Assembly: GCA_001599915.1 (NCBI GenBank)
Contig: BCIG01000020.1
Coordinates: 310,001-374,000 of the forward strand
Source: Symbiotaphrina buchneri
Lineage: Eukaryota > Ascomycota > Symbiotaphrinales > Symbiotaphrinaceae
DNA: 64,000 bases
Direction: 5' to 3'
This document shows positions 1-64,000 of the stretch, piece by piece (the first letter of the stretch is position 1; each line of letters opens with the position of its first letter). The position numbers were made by a program, and so were the translations under genes. The notes beneath the pieces were generated by a model that was not told the DNA's origin, ran no database searches, and was given only the letters and a program-made list of their open reading frames with translations.

Positions 1-230
1 AAATCTTGAGCTAGAGTCTTTCCCGAGGTTGCGCTAGCAGAGTCACCCACTACAAGCCAACCCTTTTTTTACCTGGCGTTGAAGCTCACTTGGACCGTCC
101 CCGACTCGACTTCCGTACGGTTATCAGAGTACACAGATATACTCTGAATGGGTACAGTCCGCTTCGCTGGAAATTGCATACATTACAGCCATCGAAGTCT
201 CTCACCATAATCCTATCAACGTCTAGTAAG

Positions 231-1259
231 ATGGCCTCCCGGAAGCGCAACGAGTGGCTGGAGGCCGATTTGAGTGAAGAAGAACACGAGGCGGGCTACG
301 ACTCCGAGGCTGCAGAAGAAAGGAAAGGAATTAAGACAAGGGCAACAAGGGCGCCAAAGAGACGCAAGTTGAATAGCGATGCTGGAAGTGACGTGGAGGG
401 AGCTTCGGATATAGAAGTTGCCTCTGGAGAGGATGCGCCGGAGGAATTGGCGGAAATATCTGAAGATCGGACTGAAAGGGACCAGGAAGATACTACAGAA
501 GTATCATTTGTCGAAGGCCCTGGTGAAGTCCAGTCACTTGAAAAGCCCTCGTCGGCTCCGTTGTCGGCGAAGCAGCTGGCCGCATCGCAGAAGGCTGTGC
601 GCAAGACTGGAGTCATCTATTTATCCCGTGTACCGCCGTTCATGAAGCCGCAAACTCTTCGTCACCTTCTACAGCCGTTTGGTCAGATAAATCGCATTTT
701 TCTCTCCCCTGAGGATCCAGCTGCCCATACTCGGCGGGTCAGGGCAGGTGGAAACAAGAAACGGTCCTATACTGATGGCTGGGTCGAGTTCGTCTCCAAG
801 AAGGATGCTAAGATGGTTGCGGAAACCCTAAATACGCAGATCATCGGCGGCAAGAAGGGAGGCTGGTATCACGATGACGTGTGGATCATCAAATATCTGA
901 AAGGGTTCAAATGGCACCATTTGACCGAGCAGATTGCCAATGAGAATGCGGAAAGAGCGGCGAGGCTACGAACGGATATAGCTCAGAGCAGAAAGGAAGA
1001 CAAGCTCTTTGTACAGAATGTGGAGAGGGGGAAGATGCTGGAGGGTATCCAAGCTAAGAAAAGAAGAAAGGACGCAGCAGCCACAACGCATGTAGATGTG
1101 GATGTGCGAGAAGGGACCAGCGAGGGAGGAGAAACAGGGGACAGGGAGAGATTCAGGAGACAGTTCCGCCAGAATGAGGTCAGGTTAAAAGGGTCACAGA
1201 GTAGGGATACGGGGCACGAGCGGGATGAGGTGCAGAGGGTATTGAGTAAAATATTCTAA
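231..1259 (+). CDS. ESF2: Pre-rRNA-processing protein Esf2/ABT1 family
   Basis: Nucleolar RNA-binding protein of the small-subunit processome. In yeast Esf2 stimulates the helicase Dbp8 and is needed for early 18S pre-rRNA cleavages. A single exon encodes 342 residues. The N-terminal third is acidic and low in complexity. An RRM-like domain follows at about residues 124-225, starting at GVIYLSRVPPFM and including the family signatures RVRAGGNKKRSYTDGWVEF and WIIKYLKGFKWHHLTEQ. The tail is basic and coiled (RKEDKLFVQNVERGKMLEG). I chose the ATG at 231 because it opens with the basic MASRKRNEW; the frame stays open upstream to 90 but that part looks like leader. Length and domain order fit the family. 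The family call is firm; the exact start is slightly less so. Confidence 0.93.
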   Translation: MASRKRNEWLEADLSEEEHEAGYDSEAAEERKGIKTRATRAPKRRKLNSDAGSDVEGASDIEVASGEDAPEELAEISEDRTERDQEDTTEVSFVEGPGEVQSLEKPSSAPLSAKQLAASQKAVRKTGVIYLSRVPPFMKPQTLRHLLQPFGQINRIFLSPEDPAAHTRRVRAGGNKKRSYTDGWVEFVSKKDAKMVAETLNTQIIGGKKGGWYHDDVWIIKYLKGFKWHHLTEQIANENAERAARLRTDIAQSRKEDKLFVQNVERGKMLEGIQAKKRRKDAAATTHVDVDVREGTSEGGETGDRERFRRQFRQNEVRLKGSQSRDTGHERDEVQRVLSKIF

Positions 1260-1476
1260 GCAGTTCTGCAACCTTCTGAGGATTGTCTGCGAATCGGGGC
1301 GAATGTAACAAGCTCGCAGAATTCAACTTTGCCTTTCAAAACTTTTGTCCGTTGATACCCTGCGAATGCCTAACGCTGAATAATAACTTATTCTTCATGT
1401 TGGATACCACCCTGACGCCGACCAATGCATTGCAATACTTGCACCTAATATAAAATTAGGCCCGCAAGTATTTTCA

Positions 1477-3095
1477 TTACTGATCTCCCATGCTCAATTC
1501 GTCGAATTCATCGAGCAACTCATCCAGACCCACTTCCGGAACATCACTGCCCTCATCCTCGTCCACGTCTTCGTTTTCAGCCTCTTCCACACCTTGCATC
1601 TGCTCAGCTTGCCTCTGTTGGGCTTTGTAGAGAGCCAGTGTACTTCTGAGCTCCGCATCTTCTTCCACATCTCTGAGGAACATTTCATAATCCCTCTCCA
1701 TCCTGTCCTGATCCTGTTTCTTGGGAAGCATTTCGCCCTCGTCTTTCGCCATCCGTTTGAGCCGCCAGTTTCGAGCCTTGTTCTTCTTCCTCCGCGGGTA
1801 AAACTTCTTCACTAGCACAACCTCGGGTAGGTGTTCCTTATAGGTGTTGTTTTCTTCGAGCGCCTCATATTGCGGGTTGTTGAAATTGGTCCCAGCCAAG
1901 TGGTAGCCAAGCACGGAATCACCGGCATGAAGAATATTTCCAAGATGAGTGCGAACGTAGTAAGTCGTATCGTTTACGCCAAGATCTGACGCTTTGGCAA
2001 CAGTAGCTTCTGACAGCAAAAACCGCCCCTTCTGAACACCTAAAGATTCCACTTCTAACACCACGAACTCGACAAGTTCTTGCACATCAGCTAGAGATGT
2101 GAACGGTGCTCTCCAGTAAATAGGTGTCGAAATGTCGGCAACCTGAAGGGTGCTGGGGTCGATCAGGTTAACGGACGTTCCAACCCTGTAGCATAACGCC
2201 ACGGGGAAAATATTTCCAACAGATTTCGCCAGTTTAACGGGTAAGGCAACAATATCGTCCTTGCATATAGGTACCAGCTCAATCGAGTAGGAGAACTTGT
2301 ACGACTTGGTCGATGTATGAATATCCATGGAGATCAGTTCCTGTGACTTTTTGGTCCGACATGGTGCCACTGAATTCAAAAATTCAACGAATTTTTCGGC
2401 GTGGTTCCGCTGCGCGTAAAAGAAGTCTAGGCCATCCTTCGCCTCTTTGATATTTATCGTGTCCTTATGCGCCGAATGCTTCAAGATCAACTGTTCCAGA
2501 TAGAGAAAGGTTCGTTTGTGCGGGACCTTTTGTCGAACTTGCACTACCGCACGCCATGTGTTCGCAGTGTAGGATTTCGCACAGTCCGGGCATTGTTGGT
2601 AGGCCACCACATATTCCACCTCGAAACTCTGCTGCAGGATAGTGCCTTGGAAAGCTTCCTGCTGTATCGTGATCTTCACCTTTATCCGTCGCGAATGCGG
2701 CTCGGTCCAGATGAAGCTTGCATCGATAATTCTCACTTTGGTCAATCCGCGAAGCTTCCGAAGGCACAATGCGAGAAGCTCCCTTGACTCCGGCGCAGCG
2801 ACGAGCCAGCTGGTCGGTGGTTGAAGCCACCGCTCGCAGTCCCGGCAGGTATGCAAAGTCGCCTCTCGTTGGATCCCTTCGGAGATGTCGATGGTTAATT
2901 TGATACAGTCATTACAGAGTGCACCTGCTGCAGCAGTCCCGTCTATTGGGGCGCCGCAGTTGCAGCAAAGTATCCTGAAAGGATGTTATCAGCAGCGTCA
3001 AGGGTTGGGAGGAACAGCGGAACGTACGTAGCGCCACTGTGCTGCGACGCGGGTAGTGTGGGAATAGAAAGCGGAGCATCCAGATCCATCGACAT
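1477..3095 (-). CDS. NMD3: 60S ribosomal export adaptor NMD3
   Basis: Adaptor that binds the joining face of pre-60S subunits and carries the leucine-rich export signal read by Crm1/Xpo1. I read two exons, complement(1477..2974, 3028..3095), with a 53-bp intron (GTACGT donor, TTTCAG acceptor), giving 521 residues, close to yeast Nmd3 (518). The intron falls just before the first zinc-binding Cys pair. The N-terminal zinc region is clear: CCNCGAPIDG, CNDCIK, HTCRDCERW and later QQCPDCAKSY. The OB/SH3-like core follows (DGLDFFYAQRNHAEKF, SRLGVN-like turns). The acidic C terminus ends in DELLDEFDELSMGDQ, consistent with the shuttling signals. It is transcribed away from ATP25. Confidence 0.95.
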
Positions 3096-3426
3096 CTTGG
3101 ACAGTCTCCAGAGGCAGTGATGCAGATGAGGTACGTGGACGAAGGACAATGCAGCCTGCGGATAACTTCCAACTGAGAGGCGAGGGGCAAAAGAACGATG
3201 AGTTGGAAATAATTTACGGAGTGGACCACCGAGGGACTAATCGATTGGATAATGCCGATCCAGGATTTCGAAATTATTGTCGTCAACTCGCCTTTCCACG
3301 GCGCTAAGCGCAGCTCGAATCTCTCATCCCAAAAATATCCTTTACTGGAGACTTATACTTCGTACATGCCCACACACATTCTACCGCGCTTTCACTATTG
3401 GGCTGACGAGCCTACTCTATACGGCG
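3096..3426. promoter_or_regulatory. Shared intergenic region between divergent NMD3 and ATP25
   Basis: 331 bp separate the two start codons, so both promoters and 5' leaders must lie here. The ATP25 reading frame is open back to 3277, which makes the true ATP25 start slightly uncertain. I see no distinct TATA box. Confidence 0.5.
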
Positions 3427-5661
3427 ATGGCATCAGCGAGTCGTTGCAATGCCTGCCGGCGGACACTCGTAAAGTCTTTCATAGCCATCTCAGGAGGATC
3501 CCCTGTTGTGGGAGCAAATGCTCGAACAGCTCGCCTCTTCGGTGACTTGAGGCCCTCTCAGACTGCAAACCCTACTCGCCGGTTCTCAGCAATATCGACC
3601 CGGAGCTTCAATAGAGATCAGCAGAAGAATCTTGAAGATCGAGAAGTCGGTGTTGAGGATGAGGATACTGCGCAGATTGAAGGAGATCCTCCAGCAGCAG
3701 GGCAAAGCACCGTCCCTTGGTACCTCCAAGTCAAGACCCCTACGCAGGTCTCGCCATCCTGGGCGGAGCGGCAGAAATTACCGGAAGTTCCACCAAACTC
3801 ACCTCCTCTTATACAGCCCCTGCTAGAGCAGATCTCAGCCGACTTAGGTCTCGACAATCTCTCCCTCCTTGACCTCCGTGGCCTCGATCCGCCGGCTGCG
3901 CTTGGGGCGAACTTGATGATGGTTCTTAGTACAGCGCGGAGTGAAAGGCATCTGCATGTCTCGGCTGATCGTCTCTGTCGTTGGCTTCGAAGTAGTCATG
4001 GGCTTAATCCAGTCGCAGATGGCTTACTTGGGAGGAACGAGCTGAAGCTGAAAGTACGAAGAAAGACGCGAAGGGCGAGACTACTAGGGAGCGTTGCTGG
4101 TGCCGACTCTCTAGAAGTGGATGATGGTATCAGGACTGGCTGGGTCTGTGTCAATGTCGGAAGGGTGGACGCGCACCCCTCGGCAGTGCAGCAGCCTCAG
4201 TCAGAGGGATATGTAGGCTTTGGCCGTGCTTCAGGAGGCGTCACGTTGGTGGTACAGATGCTCACCGAGGAAAAGCGAGCAGAAATTGACTTGGAGGGCC
4301 TTTGGGGCAACCAGGTCGGCATTGAGGGTATGCGTAATGATGGAAATGCACCATCGGCTGACAGCCTATCTGCACTGCCACAGACAACTCGCCCAAGACC
4401 CTCCGGAAACTATGTTGAGAAGTCTCCATTCCCCTTTATACCCTTCAACCAGGTGCGAAAATTCCACAATAAATCGAGTCTGCGCGCAGGAGTCATATCA
4501 CAATCCTCCTGTGACGAGAACAGCACGATTGCAACGGAGCTGGGTGCTATATCTGGTCCCAGATTACCTGATGATCACGAGAGCCACAGAGACTCAAGTT
4601 CATTAGAGTCGTTATGCTTGCTCATAGATGGCGGAGACTATCAAACTGTGCGGCGTGCAGTCCGTCACACCCGTCACGAGTCTTCTCTTGAGTTAGCGGA
4701 TGGTACAGTCATTCCGAAAAGGCTGATGTTGCAAGCACATATCAACCATTTAAGAGGCTTGCCAGTGGAAGAAGCCAGGAGTGAACTCGGAAAAAATATC
4801 TGGGATACAGATTCTACTCCATTCCTCTCATCTTTCCATGATTTCATGCCATCTATGCCTGGTGATGCGGAGTGGGCATGCTGGCTAGATCTAGCTCGCG
4901 TGGCTCTCGAGTTGAAGCACCCCTGCTATGAGAGGGTTGACTTGATCGCCGTCTTGCGCCGTATGCGATCGGCAGCTGTCAACATATCACGCGAGACTTT
5001 TGAGATCGCACTGGAAGCGCTATTCTCAGATGTATATGACGTTGAGGGAAGCCCCAGGTTGGGCTTGCAAAGGCAGAAAGAGATTTCGCGGGTGGCCAGC
5101 CAGATCCTCCGCGAAATGAATTATAGTGGGTGCGATATCCTCACCGAGCAGCTCATCCTCGATCTTCACGAGGCCATAGATGCTGCTAGGAAGACCAGGC
5201 GGAGGAGTATAACAGATAGGCAAACCATCCGAGATGATGTGACATGTGTGGCATTTTCACGTCTTATGGAGATAATGACTACCTTCTCCTTTTTCCCCGA
5301 ATCCGAAGGGACCCAACTCCGTCTTCTGCAGCGCTACGCCGAAGCAGGCTATTGGGAAGGCTTCTGGCATCTGTGGCGCGGAATATCCATCAACATGTTG
5401 CCTCGGTCCAGTCGGCTATATGCTTTCATGTACAGCGTTATAACCGCGAAAGGGAACCAAAAGGAATGTATAGAAGTATTGAGGACCTGGATGCCGGTCA
5501 TGTCCAAGGAAGCTCCGCCAGTAGAGCTGCGAGGGGATGTTGCTCGTGCGGTAAAGGCGTGCCTGCATGTCGCTGATCCGGGCGTCGAAGAATCTGCCAG
5601 GATACCTTCCATCACAGGGGAATGGATTCGGTTATGGAGGCTGGCTGATAGATGTTCCTAG
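3427..5661 (+). CDS. ATP25: Mitochondrial ATPase synthesis protein Atp25
   Basis: Atp25 is a mitochondrial inner-membrane-associated protein. In yeast it is cleaved in two: an N-terminal RsfS/Iojap-like half that supports Atp9 ring assembly and a C-terminal half that stabilises ATP9 (OLI1) mRNA. A single exon encodes 744 residues from the ATG at 3427 (MASASRCNACRR). The N terminus is Arg/Ser-rich and fits a mitochondrial presequence. The RsfS-like domain is seen in LLDLRGLDPPAALGANLMMV, RHLHVSADRLCRWLRSSHGL and GWVCVNVGRVD, at about residues 140-300. The C-terminal helical domain has PGDAEWACWLDLARVALEL and FSFFPESEGTQLRLLQRYAEAGYW. An in-frame upstream start at 3277 would add 50 residues. 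Length and both halves match fungal Atp25. Confidence 0.88.
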   Translation: MASASRCNACRRTLVKSFIAISGGSPVVGANARTARLFGDLRPSQTANPTRRFSAISTRSFNRDQQKNLEDREVGVEDEDTAQIEGDPPAAGQSTVPWYLQVKTPTQVSPSWAERQKLPEVPPNSPPLIQPLLEQISADLGLDNLSLLDLRGLDPPAALGANLMMVLSTARSERHLHVSADRLCRWLRSSHGLNPVADGLLGRNELKLKVRRKTRRARLLGSVAGADSLEVDDGIRTGWVCVNVGRVDAHPSAVQQPQSEGYVGFGRASGGVTLVVQMLTEEKRAEIDLEGLWGNQVGIEGMRNDGNAPSADSLSALPQTTRPRPSGNYVEKSPFPFIPFNQVRKFHNKSSLRAGVISQSSCDENSTIATELGAISGPRLPDDHESHRDSSSLESLCLLIDGGDYQTVRRAVRHTRHESSLELADGTVIPKRLMLQAHINHLRGLPVEEARSELGKNIWDTDSTPFLSSFHDFMPSMPGDAEWACWLDLARVALELKHPCYERVDLIAVLRRMRSAAVNISRETFEIALEALFSDVYDVEGSPRLGLQRQKEISRVASQILREMNYSGCDILTEQLILDLHEAIDAARKTRRRSITDRQTIRDDVTCVAFSRLMEIMTTFSFFPESEGTQLRLLQRYAEAGYWEGFWHLWRGISINMLPRSSRLYAFMYSVITAKGNQKECIEVLRTWMPVMSKEAPPVELRGDVARAVKACLHVADPGVEESARIPSITGEWIRLWRLADRCS

Positions 5662-5782
5662 CATGATCTAGACTATAATGTTATAAGACGGTCGTTTTTC
5701 ATCGTACGGCCCGCCAGCATCTAGTCTTAGGCTAAATTAACATCTTTTTAATTGCATTCGACACGCCCAGCTCACTGCAGCG

Positions 5783-7088
5783 TCACACAAGAAATATCGG
5801 TATATCGTCCAAGTTTGCTCGCCCCTCGTCGTCACCGTTCCGCTTGCGGTTTTTATCCTCTGCGGCCTTGGTGCGAAGCCTACGGGACAGCATCACCGGG
5901 TATATATCGTCATCAAAGTCATCCACTGGGAGTGTCGACGTAGGTTTCGACGGAGTTGATGCAAATACGGCGGACTTCCGCGAGGCTTTCGTGGAGGATC
6001 CCTCCTCGAATTTCAATCTTGGTCCCTTCGACCCTCCTGCTCTTATTCGCCAGGTGTCCATTGCAGACAACTTCTCAGAAGGCTCTCTGCTAGCAGCAGA
6101 TATGTCTTTGGCGGCTTTCGACGATCTTGAAGTGGGCTCTTCCAAACTGGGAAATTTGTTGGCTTGCTTTCTCATGTCTGGCATTGGTGCGTCTAGGTCA
6201 TCATCCTCGTCTTCAGATGCTGTCAAATCGACATTGGGCGGACTACTTTCGGCCTTGGGCTCCTTCCTGACAGGAATATCGAATGATTTGGCCCTGCTTG
6301 GCGAGTTGTCTGCTTTTGTAAACCCTGCAGCTGCTCTTGTGCGAGATGATACCTTCGCGACGCCTGCGAGCTTTGCTTGCGATTTCCTCGGACTCGCCAT
6401 AAGCCCATGCAATGAGGTTCCCACCCAAGGGTCGTCATCCTCGTCTTTTCGAAGTCCACATCGTCCGCATCTTCTGCAGCATTGGTCCTGGAGTCGCCCA
6501 TAATCTGGTCCAACGTGCTCTGCTGTTTACGGGTCTTCTCCTCTTGCGCCCGTCTCTTCTGCGCCTCCACTGACGCCATCGATCGACCATCGACCGGACG
6601 CAAGATCGTGCGTATATTGGAAGCATTCTGGTCTTTAGCGGCACGTTTCAATCGCAGATATTCAGCGTGATGCAAGTGTTGTGTGAATGACTGCACCACA
6701 GCTTGAAATTCATCCTCCACCATTCTGTAGATGTCATCCCGGTCAAAGCCATCATGCATGAGTCTGATACAACATTGTTAGCAGCACGCTGCCATATGCC
6801 GGCGTTTGTACATACTCCTCTCTTGGCGGTTCGGGTGGTGGTGACGTTGAAGGTGTGCGCTCTAGAACATCCCTCGTAGTTAGTGACAATTAGCTTGAGC
6901 AGTTTCGGACGCCGCATACCAGTCCGAAGGCGCGATGCTGGTTTCAATCGGCCCACGCCGGTAGTGCTCTGATCATCGCCAGAACCAGGCGCGTTGTTTT
7001 CTTGACGTCTCTTCACTCCGCGTGAAGATGTGCTTTGAGTCGCAGTCGCACTCCCCTCGCTTTTCAGCCAAGGCAGCGTCCTCGCCAT
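5783..7088 (-). CDS. Unrecognised conserved-looking nuclear-type protein, one frame break
   Basis: I do not recognise the family. I read exons complement(5783..6763, 6816..6861, 6920..7088). Both introns are canonical (58 and 52 bp, branch sites CTAAC). The protein starts MARTLPWLK, has a Pro-rich linker TPSTSPPPEPPREELM, then a helical block DGFDRDDIYRMVEDEFQAVV followed by TQHLHHAEYLRLKRAAKD. It ends in a long disordered acidic/basic tail finishing LDDIPIFLV. Near 6446-6449 the reading frame must shift by one base in a four-T run (four A on the coding strand) to pass from DDVDFEK into the acidic DEDDDPWVGTS. Adding one base gives about 398 residues. This is probably an assembly error, as both sides are protein-like. 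Disorder and charge suggest a nuclear protein, but that is inference. Confidence 0.7.
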
Positions 7089-7870
7089 GTGGCTCTGCGC
7101 ACTGATGGAAGGAATAAAAGTGGATGAGAGTATGTAAGCCCGGTTTGTGGGGTCGTAAGAAATACCCTACTGCATCTATCTCCGTCCTGCTAAACGCCTA
7201 ATCAGAAGAATAAGGTGGGACAGATAAGGTACGCTATCTGACTTCTTTCGATGTACTACTCAGTAACGCGCCCACCTCATTATAAGCTTCCTTTTAAAGT
7301 TGTACGAAGTATGAATAGCTGCCGTCCTTAGCTCCCGCCGCTAGTTCGTATCTCATAGGAGTTCTTTTTGGTAAGTACCTTAACTCCCGGTCGTACAAAT
7401 GACTGACCTGGATATTATCGCAAAGCACCCTTGAATCTTGGACACGTCCTTTTGCCCTCTGACGTGAAAAGGTCGAAACCCCACTGGAAGCTCATCGGTT
7501 TGCATTACCTTATGCTCGCTTTGACACTGTCCCTTTGTCTTGTCCATTGCGTCATTCTCTCTTGTCATCACCGCAGAGCTTTGACTGTCACCTGTCGAGC
7601 ATAGCCATCTTTGTTCTTCCAGTTACAAAGAACATGCAGGCTATGGGAGTAGGCACTGTCCTACTACATACCAGCTTTTCATTGATTCGGGCTCTCTGCT
7701 CACTTCAGGCTATGCATCGAATATCTTCTGGTGCAAGTCCACTACTGCCTCCTGACACCATCAGCTTCCACCACTGAAGGATCTCCCAGATCTGTCTGCC
7801 TCAGCACCTCGTTGGCCTCCCACGTTACGCAACGATAGTTTGTGCCCTTAAAGTGTTATTATCATCAAAA
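7089..7870. other. Intergenic region, no gene seen
   Basis: 782 bp between divergently transcribed genes. It must hold both promoters. Short open frames are present but none has a protein-like sequence or splice context. Confidence 0.6.
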
Positions 7871-8701
7871 ATGTCCTTTGCCGTCCCTTATGGCTGGCCG
7901 CACCTTGCTGCACTTCATCGGGAGCATGACTACCTCGCGCAGGCACTGCGTAATGAAGAGCGACACGCCGTAGCCCTACATGGAAAATTATCACAGCTGG
8001 AATCGAAGCTTCTCAGTGTTGGCCTAGGAGGCAACGAAGCTCGGCAGTTGAAGAGAAGCTGTTACAGGCTTAGAAAAGACCTGAAGAGGTCAAGCGAACA
8101 ACAACTTGCACTCTTAACAAGCATGACCCAGGTCAATGAGCGTATTAATTCAACACAGCTAGCTATCCGATTACGGAGCCCCGTGGTGAGCGGAACGTCT
8201 GTATTGCAAAATCTGCCGCAGCCAGCCCCCTTTATCCCTTTCTTTCAGAGGTTTTATAGAATCGACACTGGCGACACGAAAGCAACTTCCACGGTAACAC
8301 GCATCGAAGACAGGACACCACAGAGAGCATGTATTCCGTACCCCGTGCATGAGTTCAGCTGTCTATGGGATTCTTTTAGCGGGTGCGACGGGCAGAATAG
8401 CGAGCATCACGTCCAAGACTCCCTTCCGGAGCGTGTTGACCAAATTGCTTGGTTCGAGGCTGCCTCCTTTGGGACAATCTCGCAGCCGCGGAACAAGAGC
8501 TTCCCGGGCGACTATTCGACGCTGGAATTCGCGAAGAGCTGGGTCAGAGCTGCTAGCCTACCCGGTAGATTCTTGGCACCTCGGATCCCTGCTCTGGCAC
8601 CCTATCATAGACCGAGGAACGAGTCACAACACTCGAGAGACTCGCAGCTTCAGGACATATTGGGCAGAGATGCCCCACCCCATAAGAAGCTGAGCGTATA
8701 G
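7871..8701 (+). CDS. Hypothetical protein with N-terminal coiled coil
   Basis: A single open exon of 276 residues from the ATG at 7871 (MSFAVPYGWPHLAALH). Residues about 15-110 are charged and heptad-like (LREEHD/LAQALRNEERHAVAL, KLSQLESKLLSV, LKRSCYRLRKDLKRSSEQQ), suggesting a coiled coil. The rest is Pro/Ser-rich with no motif I recognise and looks disordered. No signal peptide or membrane segment. It may be a lineage-restricted gene, and part of the C terminus could be wrong if an intron was missed. It converges with the DUF92 gene, with 174 bp between stop codons. Confidence 0.5.
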   Translation: MSFAVPYGWPHLAALHREHDYLAQALRNEERHAVALHGKLSQLESKLLSVGLGGNEARQLKRSCYRLRKDLKRSSEQQLALLTSMTQVNERINSTQLAIRLRSPVVSGTSVLQNLPQPAPFIPFFQRFYRIDTGDTKATSTVTRIEDRTPQRACIPYPVHEFSCLWDSFSGCDGQNSEHHVQDSLPERVDQIAWFEAASFGTISQPRNKSFPGDYSTLEFAKSWVRAASLPGRFLAPRIPALAPYHRPRNESQHSRDSQLQDILGRDAPPHKKLSV

Positions 8702-8875
8702 GAACAGTCAGAAGATATGTCAACGCCGGCCCGTATTCAGAGAGGGGCTCCGCAGATCTTATATGCCTGTCTCGTCCAAAGAGTGACGATTCACCAAACT
8801 GGAAGAATATGAGCAGACGACACTAATATATCCCGGCCGACCCCTATTGGTGGTGGTATATGCCCGGTGTGGATG

Positions 8876-10219
8876 TTACTGGACAATCGTCTGAAAGGGA
8901 AGTTCCCAATACCAACTTGCTACGACCATTGCTCCAAAGCTCATCAAAACGGCCATGAGCAGATTCACGCCATTGTTGTCAAGGATATCATGACCCGTCT
9001 CCACTTTACGGCTTGGGGATCGGTCGTATACTTTCTCAGCTGCGGCCGGTGCCAAGTCTCCCTTTGAATGTCCTACAGCATTTGTTCCACCTTCGCGAGC
9101 GGCTTCGGAAGCTGCATTCGATCGCCGGGTAGCAGCGCTCTCTTCAACAGGGATGTCCCTGCTCCCGGTGGACATCGCATGGCGAAGTTCGGAGACGTTC
9201 TTGTTATGCATTGACGCTGGGCCTGCAACGAGGACCTGCACGAAGACTATATATCAGAAAGCTGCGTGATCGTGAGCCATCGATGTTGGGTTACCTTCTT
9301 GCCTCCATCTCCTTCTACGATTTTTCCTGAGCGCACGTCAACAACGCTAGCTTGGAGCCAGCCTCCCAAGAAGCTGTCCAAGACACTGCCCAGTCCACCC
9401 CAGAGTGTTACAGCAGCAACCCAGGCAAGCTTTTCTTGGAGGCTCCACCCAGTGCCTCCTTGAAAACCAGGACGGCTGAATGAAGATAGATGCGCCGGGC
9501 AGAATGGTATGAGGATCAACGATGTCAAGGCGATCGTGAACGCTCCCAACAGACCAGCCATCAAACCAAAGACCGTTACGCCTCCGTTGGTGCCAGGTGG
9601 AACTTTACGTAGGTTTACCGAGGTGATAAGGCGAGGCGACGATCTGGATAGAATACCGAGTTCCGAAGAGAAGGTGTCCGCTGCGACAGCAGCATAGTTC
9701 CTACAAGAAAGTCAGACCTCAGTTGGCCGATTGGTAAGCCCTGGATGGCCATGTCCTCTTACGCGACAATACCAACGACCAGAAGATCCCCGCGCCATGG
9801 CCAGCATCCTACATCGGCCTCATCTGCTTCCTGTCGTGTGAACAACTTATACGAATGTAGCAAGATCAATATCGATGCGACGACCGAATTGGCCAGAACT
9901 TGGACGTGAGTCCGCGGTCCTTCGCCCCCTGGCGCGCCGGAGGACGAATGCGTAAGACGCGCCTTCACATCATGCTTTACCTGCCGGGGTCAATACGGAA
10001 GATTTCCGGGGGTTTTAAATCTGTATTGCTCACCTTTGTGACGGTCGTACCTCCGAGGAAGAATACGCACAGAAGGGCGAAAAAGACGCTCCACGGGTGT
10101 ATCGCATGTGCAATGGCAGTAGCGGTAGCAACAACGATACCCAGTGGTGTAAGAGACTTGCGGGACCAGGCGCGATAGACCAAGGCCAGGGTGGCTGGTA
10201 CCGCGATATAGGGCTTCAT
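8876..10219 (-). CDS. DUF92 / TMEM19-family integral membrane protein
   Basis: I read four exons, complement(8876..9235, 9295..9700, 9763..9980, 10034..10219), with introns of 53-62 bp, giving 389 residues. The family is recognisable from the first exon (MKPYIAVPATLALVYRAWSR, SLTPLGIVVATATAIAHAIH, FFALLCVFFLGGTTVTKVKH), the NYAAVAADTFSSELGILS segment and VNLRKVPPGTNGGVTVFGL. Several hydrophobic helices follow (GLLGAFTIALTSLILIPF, AAVTLWGGLGSVLDSFLGGW). The last exon carries a hydrophilic Ser/Ala-rich stretch and a final helix. Plant and bacterial relatives include a phytyl-phosphate kinase (VTE6); the fungal and animal function is not established, so none is assigned. Confidence 0.88.
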
Positions 10220-10758
10220 GATGGCCTTATCCGCTTACAATCGAGGCGAAGCAAACAAATCTTATGACATTATTGTGTGCTCATGCTGAAGATCCACTTC
10301 AATTGTTCCGGCCAAGATACAGGTACCAGCTGAGTGAAGCTCCGGGAGTCAGCCGTTTATCTTCCGTGAGACCGGGTAAGCTGGAGAATCTTGGCGCTAC
10401 GGAGGTTAACCAGAGCTGGCTGGTAGCTCTTGCTTTGGTCCCAACCTTAACTGGAAGATGGGACGGGACAGTCGGCATTACGGCAGTCCGCTGCCGTCCA
10501 GTCATGCGGGGGATCGCAAACACGGGGGACTGATACACGCTTAAGGCAGGGGCCGCACATACTTCCACGATGCGCAGCGTGTGGGCCAGATGAGGATCAT
10601 GACTACAACTTCCTAATTAATTTCCATCCGTGTACGGCTGCTGCTCCTTCAACGTATGGCTCGATTTCTGGTTAATAACAATTCACACTGAAGTGAGCGG
10701 CTCGGACTGCAATCCATGCCGTTACCAGGATATCGACGTTGCTGTCTTCTGAGGCAAC
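10220..10758. other. Intergenic region, divergent promoters
   Basis: 539 bp between the DUF92 gene (-) and the MFS gene (+). No gene or clear motif seen. Confidence 0.55.
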
Positions 10759-12724
10759 ATGGCAAGCAACCACGGCGGGAACAGGCCCACAGACACAGCT
10801 GCACAGTCCAAGCCGGATACTTCGTCGACCCCTGTGTTCACACCTGACTCCGACTCGGAAAGTGACGGTGGATTTGCAGGGAGTCTTTCGCCGCTCTACA
10901 GCACTCGAGAGAGCTTTAGACTTCAGACGTTGGGGTCAGAAGCCGAGAAGTCCCCCGATGCAGTATCAGCACCTTCGGATGACGATGACTTCGAAGATGG
11001 GGGAGTATTAGGCGAGGAAGATAAGCCATTCACTGGCACATTCAGGCATCGAGATAGTATCGCAACCGTGGAAAGCTTTCAGCTGTACACGCCCGATGAA
11101 GAACGTGCAGTGGTCCGAAAGTTGGATAAACGCCTCGCCTTATTTTTGGCTATCCTATACATGCTCAGCTTCTTAGACCGATCTAGTATGTGTACTAGTC
11201 ATAACATATCCATTGATTAATACTGACCTTGAGCAGATATTGGTAATGTTGGTGTCCCTGTGTGCGAGGAGTACGAAGCTCTGATCGGACTGATCTGACT
11301 TTGATGGCTGTAGGCAAAGGTCGCAGGCTTGTCGTTGGATCTACACCTCACCTCCTCACAATATGAATGGATTCTCACGCTTTTCTACATTACATATATT
11401 GGGTTCGAGTGGATGACTCTACTATATCATGTAATTCCAGCACATGTCTATATATCTCTATGCGTTCTGTCGTGGGGCTTGATTGCTTCCTTACAGTCTA
11501 TTGCTAATTCCTTCGGATTTCTGTTGCTGTTACGCGCTCTCCTGGGCTTAGGTGAGGCGGCCTTTTCGCCAGGGATACCATTCTACCTGTCATTCTTCTA
11601 TAAGAGGGAAGAGCTAGGTCTTCGCACTGGTCTTCTCATAGCAGCTGCTCCTTTGGCGACCTCTTTTGCTAGCAGTGTTGCCCGGGTTATTACACGGCTG
11701 GCGACTAATGGGCCGGTAGCACCTTGGCGTCTGCTCTTCCTTATTGAAGGCTTCCCCAGTATCCTTGTATCCGTCGTCTGCTGGACTGTGATACCTGATA
11801 GTCCAGCAGATGCGCGGTACCTCACCCGGAGAGAGAAGAAGGTTAGCCAACTTCGCTTGAGGAAGGAGAGGTCAGCGCCCCACTCGTCGGAGAGACGGCT
11901 GAAGTGGCAGGAGGTCATTCAGGCTTTGAGAGATCCTAAATGCTGGCTTACTGCCGTAAGTATACTGCCATGTGTTGGAGTACGCAGATACGCAGGCGGG
12001 CTAAGATGATCTTTCAGTTCATGTTCTTCAACTGCAACGTCGCCTTCTCTTCTATGCCGGTCTTTCTACCCACAATCGTCAAGGAGTAAGTCACAAAGAC
12101 GACGCTGTGTTTCGGCAAGATTACTGACTCGAGCTGCAAAGGATGGGCTACTCGGCGCTATCCTCTCAAGCCCTGAGCGCTCCACCGTACCTCTTTAGCT
12201 TCTTCGTCGTTCTCCTTACCGCCTTCCTCTCCGATCGTTGGCAGAGTCGCAGCGCCTTCGTCTGTTTGCACGCAATGCTGGGATTCATTGGATATGGCAC
12301 AATTGCGCTGGCGGGGTCATTACGCTGGAATATCTTGTGGAGATACGCCATGATCTATCCTGCCGCGGCGGGGNTTTTCTCCGCCGTGACAATCATCATC
12401 ACCTGGACAGTCAACAACCAAGATTCGGACTCGAAGAAAGGCACAGGCGTGGTACTCTTGAACGTGATCGGGCAATGTGGACCAATTCTAGGGACGAGGC
12501 TCTATCCTGACGCGGATGGCCCTTACTATGTGCGGGGAATGACTGTATGTGCTGTGGCGATGCTGCTGGTCTTCGTCCTGGCGCTTGCACTGAGAATTGT
12601 TCTACAGCGGGAGAACAGGAAGCGTGATATACGTTATGCACTGGTGCCACAACAAGAAGAGGAGACTCCTGGTGGTCGTCCAGGTGCTGAGAAGGGACAG
12701 AAAGAGTTTAGATATATCCTCTGA
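10759..12724 (+). CDS. MFS transporter, anion:cation symporter (Dal5/Tna1-like)
   Basis: Major facilitator permease of the fungal allantoate/nicotinate-type family. I read join(10759..11185, 11237..11247, 11314..11955, 12018..12085, 12142..12724), 576 residues. A disordered, acidic N-terminal tail of about 120 residues precedes the first helix (ALFLAILYMLSFLDRSNIGN, the hallmark of this family). Then come the second helix region (SSQYEWILTLFYITYIGFEW), the GLGEAAFSPGIPFYLSFFYK segment and the mid-loop WRLLFLIEGFPSILVSV. The substrate cannot be told; organic anions such as allantoate, nicotinate or biotin precursors are typical. One exon is only 11 bp, with a weak GTTGGT donor after it. An N at 12374 leaves one codon undetermined. 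The extended acidic cytosolic tail is longer than usual. Confidence 0.85.
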
Positions 12725-12749
12725 GTTTTGATATAAATTGATGGTAATC

Positions 12750-13060
12750 GGTAATGGCACGCCCCTCTCATACAAGAAAGGGCGATTTGGTGCACCATAC
12801 AGATCAATCCCACTTTGATATACGGGTAGATAAGTGAATAGGTATAAGATGGCGCCTTTGATCGATTGATCGATTAATCGGTCCAACGTTACAGAGATAA
12901 ACCAGATAGGGTAGGATGTTAATACACAGGCAGATAGATAAGATACGATGCAGGTAGATGAGATATACGGATAGATATGATACGATTTAGAAAGATGAGA
13001 TTGTGAATTTATTAATAGATATGATACGATATGGATAGATGAGAGGGGCGTGTGGTTACC
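12750..13060. repeat. Imperfect inverted repeat enclosing GATA-rich DNA (possible MITE)
   Basis: 22-bp arms at 12750-12771 and 13039-13060 match at 19 of 22 positions as an inverted repeat (shared core CACGCCCCTCTCAT). The 270 bp between are rich in loosely tandem GATAGATATGATACGAT-type units. No target-site duplication could be recognised, so transposon origin is only possible. Confidence 0.35.
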
Positions 13061-13353
13061 AAAAACAGGGGCGTGCCGTTGGCCACACAGCCGTGTGGGG
13101 CAGCAGTCGCCTCGTCGCGATCGGGCCAGGGGTCGGGGTCGGCAAAACAACCGTCCGTTGGTTGGATTGATCATGCAACAGATCTCCCGTCATTATTCTT
13201 GATTTAAAGCAGGGATGCCGTCGTACCGAAATCCGTACCGAAATCCGTAAGTGATAATAATTATTATTTATTAGTTTCCCCCATTATTGACACAGCTGAG
13301 ACCGGTCATCATTCATCCACCCTTTGAAGTTCAGATAATCCACAGCGAGGATT

Positions 13354-13898
13354 ATGATAATGTCCTCCCTCAGTAATAGCCCCAGTCCCATCGTACGGCT
13401 TCTTCCGGTGCTCTCCAGCACCGCTTCTGTGACCTTCTGCGCCGCCGAATACTGGGCCATCCTGCCTCAGTTGCGGCCGGGTTTCTCTGGCCAGTCGATC
13501 AGGGAATGGTGGAACGGTAACATCGTCGGCGGCACGACCGGCGTGATTCTGGTCGGGACCACATCGGCCACTGCTGGGTATCTGGGTTGGAGAGGGCTGG
13601 CGAACCCCACGGCCCGGAGGTTCTACGGTTGGGGCGCCCTCCTAGCCACGGCGCACTTCCTCTTCGTGCCTTGGGTAAGGAAGCCGTCTTCCTCCTTGCA
13701 AAGTAATTGATCGCGGAGCTGTGGCTGATCGAGCATCTCTGGTGTTAGATTGCACGGGCCATCCAGCGGATGGTTGACGGAACACGGGATGAGAAGACAC
13801 AGGTCAAGCAATGGCTGTGGCTTCACACTGCCCGGATGATTACGTGTGATGTGCCAGCACTGCTGTTCTTCTTGGGCGGCTTCCTACATACTGTCTGA
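13354..13898 (+). CDS. Small membrane protein (DUF1772-like)
   Basis: I read join(13354..13674, 13749..13898), 156 residues, with a GTAAGG donor and GTTAG acceptor. Four hydrophobic stretches are visible: LLPVLSSTASVTFCAAEYWA, IVGGTTGVILVGTTSATAGY, RRFYGWGALLATAHFLFVPW and DVPALLFFLGGFLHTV. This layout resembles small four-helix fungal membrane proteins of the DUF1772/anthrone-oxygenase type. I see no secondary-metabolite cluster around it, so no such role is claimed. An alternative start lies at 13360. Confidence 0.65.
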
Positions 13899-14893
13899 GG
13901 GCCGCCGACTAGGGGCAGGAGCAGGAGCTTCCATGGTAAAACAGGCTGGGGACAGCAGAATCCGTGACAAGGCCGGAGGTTGTTGTTGTTGTTGTTGACA
14001 GCAGTTGATTACCCCAGGTCCTGACTGAATGTGCATCTCCACTCAAAAGTGAAAAATATATATCTGACAGTCATCGTCATCTATCTGATGCAGCGTCTAC
14101 TCCCTTGAGTAAATCGCAAACAGTGTACTCGTAATCCTTTTCCCAGGCCTAGACGCTCTTTGTGGGTCCTTTCAACATTCAGGGCTCGAGAAACCTTTTT
14201 TGATGGGTCAGTCGTCTCATCTCCGAGCGCGCAGCCAATCAGCAACCCCGGCGCCCAGGGCATCCAGGGGTGTTTCAGTTTGACGACCGAGACACCCGTC
14301 GACTCCTTGACATGGAGCATTTACATGTCCCTCGTCCTTTTTTTTCCCCCACCGGTAGCACCAGATCTGTTAGCAGCTTAGCCACAGAGCCGCCGATGAA
14401 ATGGGAGTATGAGACCCTGCGGAGATTTTGGGGGGCCGCGTTTCGTGCGGTTTCGTCTGGATGGTGGAGACATGGCCTCTAACTGTGGTGAATCCTGAGC
14501 TCTTCACTCCGGCCACGCACGTTTCACCAGCGGCGTCGGAGCTGTCGTAGCTCTCGTTAGCTGTCGTAGTTGTTGTCTACATTGGTCATGTCGAGCGTCG
14601 CTTTCTCGACTACATATATCTGGCCCGAGCCTCAATCAAAGGACATTGTCTCGGGCCACTCCAATCTGCTGCAGCGCCTCCGCCGTGGCTTCTCCATCTT
14701 CGCTTCTGCCGTTCACTGTCGGTTGCTCGTTATGCATTGTTGATATCTAGTCCATTCTCTTCCTCCCCTCGATCCTCAAAGGATCATTCTCTTCTCCCAG
14801 GCAGGCCCATTCTCTTTTTGACTTTCTTTGACCGACCCCTCCACGACCCTACCTTCTCGTGTGTGTGTCTGAAGCTCTGCGAGCCAGCTCACC
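13899..14893. other. Intergenic region with (GTT)n microsatellite
   Basis: 995 bp upstream of the protease gene. A GTT trinucleotide run of about six copies lies near 13979-13997. A CT-rich stretch precedes the protease start (about 14,730-14,890), typical of fungal core promoters. No gene seen. Confidence 0.5.
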
Positions 14894-16419
14894 ATGATGC
14901 ATTCATTCATTGCCCTCCTTGTCGTCCTTCTTTCCGCTACTGCCGTTCTGGGTCTACCCACCACCACATCTGAAAAGCCGAAGGGCCGGTCCTTTCTCGC
15001 CAAGCGCGTCCCTGTTCGAAGATATGTGCGCAATGGCCCCGCAGCCTTGGATAAAGCTTTGGGCAAGTTCGGAATGGAAACGCCCGCTCATGTCAAGACC
15101 GCCGCCGAAAGGGTAAAGAAAGCGAAGGGCAAGAAGCCACAAAGCAACGGTGCCGCCGCAGCTGCCGCCGCAGCCAACACGAGCACCACTGGAGCAGAGG
15201 GCGGCGTCAGTGCTACCCCAGAGCAGGATGACAGCGAGTATCTCTGCCCGGTCCTCATTGGCGGGCAGGAGGTCATGTTGGACTTCGACAGTGGCTCCTC
15301 AGATCTGTAAGTGCAACGAGATACTCCACAACCGCCGCCCACATCACTGACCATTCTAGATGGGTGATGAGCAGCAATACCCCCGCAGCTGATACACAGG
15401 GTCACTCGGTGTATAACCCTGCAAGCTCCACCACTTTCAAACTAATCCAGGGAGCTACGTTCAACATCTCGTACGCCGATGGCTCCGGTGCTGCAGGGAC
15501 CGTGGGCACGGACACGGTCAATATTGGAGGAGTGAGCGTTGCGAACCAGGCCGTCGAGATGCCCACCACCGTCACAGGTTCCTTTGCGGAGGACACCGAC
15601 AGCGACGGTTTGGTGGGTCTTGCCTTCAGTACCCTCAACACAGTCCAGCCGCAGCAGCAACAGACCTTCTTCTCGAATGCCCTGGCCACCTTGGACCAGC
15701 CAGTCTTCACAGCCGATTTGCGCCACGACGCCTCCGGTAGCTACGAGTTTGGTGTCATTGACCAGAGCAAGTTCACGGGCAACATCACGTATACAGCTGT
15801 CGATAGCAGCGAGGGTTTCTGGATGATCCAATCGGCCTCATCGTCCTTCGGCGGCAAGACGTACACGTTGGCTAATGGTGTTGCAATCGCCGGTATGCTC
15901 TTTACCGCTTCTTCTGATCTCAAGATCCGTCGTTCGCACTTGTACTGACGTAGTTCACCCAATTCAGACACAGGCACGACCTTGCTCTTGGTCGACCCCC
16001 AGCTCGCGGCGGCCTACTACGCGACTGTTACCGGTGCGCAGGACTCGACGACAGAAGGTGGTTACATCTTCCCCTGCACGACCACTCCACCCGACATCAC
16101 TCTAGCTATTGGTTCGGCCAATCCCGTAACTGTCAATGGAACTCTTCTCAACTTCGCCGCGACCGGCACAGACAACAGTGAGTAACTCCTCTCCCTCACG
16201 GCGTTGTTCGCCCAAGTGTGCAGAACCTTCAACTTGGCGATTGATCGAAGGTTGGCTGACGACTGACGAATTCTAGTGTGCTACGGTGGCCTACAGTCGA
16301 ACGGTGGTTCTGCATTCGCAATCTACGGGGATATCTTCTTCAAGTCCGCTTTCGTGGTTTTCGACATGGGGACCGGCAACACGGGCGCCCAACTGGGAGT
16401 GGCGGCCAAGGCTGCCTGA
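14894..16419 (+). CDS. Secreted pepsin-type aspartic protease (family A1)
   Basis: Extracellular acid protease of the aspergillopepsin type. I read join(14894..15306, 15360..15892, 15968..16177, 16277..16419), 432 residues, all junctions in phase. A signal peptide is obvious ([20 protein letters not shown]). A basic propeptide with a KR site follows, then an Ala-rich linker. The first catalytic motif is [10 protein letters not shown] (Asp132), with Ser in place of the usual Thr of D-T-G. The flap is [18 protein letters not shown]. The second catalytic motif is [11 protein letters not shown] (Asp316), and the C terminus has [17 protein letters not shown] Cys pair spans the loop GGYIFPC to MCYGG. 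An active enzyme is expected, since D-S-G occurs in other A1 proteases. Confidence 0.93.
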
Positions 16420-16631
16420 TTAATGATGTCCCGTCTCATGCGCAAATACGCTGTCACATCACAGGTGCTGCCAATGGATCTTGTAAATAGTCGGCTACTT
16501 CTGATGGTCATGAATGATATCCACTGCACCTGAAAAAGAAGCGCACAGAACCCGTCGCGCGACATATGGTCAGGTCATGCGTAGATTAACCGACACAAAT
16601 CTTCTCCCCGGATTCCCCGCTCCAGGTCTCC

Positions 16632-18080
16632 TCATGCTTTACTCTTAAAAGCCTGTACAGCGGGCACCTCTTCGTCAATGGCAAGAATGTCTGGGATAGG
16701 CCCGACAGGGGTGATGCTCTACACGGAAAGGGGAGATCAGCCTTCCTTGTAACACAAGAGGTATCAAACGTAGTATCCTGACGCATGCGGGGCACCAAAA
16801 GGAGGATCCTGGGGGAAGCTAGGGTTTCACTCACGAATTGGTTAATCTGCTTGTGACTCTTGGTATAGTGCTTTTTGATGTGCTCGAAGTTGGTCGTGTC
16901 GTGGAAAGCCGGTACCTCCCAATACAGCTTCCTCATCCACTTGTGCAACGCGGGGTACCCGGAGCGAATGTCGCGGATGTTGCACTTGAAGTGCTGCACG
17001 TAGACCGGGTCGAACCGGATGATGGTCGTGAAGAGACGCACGTCCGCCTCGGTGATGTTGGCGCCAAAGTAGTAAGGGGAAGCGTGCTCGCGGAGATGTG
17101 CCTCGGCGCGGTCGAGAGAGTGGAATAGCGTCTTCACCGCCTTCTCGTAAGCTCCTTGTGTACTACGATTAAGATTAGCTAGGGGCTTCCAGACCAGCCG
17201 GCAGACAAGGGTCGTACGTTGCAAATCCGCTCTTATACACCCCGTTGTTGATGTCATTATAAGTCCAGTCATTCGTTTCTTCTATCTGCGATTGCAGGCT
17301 CTCCGGATATAGCACCACGTTGCGGTACTTCTCCGGGATCAAGTCATCGAACTCGGTATAGAACATGCGGATGATCTCGCTGCTCTCATTGCTGACTATC
17401 CGCCCTGTCTTTTTGTCGTACAGCGTTGGAACGGTGAAGCGACCCTTGTACTCAGGATCGACCTTGAAATATATATCTCGAAGGTGGGAGAAGCCGTGGA
17501 CCGGGTCAGGGGTGACCTGATCCGCGGGAGCTTGTTCTTCAGGAGTTGCGAACCGCCATCCTGTACTATGTCAGGCAAGCTGTAAATTGATCCGTACCGT
17601 GTGCGCCGTACCTTTCTCTAGCATCTCCCAATGAACCGATGTATATGGAATGATGTCCTCTAATCCCTTCAGTTGTCGAACAATGAGTGTCCGGTGCGCT
17701 AAAGGCCAAGGTCAGCTCTTTCGATGATCCAGACAAAATAAGGGCACTCACCCCAAGGGCATGCATATGAGACATAAAGATGGTACCGGCCTTTCTCCGG
17801 AGGAAACTGGGAGCCGGGTTGCTTGGAGATCCAGTCCCTGCACGCCGATGCGCCACGCTTGAACTCGCCGCTGCTATCGCTGGGATCCACCCAATCCGTT
17901 ATCTTGCGCTCTGTCTTGCTCTACGATGACGGACATTGATTAGCGAATAGAGCAGCCGCCATTCAAGTCTTAGAAACTGACCGTCATCTTGGGTAGTCTT
18001 GTGCTGAATGAGCTTCTGAGAGCGGGGAAAGGTCTGAACTGGTTGACGAGTAGCTTCGCTCGTGCCGGCACCGAGCTCAT
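16632..18080 (-). CDS. Glutathione S-transferase, ECM4/omega-like (glutathionyl-hydroquinone reductase type)
   Basis: I read six exons, complement(16632..16718, 16835..17162, 17218..17560, 17612..17698, 17752..17920, 17982..18080), 370 residues, all in phase. The catalytic motif YACPWAHRTLIV places Cys87 in the position used by Xi-class enzymes, which reduce glutathionyl-hydroquinones. Family landmarks follow: [42 protein letters not shown] and the C-terminal domain [20 protein letters not shown]. The first exon encodes a basic, Ser/Leu-rich leader ([20 protein letters not shown] then [13 protein letters not shown]) that looks like a mitochondrial presequence. A second Met at residue 32 could start a cytosolic form. 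The donor after exon 1 is weak (GTCAGT). Confidence 0.88.
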
Positions 18081-18794
18081 ATGCTCGAATAGAAAGAGGG
18101 GCGGCTGATGGATTGATCAGATGAAAGGAGCGGCATGCGGCATATGATTATAAAAGCTAAGAAGAGAAAAGGGCAAAAGTGGAGGAGCAACCTGTTCGTT
18201 TTCTGATTGTAAATGCTTACCGATGCCTGATTAAGGTCTACTCCTCACCCGGCAAGCTCAGGGAAAGCCGGGGCATTTTTAGCGCGGGGCAGCAGGTGTG
18301 AGATGACGCCACGATACCTATCGGAGCATCTAAGGTCCAATCAAAGTAAATGAACCACAAAAGTCCTGTCAGTGGATTACTCATCCGCACAGGGGAAGGC
18401 AAGAGAGGCAATTTAATTTATTTGGTAGGCGTGAGTGAACTGTTTGGTGCACTGTTTTGGTGTGCTCTCCCGTGATACGGGGCACCTCCTCGACTGCCCC
18501 TGAACTAGCCCCTGAAGCAAAGCAGGAACCGCCTTAGTTAAGATAGGTAAGCTGACATCGGCGAAATACCTACGGTCAAAATTTATTATATGTCGCATAA
18601 CCTACGGACCCTCGGATTGCATGAACCCGAGGGGCAGCGGTAGGAGTGATACCCTCCTTTCATGCAGAAAGCGTCCTTGGATACAAATTCAGGAACCCTA
18701 AGTACACTGCAATCTCTATGATCATGTCACACCTGAACACCATCCATGTGCTTCGTACCAGTCATCTAGACCAGCCGAGTTTACGAACAAGCTC
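18081..18794. other. Intergenic region
   Basis: 714 bp between the GST promoter and the UBA1 3' end. Nothing coding is seen. Confidence 0.5.
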
Positions 18795-21700
18795 CTACTT
18801 CTGCAGCTTCACCATGACATAAGGGATCTCAACGTCCTCCTCCGTCTGGTCCTCTGCTGTCACCTCAAATATGACATTCTTCTGATGTTGAGGGATTGGC
18901 TTCTTGCTCACAGTCTCAACCAGTTGACTCATCCTACCATGGCATTAGTGCGATACGACAGCGACGCTCCAAGATTGGGTACTCACTTCAACGGCATACG
19001 ATCCTTGACCTTGTCCGGCGGGTAGAAACTTGCATAGAGCAAACTCACTCCGGAACTGATCATCGAGACATCCAGTCCCTTGTCTTCGAACCACTGCAAG
19101 AATTCTTTGAGTGTTATGTCGTCAACCTCGAACCGATCCCAGAGCTTATCAATTGTAACGTCTCCATTCTTGCCCTTGTATGTCCCTTTCGGACTAGCGA
19201 TGGGCTCGCTGAACCCAAAAAAGGGCAATGCCAGGTTGACAAATCCGTTCTTGTATTGTTCAATGTCCGTCTTGCCATCGATAATCTTGTACAGCTCTAG
19301 GACAACGAGGCCTGTGACCAAAGCCGTGGTAGTGGCAATGGCAGGGATGATCTTCCCCGCAATGAACTTGGTCCGGTGGCGATCAGCAGGCGTGATGTGA
19401 TAATTCTCGGCGCGCAGATTGCTGGCACAGGTGATAAAGTCAATGTGATGGTTGGAATCGTCGTCTTTTTCAAACTCCACGGGTTCCAGTCGGAAGCCAG
19501 CCAGAGATTGAGGAGGAGGTAAAGATGCAGCGAGTCTCTGCAGTTCTGCTGTATCGTCAAAGCCAGACCCAGCCTGCTGCGCGTTGGGATCTGGCTCGTT
19601 GTCATCCGCTTGGATTTTGACAGTAGGATTAGGCGAGAACTCAGGAACTATCATGCTGTCAAGAACCCCCTTGTACTGTTCCTCCGTGAAGCCTTTGCTA
19701 TTGATTCCATAGTTGAATGCGTGGAGGTTTGCGCCGGCCACCACGAACCCAAAATGCGTGGGATTGTTCACATCAAACTTGAGAGGGTCAGGCGCACGCT
19801 TCGGTCCAGACCAAAAGGGCGCACCACTAGCTGTTGTTGATTCCTTTGGAAAATTGTACAGCAGTTGTTGGATAGCATTGTTATATTGCTTTTCGAACTG
19901 CAGTCTTGCCCAAACAACGCAATCTTCGAAACTGAGAGGCTTGTCGGTGACCAGAAAATCTTTGAGACTTTCCAAAGTCTGTTTCTCGTTCCCCTGCTGT
20001 TTGAGCGTAGTCTCCACAAAATTCGGTTGCGTGAGGTACTGGTTGACGGTCTCTGGAGGACCGACAAAGTAGGAAGAAAATAGATCTCTTGCCCATGCTA
20101 TGGTGTGCTCGATTTTGTTCGGAAAACTCCTCAACGTACACATTGGAAATGACTGTTCTGGAGGATCCTGAGAGCTAGAGTATGACTCTGTGATGTTGGG
20201 CAAGATGACCTGGGTGTTCCCTTTCGTACCCAGGGTTCCACTCTCCAGAAGCGGTTTGCGGAAGAAGACACATCGGCGGTCGACGTACGTCCTTGCGTCC
20301 ACATTGTCGAGCGCATTAGTTACTCCATCAAATTCTTCCCAAAAATCTTCATTGAAGATATCCTCCGTCTCGGGCCCCACTCTATCCCGTAGAGTCACTA
20401 TTTTCCCTTTCAGATCCGGATTCATGGCCTGAACAGCCTCTGCCGCACAGTCACTCTTCAGCTTTCCAACATCTTTCGGCCTGAAAAGAAACTGTCTGTT
20501 GAGATTGCTCTTCTCGATCTGATCCGGATCCGTCACCGTAATCTTGCCTCTGGGGCCCGTTGCAAGGCCAATCATGGCCCAATTCTTCAGCATTTCGCAG
20601 CCAATGGCACCAGTGCCAACGAGGAATTGCTTAACATTGGCAATCTTGTCCTGGAACTGCCTTCCAAAAACTGCAATTTGGCCATCATATCTTGTTCCTA
20701 ATGGTCTGCAAAGCTCTTGAGACCGCTCGGAGTTGGTAGGTAAGGATTCTAAAGAGTCGAAATACATCCACTGCACCAAGGGGTGAAACTTGCCCGACAC
20801 TGCCTTCAACACCTCTTGAGCAGCTAGACCACCGAAGAAGGCAGCCATAGGATTCAGATCACCACGAGCTTGGAAACTCAACTCGGCAATCAGTTTCTCG
20901 TCTAGCTCAATTTCATCCCCGTTTTCTGAGGCGATAGCCTTTGCGTCTTGCAAGACTTCCTGAGCATCAGCTTCCGAGTGAGGTCTCGGGAATTCTCCGC
21001 CGTGGCGTTCTGCAAAAGCGTGCAATGCCTGGAATCCAATGTGCAGTTGTTGTGGCCGGTCGAATTTGGCGAAGTCCGAGATCACAAACTCAGGTTTCTT
21101 CAGCTGGGCTGAGAGAGGCTGGAAATCAATGAATTTCGGCATCTTCACTTGCGTGTAGAGACCACCCCGCTTATACTGGCCAAGGCCCGAGACATCACCA
21201 ATGGAAAAGGTGTAAGGGCCTTTTACCGTAATCTTCCTGGGAGGCGCATTGTTGAGCGCATCCATACCTTCCACTTCGGTAAAGGTGACATAGTCTCCAT
21301 CTTCTAGCCCGTGCCGGGTTTCATCTAACGCAGAAACTGTTCCATCGGCATCGATATCAGCGACAATGCCACTCTTCACCTCCTCCCCTGTCGGGTCGAC
21401 GACAGTGAAGTTTTTCCCGAAATCCGTGAAGATTGTCCCGAATAATCCAAATGTATCCGCTATAACAACGTATATCCCATTTTGATGGCAGAATTCGGAT
21501 ATTGTCAACTGATCCTTCAGGGAGGTGGCAGTCAAGACAACGACCTGGTATTTCTTAAGTTTGTCTAGTTCATCCACCAAGTTTGCAGAAGGATGAACAG
21601 TCACAGGCGTGTAGGAGTTAAGTTCCGCCACTCGTGGTGCTGTGACTTCCGCTCTTGGCTTCCCGACATCTTCGGGATGGAGAAAGAACTGGGAGGATAG

Positions 21701-22045
21701 ATCTGCAATCGATGCAGGCGTAGGATCATATAATGTAAGAGACTTGACGCCTGCGAGTGCGATATTCTTCGCTGGAAAAGAATTTTCAGTCCCGGTCGTC
21801 CATTCTACTCTTGACGGATTGCCTTACCTATCTCCACACCTAGTCCTTTAAGCCCAACGATGAGAACATGTGAAGAACCCATGCGCTTCATAGCCTCATG
21901 GCCCAGCACATACCTATGGTGCTCATTAGAGTAATGACCATGTATGCCTGCCTGGGTCGACTTACAGCTGCCGGCTGTAGAGGGACTCGTCGATGTCACC
22001 ATTATCCAACTGCTCAATCGCTTCATTCGGATTGTCGATCTGCAT
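18795..22045 (-). CDS. UBA1: Ubiquitin-activating enzyme E1 (Uba1)
   Basis: Activates ubiquitin by adenylation and thioester transfer at the top of the ubiquitin cascade, in nucleus and cytosol. I read complement(18795..18933, 18987..21771, 21828..21913, 21966..22045), 1,029 residues against 1,024 in yeast. The inactive adenylation half begins [17 protein letters not shown] and [14 protein letters not shown]. The active half has [18 protein letters not shown] and [20 protein letters not shown]. The catalytic Cys sits in [12 protein letters not shown] at residue 600, the same number as in yeast Uba1. The ubiquitin-fold domain at the C terminus ends [11 protein letters not shown]. The start at 22045 ([20 protein letters not shown]) is the simplest choice; an in-frame ATG at 22081 or a further upstream exon is possible. 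Confidence 0.96.
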
Positions 22046-22725
22046 CTTAGTGTCCTTGACAAAGATTAGCCAACGGTGCATGGTCAACGGATGTTTGCCG
22101 AATCTAACGGCATCAAATGCCACCTCTGTAAGGACGCACATGAGATGTCCTTACCGTCATGGTTCTCTTTTCGGGACGACCCAGGTCCTCGCTGGAAGCT
22201 TTTCTCTTACCCAGCTTGAACGGTCTCGACACTTCAGTATGGGACGAAATGATGGAGTGTAAAGGTTGTATCGAGAGCCAGAGGCAGTCCGATCAGCTCG
22301 CCAAAAGATGACCAGGTAAAGACCGGGGAAGCTGCAGAGGAAAGCAGAAACCTTCAGCCGAGCGGGGTTCTGCTAAAGAAGAGATGCCTGGTGGTAAGCT
22401 GGTGGATAGACCAGGATGAGACTGAAGCTGGCCTACAATGTAGCTTCAGGTCCACGAATAAGGAAGGGTCAACTGAGAGTGTGGGATGGCAAACGTTGGA
22501 CGAGACGGATGGTTTGGGTTTGAAATAGGAGGAGATTAGAGCTCTCGCAATAAGTGTATTACTACTACCGGTATGATGCATGACGGACAACAACCTTCCA
22601 GAGGCAACTAGGCACCTTACCTTAGGTAAGGTAGGTAAGCACGGACGGGCTAAAGTACCTTAGGTAAGGTAAGGGTACTTCAAGCCAGCTCGGCTGGTTC
22701 GGTTACAGCTACCTTCCTAGGTCAA
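22046..22725. other. UBA1 upstream region up to the Helitron insertion
   Basis: 680 bp. At about 22,600-22,680 there is a cluster of short palindromic motifs built from ACCTTAGGTA and AAGGTACCTT. The same motif family recurs in other gene-free stretches of the window. No gene seen. Confidence 0.5.
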
Positions 22726-22741
22726 TCTATAATACTACTAC
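22726..22741 (+). other. Helitron 5' terminus
   Basis: Sequence TCTATAATACTACTAC, immediately after host A at 22725, agrees with the conserved 5'-TC start of Helitrons. Confidence 0.8.
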
Positions 22742-25700
22742 AAAACACCGCCAAGACTTTTAGTTAGATATAGCCGTTTAACTCTTTACAGTTAACTTTC
22801 TTCCCAATTAGGAACAAACTGTGCCGGACTTTTAACAGCCGAAGTTCTGCGCTCTACCTACAGCTGAAACAGCTGTAATCACGCCAAAAATGCTGTGTAC
22901 CAAGCACACCGTGGTATATGACCCTAGATTGCGGCCTAGCTATAGTTGTTCACGTGTTATACCCCCTGGATTGCGCTATATCCATAGCTGTTATAGCTGT
23001 AATTAAACAAAAAGGGTCTTCAGTCAATACAAATCCTTCAAAGGTGTATATGTATATCCCTGGAAAATAATTTTACAAACGTAATCTTGCTAACAACTAC
23101 TTGGTAAACAAGAAAACATGTACAACTGTAACAACTACAAAACCACATTTTCTTCCCTTTAACCTGCCTCTTTTTTCTTCTCTTTATCACATATATTCTG
23201 AGATTTATTCAGTTCTTTCTTTAATTATTACTACTATTCTAATATGTTACAGAATCATAGACATCAACCTCTTGTAAAGGTTGATATGAACGTGGATAGA
23301 CCTGTAACCATACCTGATTCTATCATCATTAAACATCTATGATCCTTTTCAGCTTCTATTATTTTCTTATCTTCTTTACCATGTATGTATACTCCAGCTA
23401 AATAACTGTTTACTATATCATTCAGTATTATTTAAAATACAACATTGTATACTATGTTTACAATAGTTTAATTCTTTTGTTTCCAGTTAATTTATCCTGA
23501 AACACCTTTCTAAGAGCTTAAAGCTGTTGTAAAGAAGGTTACAGTTGATACAGTTCAAACTATAAACATTATAACAACTATATCAGTTAATAACACTGTA
23601 TAAACATCGTTTGACACAGGACCACTTAAGTAACCTGTATCTGTTCCTGATTGTTACTATGATATTTGATTCCAAGTCTTGTTCTTTAACACAACTATTA
23701 ATGTTAAGAGTTTGTTGAATAAAGATAATACATCATTAAACATATCAAACGTATTAAATAAAACCTATAATTCAATTAAAAAGAAACCGTTTTATCTGAC
23801 AGATAATGACCAAGCGTTCAAAACAAACCTTATTCAGAACAATTTATAATCAAGCTACTTAACAACATCATATACACCTAAAGGACCAGGGACATTCAAA
23901 CCAGTTGTCTTTAATCCAAATAGTTATTATCCCTTAGGACCTTTAACTAGATTACTGTTAATACAAGTAAAAATCTAACCTTCTATACATTGAACTGTAG
24001 ATTAAATTCCATCTCTTTAGAAGCTTTTACTGTGTTAGGATAGTTAGGGATAGGTGGATAGCTATTGAATCAAGTAGGAAAATAGATAGGGAAATATACT
24101 ATAAAGGAAACACCGTTATAAAACAATGGGAATAAAGTCTTTGTACAGGTTGTTACATAGAAAAATCACATAGAAAACCATATAAAGAAATCATCTATTT
24201 AAAACAAGAAACAAACATCAGTAAAACAGGTTCTGAATTTACTATCTAACATGCTGATCCTTTATCTTATTATCAAAAAAAGAGCTTTTATTTCCTGGAA
24301 TACAGAACATCAGAAAAACGTTGTTTTATTCTGTTCTACTAGAGTTTAGACCACATCATGTAATGTTAGTACAAAAGCACAAATCATCTTCTGTACCTTT
24401 TGTACCTTCTATACCCTTTTTCCCATTATACTACCTAGCTACAAGCCCAGTATATCACAGATTTTACCCTGTTTTACAGACTGTAATCCAGGACTAATTA
24501 CAGGTTAACATATCGATTTCTTACTGGTTACAAGTTTATACCATGTTATCAGCTTACCTTCAACTGTATCAACCTTTTTAAACACTTTAGATGAAATATA
24601 CAGTTTCTAAGAATCCTTACCTGAGTTACCTACAGTTTCTTATTATCAAAGACTTCAATTTAATGATTTATAACGTTCTTAATCATTATGTCTTATTATT
24701 AAACCTTTGTTTCTTTCTTTCTTTACAACTGTACCCTGTTATATAATCATACCTAGGTTTCCAAGGGCTTTTAATTCAGTAAACAAAGGTATTAATTCAC
24801 AGATTCATTATCTTAAACCTATAGATTAACAATGTTCATATTGTTTTATTCTGTATTATAAACACCAGGGTATACAAAATTAGGGGTCCTGTTGTAAAGA
24901 TAATGATATCCAACTCCTAATGATTTGTAAACTGTCTGAGTATCTATAAAACTTATTTACATTTTAAGAGACTTATGTTTATAAGTTTCATGATAATATT
25001 CATCAATATAACTGTATTCTGGCTTTTACATTCTTTAATTACACTATTGACTTACATTTCTATACTAGTTATGGTCTGAATGTGTTTATAGTTCATAAAG
25101 AACTGTATCATGTACATAGATCATTGTAAACTATCTTAGATAGACCATTACAATATATACAGCTGTTTATTTATAACTCTGTATATATAACCCAAGCTTG
25201 TTATCAATGGAATCTATAATTGAATCTGTATATCATCTACAATTTAACCAACATGTTATATAAGGTTAACCCTTTTATCAACATGTATTAAATTGTAAAT
25301 GAACAAATATATAACTTTACAATTGTAACCCAGAATATTTATATTCTGTTTAATCTATAAATACAGTTTATTCTTAAATATAGTGTTGATTATCATTGTA
25401 AGAATTTGTTGATAACAATAGAAATCACAGCTGTTGTACCTGATATGGACAATATTATCTTTTACAACCAGGAGATCTGTTTTATAAACTGAAACATCTT
25501 TGTTAAAGCATTTTAAACAATCAGTTATAGGTATCCAGTTTATATTCTTCTTTATTATGTTCTCTTATTTCCATATGAAAACCAGGGATTTGATTGGAAT
25601 ATTCTTATTAAAGATCATTAAAAAACTTAAAAGATTACTTGTTTTCAACAATAGGAATATTATCATTACAGGCTATACAATCAGTTTAATTACTTCTTGA

Positions 25701-26098
25701 TGTTCATTTATACTGAATGATTAGAACAACAATATTTGATTGATGTTTAATGTATATATAAATAATTAAAACTGGATTGGTGTTAAAATCACCAGAATAA
25801 CATCCATGCTGATATCTATATTGATATTACAGATGTATTAAATTATAACGATTTTAATCTAAGCTGTCTTAAACAACCTATTATTCTTTTCTTTACTTAT
25901 GTTGACAATCTATGATAAATGATGTAATTGTATCAAGACTCCATAGTAATTGTTCGTTATTTTGGTTGTTTAATGTTCTTTATCACATTTACAATCAACT
26001 TAAAATGGAGAAAGATCCAAGAAGAACTGTTACCTGGCTAAACTGTAGCTGATAACCCTGTTTTAGTTGTAAGGATATTTTATACAAAATAAACTGAG

Positions 26099-26368
26099 TT
26101 GTTACATAATCTGAAAAAGAAACATGTCTTTGGTAAATATGTTGGTTATGTTTGGATAATTAAGTATCAGAAATACAAACTGTTACATATGTATCTGTTT
26201 TTATTCCTTGTTATAACAGATTGTTTTGATACACTTGAATACATTGATAAGATCATATCAACAGAGATACCCAATCGTTCTGATATTGAACTATATCAAA
26301 TTGTAACAACTATAATGTTATATAGTCTGTGTGATATAGGTATACATTCCTTACTATCTTGTATATAA
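26099..26368 (+). pseudogene. Helitron Rep (HUH) domain remnant
   Basis: The reading frame keeps VWIIKYQKYKLLHMYLFLFL, which aligns with the family pattern V-x-E-x-Q-K-R-G-L-P-H-x-H. It then keeps YIDKIISTEIPNRSDIELYQ and IVTTIMLYSLCDIG, matching the segment around D-x-I-x-A-E-I-P and the later M-I-H-G-P-C-G. The second His of the HUH pair reads Tyr, as a C-to-T change would give. The fragment is bounded by stops. Confidence 0.8.
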
Positions 26369-27659
26369 CAAGATTGTCATCAATGTTATCATTGTTAAAA
26401 GGGTTTTTTAAAGACATTATATAATTATATAACCATCAGTGATAATGGTTATCCACTTTACCAATGATGGAATAATAGTTAATATCTATAAGTTATCAAT
26501 TTATCTGGGAACTTTATGTTTAATAACCATTGGATTGTTTCTTATAATCTATATCTTTTACATAAGTATTAAGTATATATTAATGTTAAAGTTTGTATAA
26601 TTGCCAAGGTTGTAAAATATATTTACAAGTATATTTACAAAGGTTCTAACCGGTTTACAATGGAATTACATCAAGATAATATAGTTGTAAACAGCTTGGA
26701 TAAGATTTACAATTATTTACAAGCTTGTTATGTTAAACTGATAAAAGCTGTATAGTATCTTTTTGAGTTTGTAAATCATAAGAAAAATCCTTTTGTTTAT
26801 CCTCTTAGTTATTATCTTCCTGGTTAACAACCTGTATATTTCTAGACAAATAATACAATAGATGAATTACAAACACAAGTAAATATTATATGTTTTATAT
26901 TTATAGTATTCTTTAAGTATAATGTTAAGAATCCAGATGATTGTAACAAGTTCTATCAACAGTTTCCTGAATACTATACCTATAACAAATTTAATTGTAT
27001 ATAAAATATACATAAGGTTAAAGAAAAGTTTATAATTAACTGTATGTATCACTGTATATCTATTGTAGATAAACGTTTTTTCCTATGGTTGTTACTGATC
27101 ATTGTTTATAGATCATAATTATTTAAATACCTATATACTGTTAATGGAATCTGTTACCCAATCTTTCAAGAAGTTTATCTTGTTCTTGGATTACTGGAGA
27201 ATGATTAGAAGTAGATTACATGTTTTAAAAAGGTTGTACTCTTTGTATTTGAATAGATACTATGGACTTTATATACTATGATTCTCTTATATAAAGGTAT
27301 GATTCAGTCTGTCTGTATCTAGAATCAGTTCTAGGATCAACTATGTAATGATCTTTCCTGAAAGCTATAACAACTGTAGATTGATACAGCTGGTTTTCAA
27401 GACTTACATTTTAATTATAGCCTGTATCTGATTTCACAGATCTTTAAAAATACATATAAATCACTTGTAGATTTTGGTTTCCTGACTTTTATCCATAATT
27501 AAACTGATTATAAGAATAATCCCTTGATTCTGAACAAAATAAACTATGATGTTTAGGTTAAGACTATGTTTACAAGAAAATGATATCTACTTTTAAACCC
27601 TGGTTAAAAGTTTTATTTTTACTGTATTACAACGATAACAACTGTACAACCATTTCATA

Positions 27660-28911
27660 TGTTATTCTTTTTGAACAATGTTACAGGTATAAGGAAAACC
27701 TTCTTTTACAAGGTACTTTGTAATCATTTTTAAAGACAAGGAAAGATTGTTATCTATGTTGTTTCTTCTAGGATCACAATCTTATTTCTTTCTAAAGGTT
27801 GTACAACCTATTCATGGTTTAAGATTCCTTTGGATCTTATTAACAACAACCTGATTTGTTTTACAACCAATAGTTAGACTATAGAATTCATATATTGTAC
27901 TTTCCTTATTATCTAGGATAAAGTACCTATATAAGACAAGAGATGTTTTAAAACTACAGATTTAACCCTTTGTTTTATTCTTGATAAGAACGAATTCTTT
28001 AATGGTATTCCAATGATTTTTAAAGATAACTTTGTTTAAATTCTTTCAATTATTGTACATGGAAACCAAAGGGTTATTGTACAAGTTTATTTTCAGAAGT
28101 CCATGTTATAGTTGTATTGTGAAAAACTACAGTTATCTTAGAATTACAGATTATAAACAACAGGTTAAACAAATAATTATTACATTAGATATAGTAACTT
28201 TTCTATAATCTAAATCTTTATAACTGTATTCTAGTTATAAAAGGTATCCAGTCTTTTCAATTACTTGTATGTTTTTATGAATATATATTCTCTCATGATA
28301 TACTTGATCATATGTTAGAATACTTAGAGTTCTTTATTGATTGATTAATTCTTAGTATATAAAATAACTCAGTTAATAAGTTCAATGATTTTCTTCTAAA
28401 CCAGATACCAGGTAAAGTCTTTACATATTATTCTGTAAATATAATAGATGTTCTGAATGATATAAATACAGTAGATATATTACTTTCTGAATTTCTTGTG
28501 ATAATCAATGTTGTTATCATTCTTCCTGTGTAATTACGGCTTAAAGTTAATGTACCTGTTATGTTACTATGTAACCTTTATTTGTAAGAAGGTCTTTATA
28601 ATGATACCTGGTTTTTAATCACTAGGTTGCAAACCAGATATATTAAGGCCTGTATCCTTAAGAATGAGTTTAATGATTATTTTAAGGTTTTACCCTGTAT
28701 ACCGTTAAATACAAAGGAGAATGATTTCCTCTCTGTTCTTATACACAGACAATTTTCAATCTGTCTTTGTTTTGTTATAACTGTTAACAAGTCCCAGGGT
28801 CAATTATTCAATATAGTTGATATTGATTTACAGCTAGGAACATTTGTACACGGTCAGATATATGTTGTATTCTTATATGTTATTATTGTTACAGGTTTAT
28901 CTGTTTTGTAG
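27660..28911 (+). pseudogene. Helitron Pif1-like helicase remnant
   Basis: Helicase motifs appear in order on the + strand. A decayed Walker A (FFLNNVTGIRKTFFYK) lies at about 27,666-27,713. The following segment VVSSRITILFLSKGCTTYSW leads to FKIPLDL at about 27,755-27,840. NEFFNGIPMIFKDNF with VHGNQRVIVQ lies at about 27,990-28,085. The C-terminal motif RQFSICLCFVITVNKSQGQ with DLQLGTFVHGQIYV lies at about 28,750-28,870. In the last stretch K-x-Q-G-Q and H-G-Q are still intact. The order and spacing identify the Helitron RepHel protein. Confidence 0.85.
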
Positions 28912-30434
28912 AATGAGAATCAGGAGTAAAAGACTGATAATATTGTTTACCCTAAGGTTTTATTACATCTATGATCTTAAACAACCAGGTAACAAAGACT
29001 ATATACTGTATAGTACAGGGCTAGTAATTGTTTTGTATATAACATTTATTAATATAAAAGTTTACATGTTGTTTTTGGTTCTTTCTAATAAGATATCTTT
29101 TTATATTAACTGTAATTGTTAACCGTTTCTTTATAGTTACTAAAATTTTTTTAACAATAATACAAGATTTATTCTTGGATTTGATTCAAAATACAACTGT
29201 AAAAAAGAACAGTAGACAGAATACTGTTTTCTTAAAGCTGTTATCTGTAACAGGATAAGTACAGCTGTAACAACTAATTCTTATTAACCTTATGTTGTTT
29301 GATTTTTAAACAACTGTTTATAACAGAATGAATACAGTTGTAACAACTATTTCTTTTTGATCTTATGTTCTTTGATCTTATCATGAAGTTTAGCCAGTTT
29401 AAAACATTTGTTGTTGATTTATCTTAGTAACTTGTTCATATCTGTTTAAATCACTTAAGGTTTATATTCTGTAGTCTTGGGTTTCTTGACAACAAATGAA
29501 TCATCTGTATCAGTTTTAAGGGAATGTTTTTGTTTGTTTGATATAAAGTATGTAGTTTTCTTATTAAAAGCTGTAAAAAATGTTTAGTATTGTTTTATAA
29601 GATATTATAATTGTAACTGTAACAATTGTATATACCCTGTATAACAGTATATAAACTGTAACAGGTTTCTGTAAAACTAAAGTAACAGTTTGTATATGAT
29701 CTCTTAAGAGTATCAGATAATGTTATACATCAGGTATAAGGATCATAAACCTTGATACAATGGTTGTAAGGTTTCAAAACAGCTGTACCAGTTGATTGTA
29801 TTATAAAGGCCTTTATATTGACCAGCTGTTTTTTGAACCTATGTAACTTGGTAACCTGTTCAGGATCTTGATTCAGTTTTCCTCTCTTTTAAGGATTACA
29901 GATGATAGATAGCTTTGTAACATGGTTAAGTACTTTATTCAATAAGAATGTATCCTTTAATCCTTGAAGAATGAATCCTGTCTTTTTGTACTATTATAAC
30001 ATTAGTAAAAACCGTAACAGAAGTAAGCTTTACATACTTTATCATAAGATATCTTAACATGTTTTACAGCTATAAGGTTTATAATCCCTTTTTAATCTTT
30101 AATCCTTCTTGTAAATCAGCTAGCTGGTATGTTGTATTTGATTTCTTTATCTGTATCTATCATAGCCTTTAATAAATAACTAGATACAGGATGTTTTAAT
30201 TGAAGTTCATTTATAAGTAAGTTTATATTGTTTACATTAATCATTGATATAATACATGTAACTTTTCTCTATGGTTTACAGGTTAATATTGATTTATAAT
30301 CATTTGATTCATTTGATTCATTGCTTCTGTTTATAGAAACAGGATTGTTATTGTCTAAGACTTTATCTATGATATAATATACAACTGTTTTCTCTTTGTC
30401 TTTATATCAGTTACCTTTTGTTAACATTATAATC

Positions 30435-30565
30435 AATGTAACTAGTGTAGTTATACTTTGCTTAGATGTAATCAATATAACTAGTACAGTTATACCTTGT
30501 TTAAATATAGTTAACATAGTTGATATAGTTGTTCCTTGTTTAGATACAGTTAACATAGTTACAGG
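30435..30565. repeat. 39-bp minisatellite, about 3.4 copies
   Basis: Units at 30435-30473, 30474-30512 and 30513-30551 plus a partial fourth share the pattern AA(C/T)(A/G)TA(A/G)(C/T)TAG... ending in TAGATAYAGTT-like sequence. It lies inside the Helitron, 3' of the helicase. Confidence 0.7.
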
Positions 30566-30862
30566 TTACTTTGTTAATAGCTCTGATATCTTTAAACATG
30601 GTTTTATATATTCAAAAAAGATCTTAAAAATGTAATCATGTATATCCTACGATAATAATTAACATTATTCAATGTTTATTTAGTAACATATGTAAAAACA
30701 TACTATTGTCAATTGTTTCAACCTGATTCAATCCTGATTATAAATTGTTTATATGATTTAGTTAATTTGTTACAATTGTTTCAATTGTATATAACCCTTT
30801 ACTGTTATTTATAGTCTCTTTAGATTACTATTATTAAATAGGTATAATAGCTATTGTTTAAC

Positions 30863-31005
30863 CATAATAGGTTATTAAAACATAATAGATTGTTAAGATA
30901 CAATAGGTTATTAAATTGTAATAGATTATTGAGATACAATAGGTTATTAAAACACAATAGATTGTTGATGTGTAACAGATTCTTAAGATATAATAAACTG
31001 TGTAT
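30863..31005. repeat. 18-bp minisatellite, about 7-8 copies, with 36-bp higher order
   Basis: Consecutive 18-bp units contain AATAGRTTRTTAARA. Alternate units resemble each other more closely (GGTTATTAAAA versus GATTGTTAAGA), giving a 36-bp higher-order period. It lies inside the Helitron near its 3' end. Confidence 0.75.
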
Positions 31006-31690
31006 TCTGTTATGTATTTATAATAGTTATTATTAAATATTCTATAACCTGGATTTCCTTACTATCTTGTATTTTACTTTGTTACAGTTAGAAACTTTTT
31101 ATAACTATAAAGAATATATATACAGGAGGTCTTTTATTCTTAACATCTTTATTATCTTTCTCCAGGTCAATACTCATGTATTCAGTCTATATCAACTAAA
31201 TTAGTTATGTTCTATTATTACAGTTATTACAACTACAAATACAATGTTCATCATACAGGTAAGGAATTTGATTGTACTCTATAACCGTTTATTGATGTCG
31301 TAAAATCAATATATAAGGAGATAAGATAGAAGTAAGGATGTTTGCTTACATCATCAAACAGACGGTTCAGGTTGTTGATGTTGGATGACCCTGGGTCCGT
31401 CATTTTTCATGTCTTGATACCTAATCCTCATTAGTTTAGTTATCAAGATCATCAAAATACCATCTAAAATCATTATATTTTGATGAAAATCACGTTCTGA
31501 TCAATGAAATGATGATAAAACTTACCTATCTGGATCACTAAAGTAGTTTCTTATTGTTAACTAACCTTCTGTTGGTGGTAAAGTACGTGGTAAGATAAGG
31601 ATGTAGGAGAGAAAGTAAGGAAAGGTTTGATGGGTTTGTATACGTTATTGACTAGGAACTATTCCTGATTAGGATTCAATAGTCACATGA

Positions 31691-31725
31691 CCACCCTCGA
31701 GTAATCGAGGGTGGCATAAATCTAG
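31691..31725 (+). other. Helitron 3' terminal hairpin and CTRR end
   Basis: Stem CCACCCTCGA (31691-31700), loop GTAA, stem TCGAGGGTGG (31705-31714), then CATAAAT and CTAG (31722-31725), followed by host T. The structure and its distance from the end are diagnostic for Helitrons. Confidence 0.88.
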
Positions 31726-32217
31726 TTCACATAATCAAAGTTGTATCAGCCTTTATGGTAGTAGGTGTGTCAGATGCTGTCAAATGTATGATATGGCTGC
31801 AGCCAGGATGCCAGGCGCAAAGAGGGCATGGGTGTACGAAGGGGCTAGCCTGGCACCCGACTACTCTCAGTTACCAGTAGACCTTTTCAGAGTCCTGCGG
31901 TGCACATGACATTGATGCTTAAAGTGATTTGATATCGCCAAGCAATTGTCGCGAACCCCACGAATTTAGGAGTTAGACGCGCCTCTGCTGGTGGTGTTCG
32001 CCGCGTTACACGACAACTGCCTACCTACCTAAGGTACCTTATGGATTGCTTCTCTGACTTGACGTCCTAGCCCACAACACGGGTCAGATGCACGATCTAG
32101 ACGCCGGTCATAATCACAAGAATTGTATCATGGGGCATTGGTGAGAACAGTATCGAAAACAGCCCCTGGCTGCTTCACGTCGATTCCTGCGATTGGACCA
32201 TTGCAGCACAATTCAAG
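31726..32217. other. Intergenic region upstream of the GCP4 gene
   Basis: 492 bp of ordinary composition between the Helitron 3' end and the GCP4 start. It contains one CTACCTACCTAAGGTACCTT cluster near 32,018-32,040. No gene seen. Confidence 0.5.
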
Positions 32218-34632
32218 ATGCTACACGAAATCTTCCTCTGTCTTTCCGGCCATAATTCGACCCTTCTTTCAGCTTCAACTAGCCCTGAAACGGGTTCTCC
32301 TTTTCCAGGAAATAAGCTGCTATCACCACCAGAGCAAGCTCTGCTGGGGTCTATTGCACGTCTGAGCCGACTGCATCGCGACATATCCGCTCGTGCGACA
32401 CGGATAACAACATCCCATCCCTCTGCTGTATGCAAGGCGGTCTCGACAGCCATTCTGTCTACGTATCTCGGACAGTATCAGCGGAAGATCCTAGAGGTGG
32501 AAAGGAAGATTCTTCAAAATGACGCAGACTTGGTCGGGACTTTGGGCATCGTCCCTCTTTCCGCCGTGGTCAGAGAGTTCGACACCTGGATGAGACGTAT
32601 GGAATGGTTTGCGCAATTGACAGATTTCATGTTGCCTGACCACGAAGCTGATGGGAGCACACACTCGCGGCAGAAAGTCGCGCCTACTGGCCACTTATGC
32701 GAAGGTGCTGCAATCATAAATAGGCTAAGGGATGAGGCGCGTACTGGGTATCCTGATATCGAAAAGGTTGTGAATCACCTGACTAAGGTGGCCGAAATGG
32801 CATGGTTGCGGCAATTGTCAAGTTGGGTCCTATACGGGAAGCTGCCAGAGTTTGGAGCGGACGACTTTTTCATACAGAAGTTTAGCCGGAGGGCGGAAGA
32901 TGATGCTGGTGACAGGTCAACCTTCGCGATTCAGACCACGCTTCTGCCCGTTTTCGTGACAGCATCGACCGCTTCTTCAATTCTCTTTATTGGGCGTTCG
33001 CTGAACCTCATCCGGACACGAGCGGCCCAATTGATGTCCACTGGTGGACTTGGGGTGGCCTCATCTCCAGAGTTGGCTCTTTTACCAACTCATCTGCGCC
33101 AGTTATCTATGTTGGTCCCTCCAATCTCAGCCTCTTCGCTTTCAAACGCTGTCGCAGCCATCCGATTATCTCTATCACAGAATACTCTTCAGCAGCTACT
33201 ACCTTTGCCCAAGATCATTCAGGTACTAGAATTGCTTCGAAACTTCTTTCTCTTAGGTCGAGGAGAATTTGCGATCGCTTTGATTACCCAGGCGGACGAA
33301 GCTATACAATTCCGCCGTCCCCGGCCGTCCCTGCGAGAGGATTCGCGAAAACCGCTTCCGGGTCTGGACGCCGTCGTATTGAAGGACGGCGAGATCCTAG
33401 CTGTCCTTGCTCGTACATGGGCTGTTTTATCATTCATGCAGAAAGGTGAAGACGTCATCGACGATGAACTTGACCTCGCTCGCGACCTTATCAATCTCGA
33501 ACGTTCCAAGGCCAACGACGAGACTATGGCCGCGTTCAATGGATCGGATACTGAGGAATCAAATTACGAATATCTTGAAACTTCCTTCAAAGACCTGCTT
33601 CTTCCTGTCTCAACCAGTCTAACCCTTAGTATACCGTCTCCGCTGGACCTGTTTCTTACCTCTACGGATGCACAGACTTATTCTACGATCCATGCATACT
33701 TACTCAGTATTCGCCGCGGCCACCACAGATTATCTCACATGTGGCGCAATACACCCATCCGGCGAGATCATCCGGCTCCACCGGGACCGCCGTACAGCAA
33801 TACACCCCTGGGGCAAGCAACTTTGACAAAAAGGAGATTAAGATCTCATGGCCGCAATCTGTGGATGCGGCCGATTTGGGCAACTAGCAGCGCAGCGCTC
33901 TTCTTGTTGGGCGAGCTAGGCGCCTATCTTCAGCAAGACGTTGTTGAAGCCTCTTGGGAGGAGTTTCGATCATGGATTGAACAACCTCAGAAGCAATCAT
34001 CGAGGCCTCCCACATCTGCTTCTACGATGTCCGGCCTCTCGATCCCGGATTCAGCTTTTCCTTCTGCAAGCGGTGACATGACAGGGTCAACTTCGGCTTT
34101 TGTCCAAGAGCGTCCTCCTCATGATCCTGAAACGCTGTCTCGTGCCCACAGCTCCTATCTGGCTGCTCTAGCACAAGCGATCTTGCTCACAGACTTCGTA
34201 TTTACGAATACGCTACGGAAATTTCTTCAAAACCTCGACCTTTACCTATCCCTAATCGGGCGACTACAGTCCGTTCAACACAATATTGATCTTGAATTAG
34301 ATGATGGTGTAGTCGATGCATTCACCAATTTCGAAAGGGAGGAAGTAGATGTCAAGCAGCAGTTGCTGGGCGCACGCGGAGACGTCGAGCTCGGCATGCA
34401 CAGGTTGGTGACACGGCTGAAAGAATTAGACAGGGACACCACACGGGGAGCCGGATGGGCCAGACGCCGACTACATACCGCTTTTAGCTCCGGGACACCG
34501 AATACGGCTCTGGAGTTTGCTCCAGGAAAGCCAGCAGGCATCGATAGGTTGCTGATGAAGTTGGACTATGAACGTTTAGCTTATTCGGCGCTTGAAGAGA
34601 AAAATGCCGTGAGGGAGATTTCCCCAGCATAA
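32218..34632 (+). CDS. Gamma-tubulin complex component (GCP4 type)
   Basis: Spc97/Spc98-family subunit of the gamma-tubulin ring complex, which nucleates microtubules at spindle pole bodies. A single exon encodes 804 residues from the ATG at 32218, whose opening MLHEIFLCLSGHNSTLL is the classic GCP4 N terminus (M-L-H-E-L/I-L-x-x-L-x-G). The GRIP1 region continues with LSPPEQALLGSIARLSRLHR and ILQNDADLVGTLGIVPLSAV. The C-terminal GRIP2 region holds LLSIRRGHHRLSHMW and LLTDFVFTNTLRKFLQNLDL. A disordered Ser/Pro insert sits at about residues 580-640. Length agrees with fungal GCP4. The fragment LGRGEFAIALITQADE matches the L-G-R-G-E-L/F motif of the family. Confidence 0.92.
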   Translation: MLHEIFLCLSGHNSTLLSASTSPETGSPFPGNKLLSPPEQALLGSIARLSRLHRDISARATRITTSHPSAVCKAVSTAILSTYLGQYQRKILEVERKILQNDADLVGTLGIVPLSAVVREFDTWMRRMEWFAQLTDFMLPDHEADGSTHSRQKVAPTGHLCEGAAIINRLRDEARTGYPDIEKVVNHLTKVAEMAWLRQLSSWVLYGKLPEFGADDFFIQKFSRRAEDDAGDRSTFAIQTTLLPVFVTASTASSILFIGRSLNLIRTRAAQLMSTGGLGVASSPELALLPTHLRQLSMLVPPISASSLSNAVAAIRLSLSQNTLQQLLPLPKIIQVLELLRNFFLLGRGEFAIALITQADEAIQFRRPRPSLREDSRKPLPGLDAVVLKDGEILAVLARTWAVLSFMQKGEDVIDDELDLARDLINLERSKANDETMAAFNGSDTEESNYEYLETSFKDLLLPVSTSLTLSIPSPLDLFLTSTDAQTYSTIHAYLLSIRRGHHRLSHMWRNTPIRRDHPAPPGPPYSNTPLGQATLTKRRLRSHGRNLWMRPIWATSSAALFLLGELGAYLQQDVVEASWEEFRSWIEQPQKQSSRPPTSASTMSGLSIPDSAFPSASGDMTGSTSAFVQERPPHDPETLSRAHSSYLAALAQAILLTDFVFTNTLRKFLQNLDLYLSLIGRLQSVQHNIDLELDDGVVDAFTNFEREEVDVKQQLLGARGDVELGMHRLVTRLKELDRDTTRGAGWARRRLHTAFSSGTPNTALEFAPGKPAGIDRLLMKLDYERLAYSALEEKNAVREISPA

Positions 34633-34788
34633 CTCTGAAGCTTCTCCAAAAACGGCCATGCATGGCATAATTGCAGCAGTCCCTTTGGAAACCCTTGTGT
34701 AAAAGCCCCGTTTGCGGACTGGGGTCCATAGTGCGCCACGGAATTGGAGTCCCTGGACCCCTTCCATTCACACCTTATTTACACCTTC

Positions 34789-35234
34789 ATGAGTACGTAA
34801 ATTCTCTTAGCTCCTATTGCTTTTTTTAGACACTGACTGCCGTCTTCACAGAGATAGATTTGCAATGCGCATCCAATTTCGTAGTCACGCTGTCAGTCGA
34901 GGATGTCGCTATCGCCCCTATCGATTTACGCTACCTTGGTGGCTGCGAGACTCTCTTCCCAACCACCGCACCGCAAGCCCAACAACACCATCAGGAAGAG
35001 TCGCCAAGCCTAGTAATCTGTAAGTCGAAGCTGCAGGCGAGTACACCGACCGCTTTGGGATACCTAATTATAGGTCAAGAGATCTTCTGTCCGCCTTCGT
35101 CACCTTCTTCGACCCGGTTGCAGAAACTCGGCGTGGCTTCAGCCCTACAGAAGTTGGACATGCAAGAGTTGATATCATATTTGCGAAGGATCAAACAATC
35201 ACCCGGATGGATAGTACATTATAAGAAGGGTTGA
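34789..35234 (+). CDS. Doubtful small spliced gene
   Basis: Canonical splice signals are present: a GTACGT/GTAAAT donor at about 34,793, a TTTTTTTAG acceptor at 34,829, then a GTAAGT donor at 35,020 and TATAG acceptor at 35,073. Two readings fit. In one, ATGA joins at 34,830 and gives a basic 114-residue protein ending ITRMDSTL at 35,224. In the other frame, the exon reads TLTAVFTEIDLQCASNFVV and ends SPGWIVHYKKG at 35,234; this looks more protein-like but lacks an ATG that I can find. I recognise neither. Treat it as a candidate locus only. Confidence 0.3.
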
Positions 35235-35315
35235 TCAACCCGGGATGTCTAATCTGACATTGTCATCACTCGTTCTTTGCCTGCTATCACACTCGTTAGA
35301 TCGTCGCCCCTAAAC

Positions 35316-37081
35316 ATGAAGTTTCAAGCGGGATTCCTCGCCACCGGCCTTCTGGCCACTCTGGTGTCTGCTCAGACTACCACGGACACTGCTACCACTG
35401 ATTCCTCATCCACGGTTTCATCTTCAACTGCGTATTATGGCAACACAACCACGGCCTCCACGACTACTACCTCCGCTCTTGGAGGAGCCAGCGTTTCAGC
35501 CCCTCCTGCTGCAGCAGCCACGATAGTCATCTCGGTGAACGTCCCTGTCTCTAAACGAGGCAAGCGTCAGACCACTTTGACTTCCGGCACAAACTACATC
35601 ACCTTCGTCAATGGTGTGGCGACGCTCTCGACTTCCCAGGCTGATGCTGCTACCTTTGCCATCACTGCGGGCGTGCTCTTCAGCGACGGAGAGTATATTG
35701 GAGCTTCGGCGGCCGACTTGGCCATTGGATATGGGGCCGTGAGCCTTTCAGGCACCCCACCTGCAATTGATACCACCTGGGCCGCTCCAATTGGCTCAGC
35801 GGCAACCTTCACGAACACCACCTTCACTTACGGTGGCGGATCAGCGGTCTTCTGTGCTCAGAGCGATGGCACCCTGGTTGCGCAATACACCGCCGCTGCT
35901 GCAGACTGCGTCTCGGTTTCGCTCGAAGCTCAATCAGCCGGTAAGGCCTACACTTCCTCTACTTATATACATAGTTGTTGCTGACCAAGTTGCAAGCTAC
36001 GACCACCTCCTCCAGCATGGCTAGCTCAACTACCTCCAGCATGGTCAACTCAACGACTACCATGATGAACACCACATCCTCTGCAACTGGTTACATGAAC
36101 TCCACCAGCCTCTCAAGCACCGCCACCGCCACTGCTAGCGCCCTGCCCAGCAATGCCGCTTTCCTCGTCATCGCCAACTCGGCTGCTGCCAAGTACCGTC
36201 GTCGGACTACCGCTGGATCCTTCGTCAACGCTGCAGGTTTCGTCACCGCTGACTGTGCCGATGGTGCCATCTTCACTGCTGCTGCCAATGGCCAACTCTT
36301 CAGCAACGGAAACGCTATCTCCACCGATGCTGGTGTCGCATATGCGCCTTTCGTGGGCAACGCTGTTGTTGGCGCTATCAGCACTGTCTTCGAGCTTGCC
36401 GGCGGCGACTTGGAGTGGGTGAACGCGGCCTTCACCAACGGTGCTGCTGAATTCTGCGAGCTTCCTACCGGCCAGGTTGTGTCTGTCTTCAACGTGGACG
36501 AGGCCCCGGCTGACTGCACGGCGATCACGCTGTCCATTGTGTCCGCATCCGTGTGCCCCAGCGCTACGAACACGGCTGCCGCCGCCACCGCCACCACCAC
36601 CATCACGCAGAACATCTATGACCTCTTCCACGACAATGTCATCAACTACTTCTCCTGCGAAAACTGCGCGTTCTACTACGTCAAGCTCTGCAGCACCTGC
36701 CCCATTCAAGAGGTGTCGGCTTCCAACAACATCTTCTCCACCCAGGCTTGCGATAGCTGCCCTGTGTCAGTGATGCAGATCGATACCCCCACCGTCACCA
36801 GCACGACCTCTACTGCTGAGGGCGAGTGCGGCTCGGCCGTTTACTCCGAGCCAAGCTGCGTCTCCTGCCCCTCAAGCACTGGCACCGCTACTACCAAGGC
36901 GACCGCCGGTGGTTCCACCGCTACCGGCTCCTCCTCTTCGGGGTCTGGCAGCTCTTCCGGAAGCTCCACCTCGAACGAGAGCGGATCTTCTTCGAGCTCC
37001 AAGTACACCGGTGAGGGTTCTGGTCTCAAGGCCCCTTCGGCATTTGCGGCTCTCTTCGCTGCCATGGTCGTCCTTTTCTAA
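35316..37081 (+). CDS. GPI-anchored Ser/Thr-rich cell-surface protein
   Basis: I read join(35316..35940, 35997..37081), 569 residues. A signal peptide is clear (MKFQAGFLATGLLATLVSAQ). Thr/Ser-rich, probably heavily glycosylated linkers separate two related globular modules, one with FVNGVATLSTSQADAATFAI and LFSDGEYIG, the other with FVNAAGFVTADCADGAIFTA and LFSNGNAIS, so the protein arose by internal duplication. Kex2-like KR sites occur (SKRGKRQ). A Cys-rich part follows (FSCENCAFYYVKLCSTCP, ACDSCPVSV). The C terminus has a Ser/Gly-rich spacer, probable omega site and hydrophobic tail APSAFAALFAAMVVLF, diagnostic of GPI anchoring. A cell-wall or adhesin-like role is likely, but not proved. 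Confidence 0.85.
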
Positions 37082-37346
37082 GGATAGAATGATCTCTCCT
37101 TGTTTGTGTCTGATTGGCAAAGGATAAGATGCAAGCAAGATGCGCCTCTACTGGACCGACCAGGACGGGTACGAACTCCCAAAGAGCGATTTTTGACATT
37201 CAATGTGGCTGTATCTACTAGAACCTAGCCTAATGTTTAATATGGCCCCTAAGGCCACCGTACTAATAATAACTACTGAGCACTCGACTGCGAGGAACAT
37301 TGCCCAATATACCGTGAAATGATCATAGAATGATCGCCTAACAAGT

Positions 37347-38569
37347 CTAATCGATGGTGACTACAAGTTTGCCAAAATGCTTCTGGTCCCACATGTACTA
37401 TGAAGGGGATCAGTGAATGACCTTGTCAAATAGCTCGCGCCTGCAGGCTGTTGCTTACCTGGTATGCATCCTTGAGCTGCTCGAGCTTGAACACCTTCTT
37501 GTCCACGACGGGCTTGATATTGTTGGCCTCGATGGCACGGTTCATGGCCTCGAACTGGAGCCTGCTGCCAACGATGACCCCTCTCACCGTACACTGATGC
37601 TGCAGGCAATCCAGGAACGTGGGTTGCTTGTCCGTCTGGCCTACGAGAAATCCAATGATGGTGATCAGTCCTTCCATCCTCACCGCCTCCAAGCTTTGGG
37701 CCAGTGTCTTGGGCCCTCCCACTTCGACCACGTGCGTCACTCCTTCCTTGTCGGCCGTGAGGCTCTTGGCGGTCTTCCCCCAGTTGGGGTCCTCCTTGTA
37801 GTTGATCACATGATGAGCTCCCAGCTTCTTCAGCGTCTCGGCCTTCTCCTTGGACGACGTCGTGGCGATAACTCGGGCCCCGGCAGCAAGCGCAAACTGC
37901 AGTGCGAAGATGGAGACACCACCAGTACCCTGCGTCAGAACTGTGTCGCCTGGCATGAGCGGCTTGATGCCGTATAGAGCGTCCCATGCCGTCACCGCCG
38001 CGCAGGACAGAGTGCTGCCCTCCTCATAACTGAGGTTCGAGGGCATCGTCACCAAGCCCTCCTCGTTGAAGACGCCGTATTCCCGGAGGGTGCCATCGAG
38101 AAGACCGCCCAATCCAGATGCGACGGTCTTGGAGTTGAGGGGTCCAGCCAGGTGCTTCTGATTGAAGAGGGTCAGGACCTTGTCGCCTTTCTGGAATCGG
38201 GACACGCTCTCCCCGACAGCGATGACCTCCCCAGCGCCGTCGCTACCTGGAGTGACGCCATCCCTTGTACCTATCGGACACTTTTTAGATGTATATTCAG
38301 ACCCGATGATGATGCCGCAGCAGACCTACCGAATGGGTATTGTCCCTATTTTTTGATCAGCCAGCGTCCGCGCAGAGATGAGCGCAAGGAGGGACGGTGC
38401 ATACCTTTGCGATGATGAGATCCCGGTAGTTGAGCGAGGCAGCATGGAACTGAACGAGGACATCGTTCTGTCCTAGTTTGGGGAGCGGGGCTGAGGCATG
38501 CCACTTGAGGTTGTCGAAGCTGCCCGATCCCTCAACGGTCCACTTCTTGGTGCTTGTAGGGATTGACAT
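37347..38569 (-). CDS. Quinone oxidoreductase / alcohol dehydrogenase-like MDR protein
   Basis: Medium-chain dehydrogenase/reductase using NAD(P)H. I read complement(37347..37397, 37459..38270, 38330..38345, 38405..38569), 347 residues, all in phase. One exon is only 16 bp and encodes GQYPFG. The N-terminal GroES-like domain has LVQFHAASLNYRDLIIAK and TPGSDGAGEVIAVGESVSRF. The Rossmann domain has VLTQGTGGVSIFALQFALAA, and the later YKEDPNW and VVEVGGPKTLAQSLEAVR match zinc-independent family members. The protein ends HFGKLVVTID, the usual C-terminal motif. The start at 38569 (MSIPTSTKKW) is preferred; the frame runs upstream into a MITE. The substrate is unknown. Confidence 0.85.
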
Positions 38570-38690
38570 GTTGTTTCTTGATGCTACGGTAGAAGCCGAT
38601 GGAGCTATTTGTTGGCGTATAGGGTCACAGAGGGGCAGGGATGTGGGAGAAGCAAGAGGGGCGAGGGACGAGAGATCGGTCATATATATA

Positions 38691-39023
38691 ATAGAGAGGT
38701 TTCTCAACGAATTATTCGATGTCGTTCTCTAGTAAATTTTAGCGTAGTTTGACATCGACTAGTTGCAAGTCGATCCCGATCGAATAATTGAGGTTTCTCT
38801 ACAACTTGTACGAGCCAAGCCGCTTGATACTAATACAGACCTACGGGCGATCGAATATTGAATATTCGATTAATCGAATAATCGCAAGTCGATCTCTTAG
38901 AGATTGACTTGACGCTATACTGAATCGAATAGGTGGTGTGGAGCAGGTGGGTCAAAAAGTGGGCGCGGAATCAGTTTTTCCGGTTTGAACGACATCGAAT
39001 AATTCGTTGAGAAACCTCTCTAT
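38691..39023. mobile_element. 333-bp MITE with 37-bp perfect inverted repeats (TA target)
   Basis: Arms at 38691-38727 and 38987-39023 are perfect reverse complements over 37 bp, beginning ATAGAGAGGTTTCTCAACGA. TA dinucleotides flank both ends (38689-38690 and 39024-39025). There is no coding capacity. The interior carries further short self-complementary runs built on TCGAATATTCGA. TA target, short length and TIRs fit a Tc1/mariner-type MITE. It lies 122 bp upstream of the quinone oxidoreductase start codon. Confidence 0.85.
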
Positions 39024-42000
39024 TATTCTTCCACCTGTCGAAAGCAACAGGACATCTATGGTTTCTTACAAACCAGCCGGGCAGTGACAGCACTATGATA
39101 ATGGCTCACGCAATCGCCGTGCCGTCGGGCTTCCTCTATGCATTTGTAACGAGAATCCTCATTATTAATGACTCCGTTGCTGGTTGAAGGGGCTTCATTT
39201 GGATTGTCCTGACATGCCTCGTTCCCCGCAAGGTCTAGTTGCCGGGCGCCTTGCAGTTGCCGAGCGGCTTCAGATGCCGAGCACGAGCTGCTGCCGGACC
39301 TCTAGGAGCTGTTCTCGAGTCCTCGACCACTCCACGATTCACATCACAGCAAGATCATGACTGGTGAAAGCAGTCGCCGTCGCCGTTCGACTGATTTCCA
39401 AGAAGCTTAAGGACGACTTAATCTCAGGAGCCCAGCAGCAACCATTCGTAGGAACAGGGCAAGCGCGCGGGCGGAGCTGGGCGGAGCTTGGCGGAGTTTA
39501 AATGTTTTAAGACCGCCATGATCCTCCAGGGGTTGCCAGGTGAAGACTCGAAGTGTAGGAACGCAGTAGTGATAAAGCAGCCTGCTCGCCTGCATTACAA
39601 TTTATTATTGCTTACACTTTCGCAAGAACTCGGTGAGTTGCTGATTGACCAGTCCTTGTATTGTAAGACTCAGGGGGGTGAGGTGGGCTCATGTCTGTGC
39701 TGTACGATACTTTTGCAGAGACATCTTTGAATCCTTTCCCATCACCTAGTGGGCAACCAGCAGCAGTTCTAGGTTGTCAGATGGCGATGGCTCGACAATA
39801 ATGCCTCATGCGAGCGGAGGTGGATAGGCGTGCTGTGGAACGTTACAGACAGACAGCAGCTGAACTTCGCCCTTCGACCGAACCAGCGAACAATCGACAG
39901 ATTGAAGTATCGTTGTGATTGGCCCGGTCAGTCGGCAGCCATGACCACGAACCGGTGAATGGACGTAGACAGTATTTGGCCGATAGAAATTGCGAAATCG
40001 GAGGTGCATGATCTAGGAAAGGAATACGGGACCGTAAAGAAGCGAGCAAGATACGAGCAAGATACGAGCAGAGCCATCTGCAGCCTCTATTTTCGAGGCC
40101 TCCGCCAGGAGAAACAGATAATATGGAGAGAAGCCCTCATCTTCTACGGCACTGTAGGAAGCTACGGTCGTCTGGAGTGATCTGGGCCGGTTGTACCGGA
40201 GGGACATGGCCAGGTCACCTGCCCGCCGCCCTTGCGGATGGCTTAAGCCACAAAGGCAATAAATACAGGTCGCCAAAATCAACGAGTGCCTCTCTTGCTT
40301 GTATGCCGAATTAGGCTTTTCTATTTTCATTCACATTACTTATAGAATCTCGTTTGATTTCTTTTCAATTACATCTTATGCACTATATATTTTAATTGGA
40401 CTTATTTTTTATCGAAAATCACTCATTAACATATTTACGGGAGTAGCAAGATGCTTCAACAACTACGAGATATTCGTCGATGCCGCTCGTTAAGGTGCGA
40501 TAGTACTTTGTGCTTCTGGCGTGGAGCAGAGTGAGGACACCAGCCTGCTGCCACGTTTCTTGGGTGTTGCTCCAGTTCCTGATCGACGGACGCCGATAGG
40601 CGCGGCAGACAACCGTGCTCAGATCATCATTCTGCAACGGCTACGGTAGGTACTGCAGCTGAGCAGAGCTTGTCTTTACGAAGCCGCGCTCTTCGAAAAG
40701 AGAGCCTCACCACAGCGGCACAGCGGCGCAGCCAATGGGCCTTGGACATGCTGCAACGAGGAGCGATGTTACTGTAGGTACCCAGCGAATGCGGGGAACG
40801 GCACGCATGGACCGTGGGTGGGATTGTCGTCCGATGCATGGCCGTGGGAACTGGTCGAAATTTCCCCGCTCCGTGGCTTGCTTTGAACCAAAAGCCCTTG
40901 GGCGGTGAAGCAAGGTGAGATGAGCGGTGATCGCAGGAAATCGGTCCGACAATGGACGGGCACGGTGAATGGTAGAATAATCGGTATGGAGCCCTGGAGA
41001 AAGGAGGGATTGCGGGGTCTAGCAGCTAGCTTGCGCATGAAGGGAACGAAAAAGGAGCAATGACCGTCACACAATTACTCCCCCTGGCAGATGCTTGAAA
41101 GCTGCATTGCTCAATTCTTTTCGTGGTGCTCGGTAAGATGTTGAGAGGTAACACGATGATCCTTGTCGGTCATCCCGTCATCGTTAAACGAGTGAACTCA
41201 ATAAGGTAATAATGTACCTCCTACCTCCTACCTCCTACCTCCTACCTTAACCCTCTCTCACTTGCCTTCCATAAGGTGAAGTACCTTACATTACGTGCCC
41301 GTGCAGGACATCCGTAAGGTACCTTGCCTTACCTTTCTTTTCCTCAAGGTACCTCGGGCTTCATAATCCCCAACTACCGAAAGTGCTTCCCTTGTACTCC
41401 GTCACTGATACCTTACTGGAAGATACCTTCCCTTCCTGAAGGTACCTGATCTCTGACCTAATCACGTTATTCATTTCGACTCCGCACTCGACTCGGCGAG
41501 AAAGCACAGATTTCATGATGATAATATTAATAAATAATTGTACGAGGAAATTAAAAGATCACTTTCGCAGGCAGTACCACAGCAGCTGAGGTATATGCTT
41601 CTCGTCCCCCAGCTGCTGCAGTGTGCGCGCATCTCATGATTATTATCTTGCCCCCTCCACCTGCCCCAGCTTTTCTCGAAAAAGCCTTATGCGACTAGCG
41701 GCTGCCCACGGCTTTAGAGGTACCGTGCCTTAGCTTTTCTCACACCGTTCCCTCTCCGTCACCTGAGGTAACTACCGCGACCATATACATATGTCTGGAT
41801 CGACCTGAAGCGTAGCTGGGCGTCCTTTTCCGTTTTCATTTCCGCTTTCCATCTGTCGACGATCCATTCTTCTCGGACCTGCAGAGCAGCAATACTCCGG
41901 CGAGGCCGGGCTCCAACCGGACACAATCTTGACAGTTTCCTAGGGACGCATACCATCTTGCCCGTCCGTTTTGTCTGTAGCTGTTGCGTTCACACCGAGA

Positions 42001-42043
42001 ACGCCCCGCTACCCGACATACGTCCCATGGGTCGCGCGCTGCA
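39024..42043. other. 3-kb gene-free region upstream of xlnR
   Basis: No credible gene on either strand. An AT-rich patch lies at about 40,310-40,440. From about 41,200 to 41,760 there is a dense cluster of ACCTT/AAGGT motifs, many as AAGGTACCT palindromes, followed by a CT-rich stretch before the xlnR start. A long upstream region would suit a regulatory gene, but that is inference. Confidence 0.5.
41214..41248. repeat. Heptanucleotide tandem repeat (CTACCTC)n, five copies
   Basis: Five 7-bp units run head to tail; the first begins GTACCTC and the last ends CTACCTT. They lie inside the ACCTT-motif cluster upstream of xlnR. Confidence 0.8.
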
Positions 42044-45000
42044 ATGAGCGGAATGATATCGGCCGCCTATCCTCCTCCAAATGCGCCGCCTTCACTGCCG
42101 CCCACTCCTAATATGATGTCGCACGGGGTCTATCTGCAGCCGCAAAACTTGGCTCCATCGCCCTTGGATACCCTTGCGCAGGGCTCACAGTACGTGCAGC
42201 AATTGCAGCATCGATCCGCGCAGACTCACTACTTGACTTCCCCGACGAAAAGCCCGACCAAGAACAGGCATCATCCATATGGGAACGGGTTCGCGGGCTC
42301 GCCGAGTGCCGCTCGTAAGGCCGCTGGCGCTGAGGCTGGACATGGCTCGGAGACGAGTGGTGGCACAAATGTCAGAAGGAGGATAAGCAGAGCGTGTGAT
42401 CAATGCAACCAGCTGCGCACCAAATGCGACGGTAAGAATCCATGTGCGCATTGCGTAGGTAAGGAAAGCTGGAGTGATTTTACGACCATGTGTTCCTTGC
42501 ATCTAACTCCGGCTTTAGAGTTTGGCCTGCAGTGCGAATACGTCAGAGAGAGGAAGAAGCGAGGCAAAGCCTCTCGAAAAGATCTCGTTCAGCGTGAAGC
42601 CGCTGCTGCGGCCGCATTGACGGGTGGGAACAATGCGGGCCCAGGCAGTGTGCTCCCGCCCCATGATACAATATCAGCGTCAACCGTCCACGGCAACGCG
42701 CGGACCAACGGCCAAACGTCCGTCAACGACCTCCCACCTCCGCCTCTGCCAACTGGGCGGTCTCTTAGTGTTGGTAGCAGTATCCTGGGAAGCAATGGCT
42801 TATTGAATGATGTCGGTGCGATTGGCCGGACAGGTAGTCTAGGGAACCTGCACGAGATCTCCAACAGTGCCCCGATCAATCATCACCACCATCAGCAGTT
42901 ATCCAGCCAGCAGGAACACCTGATTGGCGAGAAGCCAAGCCACCAACAACAACGACAGGGAGCAGCTGAGAATCCCATCGGTTTAGGGCTGGCTGCACTC
43001 GGGCCTGTGCAGGATTTTGATGCTTCGGGACCTGTGCCTGGACCGGGGGTTCCCAACGGGATGCCATCACACTTACTTCCCAACAACTCGGGCAATCAAG
43101 CAGCCATGACCTCAATAAATCCCAGCCATATCACTGGTTACGCCGACAGGTCCTTCCCCATGCCGACCCCATCGAATCGTTTAACCCAAGTCCCTGGAAT
43201 GCCCTTCGGTACTGGAGAGTCCCCGATGACTGCTTGGCTCGGGGCTTCTCCCACGGCTGGGTCACCTGGCTGGCTCTCCTTACCGTCACCTTCAGCATCT
43301 GTTTATGATCAGCAGCAACAACAGTACAACAATAGCCCGGCCCAAGGCCTTCGATACCCTGTCCTACGTCCATTGTTACCATACATCTCCCAGATTCTGC
43401 CGGTTTCGTTAGCATGTGATCTGCTGGATTTATATTTTGCGAGTTCATCTTCGGCTTATATACGACCATTATCTCCATATCTCCTCGGATATGTGTTTCG
43501 AAAGCGCTCCTTCCTAAGTACGACTAATCCTCGTCCCTGCAGCTTAGCACTACTAGCCAGTATGCTCTGGGTAGGAGCTCAGACCAGTGAAGCTGCTTTC
43601 CTCACGTCTCCGCCTTCAGCCAGAGGAAGGGTATGTCAGAAGCTGCTTGAGCTTACTGTTGGTCTCCTGAAGCCTCTTATACATGGTCCTTCAAATGGTG
43701 AGGCCTTTCCGAATCCTGCCGGGACTGTGATGAATGGGGTTGCATTAGGCGGCTTGGGCGTCGCGAACCAGACCTCTGGGGATCAGCTGAACGGTCCCGA
43801 GGGAGCAGTAGGCGCAAGCGGCGCCCTCGATGACGTCGCCACTTATATGCACCTGGCCACCGTCGTCTCCGCCAGCGAGTACAAGGCCGCGAGTCTTAGA
43901 TGGTGGAACTGTGCTTGGACACTAGCTCGAGAACTGAAGCTCAATCGAGAGCTTCCCCCAAACCCCGCGCCTCCAGCGGAGACCAGAAAAGGGGGAGAAG
44001 GACATCAAGAGCTTGATGCAGAGGGCGAGGCTGATATTGATATGAACATAGCAGGAGCTGCTCAACAGTCCAATGGACTTGATGCCGCAAACTCTCCCGG
44101 TTTCGTAACAGAAGAGGAAAGAGAGGAAAGACGGAGAATATGGTGGCTACTCTACACCGTGGATCGCCATCTGGCTCTGTGTTACAACAGGCCACTATTC
44201 CTGCTTGACATGGAGTGTGATGGCTTACTACAACCAATGGATGACAAGGACTGGCAGGCAGGCAATTTCACGCGCGACACTTCCATATCAGCTACTGGCG
44301 AACCTTTGCACTACAGAAGGAGAGGGCCCACTTTCGAGTGTACTGGCCACAGTATATTCGGCTACTTCCTGCCTTTGATGACAATGCTAGGGGAGATTGT
44401 GGACCTGCACCATGCTCGCAATCATCCGCGCTTCGGCCTTGGATTTCGCAGTGCTAATGAATGGGATGACCAAGCCGCCGAAATCACTCGCCAACTGGAA
44501 GCTTATGGTCGCAGCCTAAGGGAATTTGAGGCTCGCCAGACGCTGAAGCTGCAAGACAATGCGGACAACAACCATGGTGCGGAGAATCCCGATGGAGGGT
44601 CTCCATCTGTGCGGTCCGCCGGTAGTGCTGGTTCTCGAATGACTGAGTCAATCATGCAGACCAAGATTGTCGTGGCCTATGGAACCCATGTAATGCACGT
44701 CCTGCATATCCTTCTCACCGGTAAATGGGATCCGATATCGCTGCTCGACGACAACGATCTTTGGATATCCTCACAGTCGTTTATCTCCGCTACTGGCCAT
44801 GCTGTGTCGGCAGCCGAAGCCATTGATGACATTCTCGACTATGATCCTGATCTCAGCTTTATGCCGTTCTTTTTCGGCATCTACCTCCTTCAGGGAAGCT
44901 TTCTCCTTCTGCTGATCGCGGACAAACTGCAAGGCGAGGCAAGTCCGAGCGTGGTGAAGGCTTGTGAAACCATTGTACGAGCCCATGAAGTATGTGTGGT

Positions 45001-45221
45001 CACGTTGAACACGGAATACCAGGTAAGGTTGCAATCACTGTTTCTCTCTATCGCAGACGTTGACGCTCTTGGTGAAGAGAAATTTCCGTAAGGTTATGCG
45101 CTCTGCTTTGGCACAAGTCCGCGGCCGCATCCCCGAAGACTTTGGCGAGCAACAACTACGACGTCGTGAAGTACTAGCGTTGTATCGATGGACAGGTGAT
45201 GGGACAGGACTCGCCCTGTAA
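42044..45221 (+). CDS. xlnR: Xylanolytic transcriptional activator XlnR (Zn2Cys6)
   Basis: Binuclear zinc-cluster activator of xylanase, cellulase and pentose-catabolic genes. I read join(42044..42458, 42519..45022, 45078..45221), 1,020 residues. The DNA-binding domain [20 protein letters not shown] continues to CAHC and [19 protein letters not shown]; its six Cys are residues 118, 121, 128, 134, 137 and 144. Both introns have CTAAC- or TTGAC-like branch sites. The fungal_trans regulatory region shows [51 protein letters not shown] and [20 protein letters not shown]. The C terminus [18 protein letters not shown] then TGDGTGLAL is the XlnR signature. The longer N terminus (Pro/Ser-rich) distinguishes it slightly from Aspergillus niger XlnR. 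Galacturonate-family paralogues are excluded by the C-terminal identity. Confidence 0.96.
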
Positions 45222-45502
45222 ATAGCGATGACTGGTTGGCGTTGTATGATATGATTTCTCCAATCGGATCAGGAGTTGGAAAGGAGCGTTGTTCTGGAGA
45301 AGCGAGATCATCTTCTCGTACAAAAGGAAGCTTCAGTTCTTCATCGAGGGTTGGCTATAACGAAATGGCGTTCCTGAAGCAGCTATACCCGGTGGCGTCA
45401 ATGTGAAAAGGGGTCTGCCTCCTCGCTTCTAGTTCGTAGATATGGACATCTGCTGTATGTACCTACGATTTATGCAGCGGACTTGGAGGGAATAATATTA
45501 TG

Positions 45503-46344
45503 TTAGTCTGTTTTGTTATACAGAGTCTGAACGTCCCGCACAAGGTCATGCGGTTCGTGACCTCTGTCACAGTCCTTCCATTTCCCTCCATCCCTGATGC
45601 ACCAGATCTTATCATCAAGCCTTACCTACACAAGATTCAGCAACTCCTTAAGGACGATGGGGAAGGGCGCTGTCCGCTTACTGTGCAGCTGAGGGTAACG
45701 CCTGCGCTTCGAGACCTGGAGACACTATCACGTAGCAAGCCTATGGCAAAGGCCCCGTCGTCTCTGCTGACGCACTCGTTCAGTTCGTCAAAGCTGATGC
45801 CGTGTTCCAGGGCGCAATCCTGCACCAGTTCTTTCTTGGGAATGTCGGCATAGTTCTCGGTCATGCACATGGTGAAGCCGAGGTAGATCTTCGGATCAGG
45901 GTAGAGGTTGGCCGCACACAGCTCCAACATGTTCCCCAGACACTCGGCCGGACCGTGCTTGCAGGCCACCCCGTCATCCTCGTCGGTGGGCGTTCCGATA
46001 TACGACAGCGTGAAGTTGACAAGCGGGGAGATGCGCTCCATGGCGGGAATCAGCAGGTCGTGCAGACAGTCGCGCGCATCGGGACATTTTGACATGATGT
46101 GTGCTTCCAGCTGAGGTTTAACCTGATCATCTGATGCCGGGTGCTCCGGCCTCACCACCCCGTTTTCAGTCCGGGACCAGGGACTACCAAAGGGGACGCC
46201 CGAACGCAGGAGGCCAAAGAGGATCAAGGCGCACAAGGCGCCGGCAAGGAAACGGGGTGCCAGGCGCCGCGGCGGTCGTGATGCCATTTGCCGAGCGCGA
46301 GGGAGAGGAAGGCGAAGTTCTCTTTCTCTGGCCTTCTCGTCCAT
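45503..46344 (-). CDS. GILT-family thiol reductase-like protein
   Basis: Related to gamma-interferon-inducible lysosomal thiol reductase. I read complement(45503..45625, 45682..46344), 261 residues. A basic N terminus is followed by one membrane anchor (FLAGALCALILFGLL), predicting a type II protein with a lumenal domain. The domain starts LEAHIMSKCPDARDCLHDLL; where animal GILT has C-x-x-C, here the two Cys are spaced C-x5-C. Then come VNFTLSYIGTPTDEDDGVAC with KHGPAECLGNMLELCAANLY (the GILT signature region), CALEHGISFDELNECVSRD and the C-terminal CIRDGGKWKDC. A mariner-like element begins 73 bp upstream of the start codon. Confidence 0.87.
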
Positions 46345-46417
46345 GGCAGTTGATGTTCTGGATGGATGACTTGTTGAATGATTGACAATGCACAACGTAC
46401 AATGTACGGAAGCAATA

Positions 46418-46531
46418 CCGGCGTGAGCAAAACCACCTTAACTTTTCGCTTGCGCGAACCACATCATTCGCACCCTCCTAGTAAATTTGTATGGGAGCAC
46501 AAAACGCGTAAGTTCTCCACGAATAACCCGT
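46418..46531 (+). repeat. Left terminal inverted repeat of mariner-like element
   Basis: Begins CCGGCGTGAGCAAAACCACC and is the reverse complement of 49957-50070 except at the third base (G here, T in the other arm). Confidence 0.92.
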
Positions 46532-46672
46532 AAGGCCGGTCAATTAAGCTGGTATTTGAAAGGCCTCAATCAGGAAATCTTGAAGCTATTCAGAAATCGC
46601 GTCTCTTCGAGCAGTTCGTGGCGTAGGAGGCAGTTTTAGGTGTCGCAGCCCCTCCAGGATCGCGTCTTGACC

Positions 46673-47011
46673 ATGCCACCAAAGCGCAAAGCCGCTCCAG
46701 CATGTGGTAGATGGACAAAGACGCCCCGGACGACCATCAAGAAGGTACCTAAGAAGCCTTCAAGCCCTGTCATGAACGGAGCTCTTGGTGGAGTTGTTCT
46801 AAGAGCAACTCCCATCGTGGACACCAGCGTCTATCAAGATAATCTATTTCTGGTCTCTTTAGTAAGACGTTCACCGTCTGAAATCTTCTCTTCGTCACCT
46901 TTGAACAATCAAGAATATTTGTTAACCTCCTGTAGGTCTGAAAGGTTTTCTCCTGATCCTTTTCAGACATCTGTAAATTGTTCTATCCTGGTTGGTTTTG
47001 ATTCAACATGA
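46673..47011 (+). CDS. Basic-start open frame in left arm of mariner-like element
   Basis: An open frame of 112 residues starting MPPKRKAAPACGRWTKTPRT and continuing IKKVPKKPSSP, on the strand opposite to the transposase. The N-terminal part is Lys/Pro-rich and lies in normal-composition DNA. The last 40 residues run into the AT-rich core and look random. It could be the start of a passenger or regulatory protein, or chance. I recognise no domain. Confidence 0.25.
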   Translation: MPPKRKAAPACGRWTKTPRTTIKKVPKKPSSPVMNGALGGVVLRATPIVDTSVYQDNLFLVSLVRRSPSEIFSSSPLNNQEYLLTSCRSERFSPDPFQTSVNCSILVGFDST

Positions 47012-49500
47012 TGGCATCTATAAGAACAGTTAGTTCAACCATCTTAACAGTTGTAAAGGTCTTATCAGTTTCAAAGGTTAAAGTTAATGTCTAGAACAAC
47101 AAGGAAGATAGTCATAAAACCATTTATCTATATACTGTTCATATATAAGATCTTTATAAAGAAGAAACAGTATAAACAACAGGTTACTGTTAGATTGTTA
47201 AAAGAAGTCAACTTTATAGAGTTTAAACAAGAGGTATATATGATAGATTTGAAATATTAAGACAACTATAAAGGTAAGGTATAGAACCATGTAATCAAAA
47301 CCATTGTTATCTTCAGAAATCATAATAAAAAAGAATTAAAACATTATAAAGTTAAATGTCTGAATAATAAAGATTAGTTTGATTTTATATAATATATTAT
47401 ATCAGTTTAAAAACCTAGATAAAGATAACTGTTTTTAAGATCTTTTTAATCAATTGATATAAATAAAAACCATTTATTTAAACAATATTAAAGATAAATA
47501 AAGTTAATAAGTTTCTATTATATATAACTTTAGTATCTAGTTTTAAAAATCTTAAAACTATCAACAAACTTGTTATAAATATCTTATAAACTTGTAAGAT
47601 AACCATCAAGAAAGAACTTTAAATTATTAAAAAACAGAAAAAAAAGAATAAGATGTTTTCTATTATAGAAAAACTTTTAAACTGTTGGTATTATGATAAA
47701 CAGTTTTGTAAAAGTCATGTTAATAAGTATTATATTTAGGATAATAAATACTTTCTTATATATATTAAACTTATACATCAATAGATTACTAAGATATTAA
47801 AAGGTAAAACCACTTATACAGATGTTCTATAGAGTATCTTAAATAATATTCTGGTTTATAAGTATCAGAAAAACGTTGTAATAACCAAAAAGAAGACAAT
47901 GATGTCATTAAACATATTAATTGTATAAGGACTGTAGAATTATATCCAGAACAACAATATTAATCAAACTATCAATCTATTACAGTTTTAACCAATAGTT
48001 TACAGTAGTTCTATTATTAAGATATATAATCTTGACAGTCAGATAAGGAACTATATTAATTAATAGATTCAATATCAACCAATATAAACCAGTAAGTTTG
48101 ATAATATATATAATGTTTTGAAAAAAAAAGTATAACTGTTTTCTGATTTATACCTATAAGAAGGTAAAATAAAAAGGTATAAGGATTCTAAAGGATATAG
48201 GAATCAAGTTTTAAAAACAGGTAAAACAGTTTCTTTTATTCTTAATAATAAAGACCTTTAAAAATACTTAGATGGTTATAAACTGGTTTGTTAAACAGAC
48301 AAAGGTTTATAAATAAATTAAACAAAGATAAAAGATAGTTTCAATCTTTTTTAATGTTTAAAAAGAAATAATAAGTTTTATAGAGTTTGTTAACATTATT
48401 GATCTGGTTAGTAATAATCTTAAAGATCTTGATGTTAAAGTTTGAAAAGAAGTCTTTTATTTTATTTAATTAATGTTTTAGGAGTTAAAACTAAATTTAC
48501 ATATTTTAATATAAAGATCCTATTTATTAAAGTTTTCTTATTAGTTTAAAATGGTAAATTAGTTAGATAAGGTTATTTTAAGGTTATATCTTTATTTTTA
48601 AAACTGTTTTATCTTTAATATTAAGGTTTAAAAATATCAAAATGTAGTTATTAAACTTTCTATCTTAATACTATCTATAATAATTTTTTTTAAAACTTGT
48701 TAAATTATTTAATAAAACTTCTAGAATAGAATAATAACATATTTTAAGAAGAAAGAAAAAAAATCATTCTTAAAAGAATTAAAAATTATTTAAAGTTAAC
48801 CTAAATATTCTTAAAATATAACCTTATAACAACATCTTTATTGTTGATAATAAATAAAGGATTAATAATAAGCTTTATAAACTTTATAAAACAATCTTTC
48901 TTAATAAAGATATCATTTATCTTATGATTCTTTTTTATTTAACTCTTTATTATAAAGAAAGACTTTTTAATTAGATTAAAATCAGATAAATAAAAAAGAA
49001 GATATACTAACACTATCCTATGTTCTTTACATATATAAAGAAGTTTTAAATTATAATGAATTAAAATGTTATCTATGATTAAAACAGAATATAATATTAA
49101 AAAGGTTTCTATATATAGAAAAACTTTGTTCTGAATAAAACAGTTAAATAGTTCCTTTGTATACTTTTTATAAAAGATCTTATATACAATATATCTATTG
49201 ATTATATAAACAAGAAGGACATTCTACTGTTCAGACTGTTTCAAAGACTTATCTACCTTTTTCTGAACTCTTAGAGAAACCCAAGTTTTTTTCTTATCTT
49301 TAGTCTGTTTATTAACAACGTTTTTGTCTATAAAAATATTCTGATTAGTAGTTCAACCAAGAAGACATATAAATCAACAGTTATAAAGATATTGATTTCT
49401 TTCAGACATCTGTTTCTTAACACCTTTCCTACTTTATTACCACAGTCTGAACATCCTAGAACAGGTATATCAGAAGATCACAAAACCGAACTTCATTCAA
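46870..49500. other. AT-saturated core of the mariner-like element
   Basis: About 2.6 kb of very AT-rich DNA with abundant TpA and stops in all frames, as left by RIP. The transition to normal composition is fairly abrupt on both sides (about 46.87-46.99 kb and 49.40-49.56 kb). No reading frame can be followed. Confidence 0.7.
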
Positions 49501-49874
49501 ATATAGTATGCTATCTTATCTATGTATGCTTTAGAACTGTCAACCTTCAGCCAGTAGATCAAGCAATACTCCATCTCCAACGTGAGCTTCCTTGGACAGT
49601 CTACGGCAAAAGACAGGGCCTCAACTGCGGCCTATATGCAGAGGTTCTTCCGGATGTTGTATACGATCGGTTTGGATCTACCCAGCGTCTGTACAATACA
49701 AGGGACGCTGAATCCGGCTTCTAGGAAGGAGACGACCTTCTCCCGTTCCTGTTCAGTTAAATGGTGGCCGTTGGGGCGTAGCTTGCTGCAGACGGCCATC
49801 GCGGGTTGGCTCTGTGGGGGGGAGACGCGTCGCAGAGCCTCAAAACGATCTTCGGACGGCCACCACACCACCAC
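49400..49874 (-). pseudogene. Transposase N-terminal remnant (Tc1/mariner type)
   Basis: The - strand reads LTEQEREKVVSFLEAGFSVP and CIVQTLGRSKPIVYNIRKN, a helix-turn-helix of the kind that binds mariner TIRs. After one stop the same frame continues as VEALSFAVDCPRKLTLEMEY with WLKVDSSKAYID, which fits the second helix-turn-helix/linker of fungal DDE transposases. Downstream the frame decays within the AT-rich core, so the DDE catalytic domain cannot be read. Confidence 0.75.
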
Positions 49875-49956
49875 GAAGTGGCTAGGAAAGCTCTTTTTCG
49901 TATAGCTTCAAAAATGCCTGATTTGGATTCAAAAACAGCTTTAACGGACCGGCCTT

Positions 49957-50070
49957 ACGGGTTATTCGTGGAGAACTTACGCGTTTTGTGCTCCCATACA
50001 AATTTACTAGGAGGGTGCGAATGATGTGGTTCGCGCAAGCGAAAAGTTAAGGTGGTTTTGCTCACGCAGG
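49957..50070 (-). repeat. Right terminal inverted repeat of mariner-like element
   Basis: Reverse complement of 46418-46531 with a single mismatch; followed by TA at 50071-50072. Confidence 0.92.
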
Positions 50071-51036
50071 TAGTATGTATTGGAGGCGGGCACTAACCAT
50101 AGACGGGGTGCAGCTGTCAGAGCTACCAGGTAAGGTCCGGTACCTTACTGTACTGTATAATCTGTACGGTACCGCCGTTCGTATGGCTGTTGTACTCCGT
50201 GCGCAGTACTGTACCTTGAGGTACTTCCATGTCCCATCTTAGCTCGCACAATTTCCCTTTACAGTGTAAACAAGGGCCAGCTGCAACGTTTCATCATCAA
50301 AGGCCGTAAAACCAATTCCCATCAACCAACGACCAACCGTCTTACTTACCTTATCTACCTTACTCTGTGCGGGATTGGCCTTCAAATACTGCCTGGGTGC
50401 AGGAATCGATCTAAGAGTTTACTGATATAATTGTCGTTACATGCGCTTTCAATAATCTATCTCTTCCTGCAGCTGCAATTTGTTTCGCAAGTCTTCATCT
50501 TTTCGTTCATGCCGAGAATGCAAAGGATGATACAGTGCTGTGTATAGGCAGGAGGTCGTCGTTCATAGGATTCTCGCATCAGCATGTGTCGGTAGCTATC
50601 AGATATTAGAGATCTGTGAATATTGTGAATACTGTGAATAGTAGGTTTCTGNCATATCTTACTAACAGTTTCCTTAGAATGAGTTATTGAAATAAACTTA
50701 CATGTACCTTTTTTTTTACAATTAACCATAAATAATCTGAAGGTCCTTTTATTTTCTTTAAGTTTTCTTAATTTTTTTTTTAATCTTTTTACTTTTTTTA
50801 CCCCTATTTATATTAATTAGTACTTTTAAATGGCATATTATTGTCAATAAGTGTAAATAAACCAAATAACAGTAATAATAGTAAACTGTTATCTTTTAGT
50901 AGATGTAGATGCATAAATCGCATCAAGATTGAATAAAATAATATAAATAACATGACCCAAACCTTTATAGCACTCATATTTAACCATTTAGGTTCTTCAA
51001 TTTTCACCGATAGTAGCTTAGAGGCGGTAGCCGTTG
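50071..51036. other. Intergenic region with AT-rich patch and one N
   Basis: 966 bp. At 50,130-50,230 there is another cluster of GGTACCTT-type palindromes. About 50,640-50,960 is AT-rich and may be a small decayed repeat; it reaches close to the hexokinase-like start. An undetermined base lies at 50652. No gene seen. Confidence 0.5.
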
Positions 51037-52797
51037 ATGCACGACGTAGATTCTTTCTTCAATCCTTTCCGGACAGACCTCCCCTCTCTGCTTCAACTCA
51101 CTCAGCAGCTGTGCGAGACATTTCGTCAGTTGGCCCTGTCATCGACTGAGCAATTCCTTCCTACCCCCGTCACCAGACTTCCCTCTGGTCGTGAGCATGG
51201 CCGTTTCTTGGCACTGGATGTTGGGGGCACCAATTTGCGTGTCGGCCTCATGGAATTGTCCCAACCCACAGTTGATGGTCACGATGCTTCTTTCGACGGT
51301 GATAGCAGCGAGTTCTGCACCGAGGGACCGGCCTGCCGGGAAAGACTCGAGAAGAATTGGCCTATCGGTGATCATCTGAAATGGGACAATGGACCAGACC
51401 TGTTTGCATGGATAGGGAGGGGGTTGTATGGCCGAGGTCGTTGTGGACTACGTTCGATCTAACTGCGGCATACGTGGCGCCGATGGCATCTCGGAGGAGC
51501 TGCCTGTTGGCATCACTTTCAGCTTCCCCATGGCGTAAGCCCTTCCCCTGAGCAATTCCAAGGAGCCTCTTCATCGTGTTTGTTGCAACACTTAGTCATG
51601 ATGCCATGGGTCCATTTTGTCTTTGTTTCCTAGCAACTGTTGATGCTCTGCTTTTCGAAGACAAGCTGACTGTAGTCGCGTGGCAGGCAAAAGTCAATAG
51701 CAGAAGCCACTTTGATGCCGATGGGCAAAGGCTTCACCATAAATTCAAGTGAGCTCGAGTTGGGTGCATTGCTCATGTCGGGCTACGAACGCCATTCCGC
51801 CAGGCTGGCCCTTCAGTTGGGGAGACCACTGCCCAGGCTCAAAATCGCTGCCATAGCCAACGACACAGTGGCGACTCTTGCTTCCTTGGCGCCTACTGTA
51901 AATGCTAGGTGGAATAGCCGGGTGGTGATGGGACTCATTGTAGCAACAGGCACGAACGCGGCCGTGTCTATGAAGACCGATCAAATTGGACCCTCGAAGA
52001 AGCTACCAGGAGCGGAGTCTGGCAACGCTGAGGTTGTCGTTAACACTGAATGGTCGATCCGCGGAACCGCTGGTCCTCTCAAGCAGCTGGGCTTCTTTAC
52101 AAGATGGGATAGCTTGCTTGACGAAGCCTGCGAGGCTCCTGGGTTTCAACCGTTTGAGACAATGACATCAGGTCGTTACCTTGGTGAGCTAATCCGCATT
52201 GCCATGGTGGATTTCTTAGAGCAAGTGGAACACTTGTCCGCCGAAGATTTCCCTGATGGCTTAAAACAGCGGAACTATCTTGACACAAGCTTTATCAGAG
52301 ATTTGGTGATCAAGGCCAAGGGGAGAGGAGATGTGAGCGCTGAACTTGAGAGGAAAATGCCTGCTCGGCCGGGCACTGGATGGACCTGGAGTGGTGCACA
52401 CAGTCAGACATTCATGCAGATCGTCGACCTTGTCCAAATAAGATCAGCTGCAATGATCGCAGCGGCAATTCTCGGCCTTCTTGCTTGCACTGGTGAATTG
52501 CAATTGCCTTCCGAGACAACCCTTGAGTTAGCTCTGGAGTCTAATGGGACAAGTCTGCCTGTTTTGGGCAGCAATGGTGATAAAGGCAAGGCCGTTGAGG
52601 AACTTGTTGTAGCTTGCACGGGAGGGATGATCACACATTATCCTGATTATCGCACAATGTGTCAATCTTATGTGGATCAGCTGCTCACGGCTGTCCGAAA
52701 CGTGAATTCTGGGAAGAAGATTGTGCTACAAGAGGTACTGAGTGCAGGGATAATCGGGGCTGCTGCTTTGGCCGCCACCTTCAAAGATTCCACCTGA
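51037..52797 (+). CDS. Atypical hexokinase-like protein, one frame break
   Basis: Two exons, 51037..51534 and 51687..52797, with a long 152-bp intron (GTAAGC donor, GGCAG acceptor). Hexokinase landmarks are altered. Phosphate-1 is LALDVGGTNLRVGLMEL. The small-domain segment ends GITFSFPMAQKSIAEATL, then MPMGKGFTI replaces the usual S-W-T-K-G-F. IANDTVATLASL keeps the catalytic-type Asp. The second phosphate motif is shortened to GLIVATGTNAAVSM, lacking the G-C-N-A-C-Y form. NTEWSIRG replaces E-W-G-x-F-G. This pattern is seen in fungal non-catalytic or regulatory hexokinases such as Aspergillus HxkC/HxkD (XprF), so a regulatory role is plausible. The frame requires loss of one G in the GGGGG run at 51419-51423 to reach MAEVVVDYVRSNCG; this is probably an assembly error. 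About 536 residues. Confidence 0.78.
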
Positions 52798-53762
52798 GTG
52801 AAATCGGTTACCATCATATTCCGGATCTACAGCTGGGCGCTGTGCAGCCAGTCAAAAACGATGAGCTCGTAGTGCATCATACCGGGACGACAACAGGTTA
52901 CATTGATATGAATCTCAAGCTGTGAAAGTCGACCACCGGTACACCATCAGATGAGCGGCTCCAACTATGCCCTCCTCGGATTGGAACGTCGCCGGTCCCC
53001 AACGTCATTGACGCGAGAAGGCATTGGACATTTGGCCGAACATCATAGCTCTGACAGCTTTAGCAAGATGCAGTTATCGTCTCCACGGTGGTCGCGCAAC
53101 CCTCCCGACAGGCTGTTTGACAGGGTAACAAGCTTGTGACGGTAGGCGTCTGGCGACAGCGGGGGTTCGGACACGGAACAGTCGTCTCTTGCAGTATGAG
53201 GCACTCAGGGACTATACATTGTTCTGTGAAAATCGGGCACCCGGGATACGTCGCAGTAACCGTCTTGGTGTAACAGCTACTACGGCCGGGGACATGCGCC
53301 GACCGGCTCGGAACACTTCAGAGAAGTCAGTCAAACACCCTGAGTCAGGAAGGCGGGCAAGCTTTACATGGCTATGCATGTCAGGCAAGCGAAGAGGATA
53401 GGGCGCGGTAAGATCATCGTGCGAGGTGCTCGGAGAGGTTGAGAACGTGGAGAGAGATATCTCTGCTGGACAGAGATGTAATGGGCTTTAATACTGATGC
53501 CGCAGGCTAGCACAGACGGCATCGTTAAGCTACCTAGACAATAGACTTGCGGAGCTGAGAATCCATTACGTTGCATTTTGAACGATTAACTGTTGCTACA
53601 GAGGCCGGTGTGACGAAGTACAAACTTTGTGTTCCCGCAGCAAGGCTGAGCTGAGACAACCCCGCACCATTACGCAAATCGCCAAACCAGCAGGACACAC
53701 GGCCAAGAACTTGCTGCTGACCAGATAGGCATGACTGCAGGAGATCATCTTGGCCAGGAGCG
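52798..53762. other. Gap between convergent genes
   Basis: 965 bp between the hexokinase-like stop and the stop of the next gene on the - strand. A short open stretch near 52,826-52,925 reads LQLGAVQPVKNDELVVHH and is protein-like, but has no start or splice context that I can support. Nothing else is seen. Confidence 0.45.
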
Positions 53763-55192
53763 CTATGTCAACTTCAAGCTCCTCAACTTTCTCTTCGACA
53801 TGACTATCTGCCAACCCTGGCCGTCATCCGTTTCCCCCCTGTTGTGCTGTGGTTCTCCCCTTTTGTGCTCTGGCTCGGGTGGTGTTTTGCTGACCAGTGA
53901 GGTGGAAGGCACGAGAGACGGTGCATCGCTCTTCCTCCTCAGCGCCCTCCCTCCCCTTCTGTTGTCTTTCACGCCTTCAAATCCAAGCGTCTGACTAGAC
54001 GTGACATGTTCTGTCGACAATTTCGCAGGCGAAGACAGTTGATCGTCTGCTGGACTTTTGTTGCCCCCATCCTCCTCCTCGCCAGCCTCAGCCAATTTTT
54101 GCCCCGTGCGCCAGTCCACGATCGTCTTATTTTGGACCATGCGGTCATACGTCTTCTTGTTGACATAACGCCAATATCCGCTCATTCTTTTCATCGTCTC
54201 CATCTCTTCATTCGCGGTAGCTTGGAGGTCCGTCAGGATCTCTTGCTTGAGTTTATTGACAAGGGCGTTCCGCGGCTTTGAACTTTGTTCAGAGAAATTG
54301 GCAATCCCCAGACGTTTGACAAGGTCTGGTATGACCTGTTCGAATGATTCTGTCGTTGGAGAGGTGGGTCCTAGACCCTTGCGTGTCGCCCGGTCGATCT
54401 TGTGATATTGGAACAAGCGACTTTGATACCCTATATTGGCAGCAATTATGCTGCCTTCGAGTTCTTCATTCCTAGCTTGGCTTCCCGTTCCGTCGACGCC
54501 GTCTTTGGTTCCATGGAGAACATCTCCGACCTTTTCTACATCGTCTGGTCTAACTATATCAAGTTCTGGGTGCACTTTTGCACCTTTCTTCGGTGACTTG
54601 GTCTCTTCTTTGACACAACTCTCACAGGGTTGTGGACTGGCAGTGGAACCATCGGAGTTGGGTTCTTGGTATGTTGGTTGATGTCCAGGGTCTAACTTCT
54701 CTTGCTTTCTCTTACCCTTTCGACTTGTCTCTGCTACATCCTTATTCTCTTCCGGCATGTCCATCTTGGTTATTTTCTTCACCAAATTTGCAATGCTCCT
54801 GTGCCTCTTTTCATGCTCCTGTTCTCCTTTCCGGCATCTATGGAGCGTCAGCAAGGATAGTTTTTGCATGCTGGGTTGGCTACAAACGGTTCACACTTAT
54901 GTGATTCCCCTGTGCCTTCTAATCAGCTATCTCTATGTACTGCATCACGCCAAGCAGTTATACTGACCAATCTGGAAGAGGGTCTTATGGTATTTTTTGC
55001 ATACCTCCTCATGCACACCGAAACAAGTCTTCTTAGCCTTTTGAGATGATAACACCGTGTGGCAAGTGCCACATTTATGATCTGGCACAGACGATGATCA
55101 GTATGTCTCTCTTGCACTAGCGACATCTCCAACATCTTCTTACCGAGAGCCTTGGTGTCTTCCCAGCGATACAGGATATTATTCGACGCCAT
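53763..55192 (-). CDS. Unrecognised protein, charged and largely disordered
   Basis: I read complement(53763..54879, 55005..55192), 434 residues, with a GTATGC donor and TTTGTAG acceptor that join in phase. Exon 1 (MASNNILYRWEDTKALGKKM, LCQIINVALATRCYHLKRLR) is helical and basic. The middle is low-complexity, Lys/Glu-rich. A better-conserved-looking block is VIPDLVKRLGIANFSEQSSK, NALVNKLKQEILTDLQATAN and RMSGYWRYVNKKTYDRMVQN, followed by KTIVDWRTGQKLAEAG. The tail is Ser/Pro-rich with the repeat-like EPEHKRGEPQHNRGETDD. No enzyme motif, signal peptide or membrane span. I cannot name a family. Confidence 0.6.
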
Positions 55193-55779
55193 AACGATCA
55201 GACACTCTAAGAATCAAGATAAATGTCGTCGCGGGTTTCTCTGATGGACTAGGGCAATGTATGAGATTGGGAATACAGAAGATTGATATCCTGAGTATTG
55301 ACACCGGAGTTGAAGAAGTCGGACTTTCTCCGCAGCAACGGGATATCTGCTGGAGTTTAAGTCCGTCAGGAAGGGAGGAAGAAGGACATATTCGGACGCG
55401 TAAGAGCACTTCAAGGACATGACGAATTCCCTGTCACACCGAGAGGCGCCTGACCGCGTGAATGTCCACGCCATCAGGGCAGTTTACGGATCATCTACTT
55501 GGCTGCGGAGTGAAAGCTAGGCGAGAAAGCCTGTTTAACTGGAGAGGAATATGGAAAGAAGATTACAATAGGCTCCTGTCAAGGGATGTTGGGAAGGGTA
55601 ATATAGTCATCATAAGATTGCAACAAGACACAATGTCAAAGAACTTCGACACTACTGCTTGGAAAATGGATATTTTGGCCTGCTTCGATATGCAGAAGTA
55701 GGCTGAATGAAATGGAGATTGTCGTCGCACGCACTAGCTATCCTTCACAGAGGTGCTGTCATAAAGCAGAGCCTTCACC
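55193..55779. other. Intergenic region
   Basis: 587 bp between the promoter of the unrecognised gene and the 3' end of EGT1. No gene seen. Confidence 0.5.
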
Positions 55780-58700
55780 TCAGATGTCGCGTACCAGACG
55801 AACACCGGCCCAGACATACGGGTAGTTTCGTTGATACCAGTTGACACTAAGACTTGGTTAGTTCAAGGCTGCACGACAGCAAGGCGGATTCCATACAAAG
55901 ATTTACGACCGGCTAGTCTTGGATGAGTCGCCCAAGAACCCCCGAGGACTATGTTGTGCTTCGTGTCAAAGAAGTCCGCTGCAGGCGATCAGTCCTGACC
56001 CATGAAGGCAGCGAGGTGAAACACAAACCGGTGTACCCGGGATACAAGTCCATGGGCTTGAAACCTTCATAGCTCTCCAGAACCGAGCTTGTCCATTCCC
56101 AGACTCCTCCCATGTCACTTTGGCCGGCAAGCTTATTGCCGTGAGGAGTGACAGGGAGGGGATGCCAGTGCTTCAATCCCACATTGCAGTCCTGCAAGTT
56201 GATGAAGTTTGACAAGGGATCAAGGACATGCTGGGTCCTGGAGGAACCCTGTAGCTCAGGCTTGGATGGCGGCGTCTCCTCGACGCCATCATTGGAGAGG
56301 TGACTACAACCCAACAGGTCAGCAAAACATCGCACAACATGGGAAAGTAGCAATACCCATTCACGGCCGAGATTGTCTTCGCGAGAACCTTCTCAACATC
56401 TTTCTTCTTCAGATCATCGACATATCGGTAGATACTACGCGCCTCTTCCATCGTGGGGATCCTTGCATCCATCCACTTTGCGTACCCTGCGAGCTCATCG
56501 TAGGAAGCAGTTACGGGCCAGTCCAGCGCATACTCTAGAGGAATAGGGCCATAGATGGTCTTCGCACTTTTGCCTTTCAAAAAGCGCGGGCTGGGCTGAG
56601 CGGTGCTGCCATTGGAATGGCCATTCTCAGACTTGGAAGACCCATTGCGATACTCCCCGTTTGATGTTTCCTTGGGTCTCTCTATCCAAGAGACGGGAAG
56701 CTGACTTTCGTGGACTTGTTCCAGGTAGTAGCCATATTCGCCGTTTGTGACCGGTCTGGCCTTGGCCAAAAAAGCCTTGACCTCCACCTGCCTAGGGGGC
56801 TTCTCGTTGTCCCACCCGAAGTAGCGATCAAAAGTGTGGTCCTCCTCAGGATCTTCAATGCCCACGGTAATCTCAGAAGCCGGAATCTTGACCCAATCGT
56901 TTGTGACCGCTACACTCTTGGCTTGAGTGGCCAGCGCCTCGAAGTCCGGTGCAATAGTGCCCGGGGGTGGCAAAGTCTTTTCGCTTTGGATCAACATGTA
57001 CAACAACGTCTCCAGATGCATGGCCTCGTGTTCAAACGCCAGCAACAGAGCTCTCATCAGCCGCGGTTCTGAGAAGGCAGGCCCATCGTGGTAGCACTCC
57101 CTGACTCTGTTACGTACGTTTTCCTGAAACGCCAGAATCTCGGGAGTTGGCGGCCACTCATCGGGAATCTCACTATGAGCGTGGCAAAGCTCGGGATTGT
57201 CAACATCGGGATCAATGCCCCGCTCAAATATTTGGGAGTAGTAGCTGGGTTCTGTCGGAACTCCTCCCGTGGCACGAGTAAGGTGGATGTCAAGGAAGGT
57301 AGGAATATGCCCCAGATAGAAGATGCAAGCATTTCTCAACTTGATCGGTTTGGAAAGCAATTCCTCCTCGGGAATCATTGAGCGTGTGACAATATCCCAT
57401 GTCGACCACAGATCTTCCCATTCTTTGATGGATGGAACAGCTGCCTGGGCGTATTCATTGGGATGGCTCGGGAATAAAGCGGCAGGTTTGGATAGCATAT
57501 GGATATCTAGGAGCAACGAAAGTGTGAGCAGTGGATACGCTATTTCGAGGCTGTCATAAGGACAAGCGCTGCATTTTTACAACGCTTGCCCCCTTCTTGC
57601 CTTGGGGATCAGGTCTTCCATGGGCGAACTAGGTTGACAAGGAACTGCATGGTCTCTGGAAGGGAACACTTACTATACTCTCCGTTTCTAGTCCCCCATT
57701 TGGCTCCTTCGATCAGGCCGGCAGCTTCCCAAAGTTGAGCGCTTTCGGTCGCAGAATACTTGTAGCTTTCCTCCACGCGCACGGCTTCACCAGCTTTGAA
57801 ATGAATATCGTCAAAGGAGACATCGCGAAGTGGCACATATGACGCTTGATGGCGTCCAGCAACTTCGTCGTATTCACCAAGCACCTTCCAATCCTGAAGA
57901 TTGAACACATTCTTACCCAGAATTTGATTGGCCCTAGTTAGGCCATTGAGGACAAACTTGTGGGTGACGCCATGGCGATCATTGTATGCATGAAACACCT
58001 TGTCCTTATCCTTACAGGCATCCAGGCCGACCAGCAAGCAATCTCCCTTGTTTAAAACCTGGGCAACTCGCGAAAGGAACTCAGCCGCCTCGTCACGGTC
58101 AAAATTGCCGATGCTAGAGCCCATAGACATGATGCATTTTGGTCTCCGCATGTTCTCCGGTCGTTTGAGCCAGTCGAGCCCATCCTCATATGTTCCATGC
58201 AAGCCGTAGCATTTCACATGCTTGTATCTACCTGCCGGTATGGCAGAGAGGGTCCGTTCGAGTTCACTAACGGAGAGGTCAAGCGCATAATATTCGACGT
58301 CCCTTCCAAGCCGGTCAAGGGCCTGCAACAAGATGGTCACTTTCCGAAGATTGCTAGATGGGCATTAGTATCTCTGTCAACAGTCCTCGGGGGAAAGAAC
58401 GCGAGGCGGATTCGTGCTGCCCAACAAGCGACAGGAACCAATGCTGGGAGCGCTCCAAGGCACGTCATACCCGCTGCCCAGTTCGACCACCATGGACCCT
58501 GTGGGGATCCGCTCCGCAATGCGAGTGGCCGAAGCTTCGAGGACCTCGATCTCGTCGTTGGTCAAGTAATATTCATCGAGGTAGGTGATCTCTTCGAAGA
58601 GGTTGAGGCCGGCCTCGTCGTACAAGAGCAGAGTGGGCATGCGCTTCATGCCGCCGTCCTTGGGTCGCAGCTTCTCCAGCATGTCGTCTACGATGGAGTG

Positions 58701-58811
58701 TTCGAGGCGGTGCTGGGCAATGTCCAGGATGGTGATGCCATTGTTCGGCACGCTCTTCACGACCCTCTGGGCTTGGGCCAGGGGCCTCCCAGGCTGCTCA
58801 GATATCGTCAT
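55780..58811 (-). CDS. EGT1: Ergothioneine biosynthesis protein Egt1
   Basis: Bifunctional enzyme that trimethylates histidine to hercynine (SAM-dependent, N-terminal EgtD-like domain) and then, using O2, an iron-dependent EgtB-like sulfoxide synthase joins hercynine to cysteine. I read complement(55780..55846, 55897..55978, 56029..56303, 56357..57506, 57674..58353, 58471..58811), 864 residues. The methyltransferase half shows TYLDEYYLTNDEIEVLE, VVELGSGNLRKVTILLQAL and IMSMGSSIGNFDRDEA. The DinB-like iron site is HEAMHLE (His500, His504, Glu506), with an earlier His at about 407 in YLGHIPTFLDIH. The FGE-sulfatase-like domain runs from WVKIPASEITVGIEDPEEDH to NWYQRNYPYVWAGVRLVRD. Fungal Egt1 proteins are of this size and order. 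Confidence 0.95.
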
Positions 58812-60421
58812 GGTGTGAGAGGGTGGATTGCTTGTGAGCGCCAGCGCCAGCGTCTTGGGGACTGCAGAGCTTTTATAAGAAAGGCTCGGTGCCGTTCGGA
58901 ATCGGGGTCGTAGTCAAGGTCAAGGTCAGGGTCAGGGTCAGTGTCAGGTCCCGACGAGGTCTAGCCAGGTAAGACAAGGCAAAGGTAGGAGGAGTAAGGT
59001 AAGGTATGGTAAGCTTGTGTCAAAGCACCAGGCAGGCCGAGGCGGGGCGCGGCGTTGTCGGGGAATGACGATGACGATGGCTGAGGTACCTTATTGGCCC
59101 TCGTGTTTGACGGAAGGTCACGTACTTTCTCAGATAAGGTAGTGAAGTCTGTTATGTGCGATAGGTAGCTTAACATTGTAATTATGTACTGTCTCCGGAT
59201 GCAGGAAGTAAGCAGCTAAAATCAGCGTTACGAATCAGAGAATATCACCATAATAGTACGAAACGAAGGTAATCAATAAGCAATATCGATAGGACTGGAT
59301 GGAGCATGCACACATCCGTCCCTTCTCGCCCCTGCCGCCGAGCTCGCCGCCGCGCTAGTGGTACCGAGAGAGCGCGTACAGGTACCGCATAAGGAAAGCT
59401 AGAGACAAGGCTACAGCATGCCGGCAACTTTGTCCGCTCCTATCCCTAAGGTAGAGTCAGGTAATTAATAATAATACCTAGGAATTGAAAACAAGAACAA
59501 CTTAATAATGTTATTATTAATGATACCTCATTTCATTGTTCCTACTCTTAATCATTATTGGGATCCGACAAAGCGTCCGTTTCTGCATTGACATATCGTG
59601 ACTTCAAAGGGAGCGGCTCGGCGGGGCATGCGCGGCTGTGGGGAATCCAACGTGAGATTTAGGGTGTTTCGCAAGTACACCGTGTACTGTATGAAGTATT
59701 CGTACGGTGTACAGCGTCGTCCCTGTGATCGTCAGGAACCAATCAGCTTTGGCACGTCACACACGGATATTGGATTGTCTGTCGGTCGGTCTTTGTTTCT
59801 CTTTCCGAGTCTGTACCGAGGACGAACACCTAAAAAGTTCTTGTGCTTCGTACCTTGACCACAGGACAAAGTAGCTCTGCGGGGAAGTCCGATCATGACG
59901 TTGTTAGCGGGAGCACCAGTGCGAAACTACCTTAAGGTTCGTAGATCTCTCTGGGTACAGATACCTCGTACCTGAGGTTCGTAGTACCTCAAAGGAAGCA
60001 CAAGTTCTCCGTACCTCATGAGGTTAAGAAGCGTTGACAGGCTTGAACGTACGAGCGCATGAACTACTTTCCAGGTTGATACGACACAAGCCACGACCTC
60101 ACAGACCTTTGTCCTTTTCCTTTCAAGTACATACCTTACTGTAAGCTGTACGATGTGCCCCAACAATGGACATAGAAATCATCTCATGGACCCTTTCATC
60201 CTTGTTCATTCACCCCTTCTCTATCTCTCGTCACAATTCTTTGTTTCTTCCAGGATGGATAGACATCTCTTGGATCGTCTTCGGTGTCCTTATATTGTCC
60301 ACATACTCGGCGGTGAACATATAACCGGCGAGTGCTGTCGAATGGAACGCATGAATCGCCATTGATCGTTCAGCTTGGACTTCCGCATTTTTAGCAGAAC
60401 AACTCACCCTTGCAGAATATC
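58812..60421. other. Intergenic region upstream of EGT1 and the 60.4-kb gene
   Basis: 1,610 bp between divergent genes. About 58,910-58,950 holds a degenerate hexamer repeat of GTCAAG/GTCAGG. Clusters of AAGGTA/TACCTT motifs lie at 58,975-59,110 and 59,930-60,010. An AT-rich patch is at 59,460-59,560. No gene seen. Confidence 0.5.
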
Positions 60422-61120
60422 ATGGAGAATGCTAAGCTGACGTCCACGTTGCGTGAGCTCACAGAGCTGACTCGCCAGCTCTTGCAGGAACGCGACTCTC
60501 TTCGGGCTCAGCTGCAATTCTCCCAGCAAGTTATAGAGAATTACGAGCTGCAGGCTCAGGAGTGGGAACGCCTCTTCGTGCAGATCAAGCCCACCTCAAA
60601 GCCCTCGGCCGATGACGTCCGGCTAAGAGCTGAGCTGCAGGCCATAGCAAACGATGATGAGTCGTTCATCAGAGGCTCTTGGTTACCTGTCGGCGGTGCT
60701 TTGGCCGATGCTGAAGGTGAGTATGCCAGGGGCAACGGCCAACGAGCCCTGACCATCCTGCAAGAGCTGCTGGCCAGTTCTTCAGTCACGGATGCGCTAC
60801 TCGTGCAAGCCAACATTCTCATGTCGGTCGTCTGGCGCGGTGTTGGCAATGCGCAAGCCGCCATCAAGCACGCAGAGACGGCTCTAGCTCTGGCCAAAGG
60901 CCATGGTATGTACGACTTGGCAGGCGTTGCTAACTTCCATCGAGGTCTCGCCTTCTTTAACATGGAAGAATACGCAAATGCCAGCTTGTGCTTCATGCTT
61001 GCGTCCCATACCAAGCACTACGAGGACCGTGTCGCGATTTGGAAGGAGTCCGCCGAGGACAAATGCGGCGAGCTTCTCCCGACTGACAAGCGGCGGTTTG
61101 TGTCACTAATCCTTGCATAG
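60422..61120 (+). CDS. Hypothetical protein: coiled coil plus TPR-like helices
   Basis: A single exon of 232 residues from the ATG at 60422. Residues 1-60 form a strong heptad pattern (LRELTELTRQLLQERDSLRA, QLQFSQQVIENYELQAQEW). Residues about 95-215 look like tandem helical hairpins of TPR type: GEYARGNGQRALTILQELLA, GNAQAAIKHAETALALAKGH and NFHRGLAFFNMEEYANASLC with repeated Ala/Gly at packing positions. No catalytic motif or localisation signal. I do not recognise a named family; a scaffold role is a guess from architecture. Confidence 0.65.
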   Translation: MENAKLTSTLRELTELTRQLLQERDSLRAQLQFSQQVIENYELQAQEWERLFVQIKPTSKPSADDVRLRAELQAIANDDESFIRGSWLPVGGALADAEGEYARGNGQRALTILQELLASSSVTDALLVQANILMSVVWRGVGNAQAAIKHAETALALAKGHGMYDLAGVANFHRGLAFFNMEEYANASLCFMLASHTKHYEDRVAIWKESAEDKCGELLPTDKRRFVSLILA

Positions 61121-62070
61121 GGCGCTCCGTTTCACATTTTGGTAGACAAAACTTCTTTTGATAGCTATCCAATCCATTGTACCGTTTCAATCAGACTGCT
61201 CAGAGACCCAACCGTGCAACGTGCTTCACAAGGACGTGTCTTTCGAACGTCTCTCCCCTGAGCCAAACCCCTCACATGTCTATCTACCTGTGATGTGTTG
61301 ATCCAACCTGCTTGGCTGAAAATGTAGACATCTTGCTTGACTGTAATCGAAATTATCGCGTGGTGAGCGGCTCGCAATGTGGACTGTAGATCTCATAGGT
61401 GATGTATCAGCTATTGTCCGTATGTCCTGACACCTTCTCCACTCTGCAACAAGCCAGAATTTCATCGTTTTGCTGCCAGTGAGCCCCGTGATTGGGAAAG
61501 AGCCCACTAAAATTCAGCATCTGCCAGAACCATGGCGACGACGTGTCACAGCCAAATTTGATCAGTCAACGCGGAGCTCAGGGTCGTCCACAGGTCGACA
61601 CAATCTACTGACAGTCTCTTGTAGACAGACCAATCCAGTCGCTGATCGAAGGAGCTACTACTCAGAGGGCCCGTCTTCGTGCCCCTGATGATCTCACGGA
61701 ACGCTGATTACGAGCTGCCTAGACCTTGAGGATGTGGCTTTGGTCTACATTGGAGCTGCATTCGGGGCATTGTTTTCATGTAGATCACTTCCTAGGGGTA
61801 CGGACCGATATAAAACGAACTATTAGCAAGCAGCGGCTTAACCGGAGAATGCCATGATGATGAACGTGATGCCATCTCCCGTGCACAACTCTAATGGTAT
61901 AGAAATCGTGATATGGGTCCCCGCTGCGTTTTGCTTGCGAACATATGCGAAAATCAACTCAAAAGAGATTTCGTGGTGTCATTGTGACCCATAGCGCCTG
62001 CAAGATGCCTCAACGAGAAGTAAAACGGTAAGATCAAGTGTTTTCCTTCTAGTACAAGACTATGCATGGA
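61121..62070. other. Gap between convergent genes
   Basis: 950 bp between the stop of the TPR-like gene and the stop of the Gea-like gene. No gene, tRNA or repeat recognised. Confidence 0.5.
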
Positions 62071-64000
62071 TCAATGATTGGAAGAAATTGTAGGCTCCAC
62101 AAGGCTGCCTGCCGCCTCTTTTCCAATTGTTACTTGCTCCGGAAACAGTTCATCAAGTAGATCTGGCAAAAACCTTTCCAAGCGCTGCCGTGTCTTGTCC
62201 CATAACTCATTGGATGGCTGGTCTTGTCGCGGAGGAATCAAGTAACCGCCACTGGACATTACGAGCAAGACGTTTTTTAGACTTTCAGGCACCGCTTCCT
62301 CCTATTTCACAGGGTTCAGCAGAGTTCTGAGGGCCAGAGCTTGACCAGAGGGAGGGCCGAACTTACAAGATTATCTCCCTGGCCACTGTTAATGAGCCTG
62401 TCCATGATGTCCAAAATCTTAAGCCACAAATCAAGCATTCCTTGCCAGTGGGAGAGGAATGTCAGGTAGTGCAGGAAAACTTTGCACAGCAATGTTGCTA
62501 CTTGAACCCTTGTCTCACTCATACCCAGAGGATCGGACTGGTAGATTTCAGGCTTGAGTAGACGATTGATCAACGGAAATAGAACTTCCGCAAATATAGC
62601 GATCCATTCCTCGTGATCACTGGAGACAATGTTCGGGGAGAGCAAGGATCGTTGAAGGGCAGTAAGCGCCTGATGTCTGATCTCGCGGCACGGATTCAAG
62701 CACTGACTGCTCAAAGCCTGGAGTATAGGAGACCAATAAGCGGCCCAAGCTGCGAATTCGTCAGTAGGACGCTAAAGTCGATTGACCGGGGATGGTACCT
62801 TCAGTCTGTTCCAGATGTGACTGGCTAATCAAGGTGGGCACTCGGCCGGAAAGATTGTAGATGGTATTCACAGCATTAACACCCCGGGAGACCGAATCAT
62901 TGTTACTAAGAAAGTCAGACTACTCCCCCAAGGATTCCTGCTGTGGACTTACAGTGGGCTTGCCGGTTTCGCGGTCTTTCCTTTACGCGTAAGTTTGTCC
63001 TGTTTCTGTTCATATACCGCACCGACACTGCCCGCAGTTGCAAATCTGTTCAGAAGCGATCCTACTGCTTCATAGTTGTCTGGAGTTATGGCGGATTGGA
63101 CAGCGGTAGCCAGCTCCGTAACAATATCATAAACCCGGGGCGCGGTTTCAGAGGCGACGTGCATCCGATCTAAAATGGACCAGAAATCCGGTGAATTGGC
63201 CATCTCGTGCCTTAGCGAGCCGGAATCTTTGATGCATTTGTATATACCATTCAACAATGAAACTCCGATTTTCTCGAGAGTCTCCTGTTCAAAGCTGGAT
63301 ATAGTATGCAACACAACAGGCACGCGGATAAAAGCGTGGTCCTACCGCACATTAGTCTTCATACCCCACCAAGATATTGGTAGATGGTGGCATACATGTG
63401 TTGCTTGCAGAATGCAAAAGAGATAGAAGACTGCTCTAGACAGGACGATCTGGTGGATCCCGTTGGGGTCGCGGATTATTGTCTGCACTGCTTCTGCCAC
63501 CTTACTCCCCAGTTGAGCCCGAGTGTCTTCATCTCTGAGCGCCAACAGAGTTGCAGTCTCCAGGATGTAGACGATGGAAGGATCGTAAGGAGCAGTTCCT
63601 TGTGACACACGAAGGCCGTTAGATCTCATGGCGCCTGATGATGGCACCTCTGGTTTGACAACAATCACAGCTGAGGACACGTCCTCCGGGAGCTTTTCGA
63701 AGAGAGCATCCAAGAATACCTCCAGCACATCTGCTGGCAATTGCCTGCGTCGATTAGCGACTCCAGATATCTAGGACGTTTGGGACCCACATTATATGAG
63801 AAAATATGTCGCCCATATAGCAAGCATTCACGCAGTCGACTGTACATAATGTACTCTCGATCTCCTCGTCCGAGGGTTCTGGCGGCTCATCCGCCGCGTA
63901 ACTTGAAAGGTAGGACGTGAAAGCGGAAAATAATCCGTTCTCATTGGAGCGCTGATCGCGGTCGATGACTTGGGAAGGAGTTTGTAGCGGTATTGGAGAC
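62071..64000 (-). CDS. Arf guanine-nucleotide exchange factor, GBF1/Gea type (3' part)
   Basis: C-terminal portion of a large Sec7-domain protein that activates Arf at the cis-Golgi; the catalytic Sec7 domain lies outside the window. I read complement(62071..62301, 62367..62749, 62799..62905, 62953..63341, 63396..63744, 63791..>64000), every junction in phase. Landmarks of the post-Sec7 HDS regions are TLCTVDCVNACYMGDIFSHI, QLPADVLEVFLDALFEKLPE, YILETATLLALRDEDTRAQL, TEAWAAYWSPILQALSSQCL with NPCREIRHQALTALQRSLLS, and WIAIFAEVLFPLINRLLKPE. The end reads ESLKNVLLVMSSGGYLIPPR and WDKTRQRLERFLPDLLDELF. That C-terminal helix set separates GBF1/Gea from Sec7/BIG proteins. Partial at the window edge. 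Confidence 0.9.

Follow-up and report, generated by a model that had tools for sequence, protein, structure and literature searches.

An element of 9,000 bp (22726-31725) lies between two host genes in the 64-kb window, that is, the whole stretch of DNA analysed. The genes are transcribed divergently; the left one encodes an E1-like enzyme and the right one is a gamma-tubulin complex gene. The GC content of the element body was 0.267, versus 0.518 and 0.529 for the two flanks. A sequence self-search found no second copy of the element within the 64-kb window. As by-products, the search gave an internal 59-bp repeat, two palindromes (22615-22674 and 26169-26208) and a 49-bp match to 48208-48254 (E 0.003). 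The features of the locus are listed in Table 1.

Table 1. Features of the element, with coordinates in the window
Feature	Position	Strand	Basis or remark
Helitron1-type element, whole	22726..31725	+	ends read directly; transposase homology between ends
5′ terminus TCTATAATACTACTAC, plausible	22726..22741	+	host A at 22725; TC at 22726-22727; inferred from a single copy
5′ terminal stretch outside decayed segment	22726..22976	+	GC about 0.43; ACAGCTGTAAC-like motifs, common to body
Segment with C-to-T/G-to-A type decay	22977..31642	.	likelihood segmentation, LLR 2354
Degenerate RepHel transposase, main frame	24824..28162	+	Helraiser residues 122-1223, phmmer E 1.3e-89
Rep domain, Helitron_like_N (PF14214)	25658..26194	+	Pfam E 3.2e-28
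HUH motif position	26186..26194	+	Helraiser alignment: second His replaced
Two-tyrosine motif YIYKY	26618..26632	+	both Tyr retained, aligned to Helraiser Y727/Y731
PIF1-like helicase domain (PF05970)	27659..28204	+	Pfam E 1.7e-27
C-terminal helicase part, different frame	28342..28887	+	Helraiser 1280-1460, E 9.5e-21
Pif1_2B	28489-28629	+	E 1.2e-4; as fragment 8.2e-6
3′ subterminal hairpin	31691..31714	+	arms 31691-31700 / 31705-31714, 10/10 paired, 4-nt loop
CTAG 3′ terminus	31722..31725	+	host T at 31726

Transposase remains between the ends

The combination of Rep (HUH/Y2) and Pif1-like helicase was present in a degenerate form, with the HUH motif altered and the C-terminus out of the main frame. 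The order of Rep-like and then Pif1-like sequence on the plus strand, described in an earlier note on this DNA, was borne out by the Pfam domains and the Helraiser alignments (the numbering Y727/Y731 was counted from the chain positions printed in the alignment). The main frame carried 53 in-frame stops in 1112 codons (24824-28160) and the C-terminal helicase part 3 in 181 codons. The frame switched between about 28.16 and 28.34 kb, which represents an indel or an intron. Because both frames contain stops, the frame changes and the HUH pair is lost, the transposase is dead.

Other searches of the region were also carried out. The minus strand of the element gave one weak Pfam match, DUF3716; a fragment at 29.5-30.0 kb gave DUF3716 again and a sub-threshold match to LEDGF (E 0.031). 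Rfam at gathering scores returned 0 matches over the whole window. For the Rep-region protein, 47 pattern matches were obtained against viral contigs and 0 were confirmed.

Termini of the element

The earlier note had placed both ends to the base, and its layout was exact: an A before TC at 22726, a 10-bp hairpin and CTAG before T, 9,000 bp in all. The placement held for the 3′ end, with its hairpin and CTAG; the 5′ end, read from one copy, is plausible. At the 3′ end, the hairpin lies 11 nt from the terminus. Across both strands, the 64 kb contained a single place at which CTRR-T comes within 22 nt after a perfect stem of 9 bp or longer, and lowering the threshold to 8 bp added one place, 22632 on the minus strand. 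In 40 Markov-simulated windows used as control, the mean number of hairpin/CTRR-T places per window was 1.275 at 8 bp, 0.325 at 9 bp and 0.075 at 10 bp, and arms with at least 7 G/C were seen twice in total, both times at 8 bp. The position of the 3′ end is well supported. A 32-mer containing the hairpin gave 0 matches against viral contigs.

Taken by itself, the 5′ end is weak evidence: the interval 22600-23000 contains three A|TC sites (22726, 22879 and 22981), and since a single copy was available, the terminus at 22726 had to be inferred from that copy. The 16-mer of the TCTATAATACTACTAC region had 22 exact matches among viral contigs, which we judged to be about the expectation for a short AT-rich word in a large collection. 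Literature searches pairing Helitron with a word beginning TCTATA gave 0 results.

The outer 251 bp at the 5′ side and 83 bp at the 3′ side fall outside the decayed segment and have intermediate scores. Decay thus begins 251 bp downstream of the proposed 5′ end, and the true end could be further in. In such a case the Helitron would start at about 22977-22981, where the decay segmentation begins and a further A|TC site occurs (22981), and 22726-22976 would be host DNA or an older element; the GC content of 0.43 in 22726-22990 and its decay score of -0.285 per base, versus 0.281 for the body, agree with this placement. However, the window also contains a DDE transposon, delimited independently by its inverted repeats, whose decay border likewise lies inside it, and TpA in 22726-22990 was over-represented (1.35) compared with the flanks (0.69 and 0.73). 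Moreover, ACAGCTGTAAC-like motifs lie on both sides of the alternative start and again further into the element. With at most one mismatch the motif has 8 occurrences in the window: 7 lie within the element (22860, 22869, 22990, 23122, 29261, 29334 and 29779) and one outside (49935). The sites at 22860 and 22869 are inside the 5′ stretch beyond the decayed segment and thus tie that stretch to the element body. The motif was picked after the repeats of the element had been inspected, and its specificity drops when two mismatches are allowed (33/52 in the element). A start at 22977-22981 is improbable in our view, and 22726 was kept as the 5′ end.

Helitron type and known relatives

Helraiser (Helibat1), a bat Helitron1, shares with the element the 5′-TC and CTAG-3′ ends without inverted termini, A|T insertion, a hairpin 11 nt before the 3′ end and the order of Rep and then SF1 helicase, as given in the excerpted text of PMC4778049. 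Identity to Helraiser was 27% (173/630 aligned residues, counted over part of the alignment). Unlike Helraiser, the element is dead and resides in a fungal host, and its aligned protein region is preceded by about 2.1 kb and followed by about 2.8 kb. HELPO1 and HELPO2 of Pleurotus ostreatus may be counted among the near systems, but come from a basidiomycete. FoHeli1-5 of Fusarium oxysporum likewise have a fungal RepHel, and one group is about 9 to 11 kb long; on the other hand, FoHelis carry asymmetric terminal inverted repeats, none of which were found in the element, and FoHeli1/2 target TNAT (PMC5148889, in excerpt).

According to the same excerpt, Pezizomycotina Helitrons are mostly of the Helitron2 type, with inverted termini, and this type makes up the majority of fungal Helitrons in the PMC5148889 set. 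The element could by that measure be a Helitron2/Helentron-type element in which TC and CTAG occur by coincidence. When the 300-bp ends were compared for the asymmetric terminal inverted repeats of Helitron2 and FoHeli, the best match was 13 nt (E 1.6), whereas the hairpin of at least 9 bp with CTRR-T was present in the window at the 3′ end of the element only, and the flanks are A|T. The Helitron2 type is thus very improbable here. The protein does not discriminate between Helitron1 and Helitron2, because no Helitron2 protein was among the chains compared; with a cut-off of E 0.01, the main frame matched one chain only, that of Helraiser, a Helitron1.

The transposase homology and the canonical ends bore out the identification as a Helitron made in the earlier note, and the orientation was right. 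Because of the transposase domains, the match to Helraiser, and Helraiser-like TC/CTAG ends with the 11-nt spacing, we consider the element to be of the Helitron1 type, formerly autonomous and now dead. It is highly probable that 22726-31725 is a single, full-length and canonical Helitron of this kind, inserted at A/T between two host genes, in which C-to-T decay on both strands is concentrated in 22977-31642. The element adds a well-delimited canonical (Helitron1) example from an ascomycete, where the survey of PMC5148889, as excerpted, reports mainly the Helitron2 type. By analogy, based on the homology and the matching ends, the living element may have worked in the manner of Helraiser: its Rep HUH/two-tyrosine nuclease would nick the TC end, the Pif1-like helicase would unwind 5′ to 3′ so that one strand peels away, and the 3′ hairpin would signal termination, with CTAG cut and a single-strand circle formed.

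Decay signature and its sequence context

The element had been described as RIP-decayed. The Neurospora-type RIP criterion combines raised TpA/ApT and a raised composite index, with CpA as preferred target. Within 23001-31500, the composite RIP index was above 0 in 13 of 17 scoring windows and negative in 4/17 (range -0.46 to 0.41), compared with -0.49 to -1.40 in five flank windows (20001-22500). The loss of C and G, the in-frame stops and the lost catalytic His fit C-to-T decay. However, the pattern differed from a plain CpA signature: CpG was most depleted, GpC was depleted too, and the remaining CpA stood at 1.13 of expectation. C was lost before A, C, T and G, with C/(C+T) falling from 0.63 to 0.29 before A and from 0.46 to 0.05 before G. 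Local strand-biased mutation was rejected as the cause of CpG and GpC depletion; G..C and C..G were not steadily depleted beyond about 7 bases, and their ratios in the Helitron body stayed between 0.85 and 1.17 over distances of 8 to 100. Counted over the first 7 of the 10 alignment blocks printed, stops lay opposite Helraiser Q/W/R in 5/31 cases (16%), versus 9.8% of all residues; this gives little support for RIP because Helraiser is too distant (27% identity) and the excess too weak.

These results favour a RIP-like decay, though an atypical one. The AT-richness could instead be non-RIP, arising from a natively AT-rich element, slow heterochromatic mutation or deamination of methyl-C without repeat sensing, as the weakly positive index and the CpA value, with CpG and GpC depleted, would allow. 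Such an origin is unlikely, considering that the index was well above the flanks, that the loss of C was not confined to sites before G but extended to those before A, C and T, that 53 in-frame stops accompany the loss of a catalytic residue, and that the unrelated DDE transposon shows the same decay context. Judged from composition rather than from observed substitutions, the agent was most likely RIP or a methylation-linked process that prefers CpG and responds to an unusually wide sequence context. Besides the DDE transposon, other decayed segments of the window were 50597-51004 (LLR 97) and 59447-59559 (LLR 30), neither known to be a repeat.

C survival also depended on bases two positions away, and the same was observed in the unrelated DDE transposon. 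Nearest-neighbour mutation failed to reproduce the two-base effect in 6/6 simulations from 4 distinct host stretches. We tentatively propose that a C-to-T mutator reading about five bases, rather than two, destroys transposons here and largely spares their terminal stretches; C would be lost with G on either side, or with C/G two before or C two after, and would survive best in A-N-C-N-G.

In the surveyed literature, as far as the excerpts go, scoring of RIP relies mostly on dinucleotides (CpA, CpG, CpT), and no wide RIP context was found in the RIP literature as excerpted, which included PMC4352252, PMC5496416, PMC12543289, PMC11315935 and PMC7979813. Words wider than dinucleotides have been counted before, since PMC12543289 (in excerpt) counts short words; 10 of these, all AT-rich tetramers, are broadly enriched and are read there as CpA-type RIP. 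The CpG preference alone also has a precedent, because in Trichoderma reesei RIP affects CpA about equally to CpG (PMC5496416, in excerpt). Should the five-base context prove true throughout the genome, it would indicate which sequences the responsible enzyme prefers; for the fungal methyltransferase DIM2, this question is left open in the excerpted PMC11315935. The decay signature may matter more than the Helitron itself, since the element is heavily decayed yet scores weakly on dinucleotide RIP indices.

Ends and type of the Helitron

The termini of the Helitron (22726-31725, plus strand) were read directly. Host A lies at 22725, and TCTATAATACTACTAC begins the element at 22726. A perfect 10-bp subterminal hairpin, CCACCCTCGA-GTAA-TCGAGGGTGG, occupies 31691-31714, the terminal CTAG is at 31722-31725 with T at 31726, and the span from TC to CTAG is 9,000 bp, exactly as an earlier note had it. 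The 64-kb window was scanned on both strands for perfectly paired stems, 8 bp or longer, that have CTRR-T within 22 nt. One of the two places found is the Helitron 3′ end; the other, an 8-bp stem, lies at 22632 (minus strand) within a local palindromic repeat. Simulated windows (n = 40) held 0.075 10-bp stems per window and zero 9-10 bp stems with at least 7 G/C in the arm. Scan and simulations together place the 3′ end far outside what chance would give.

The note had placed both ends to the base. The hairpin scan secures the 3′ end, but the 5′ end is only probable, with three A|TC sites in 22600-23000; it is a plausible end, made of a mere dinucleotide and a likely-looking head. The start of decay at 22977 counts against a 5′ end at 22726. 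Undecayed ends occur in the DDE element too, a second, unrelated transposon (46416-50072); a decay border inside an element thus does not on its own mark where that element stops. A ACAGCTGTAAC-like motif, picked only after the Helitron's repeats had been inspected, occurred eight times in the window with at most one mismatch, seven of them inside the Helitron (33 of 52 with two mismatches allowed). Copies at 22860 and 22869 fall in the 5′ stretch that precedes the decayed segment, and TpA was over-represented in 22726-22990 (1.35 vs 0.69 and 0.73 in the flanks); these two motifs and the TpA excess lend indirect support to the 5′ end at 22726.

According to the available text of PMC4778049, Helraiser (bat Helitron1) starts with 5′-TC, finishes in CTAG-3′, is flanked by A and T, and carries a palindrome at a distance of 11 nt from its 3′ end; the hairpin described here likewise stops 11 nt short of the element end. 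Most fungal Helitrons identified in PMC5148889 group, in the portion available, with Helitron2, which has asymmetric terminal inverted repeats. A comparison of the first 300 bp against the last 300 bp in reverse complement gave a best inverted match of 13 nt (E 1.6). Helraiser-like ends without inverted termini therefore indicate a Helitron1 end structure, a class assigned by the termini. The element is a dead, canonical, formerly autonomous Helitron, an additional member of a kind already known.

Features of the window
Feature	Position	Strand	Remarks
E1-type ubiquitin-activating enzyme, left neighbour	18983-21823	minus	
Palindromic ACCTTAGGTAAGGT-type repeats	22615-22674		host DNA adjoining insertion on left; 77% inverted match, 60 bp
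Helitron terminal stretches	22726-22976, 31643-31725		outside decayed segment; decay score intermediate
Decayed segments (likelihood segmentation)	22977-31642, 46900-49547, 50597-51004, 59447-59559		
Helitron_like_N (Pfam)	25658-26194	plus	frame from 22727, E 3.2e-28
PIF1 (Pfam)	27659-28204	plus	frame from 22727, E 1.7e-27
Pif1_2B (Pfam)	28489-28629	plus	frame from 22726, E 1.2e-4; 8.2e-6 as fragment
DUF3716, weak match	29664-29810	minus	opposite to transposase; E 0.0027, whole frame
18-bp tandem repeat in Helitron	30853-30995		71-nt family, 5 register copies, spacing 18
Gamma-tubulin complex component, right neighbour	32101-34632	plus	
Perfect 40-bp inverted repeat	38688-38727 / 38987-39026		spacing about 260 bp
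Fungal Zn2-Cys6 factor, further right	41981-45091		
DDE terminal inverted repeats	46416-46589 / 49902-50072		171-174 bp, 91% alike
DDE_3	within 46416-50072	minus	E 2.7e-9
HTH_23 (weak)	within 46416-50072	minus	E 0.0028
DDE terminal stretches	46416-46899, 49548-50072		outside decayed segment; decay score as host DNA
AT-rich segment	50597-51004		upstream of hexokinase-like gene; base content flags decay, LLR 97

Transposase remnants

For the Pfam search, stops were translated as X. The Rep-like and then Pif1-like order on one strand, noted earlier, was borne out by Helitron_like_N and PIF1. Among solved structures, only Helraiser (7lcc) matched the main frame at E up to 0.01, aligning over residues 122-1223 of 1496 (E 1.3e-89). 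A second frame aligned with Helraiser 1280-1460 (E 9.5e-21), the top hit among 20 with E up to 0.1. These matches in two frames therefore indicate that the Helitron formerly encoded a nearly complete RepHel (Rep plus Pif1-like helicase) transposase. With Helraiser homology and canonical ends, the earlier find is real and its reading largely right. The transposition mechanism would carry over from Helraiser by homology.

Either an indel or an intron may account for the frame switch at about 28.16-28.34 kb. The main frame contained 53 stops in 1112 codons, and the other five frames 65 to 123. The two-tyrosine motif YIYKY is retained opposite Helraiser Y727 and Y731 (counted from printed chain positions), and the HUH motif lacks its second His in the Helraiser alignment. 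Plus-strand fragments of 22990-24900 gave zero Pfam matches. The DUF3716 region, searched as a fragment, scored 22.0 bits (cut-off 22; E 1.6e-4) and is possibly a captured gene fragment. The long reading frames of both neighbour genes are uninterrupted by the Helitron. Together with the Zn2-Cys6 factor, these neighbours point to a fungal host, probably a filamentous ascomycete.

Decay and its sequence context

The Helitron body (23000-31450) has a GC of 0.267, and its usual RIP indices were positive, weakly. The composite index exceeded 0 in 13 of 17 500-bp windows of 23001-31500 (range -0.46 to 0.41); in 20001-22500 (all five windows) it lay between -0.49 and -1.40, and over the DDE body (47001-49500) between 0.15 and 0.62. 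Retention, C/(C+T), fell from flank to body most before G (0.46 to 0.05), and also before A (0.63 to 0.29), T (0.53 to 0.30) and C (0.47 to 0.31). CpG and GpC stood at 0.18 and 0.38 of expectation, CpA at 1.13 (flanks 1.12 and 1.10) and TpA at 1.02 (flanks 0.69 and 0.73). The element had been called RIP-decayed; C loss before every base and an index above the flanks agree with this, but CpG is hardest hit, GpC is down and CpA is 1.13. In RIP of Trichoderma reesei, CpA is reported to be about equal to CpG (PMC5496416, available text).

Per-base decay score was 0.281 in the Helitron body, -0.644 in the flank, -0.285 (22726-22990) and -0.182 (31601-31725) at the Helitron ends, and -0.632 and -0.650, flank-like, at the DDE ends. 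Decay of the DDE element is confined to 46900-49547, and a heavily decayed centre with terminal stretches outside it is common to both transposons.

In both (23000-31450, 46950-49450), C was lost when adjacent to G, when C/G stood at -2 or when another C stood at +2, and was kept best in A-N-C-N-G. With both neighbours considered, retention was 0.02-0.18 for C with G on either side and 0.26-0.45 in the remaining contexts. Two bases apart, C..G was enriched (Helitron 1.70, DDE 1.87) and C..C and G..G were depleted (0.53 and 0.42; 0.27 and 0.21); G..C was down to 0.59 in the Helitron, a depletion that the DDE body did not share (0.95). Logistic models of C survival were trained on one element and applied to the other. 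The Helitron-trained model reached an AUC of 0.57 on the DDE element with the +1 base alone and 0.78 with -2..+2, and the DDE-trained model 0.57 and 0.73 on the Helitron (0.72-0.75 for its 5′ non-coding, coding and 3′ parts each alone). Flank-to-flank controls gave 0.56-0.57 and 0.58-0.59, and the right flank scored by the Helitron model gave 0.53. Coefficients fitted over -4..+4 for each element correlated at 0.93. Thus the -2..+2 context of C survival is much the same in two unrelated transposons. Host DNA from four distinct stretches, mutated at neighbour-only rates to the same GC (n = 6), reproduced the CpG/GpC depletion; the two-base effect was absent in all six simulations (C..G 0.84-0.97; C..C/G..G 0.91-1.06). 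The cross-element AUC and these simulations suggest, from composition, that both transposons underwent C-to-T decay whose sequence context reaches beyond the usually scored dinucleotides. In the available portions of published work, TpCpG was scored in one case (PMC4352252) and otherwise dinucleotides, and short words were counted in PMC12543289. This atypical context, common to the second transposon, is the point to pursue.

The AT-rich stretch at 50650-50980, short and noisy, did not clearly follow the decay context of the transposons (AUC 0.55). Noise is high at such lengths: AUC ran from 0.54 to 0.64 over seven stretches of 225-400 sites, and host DNA directly left of the Helitron gave 0.63.
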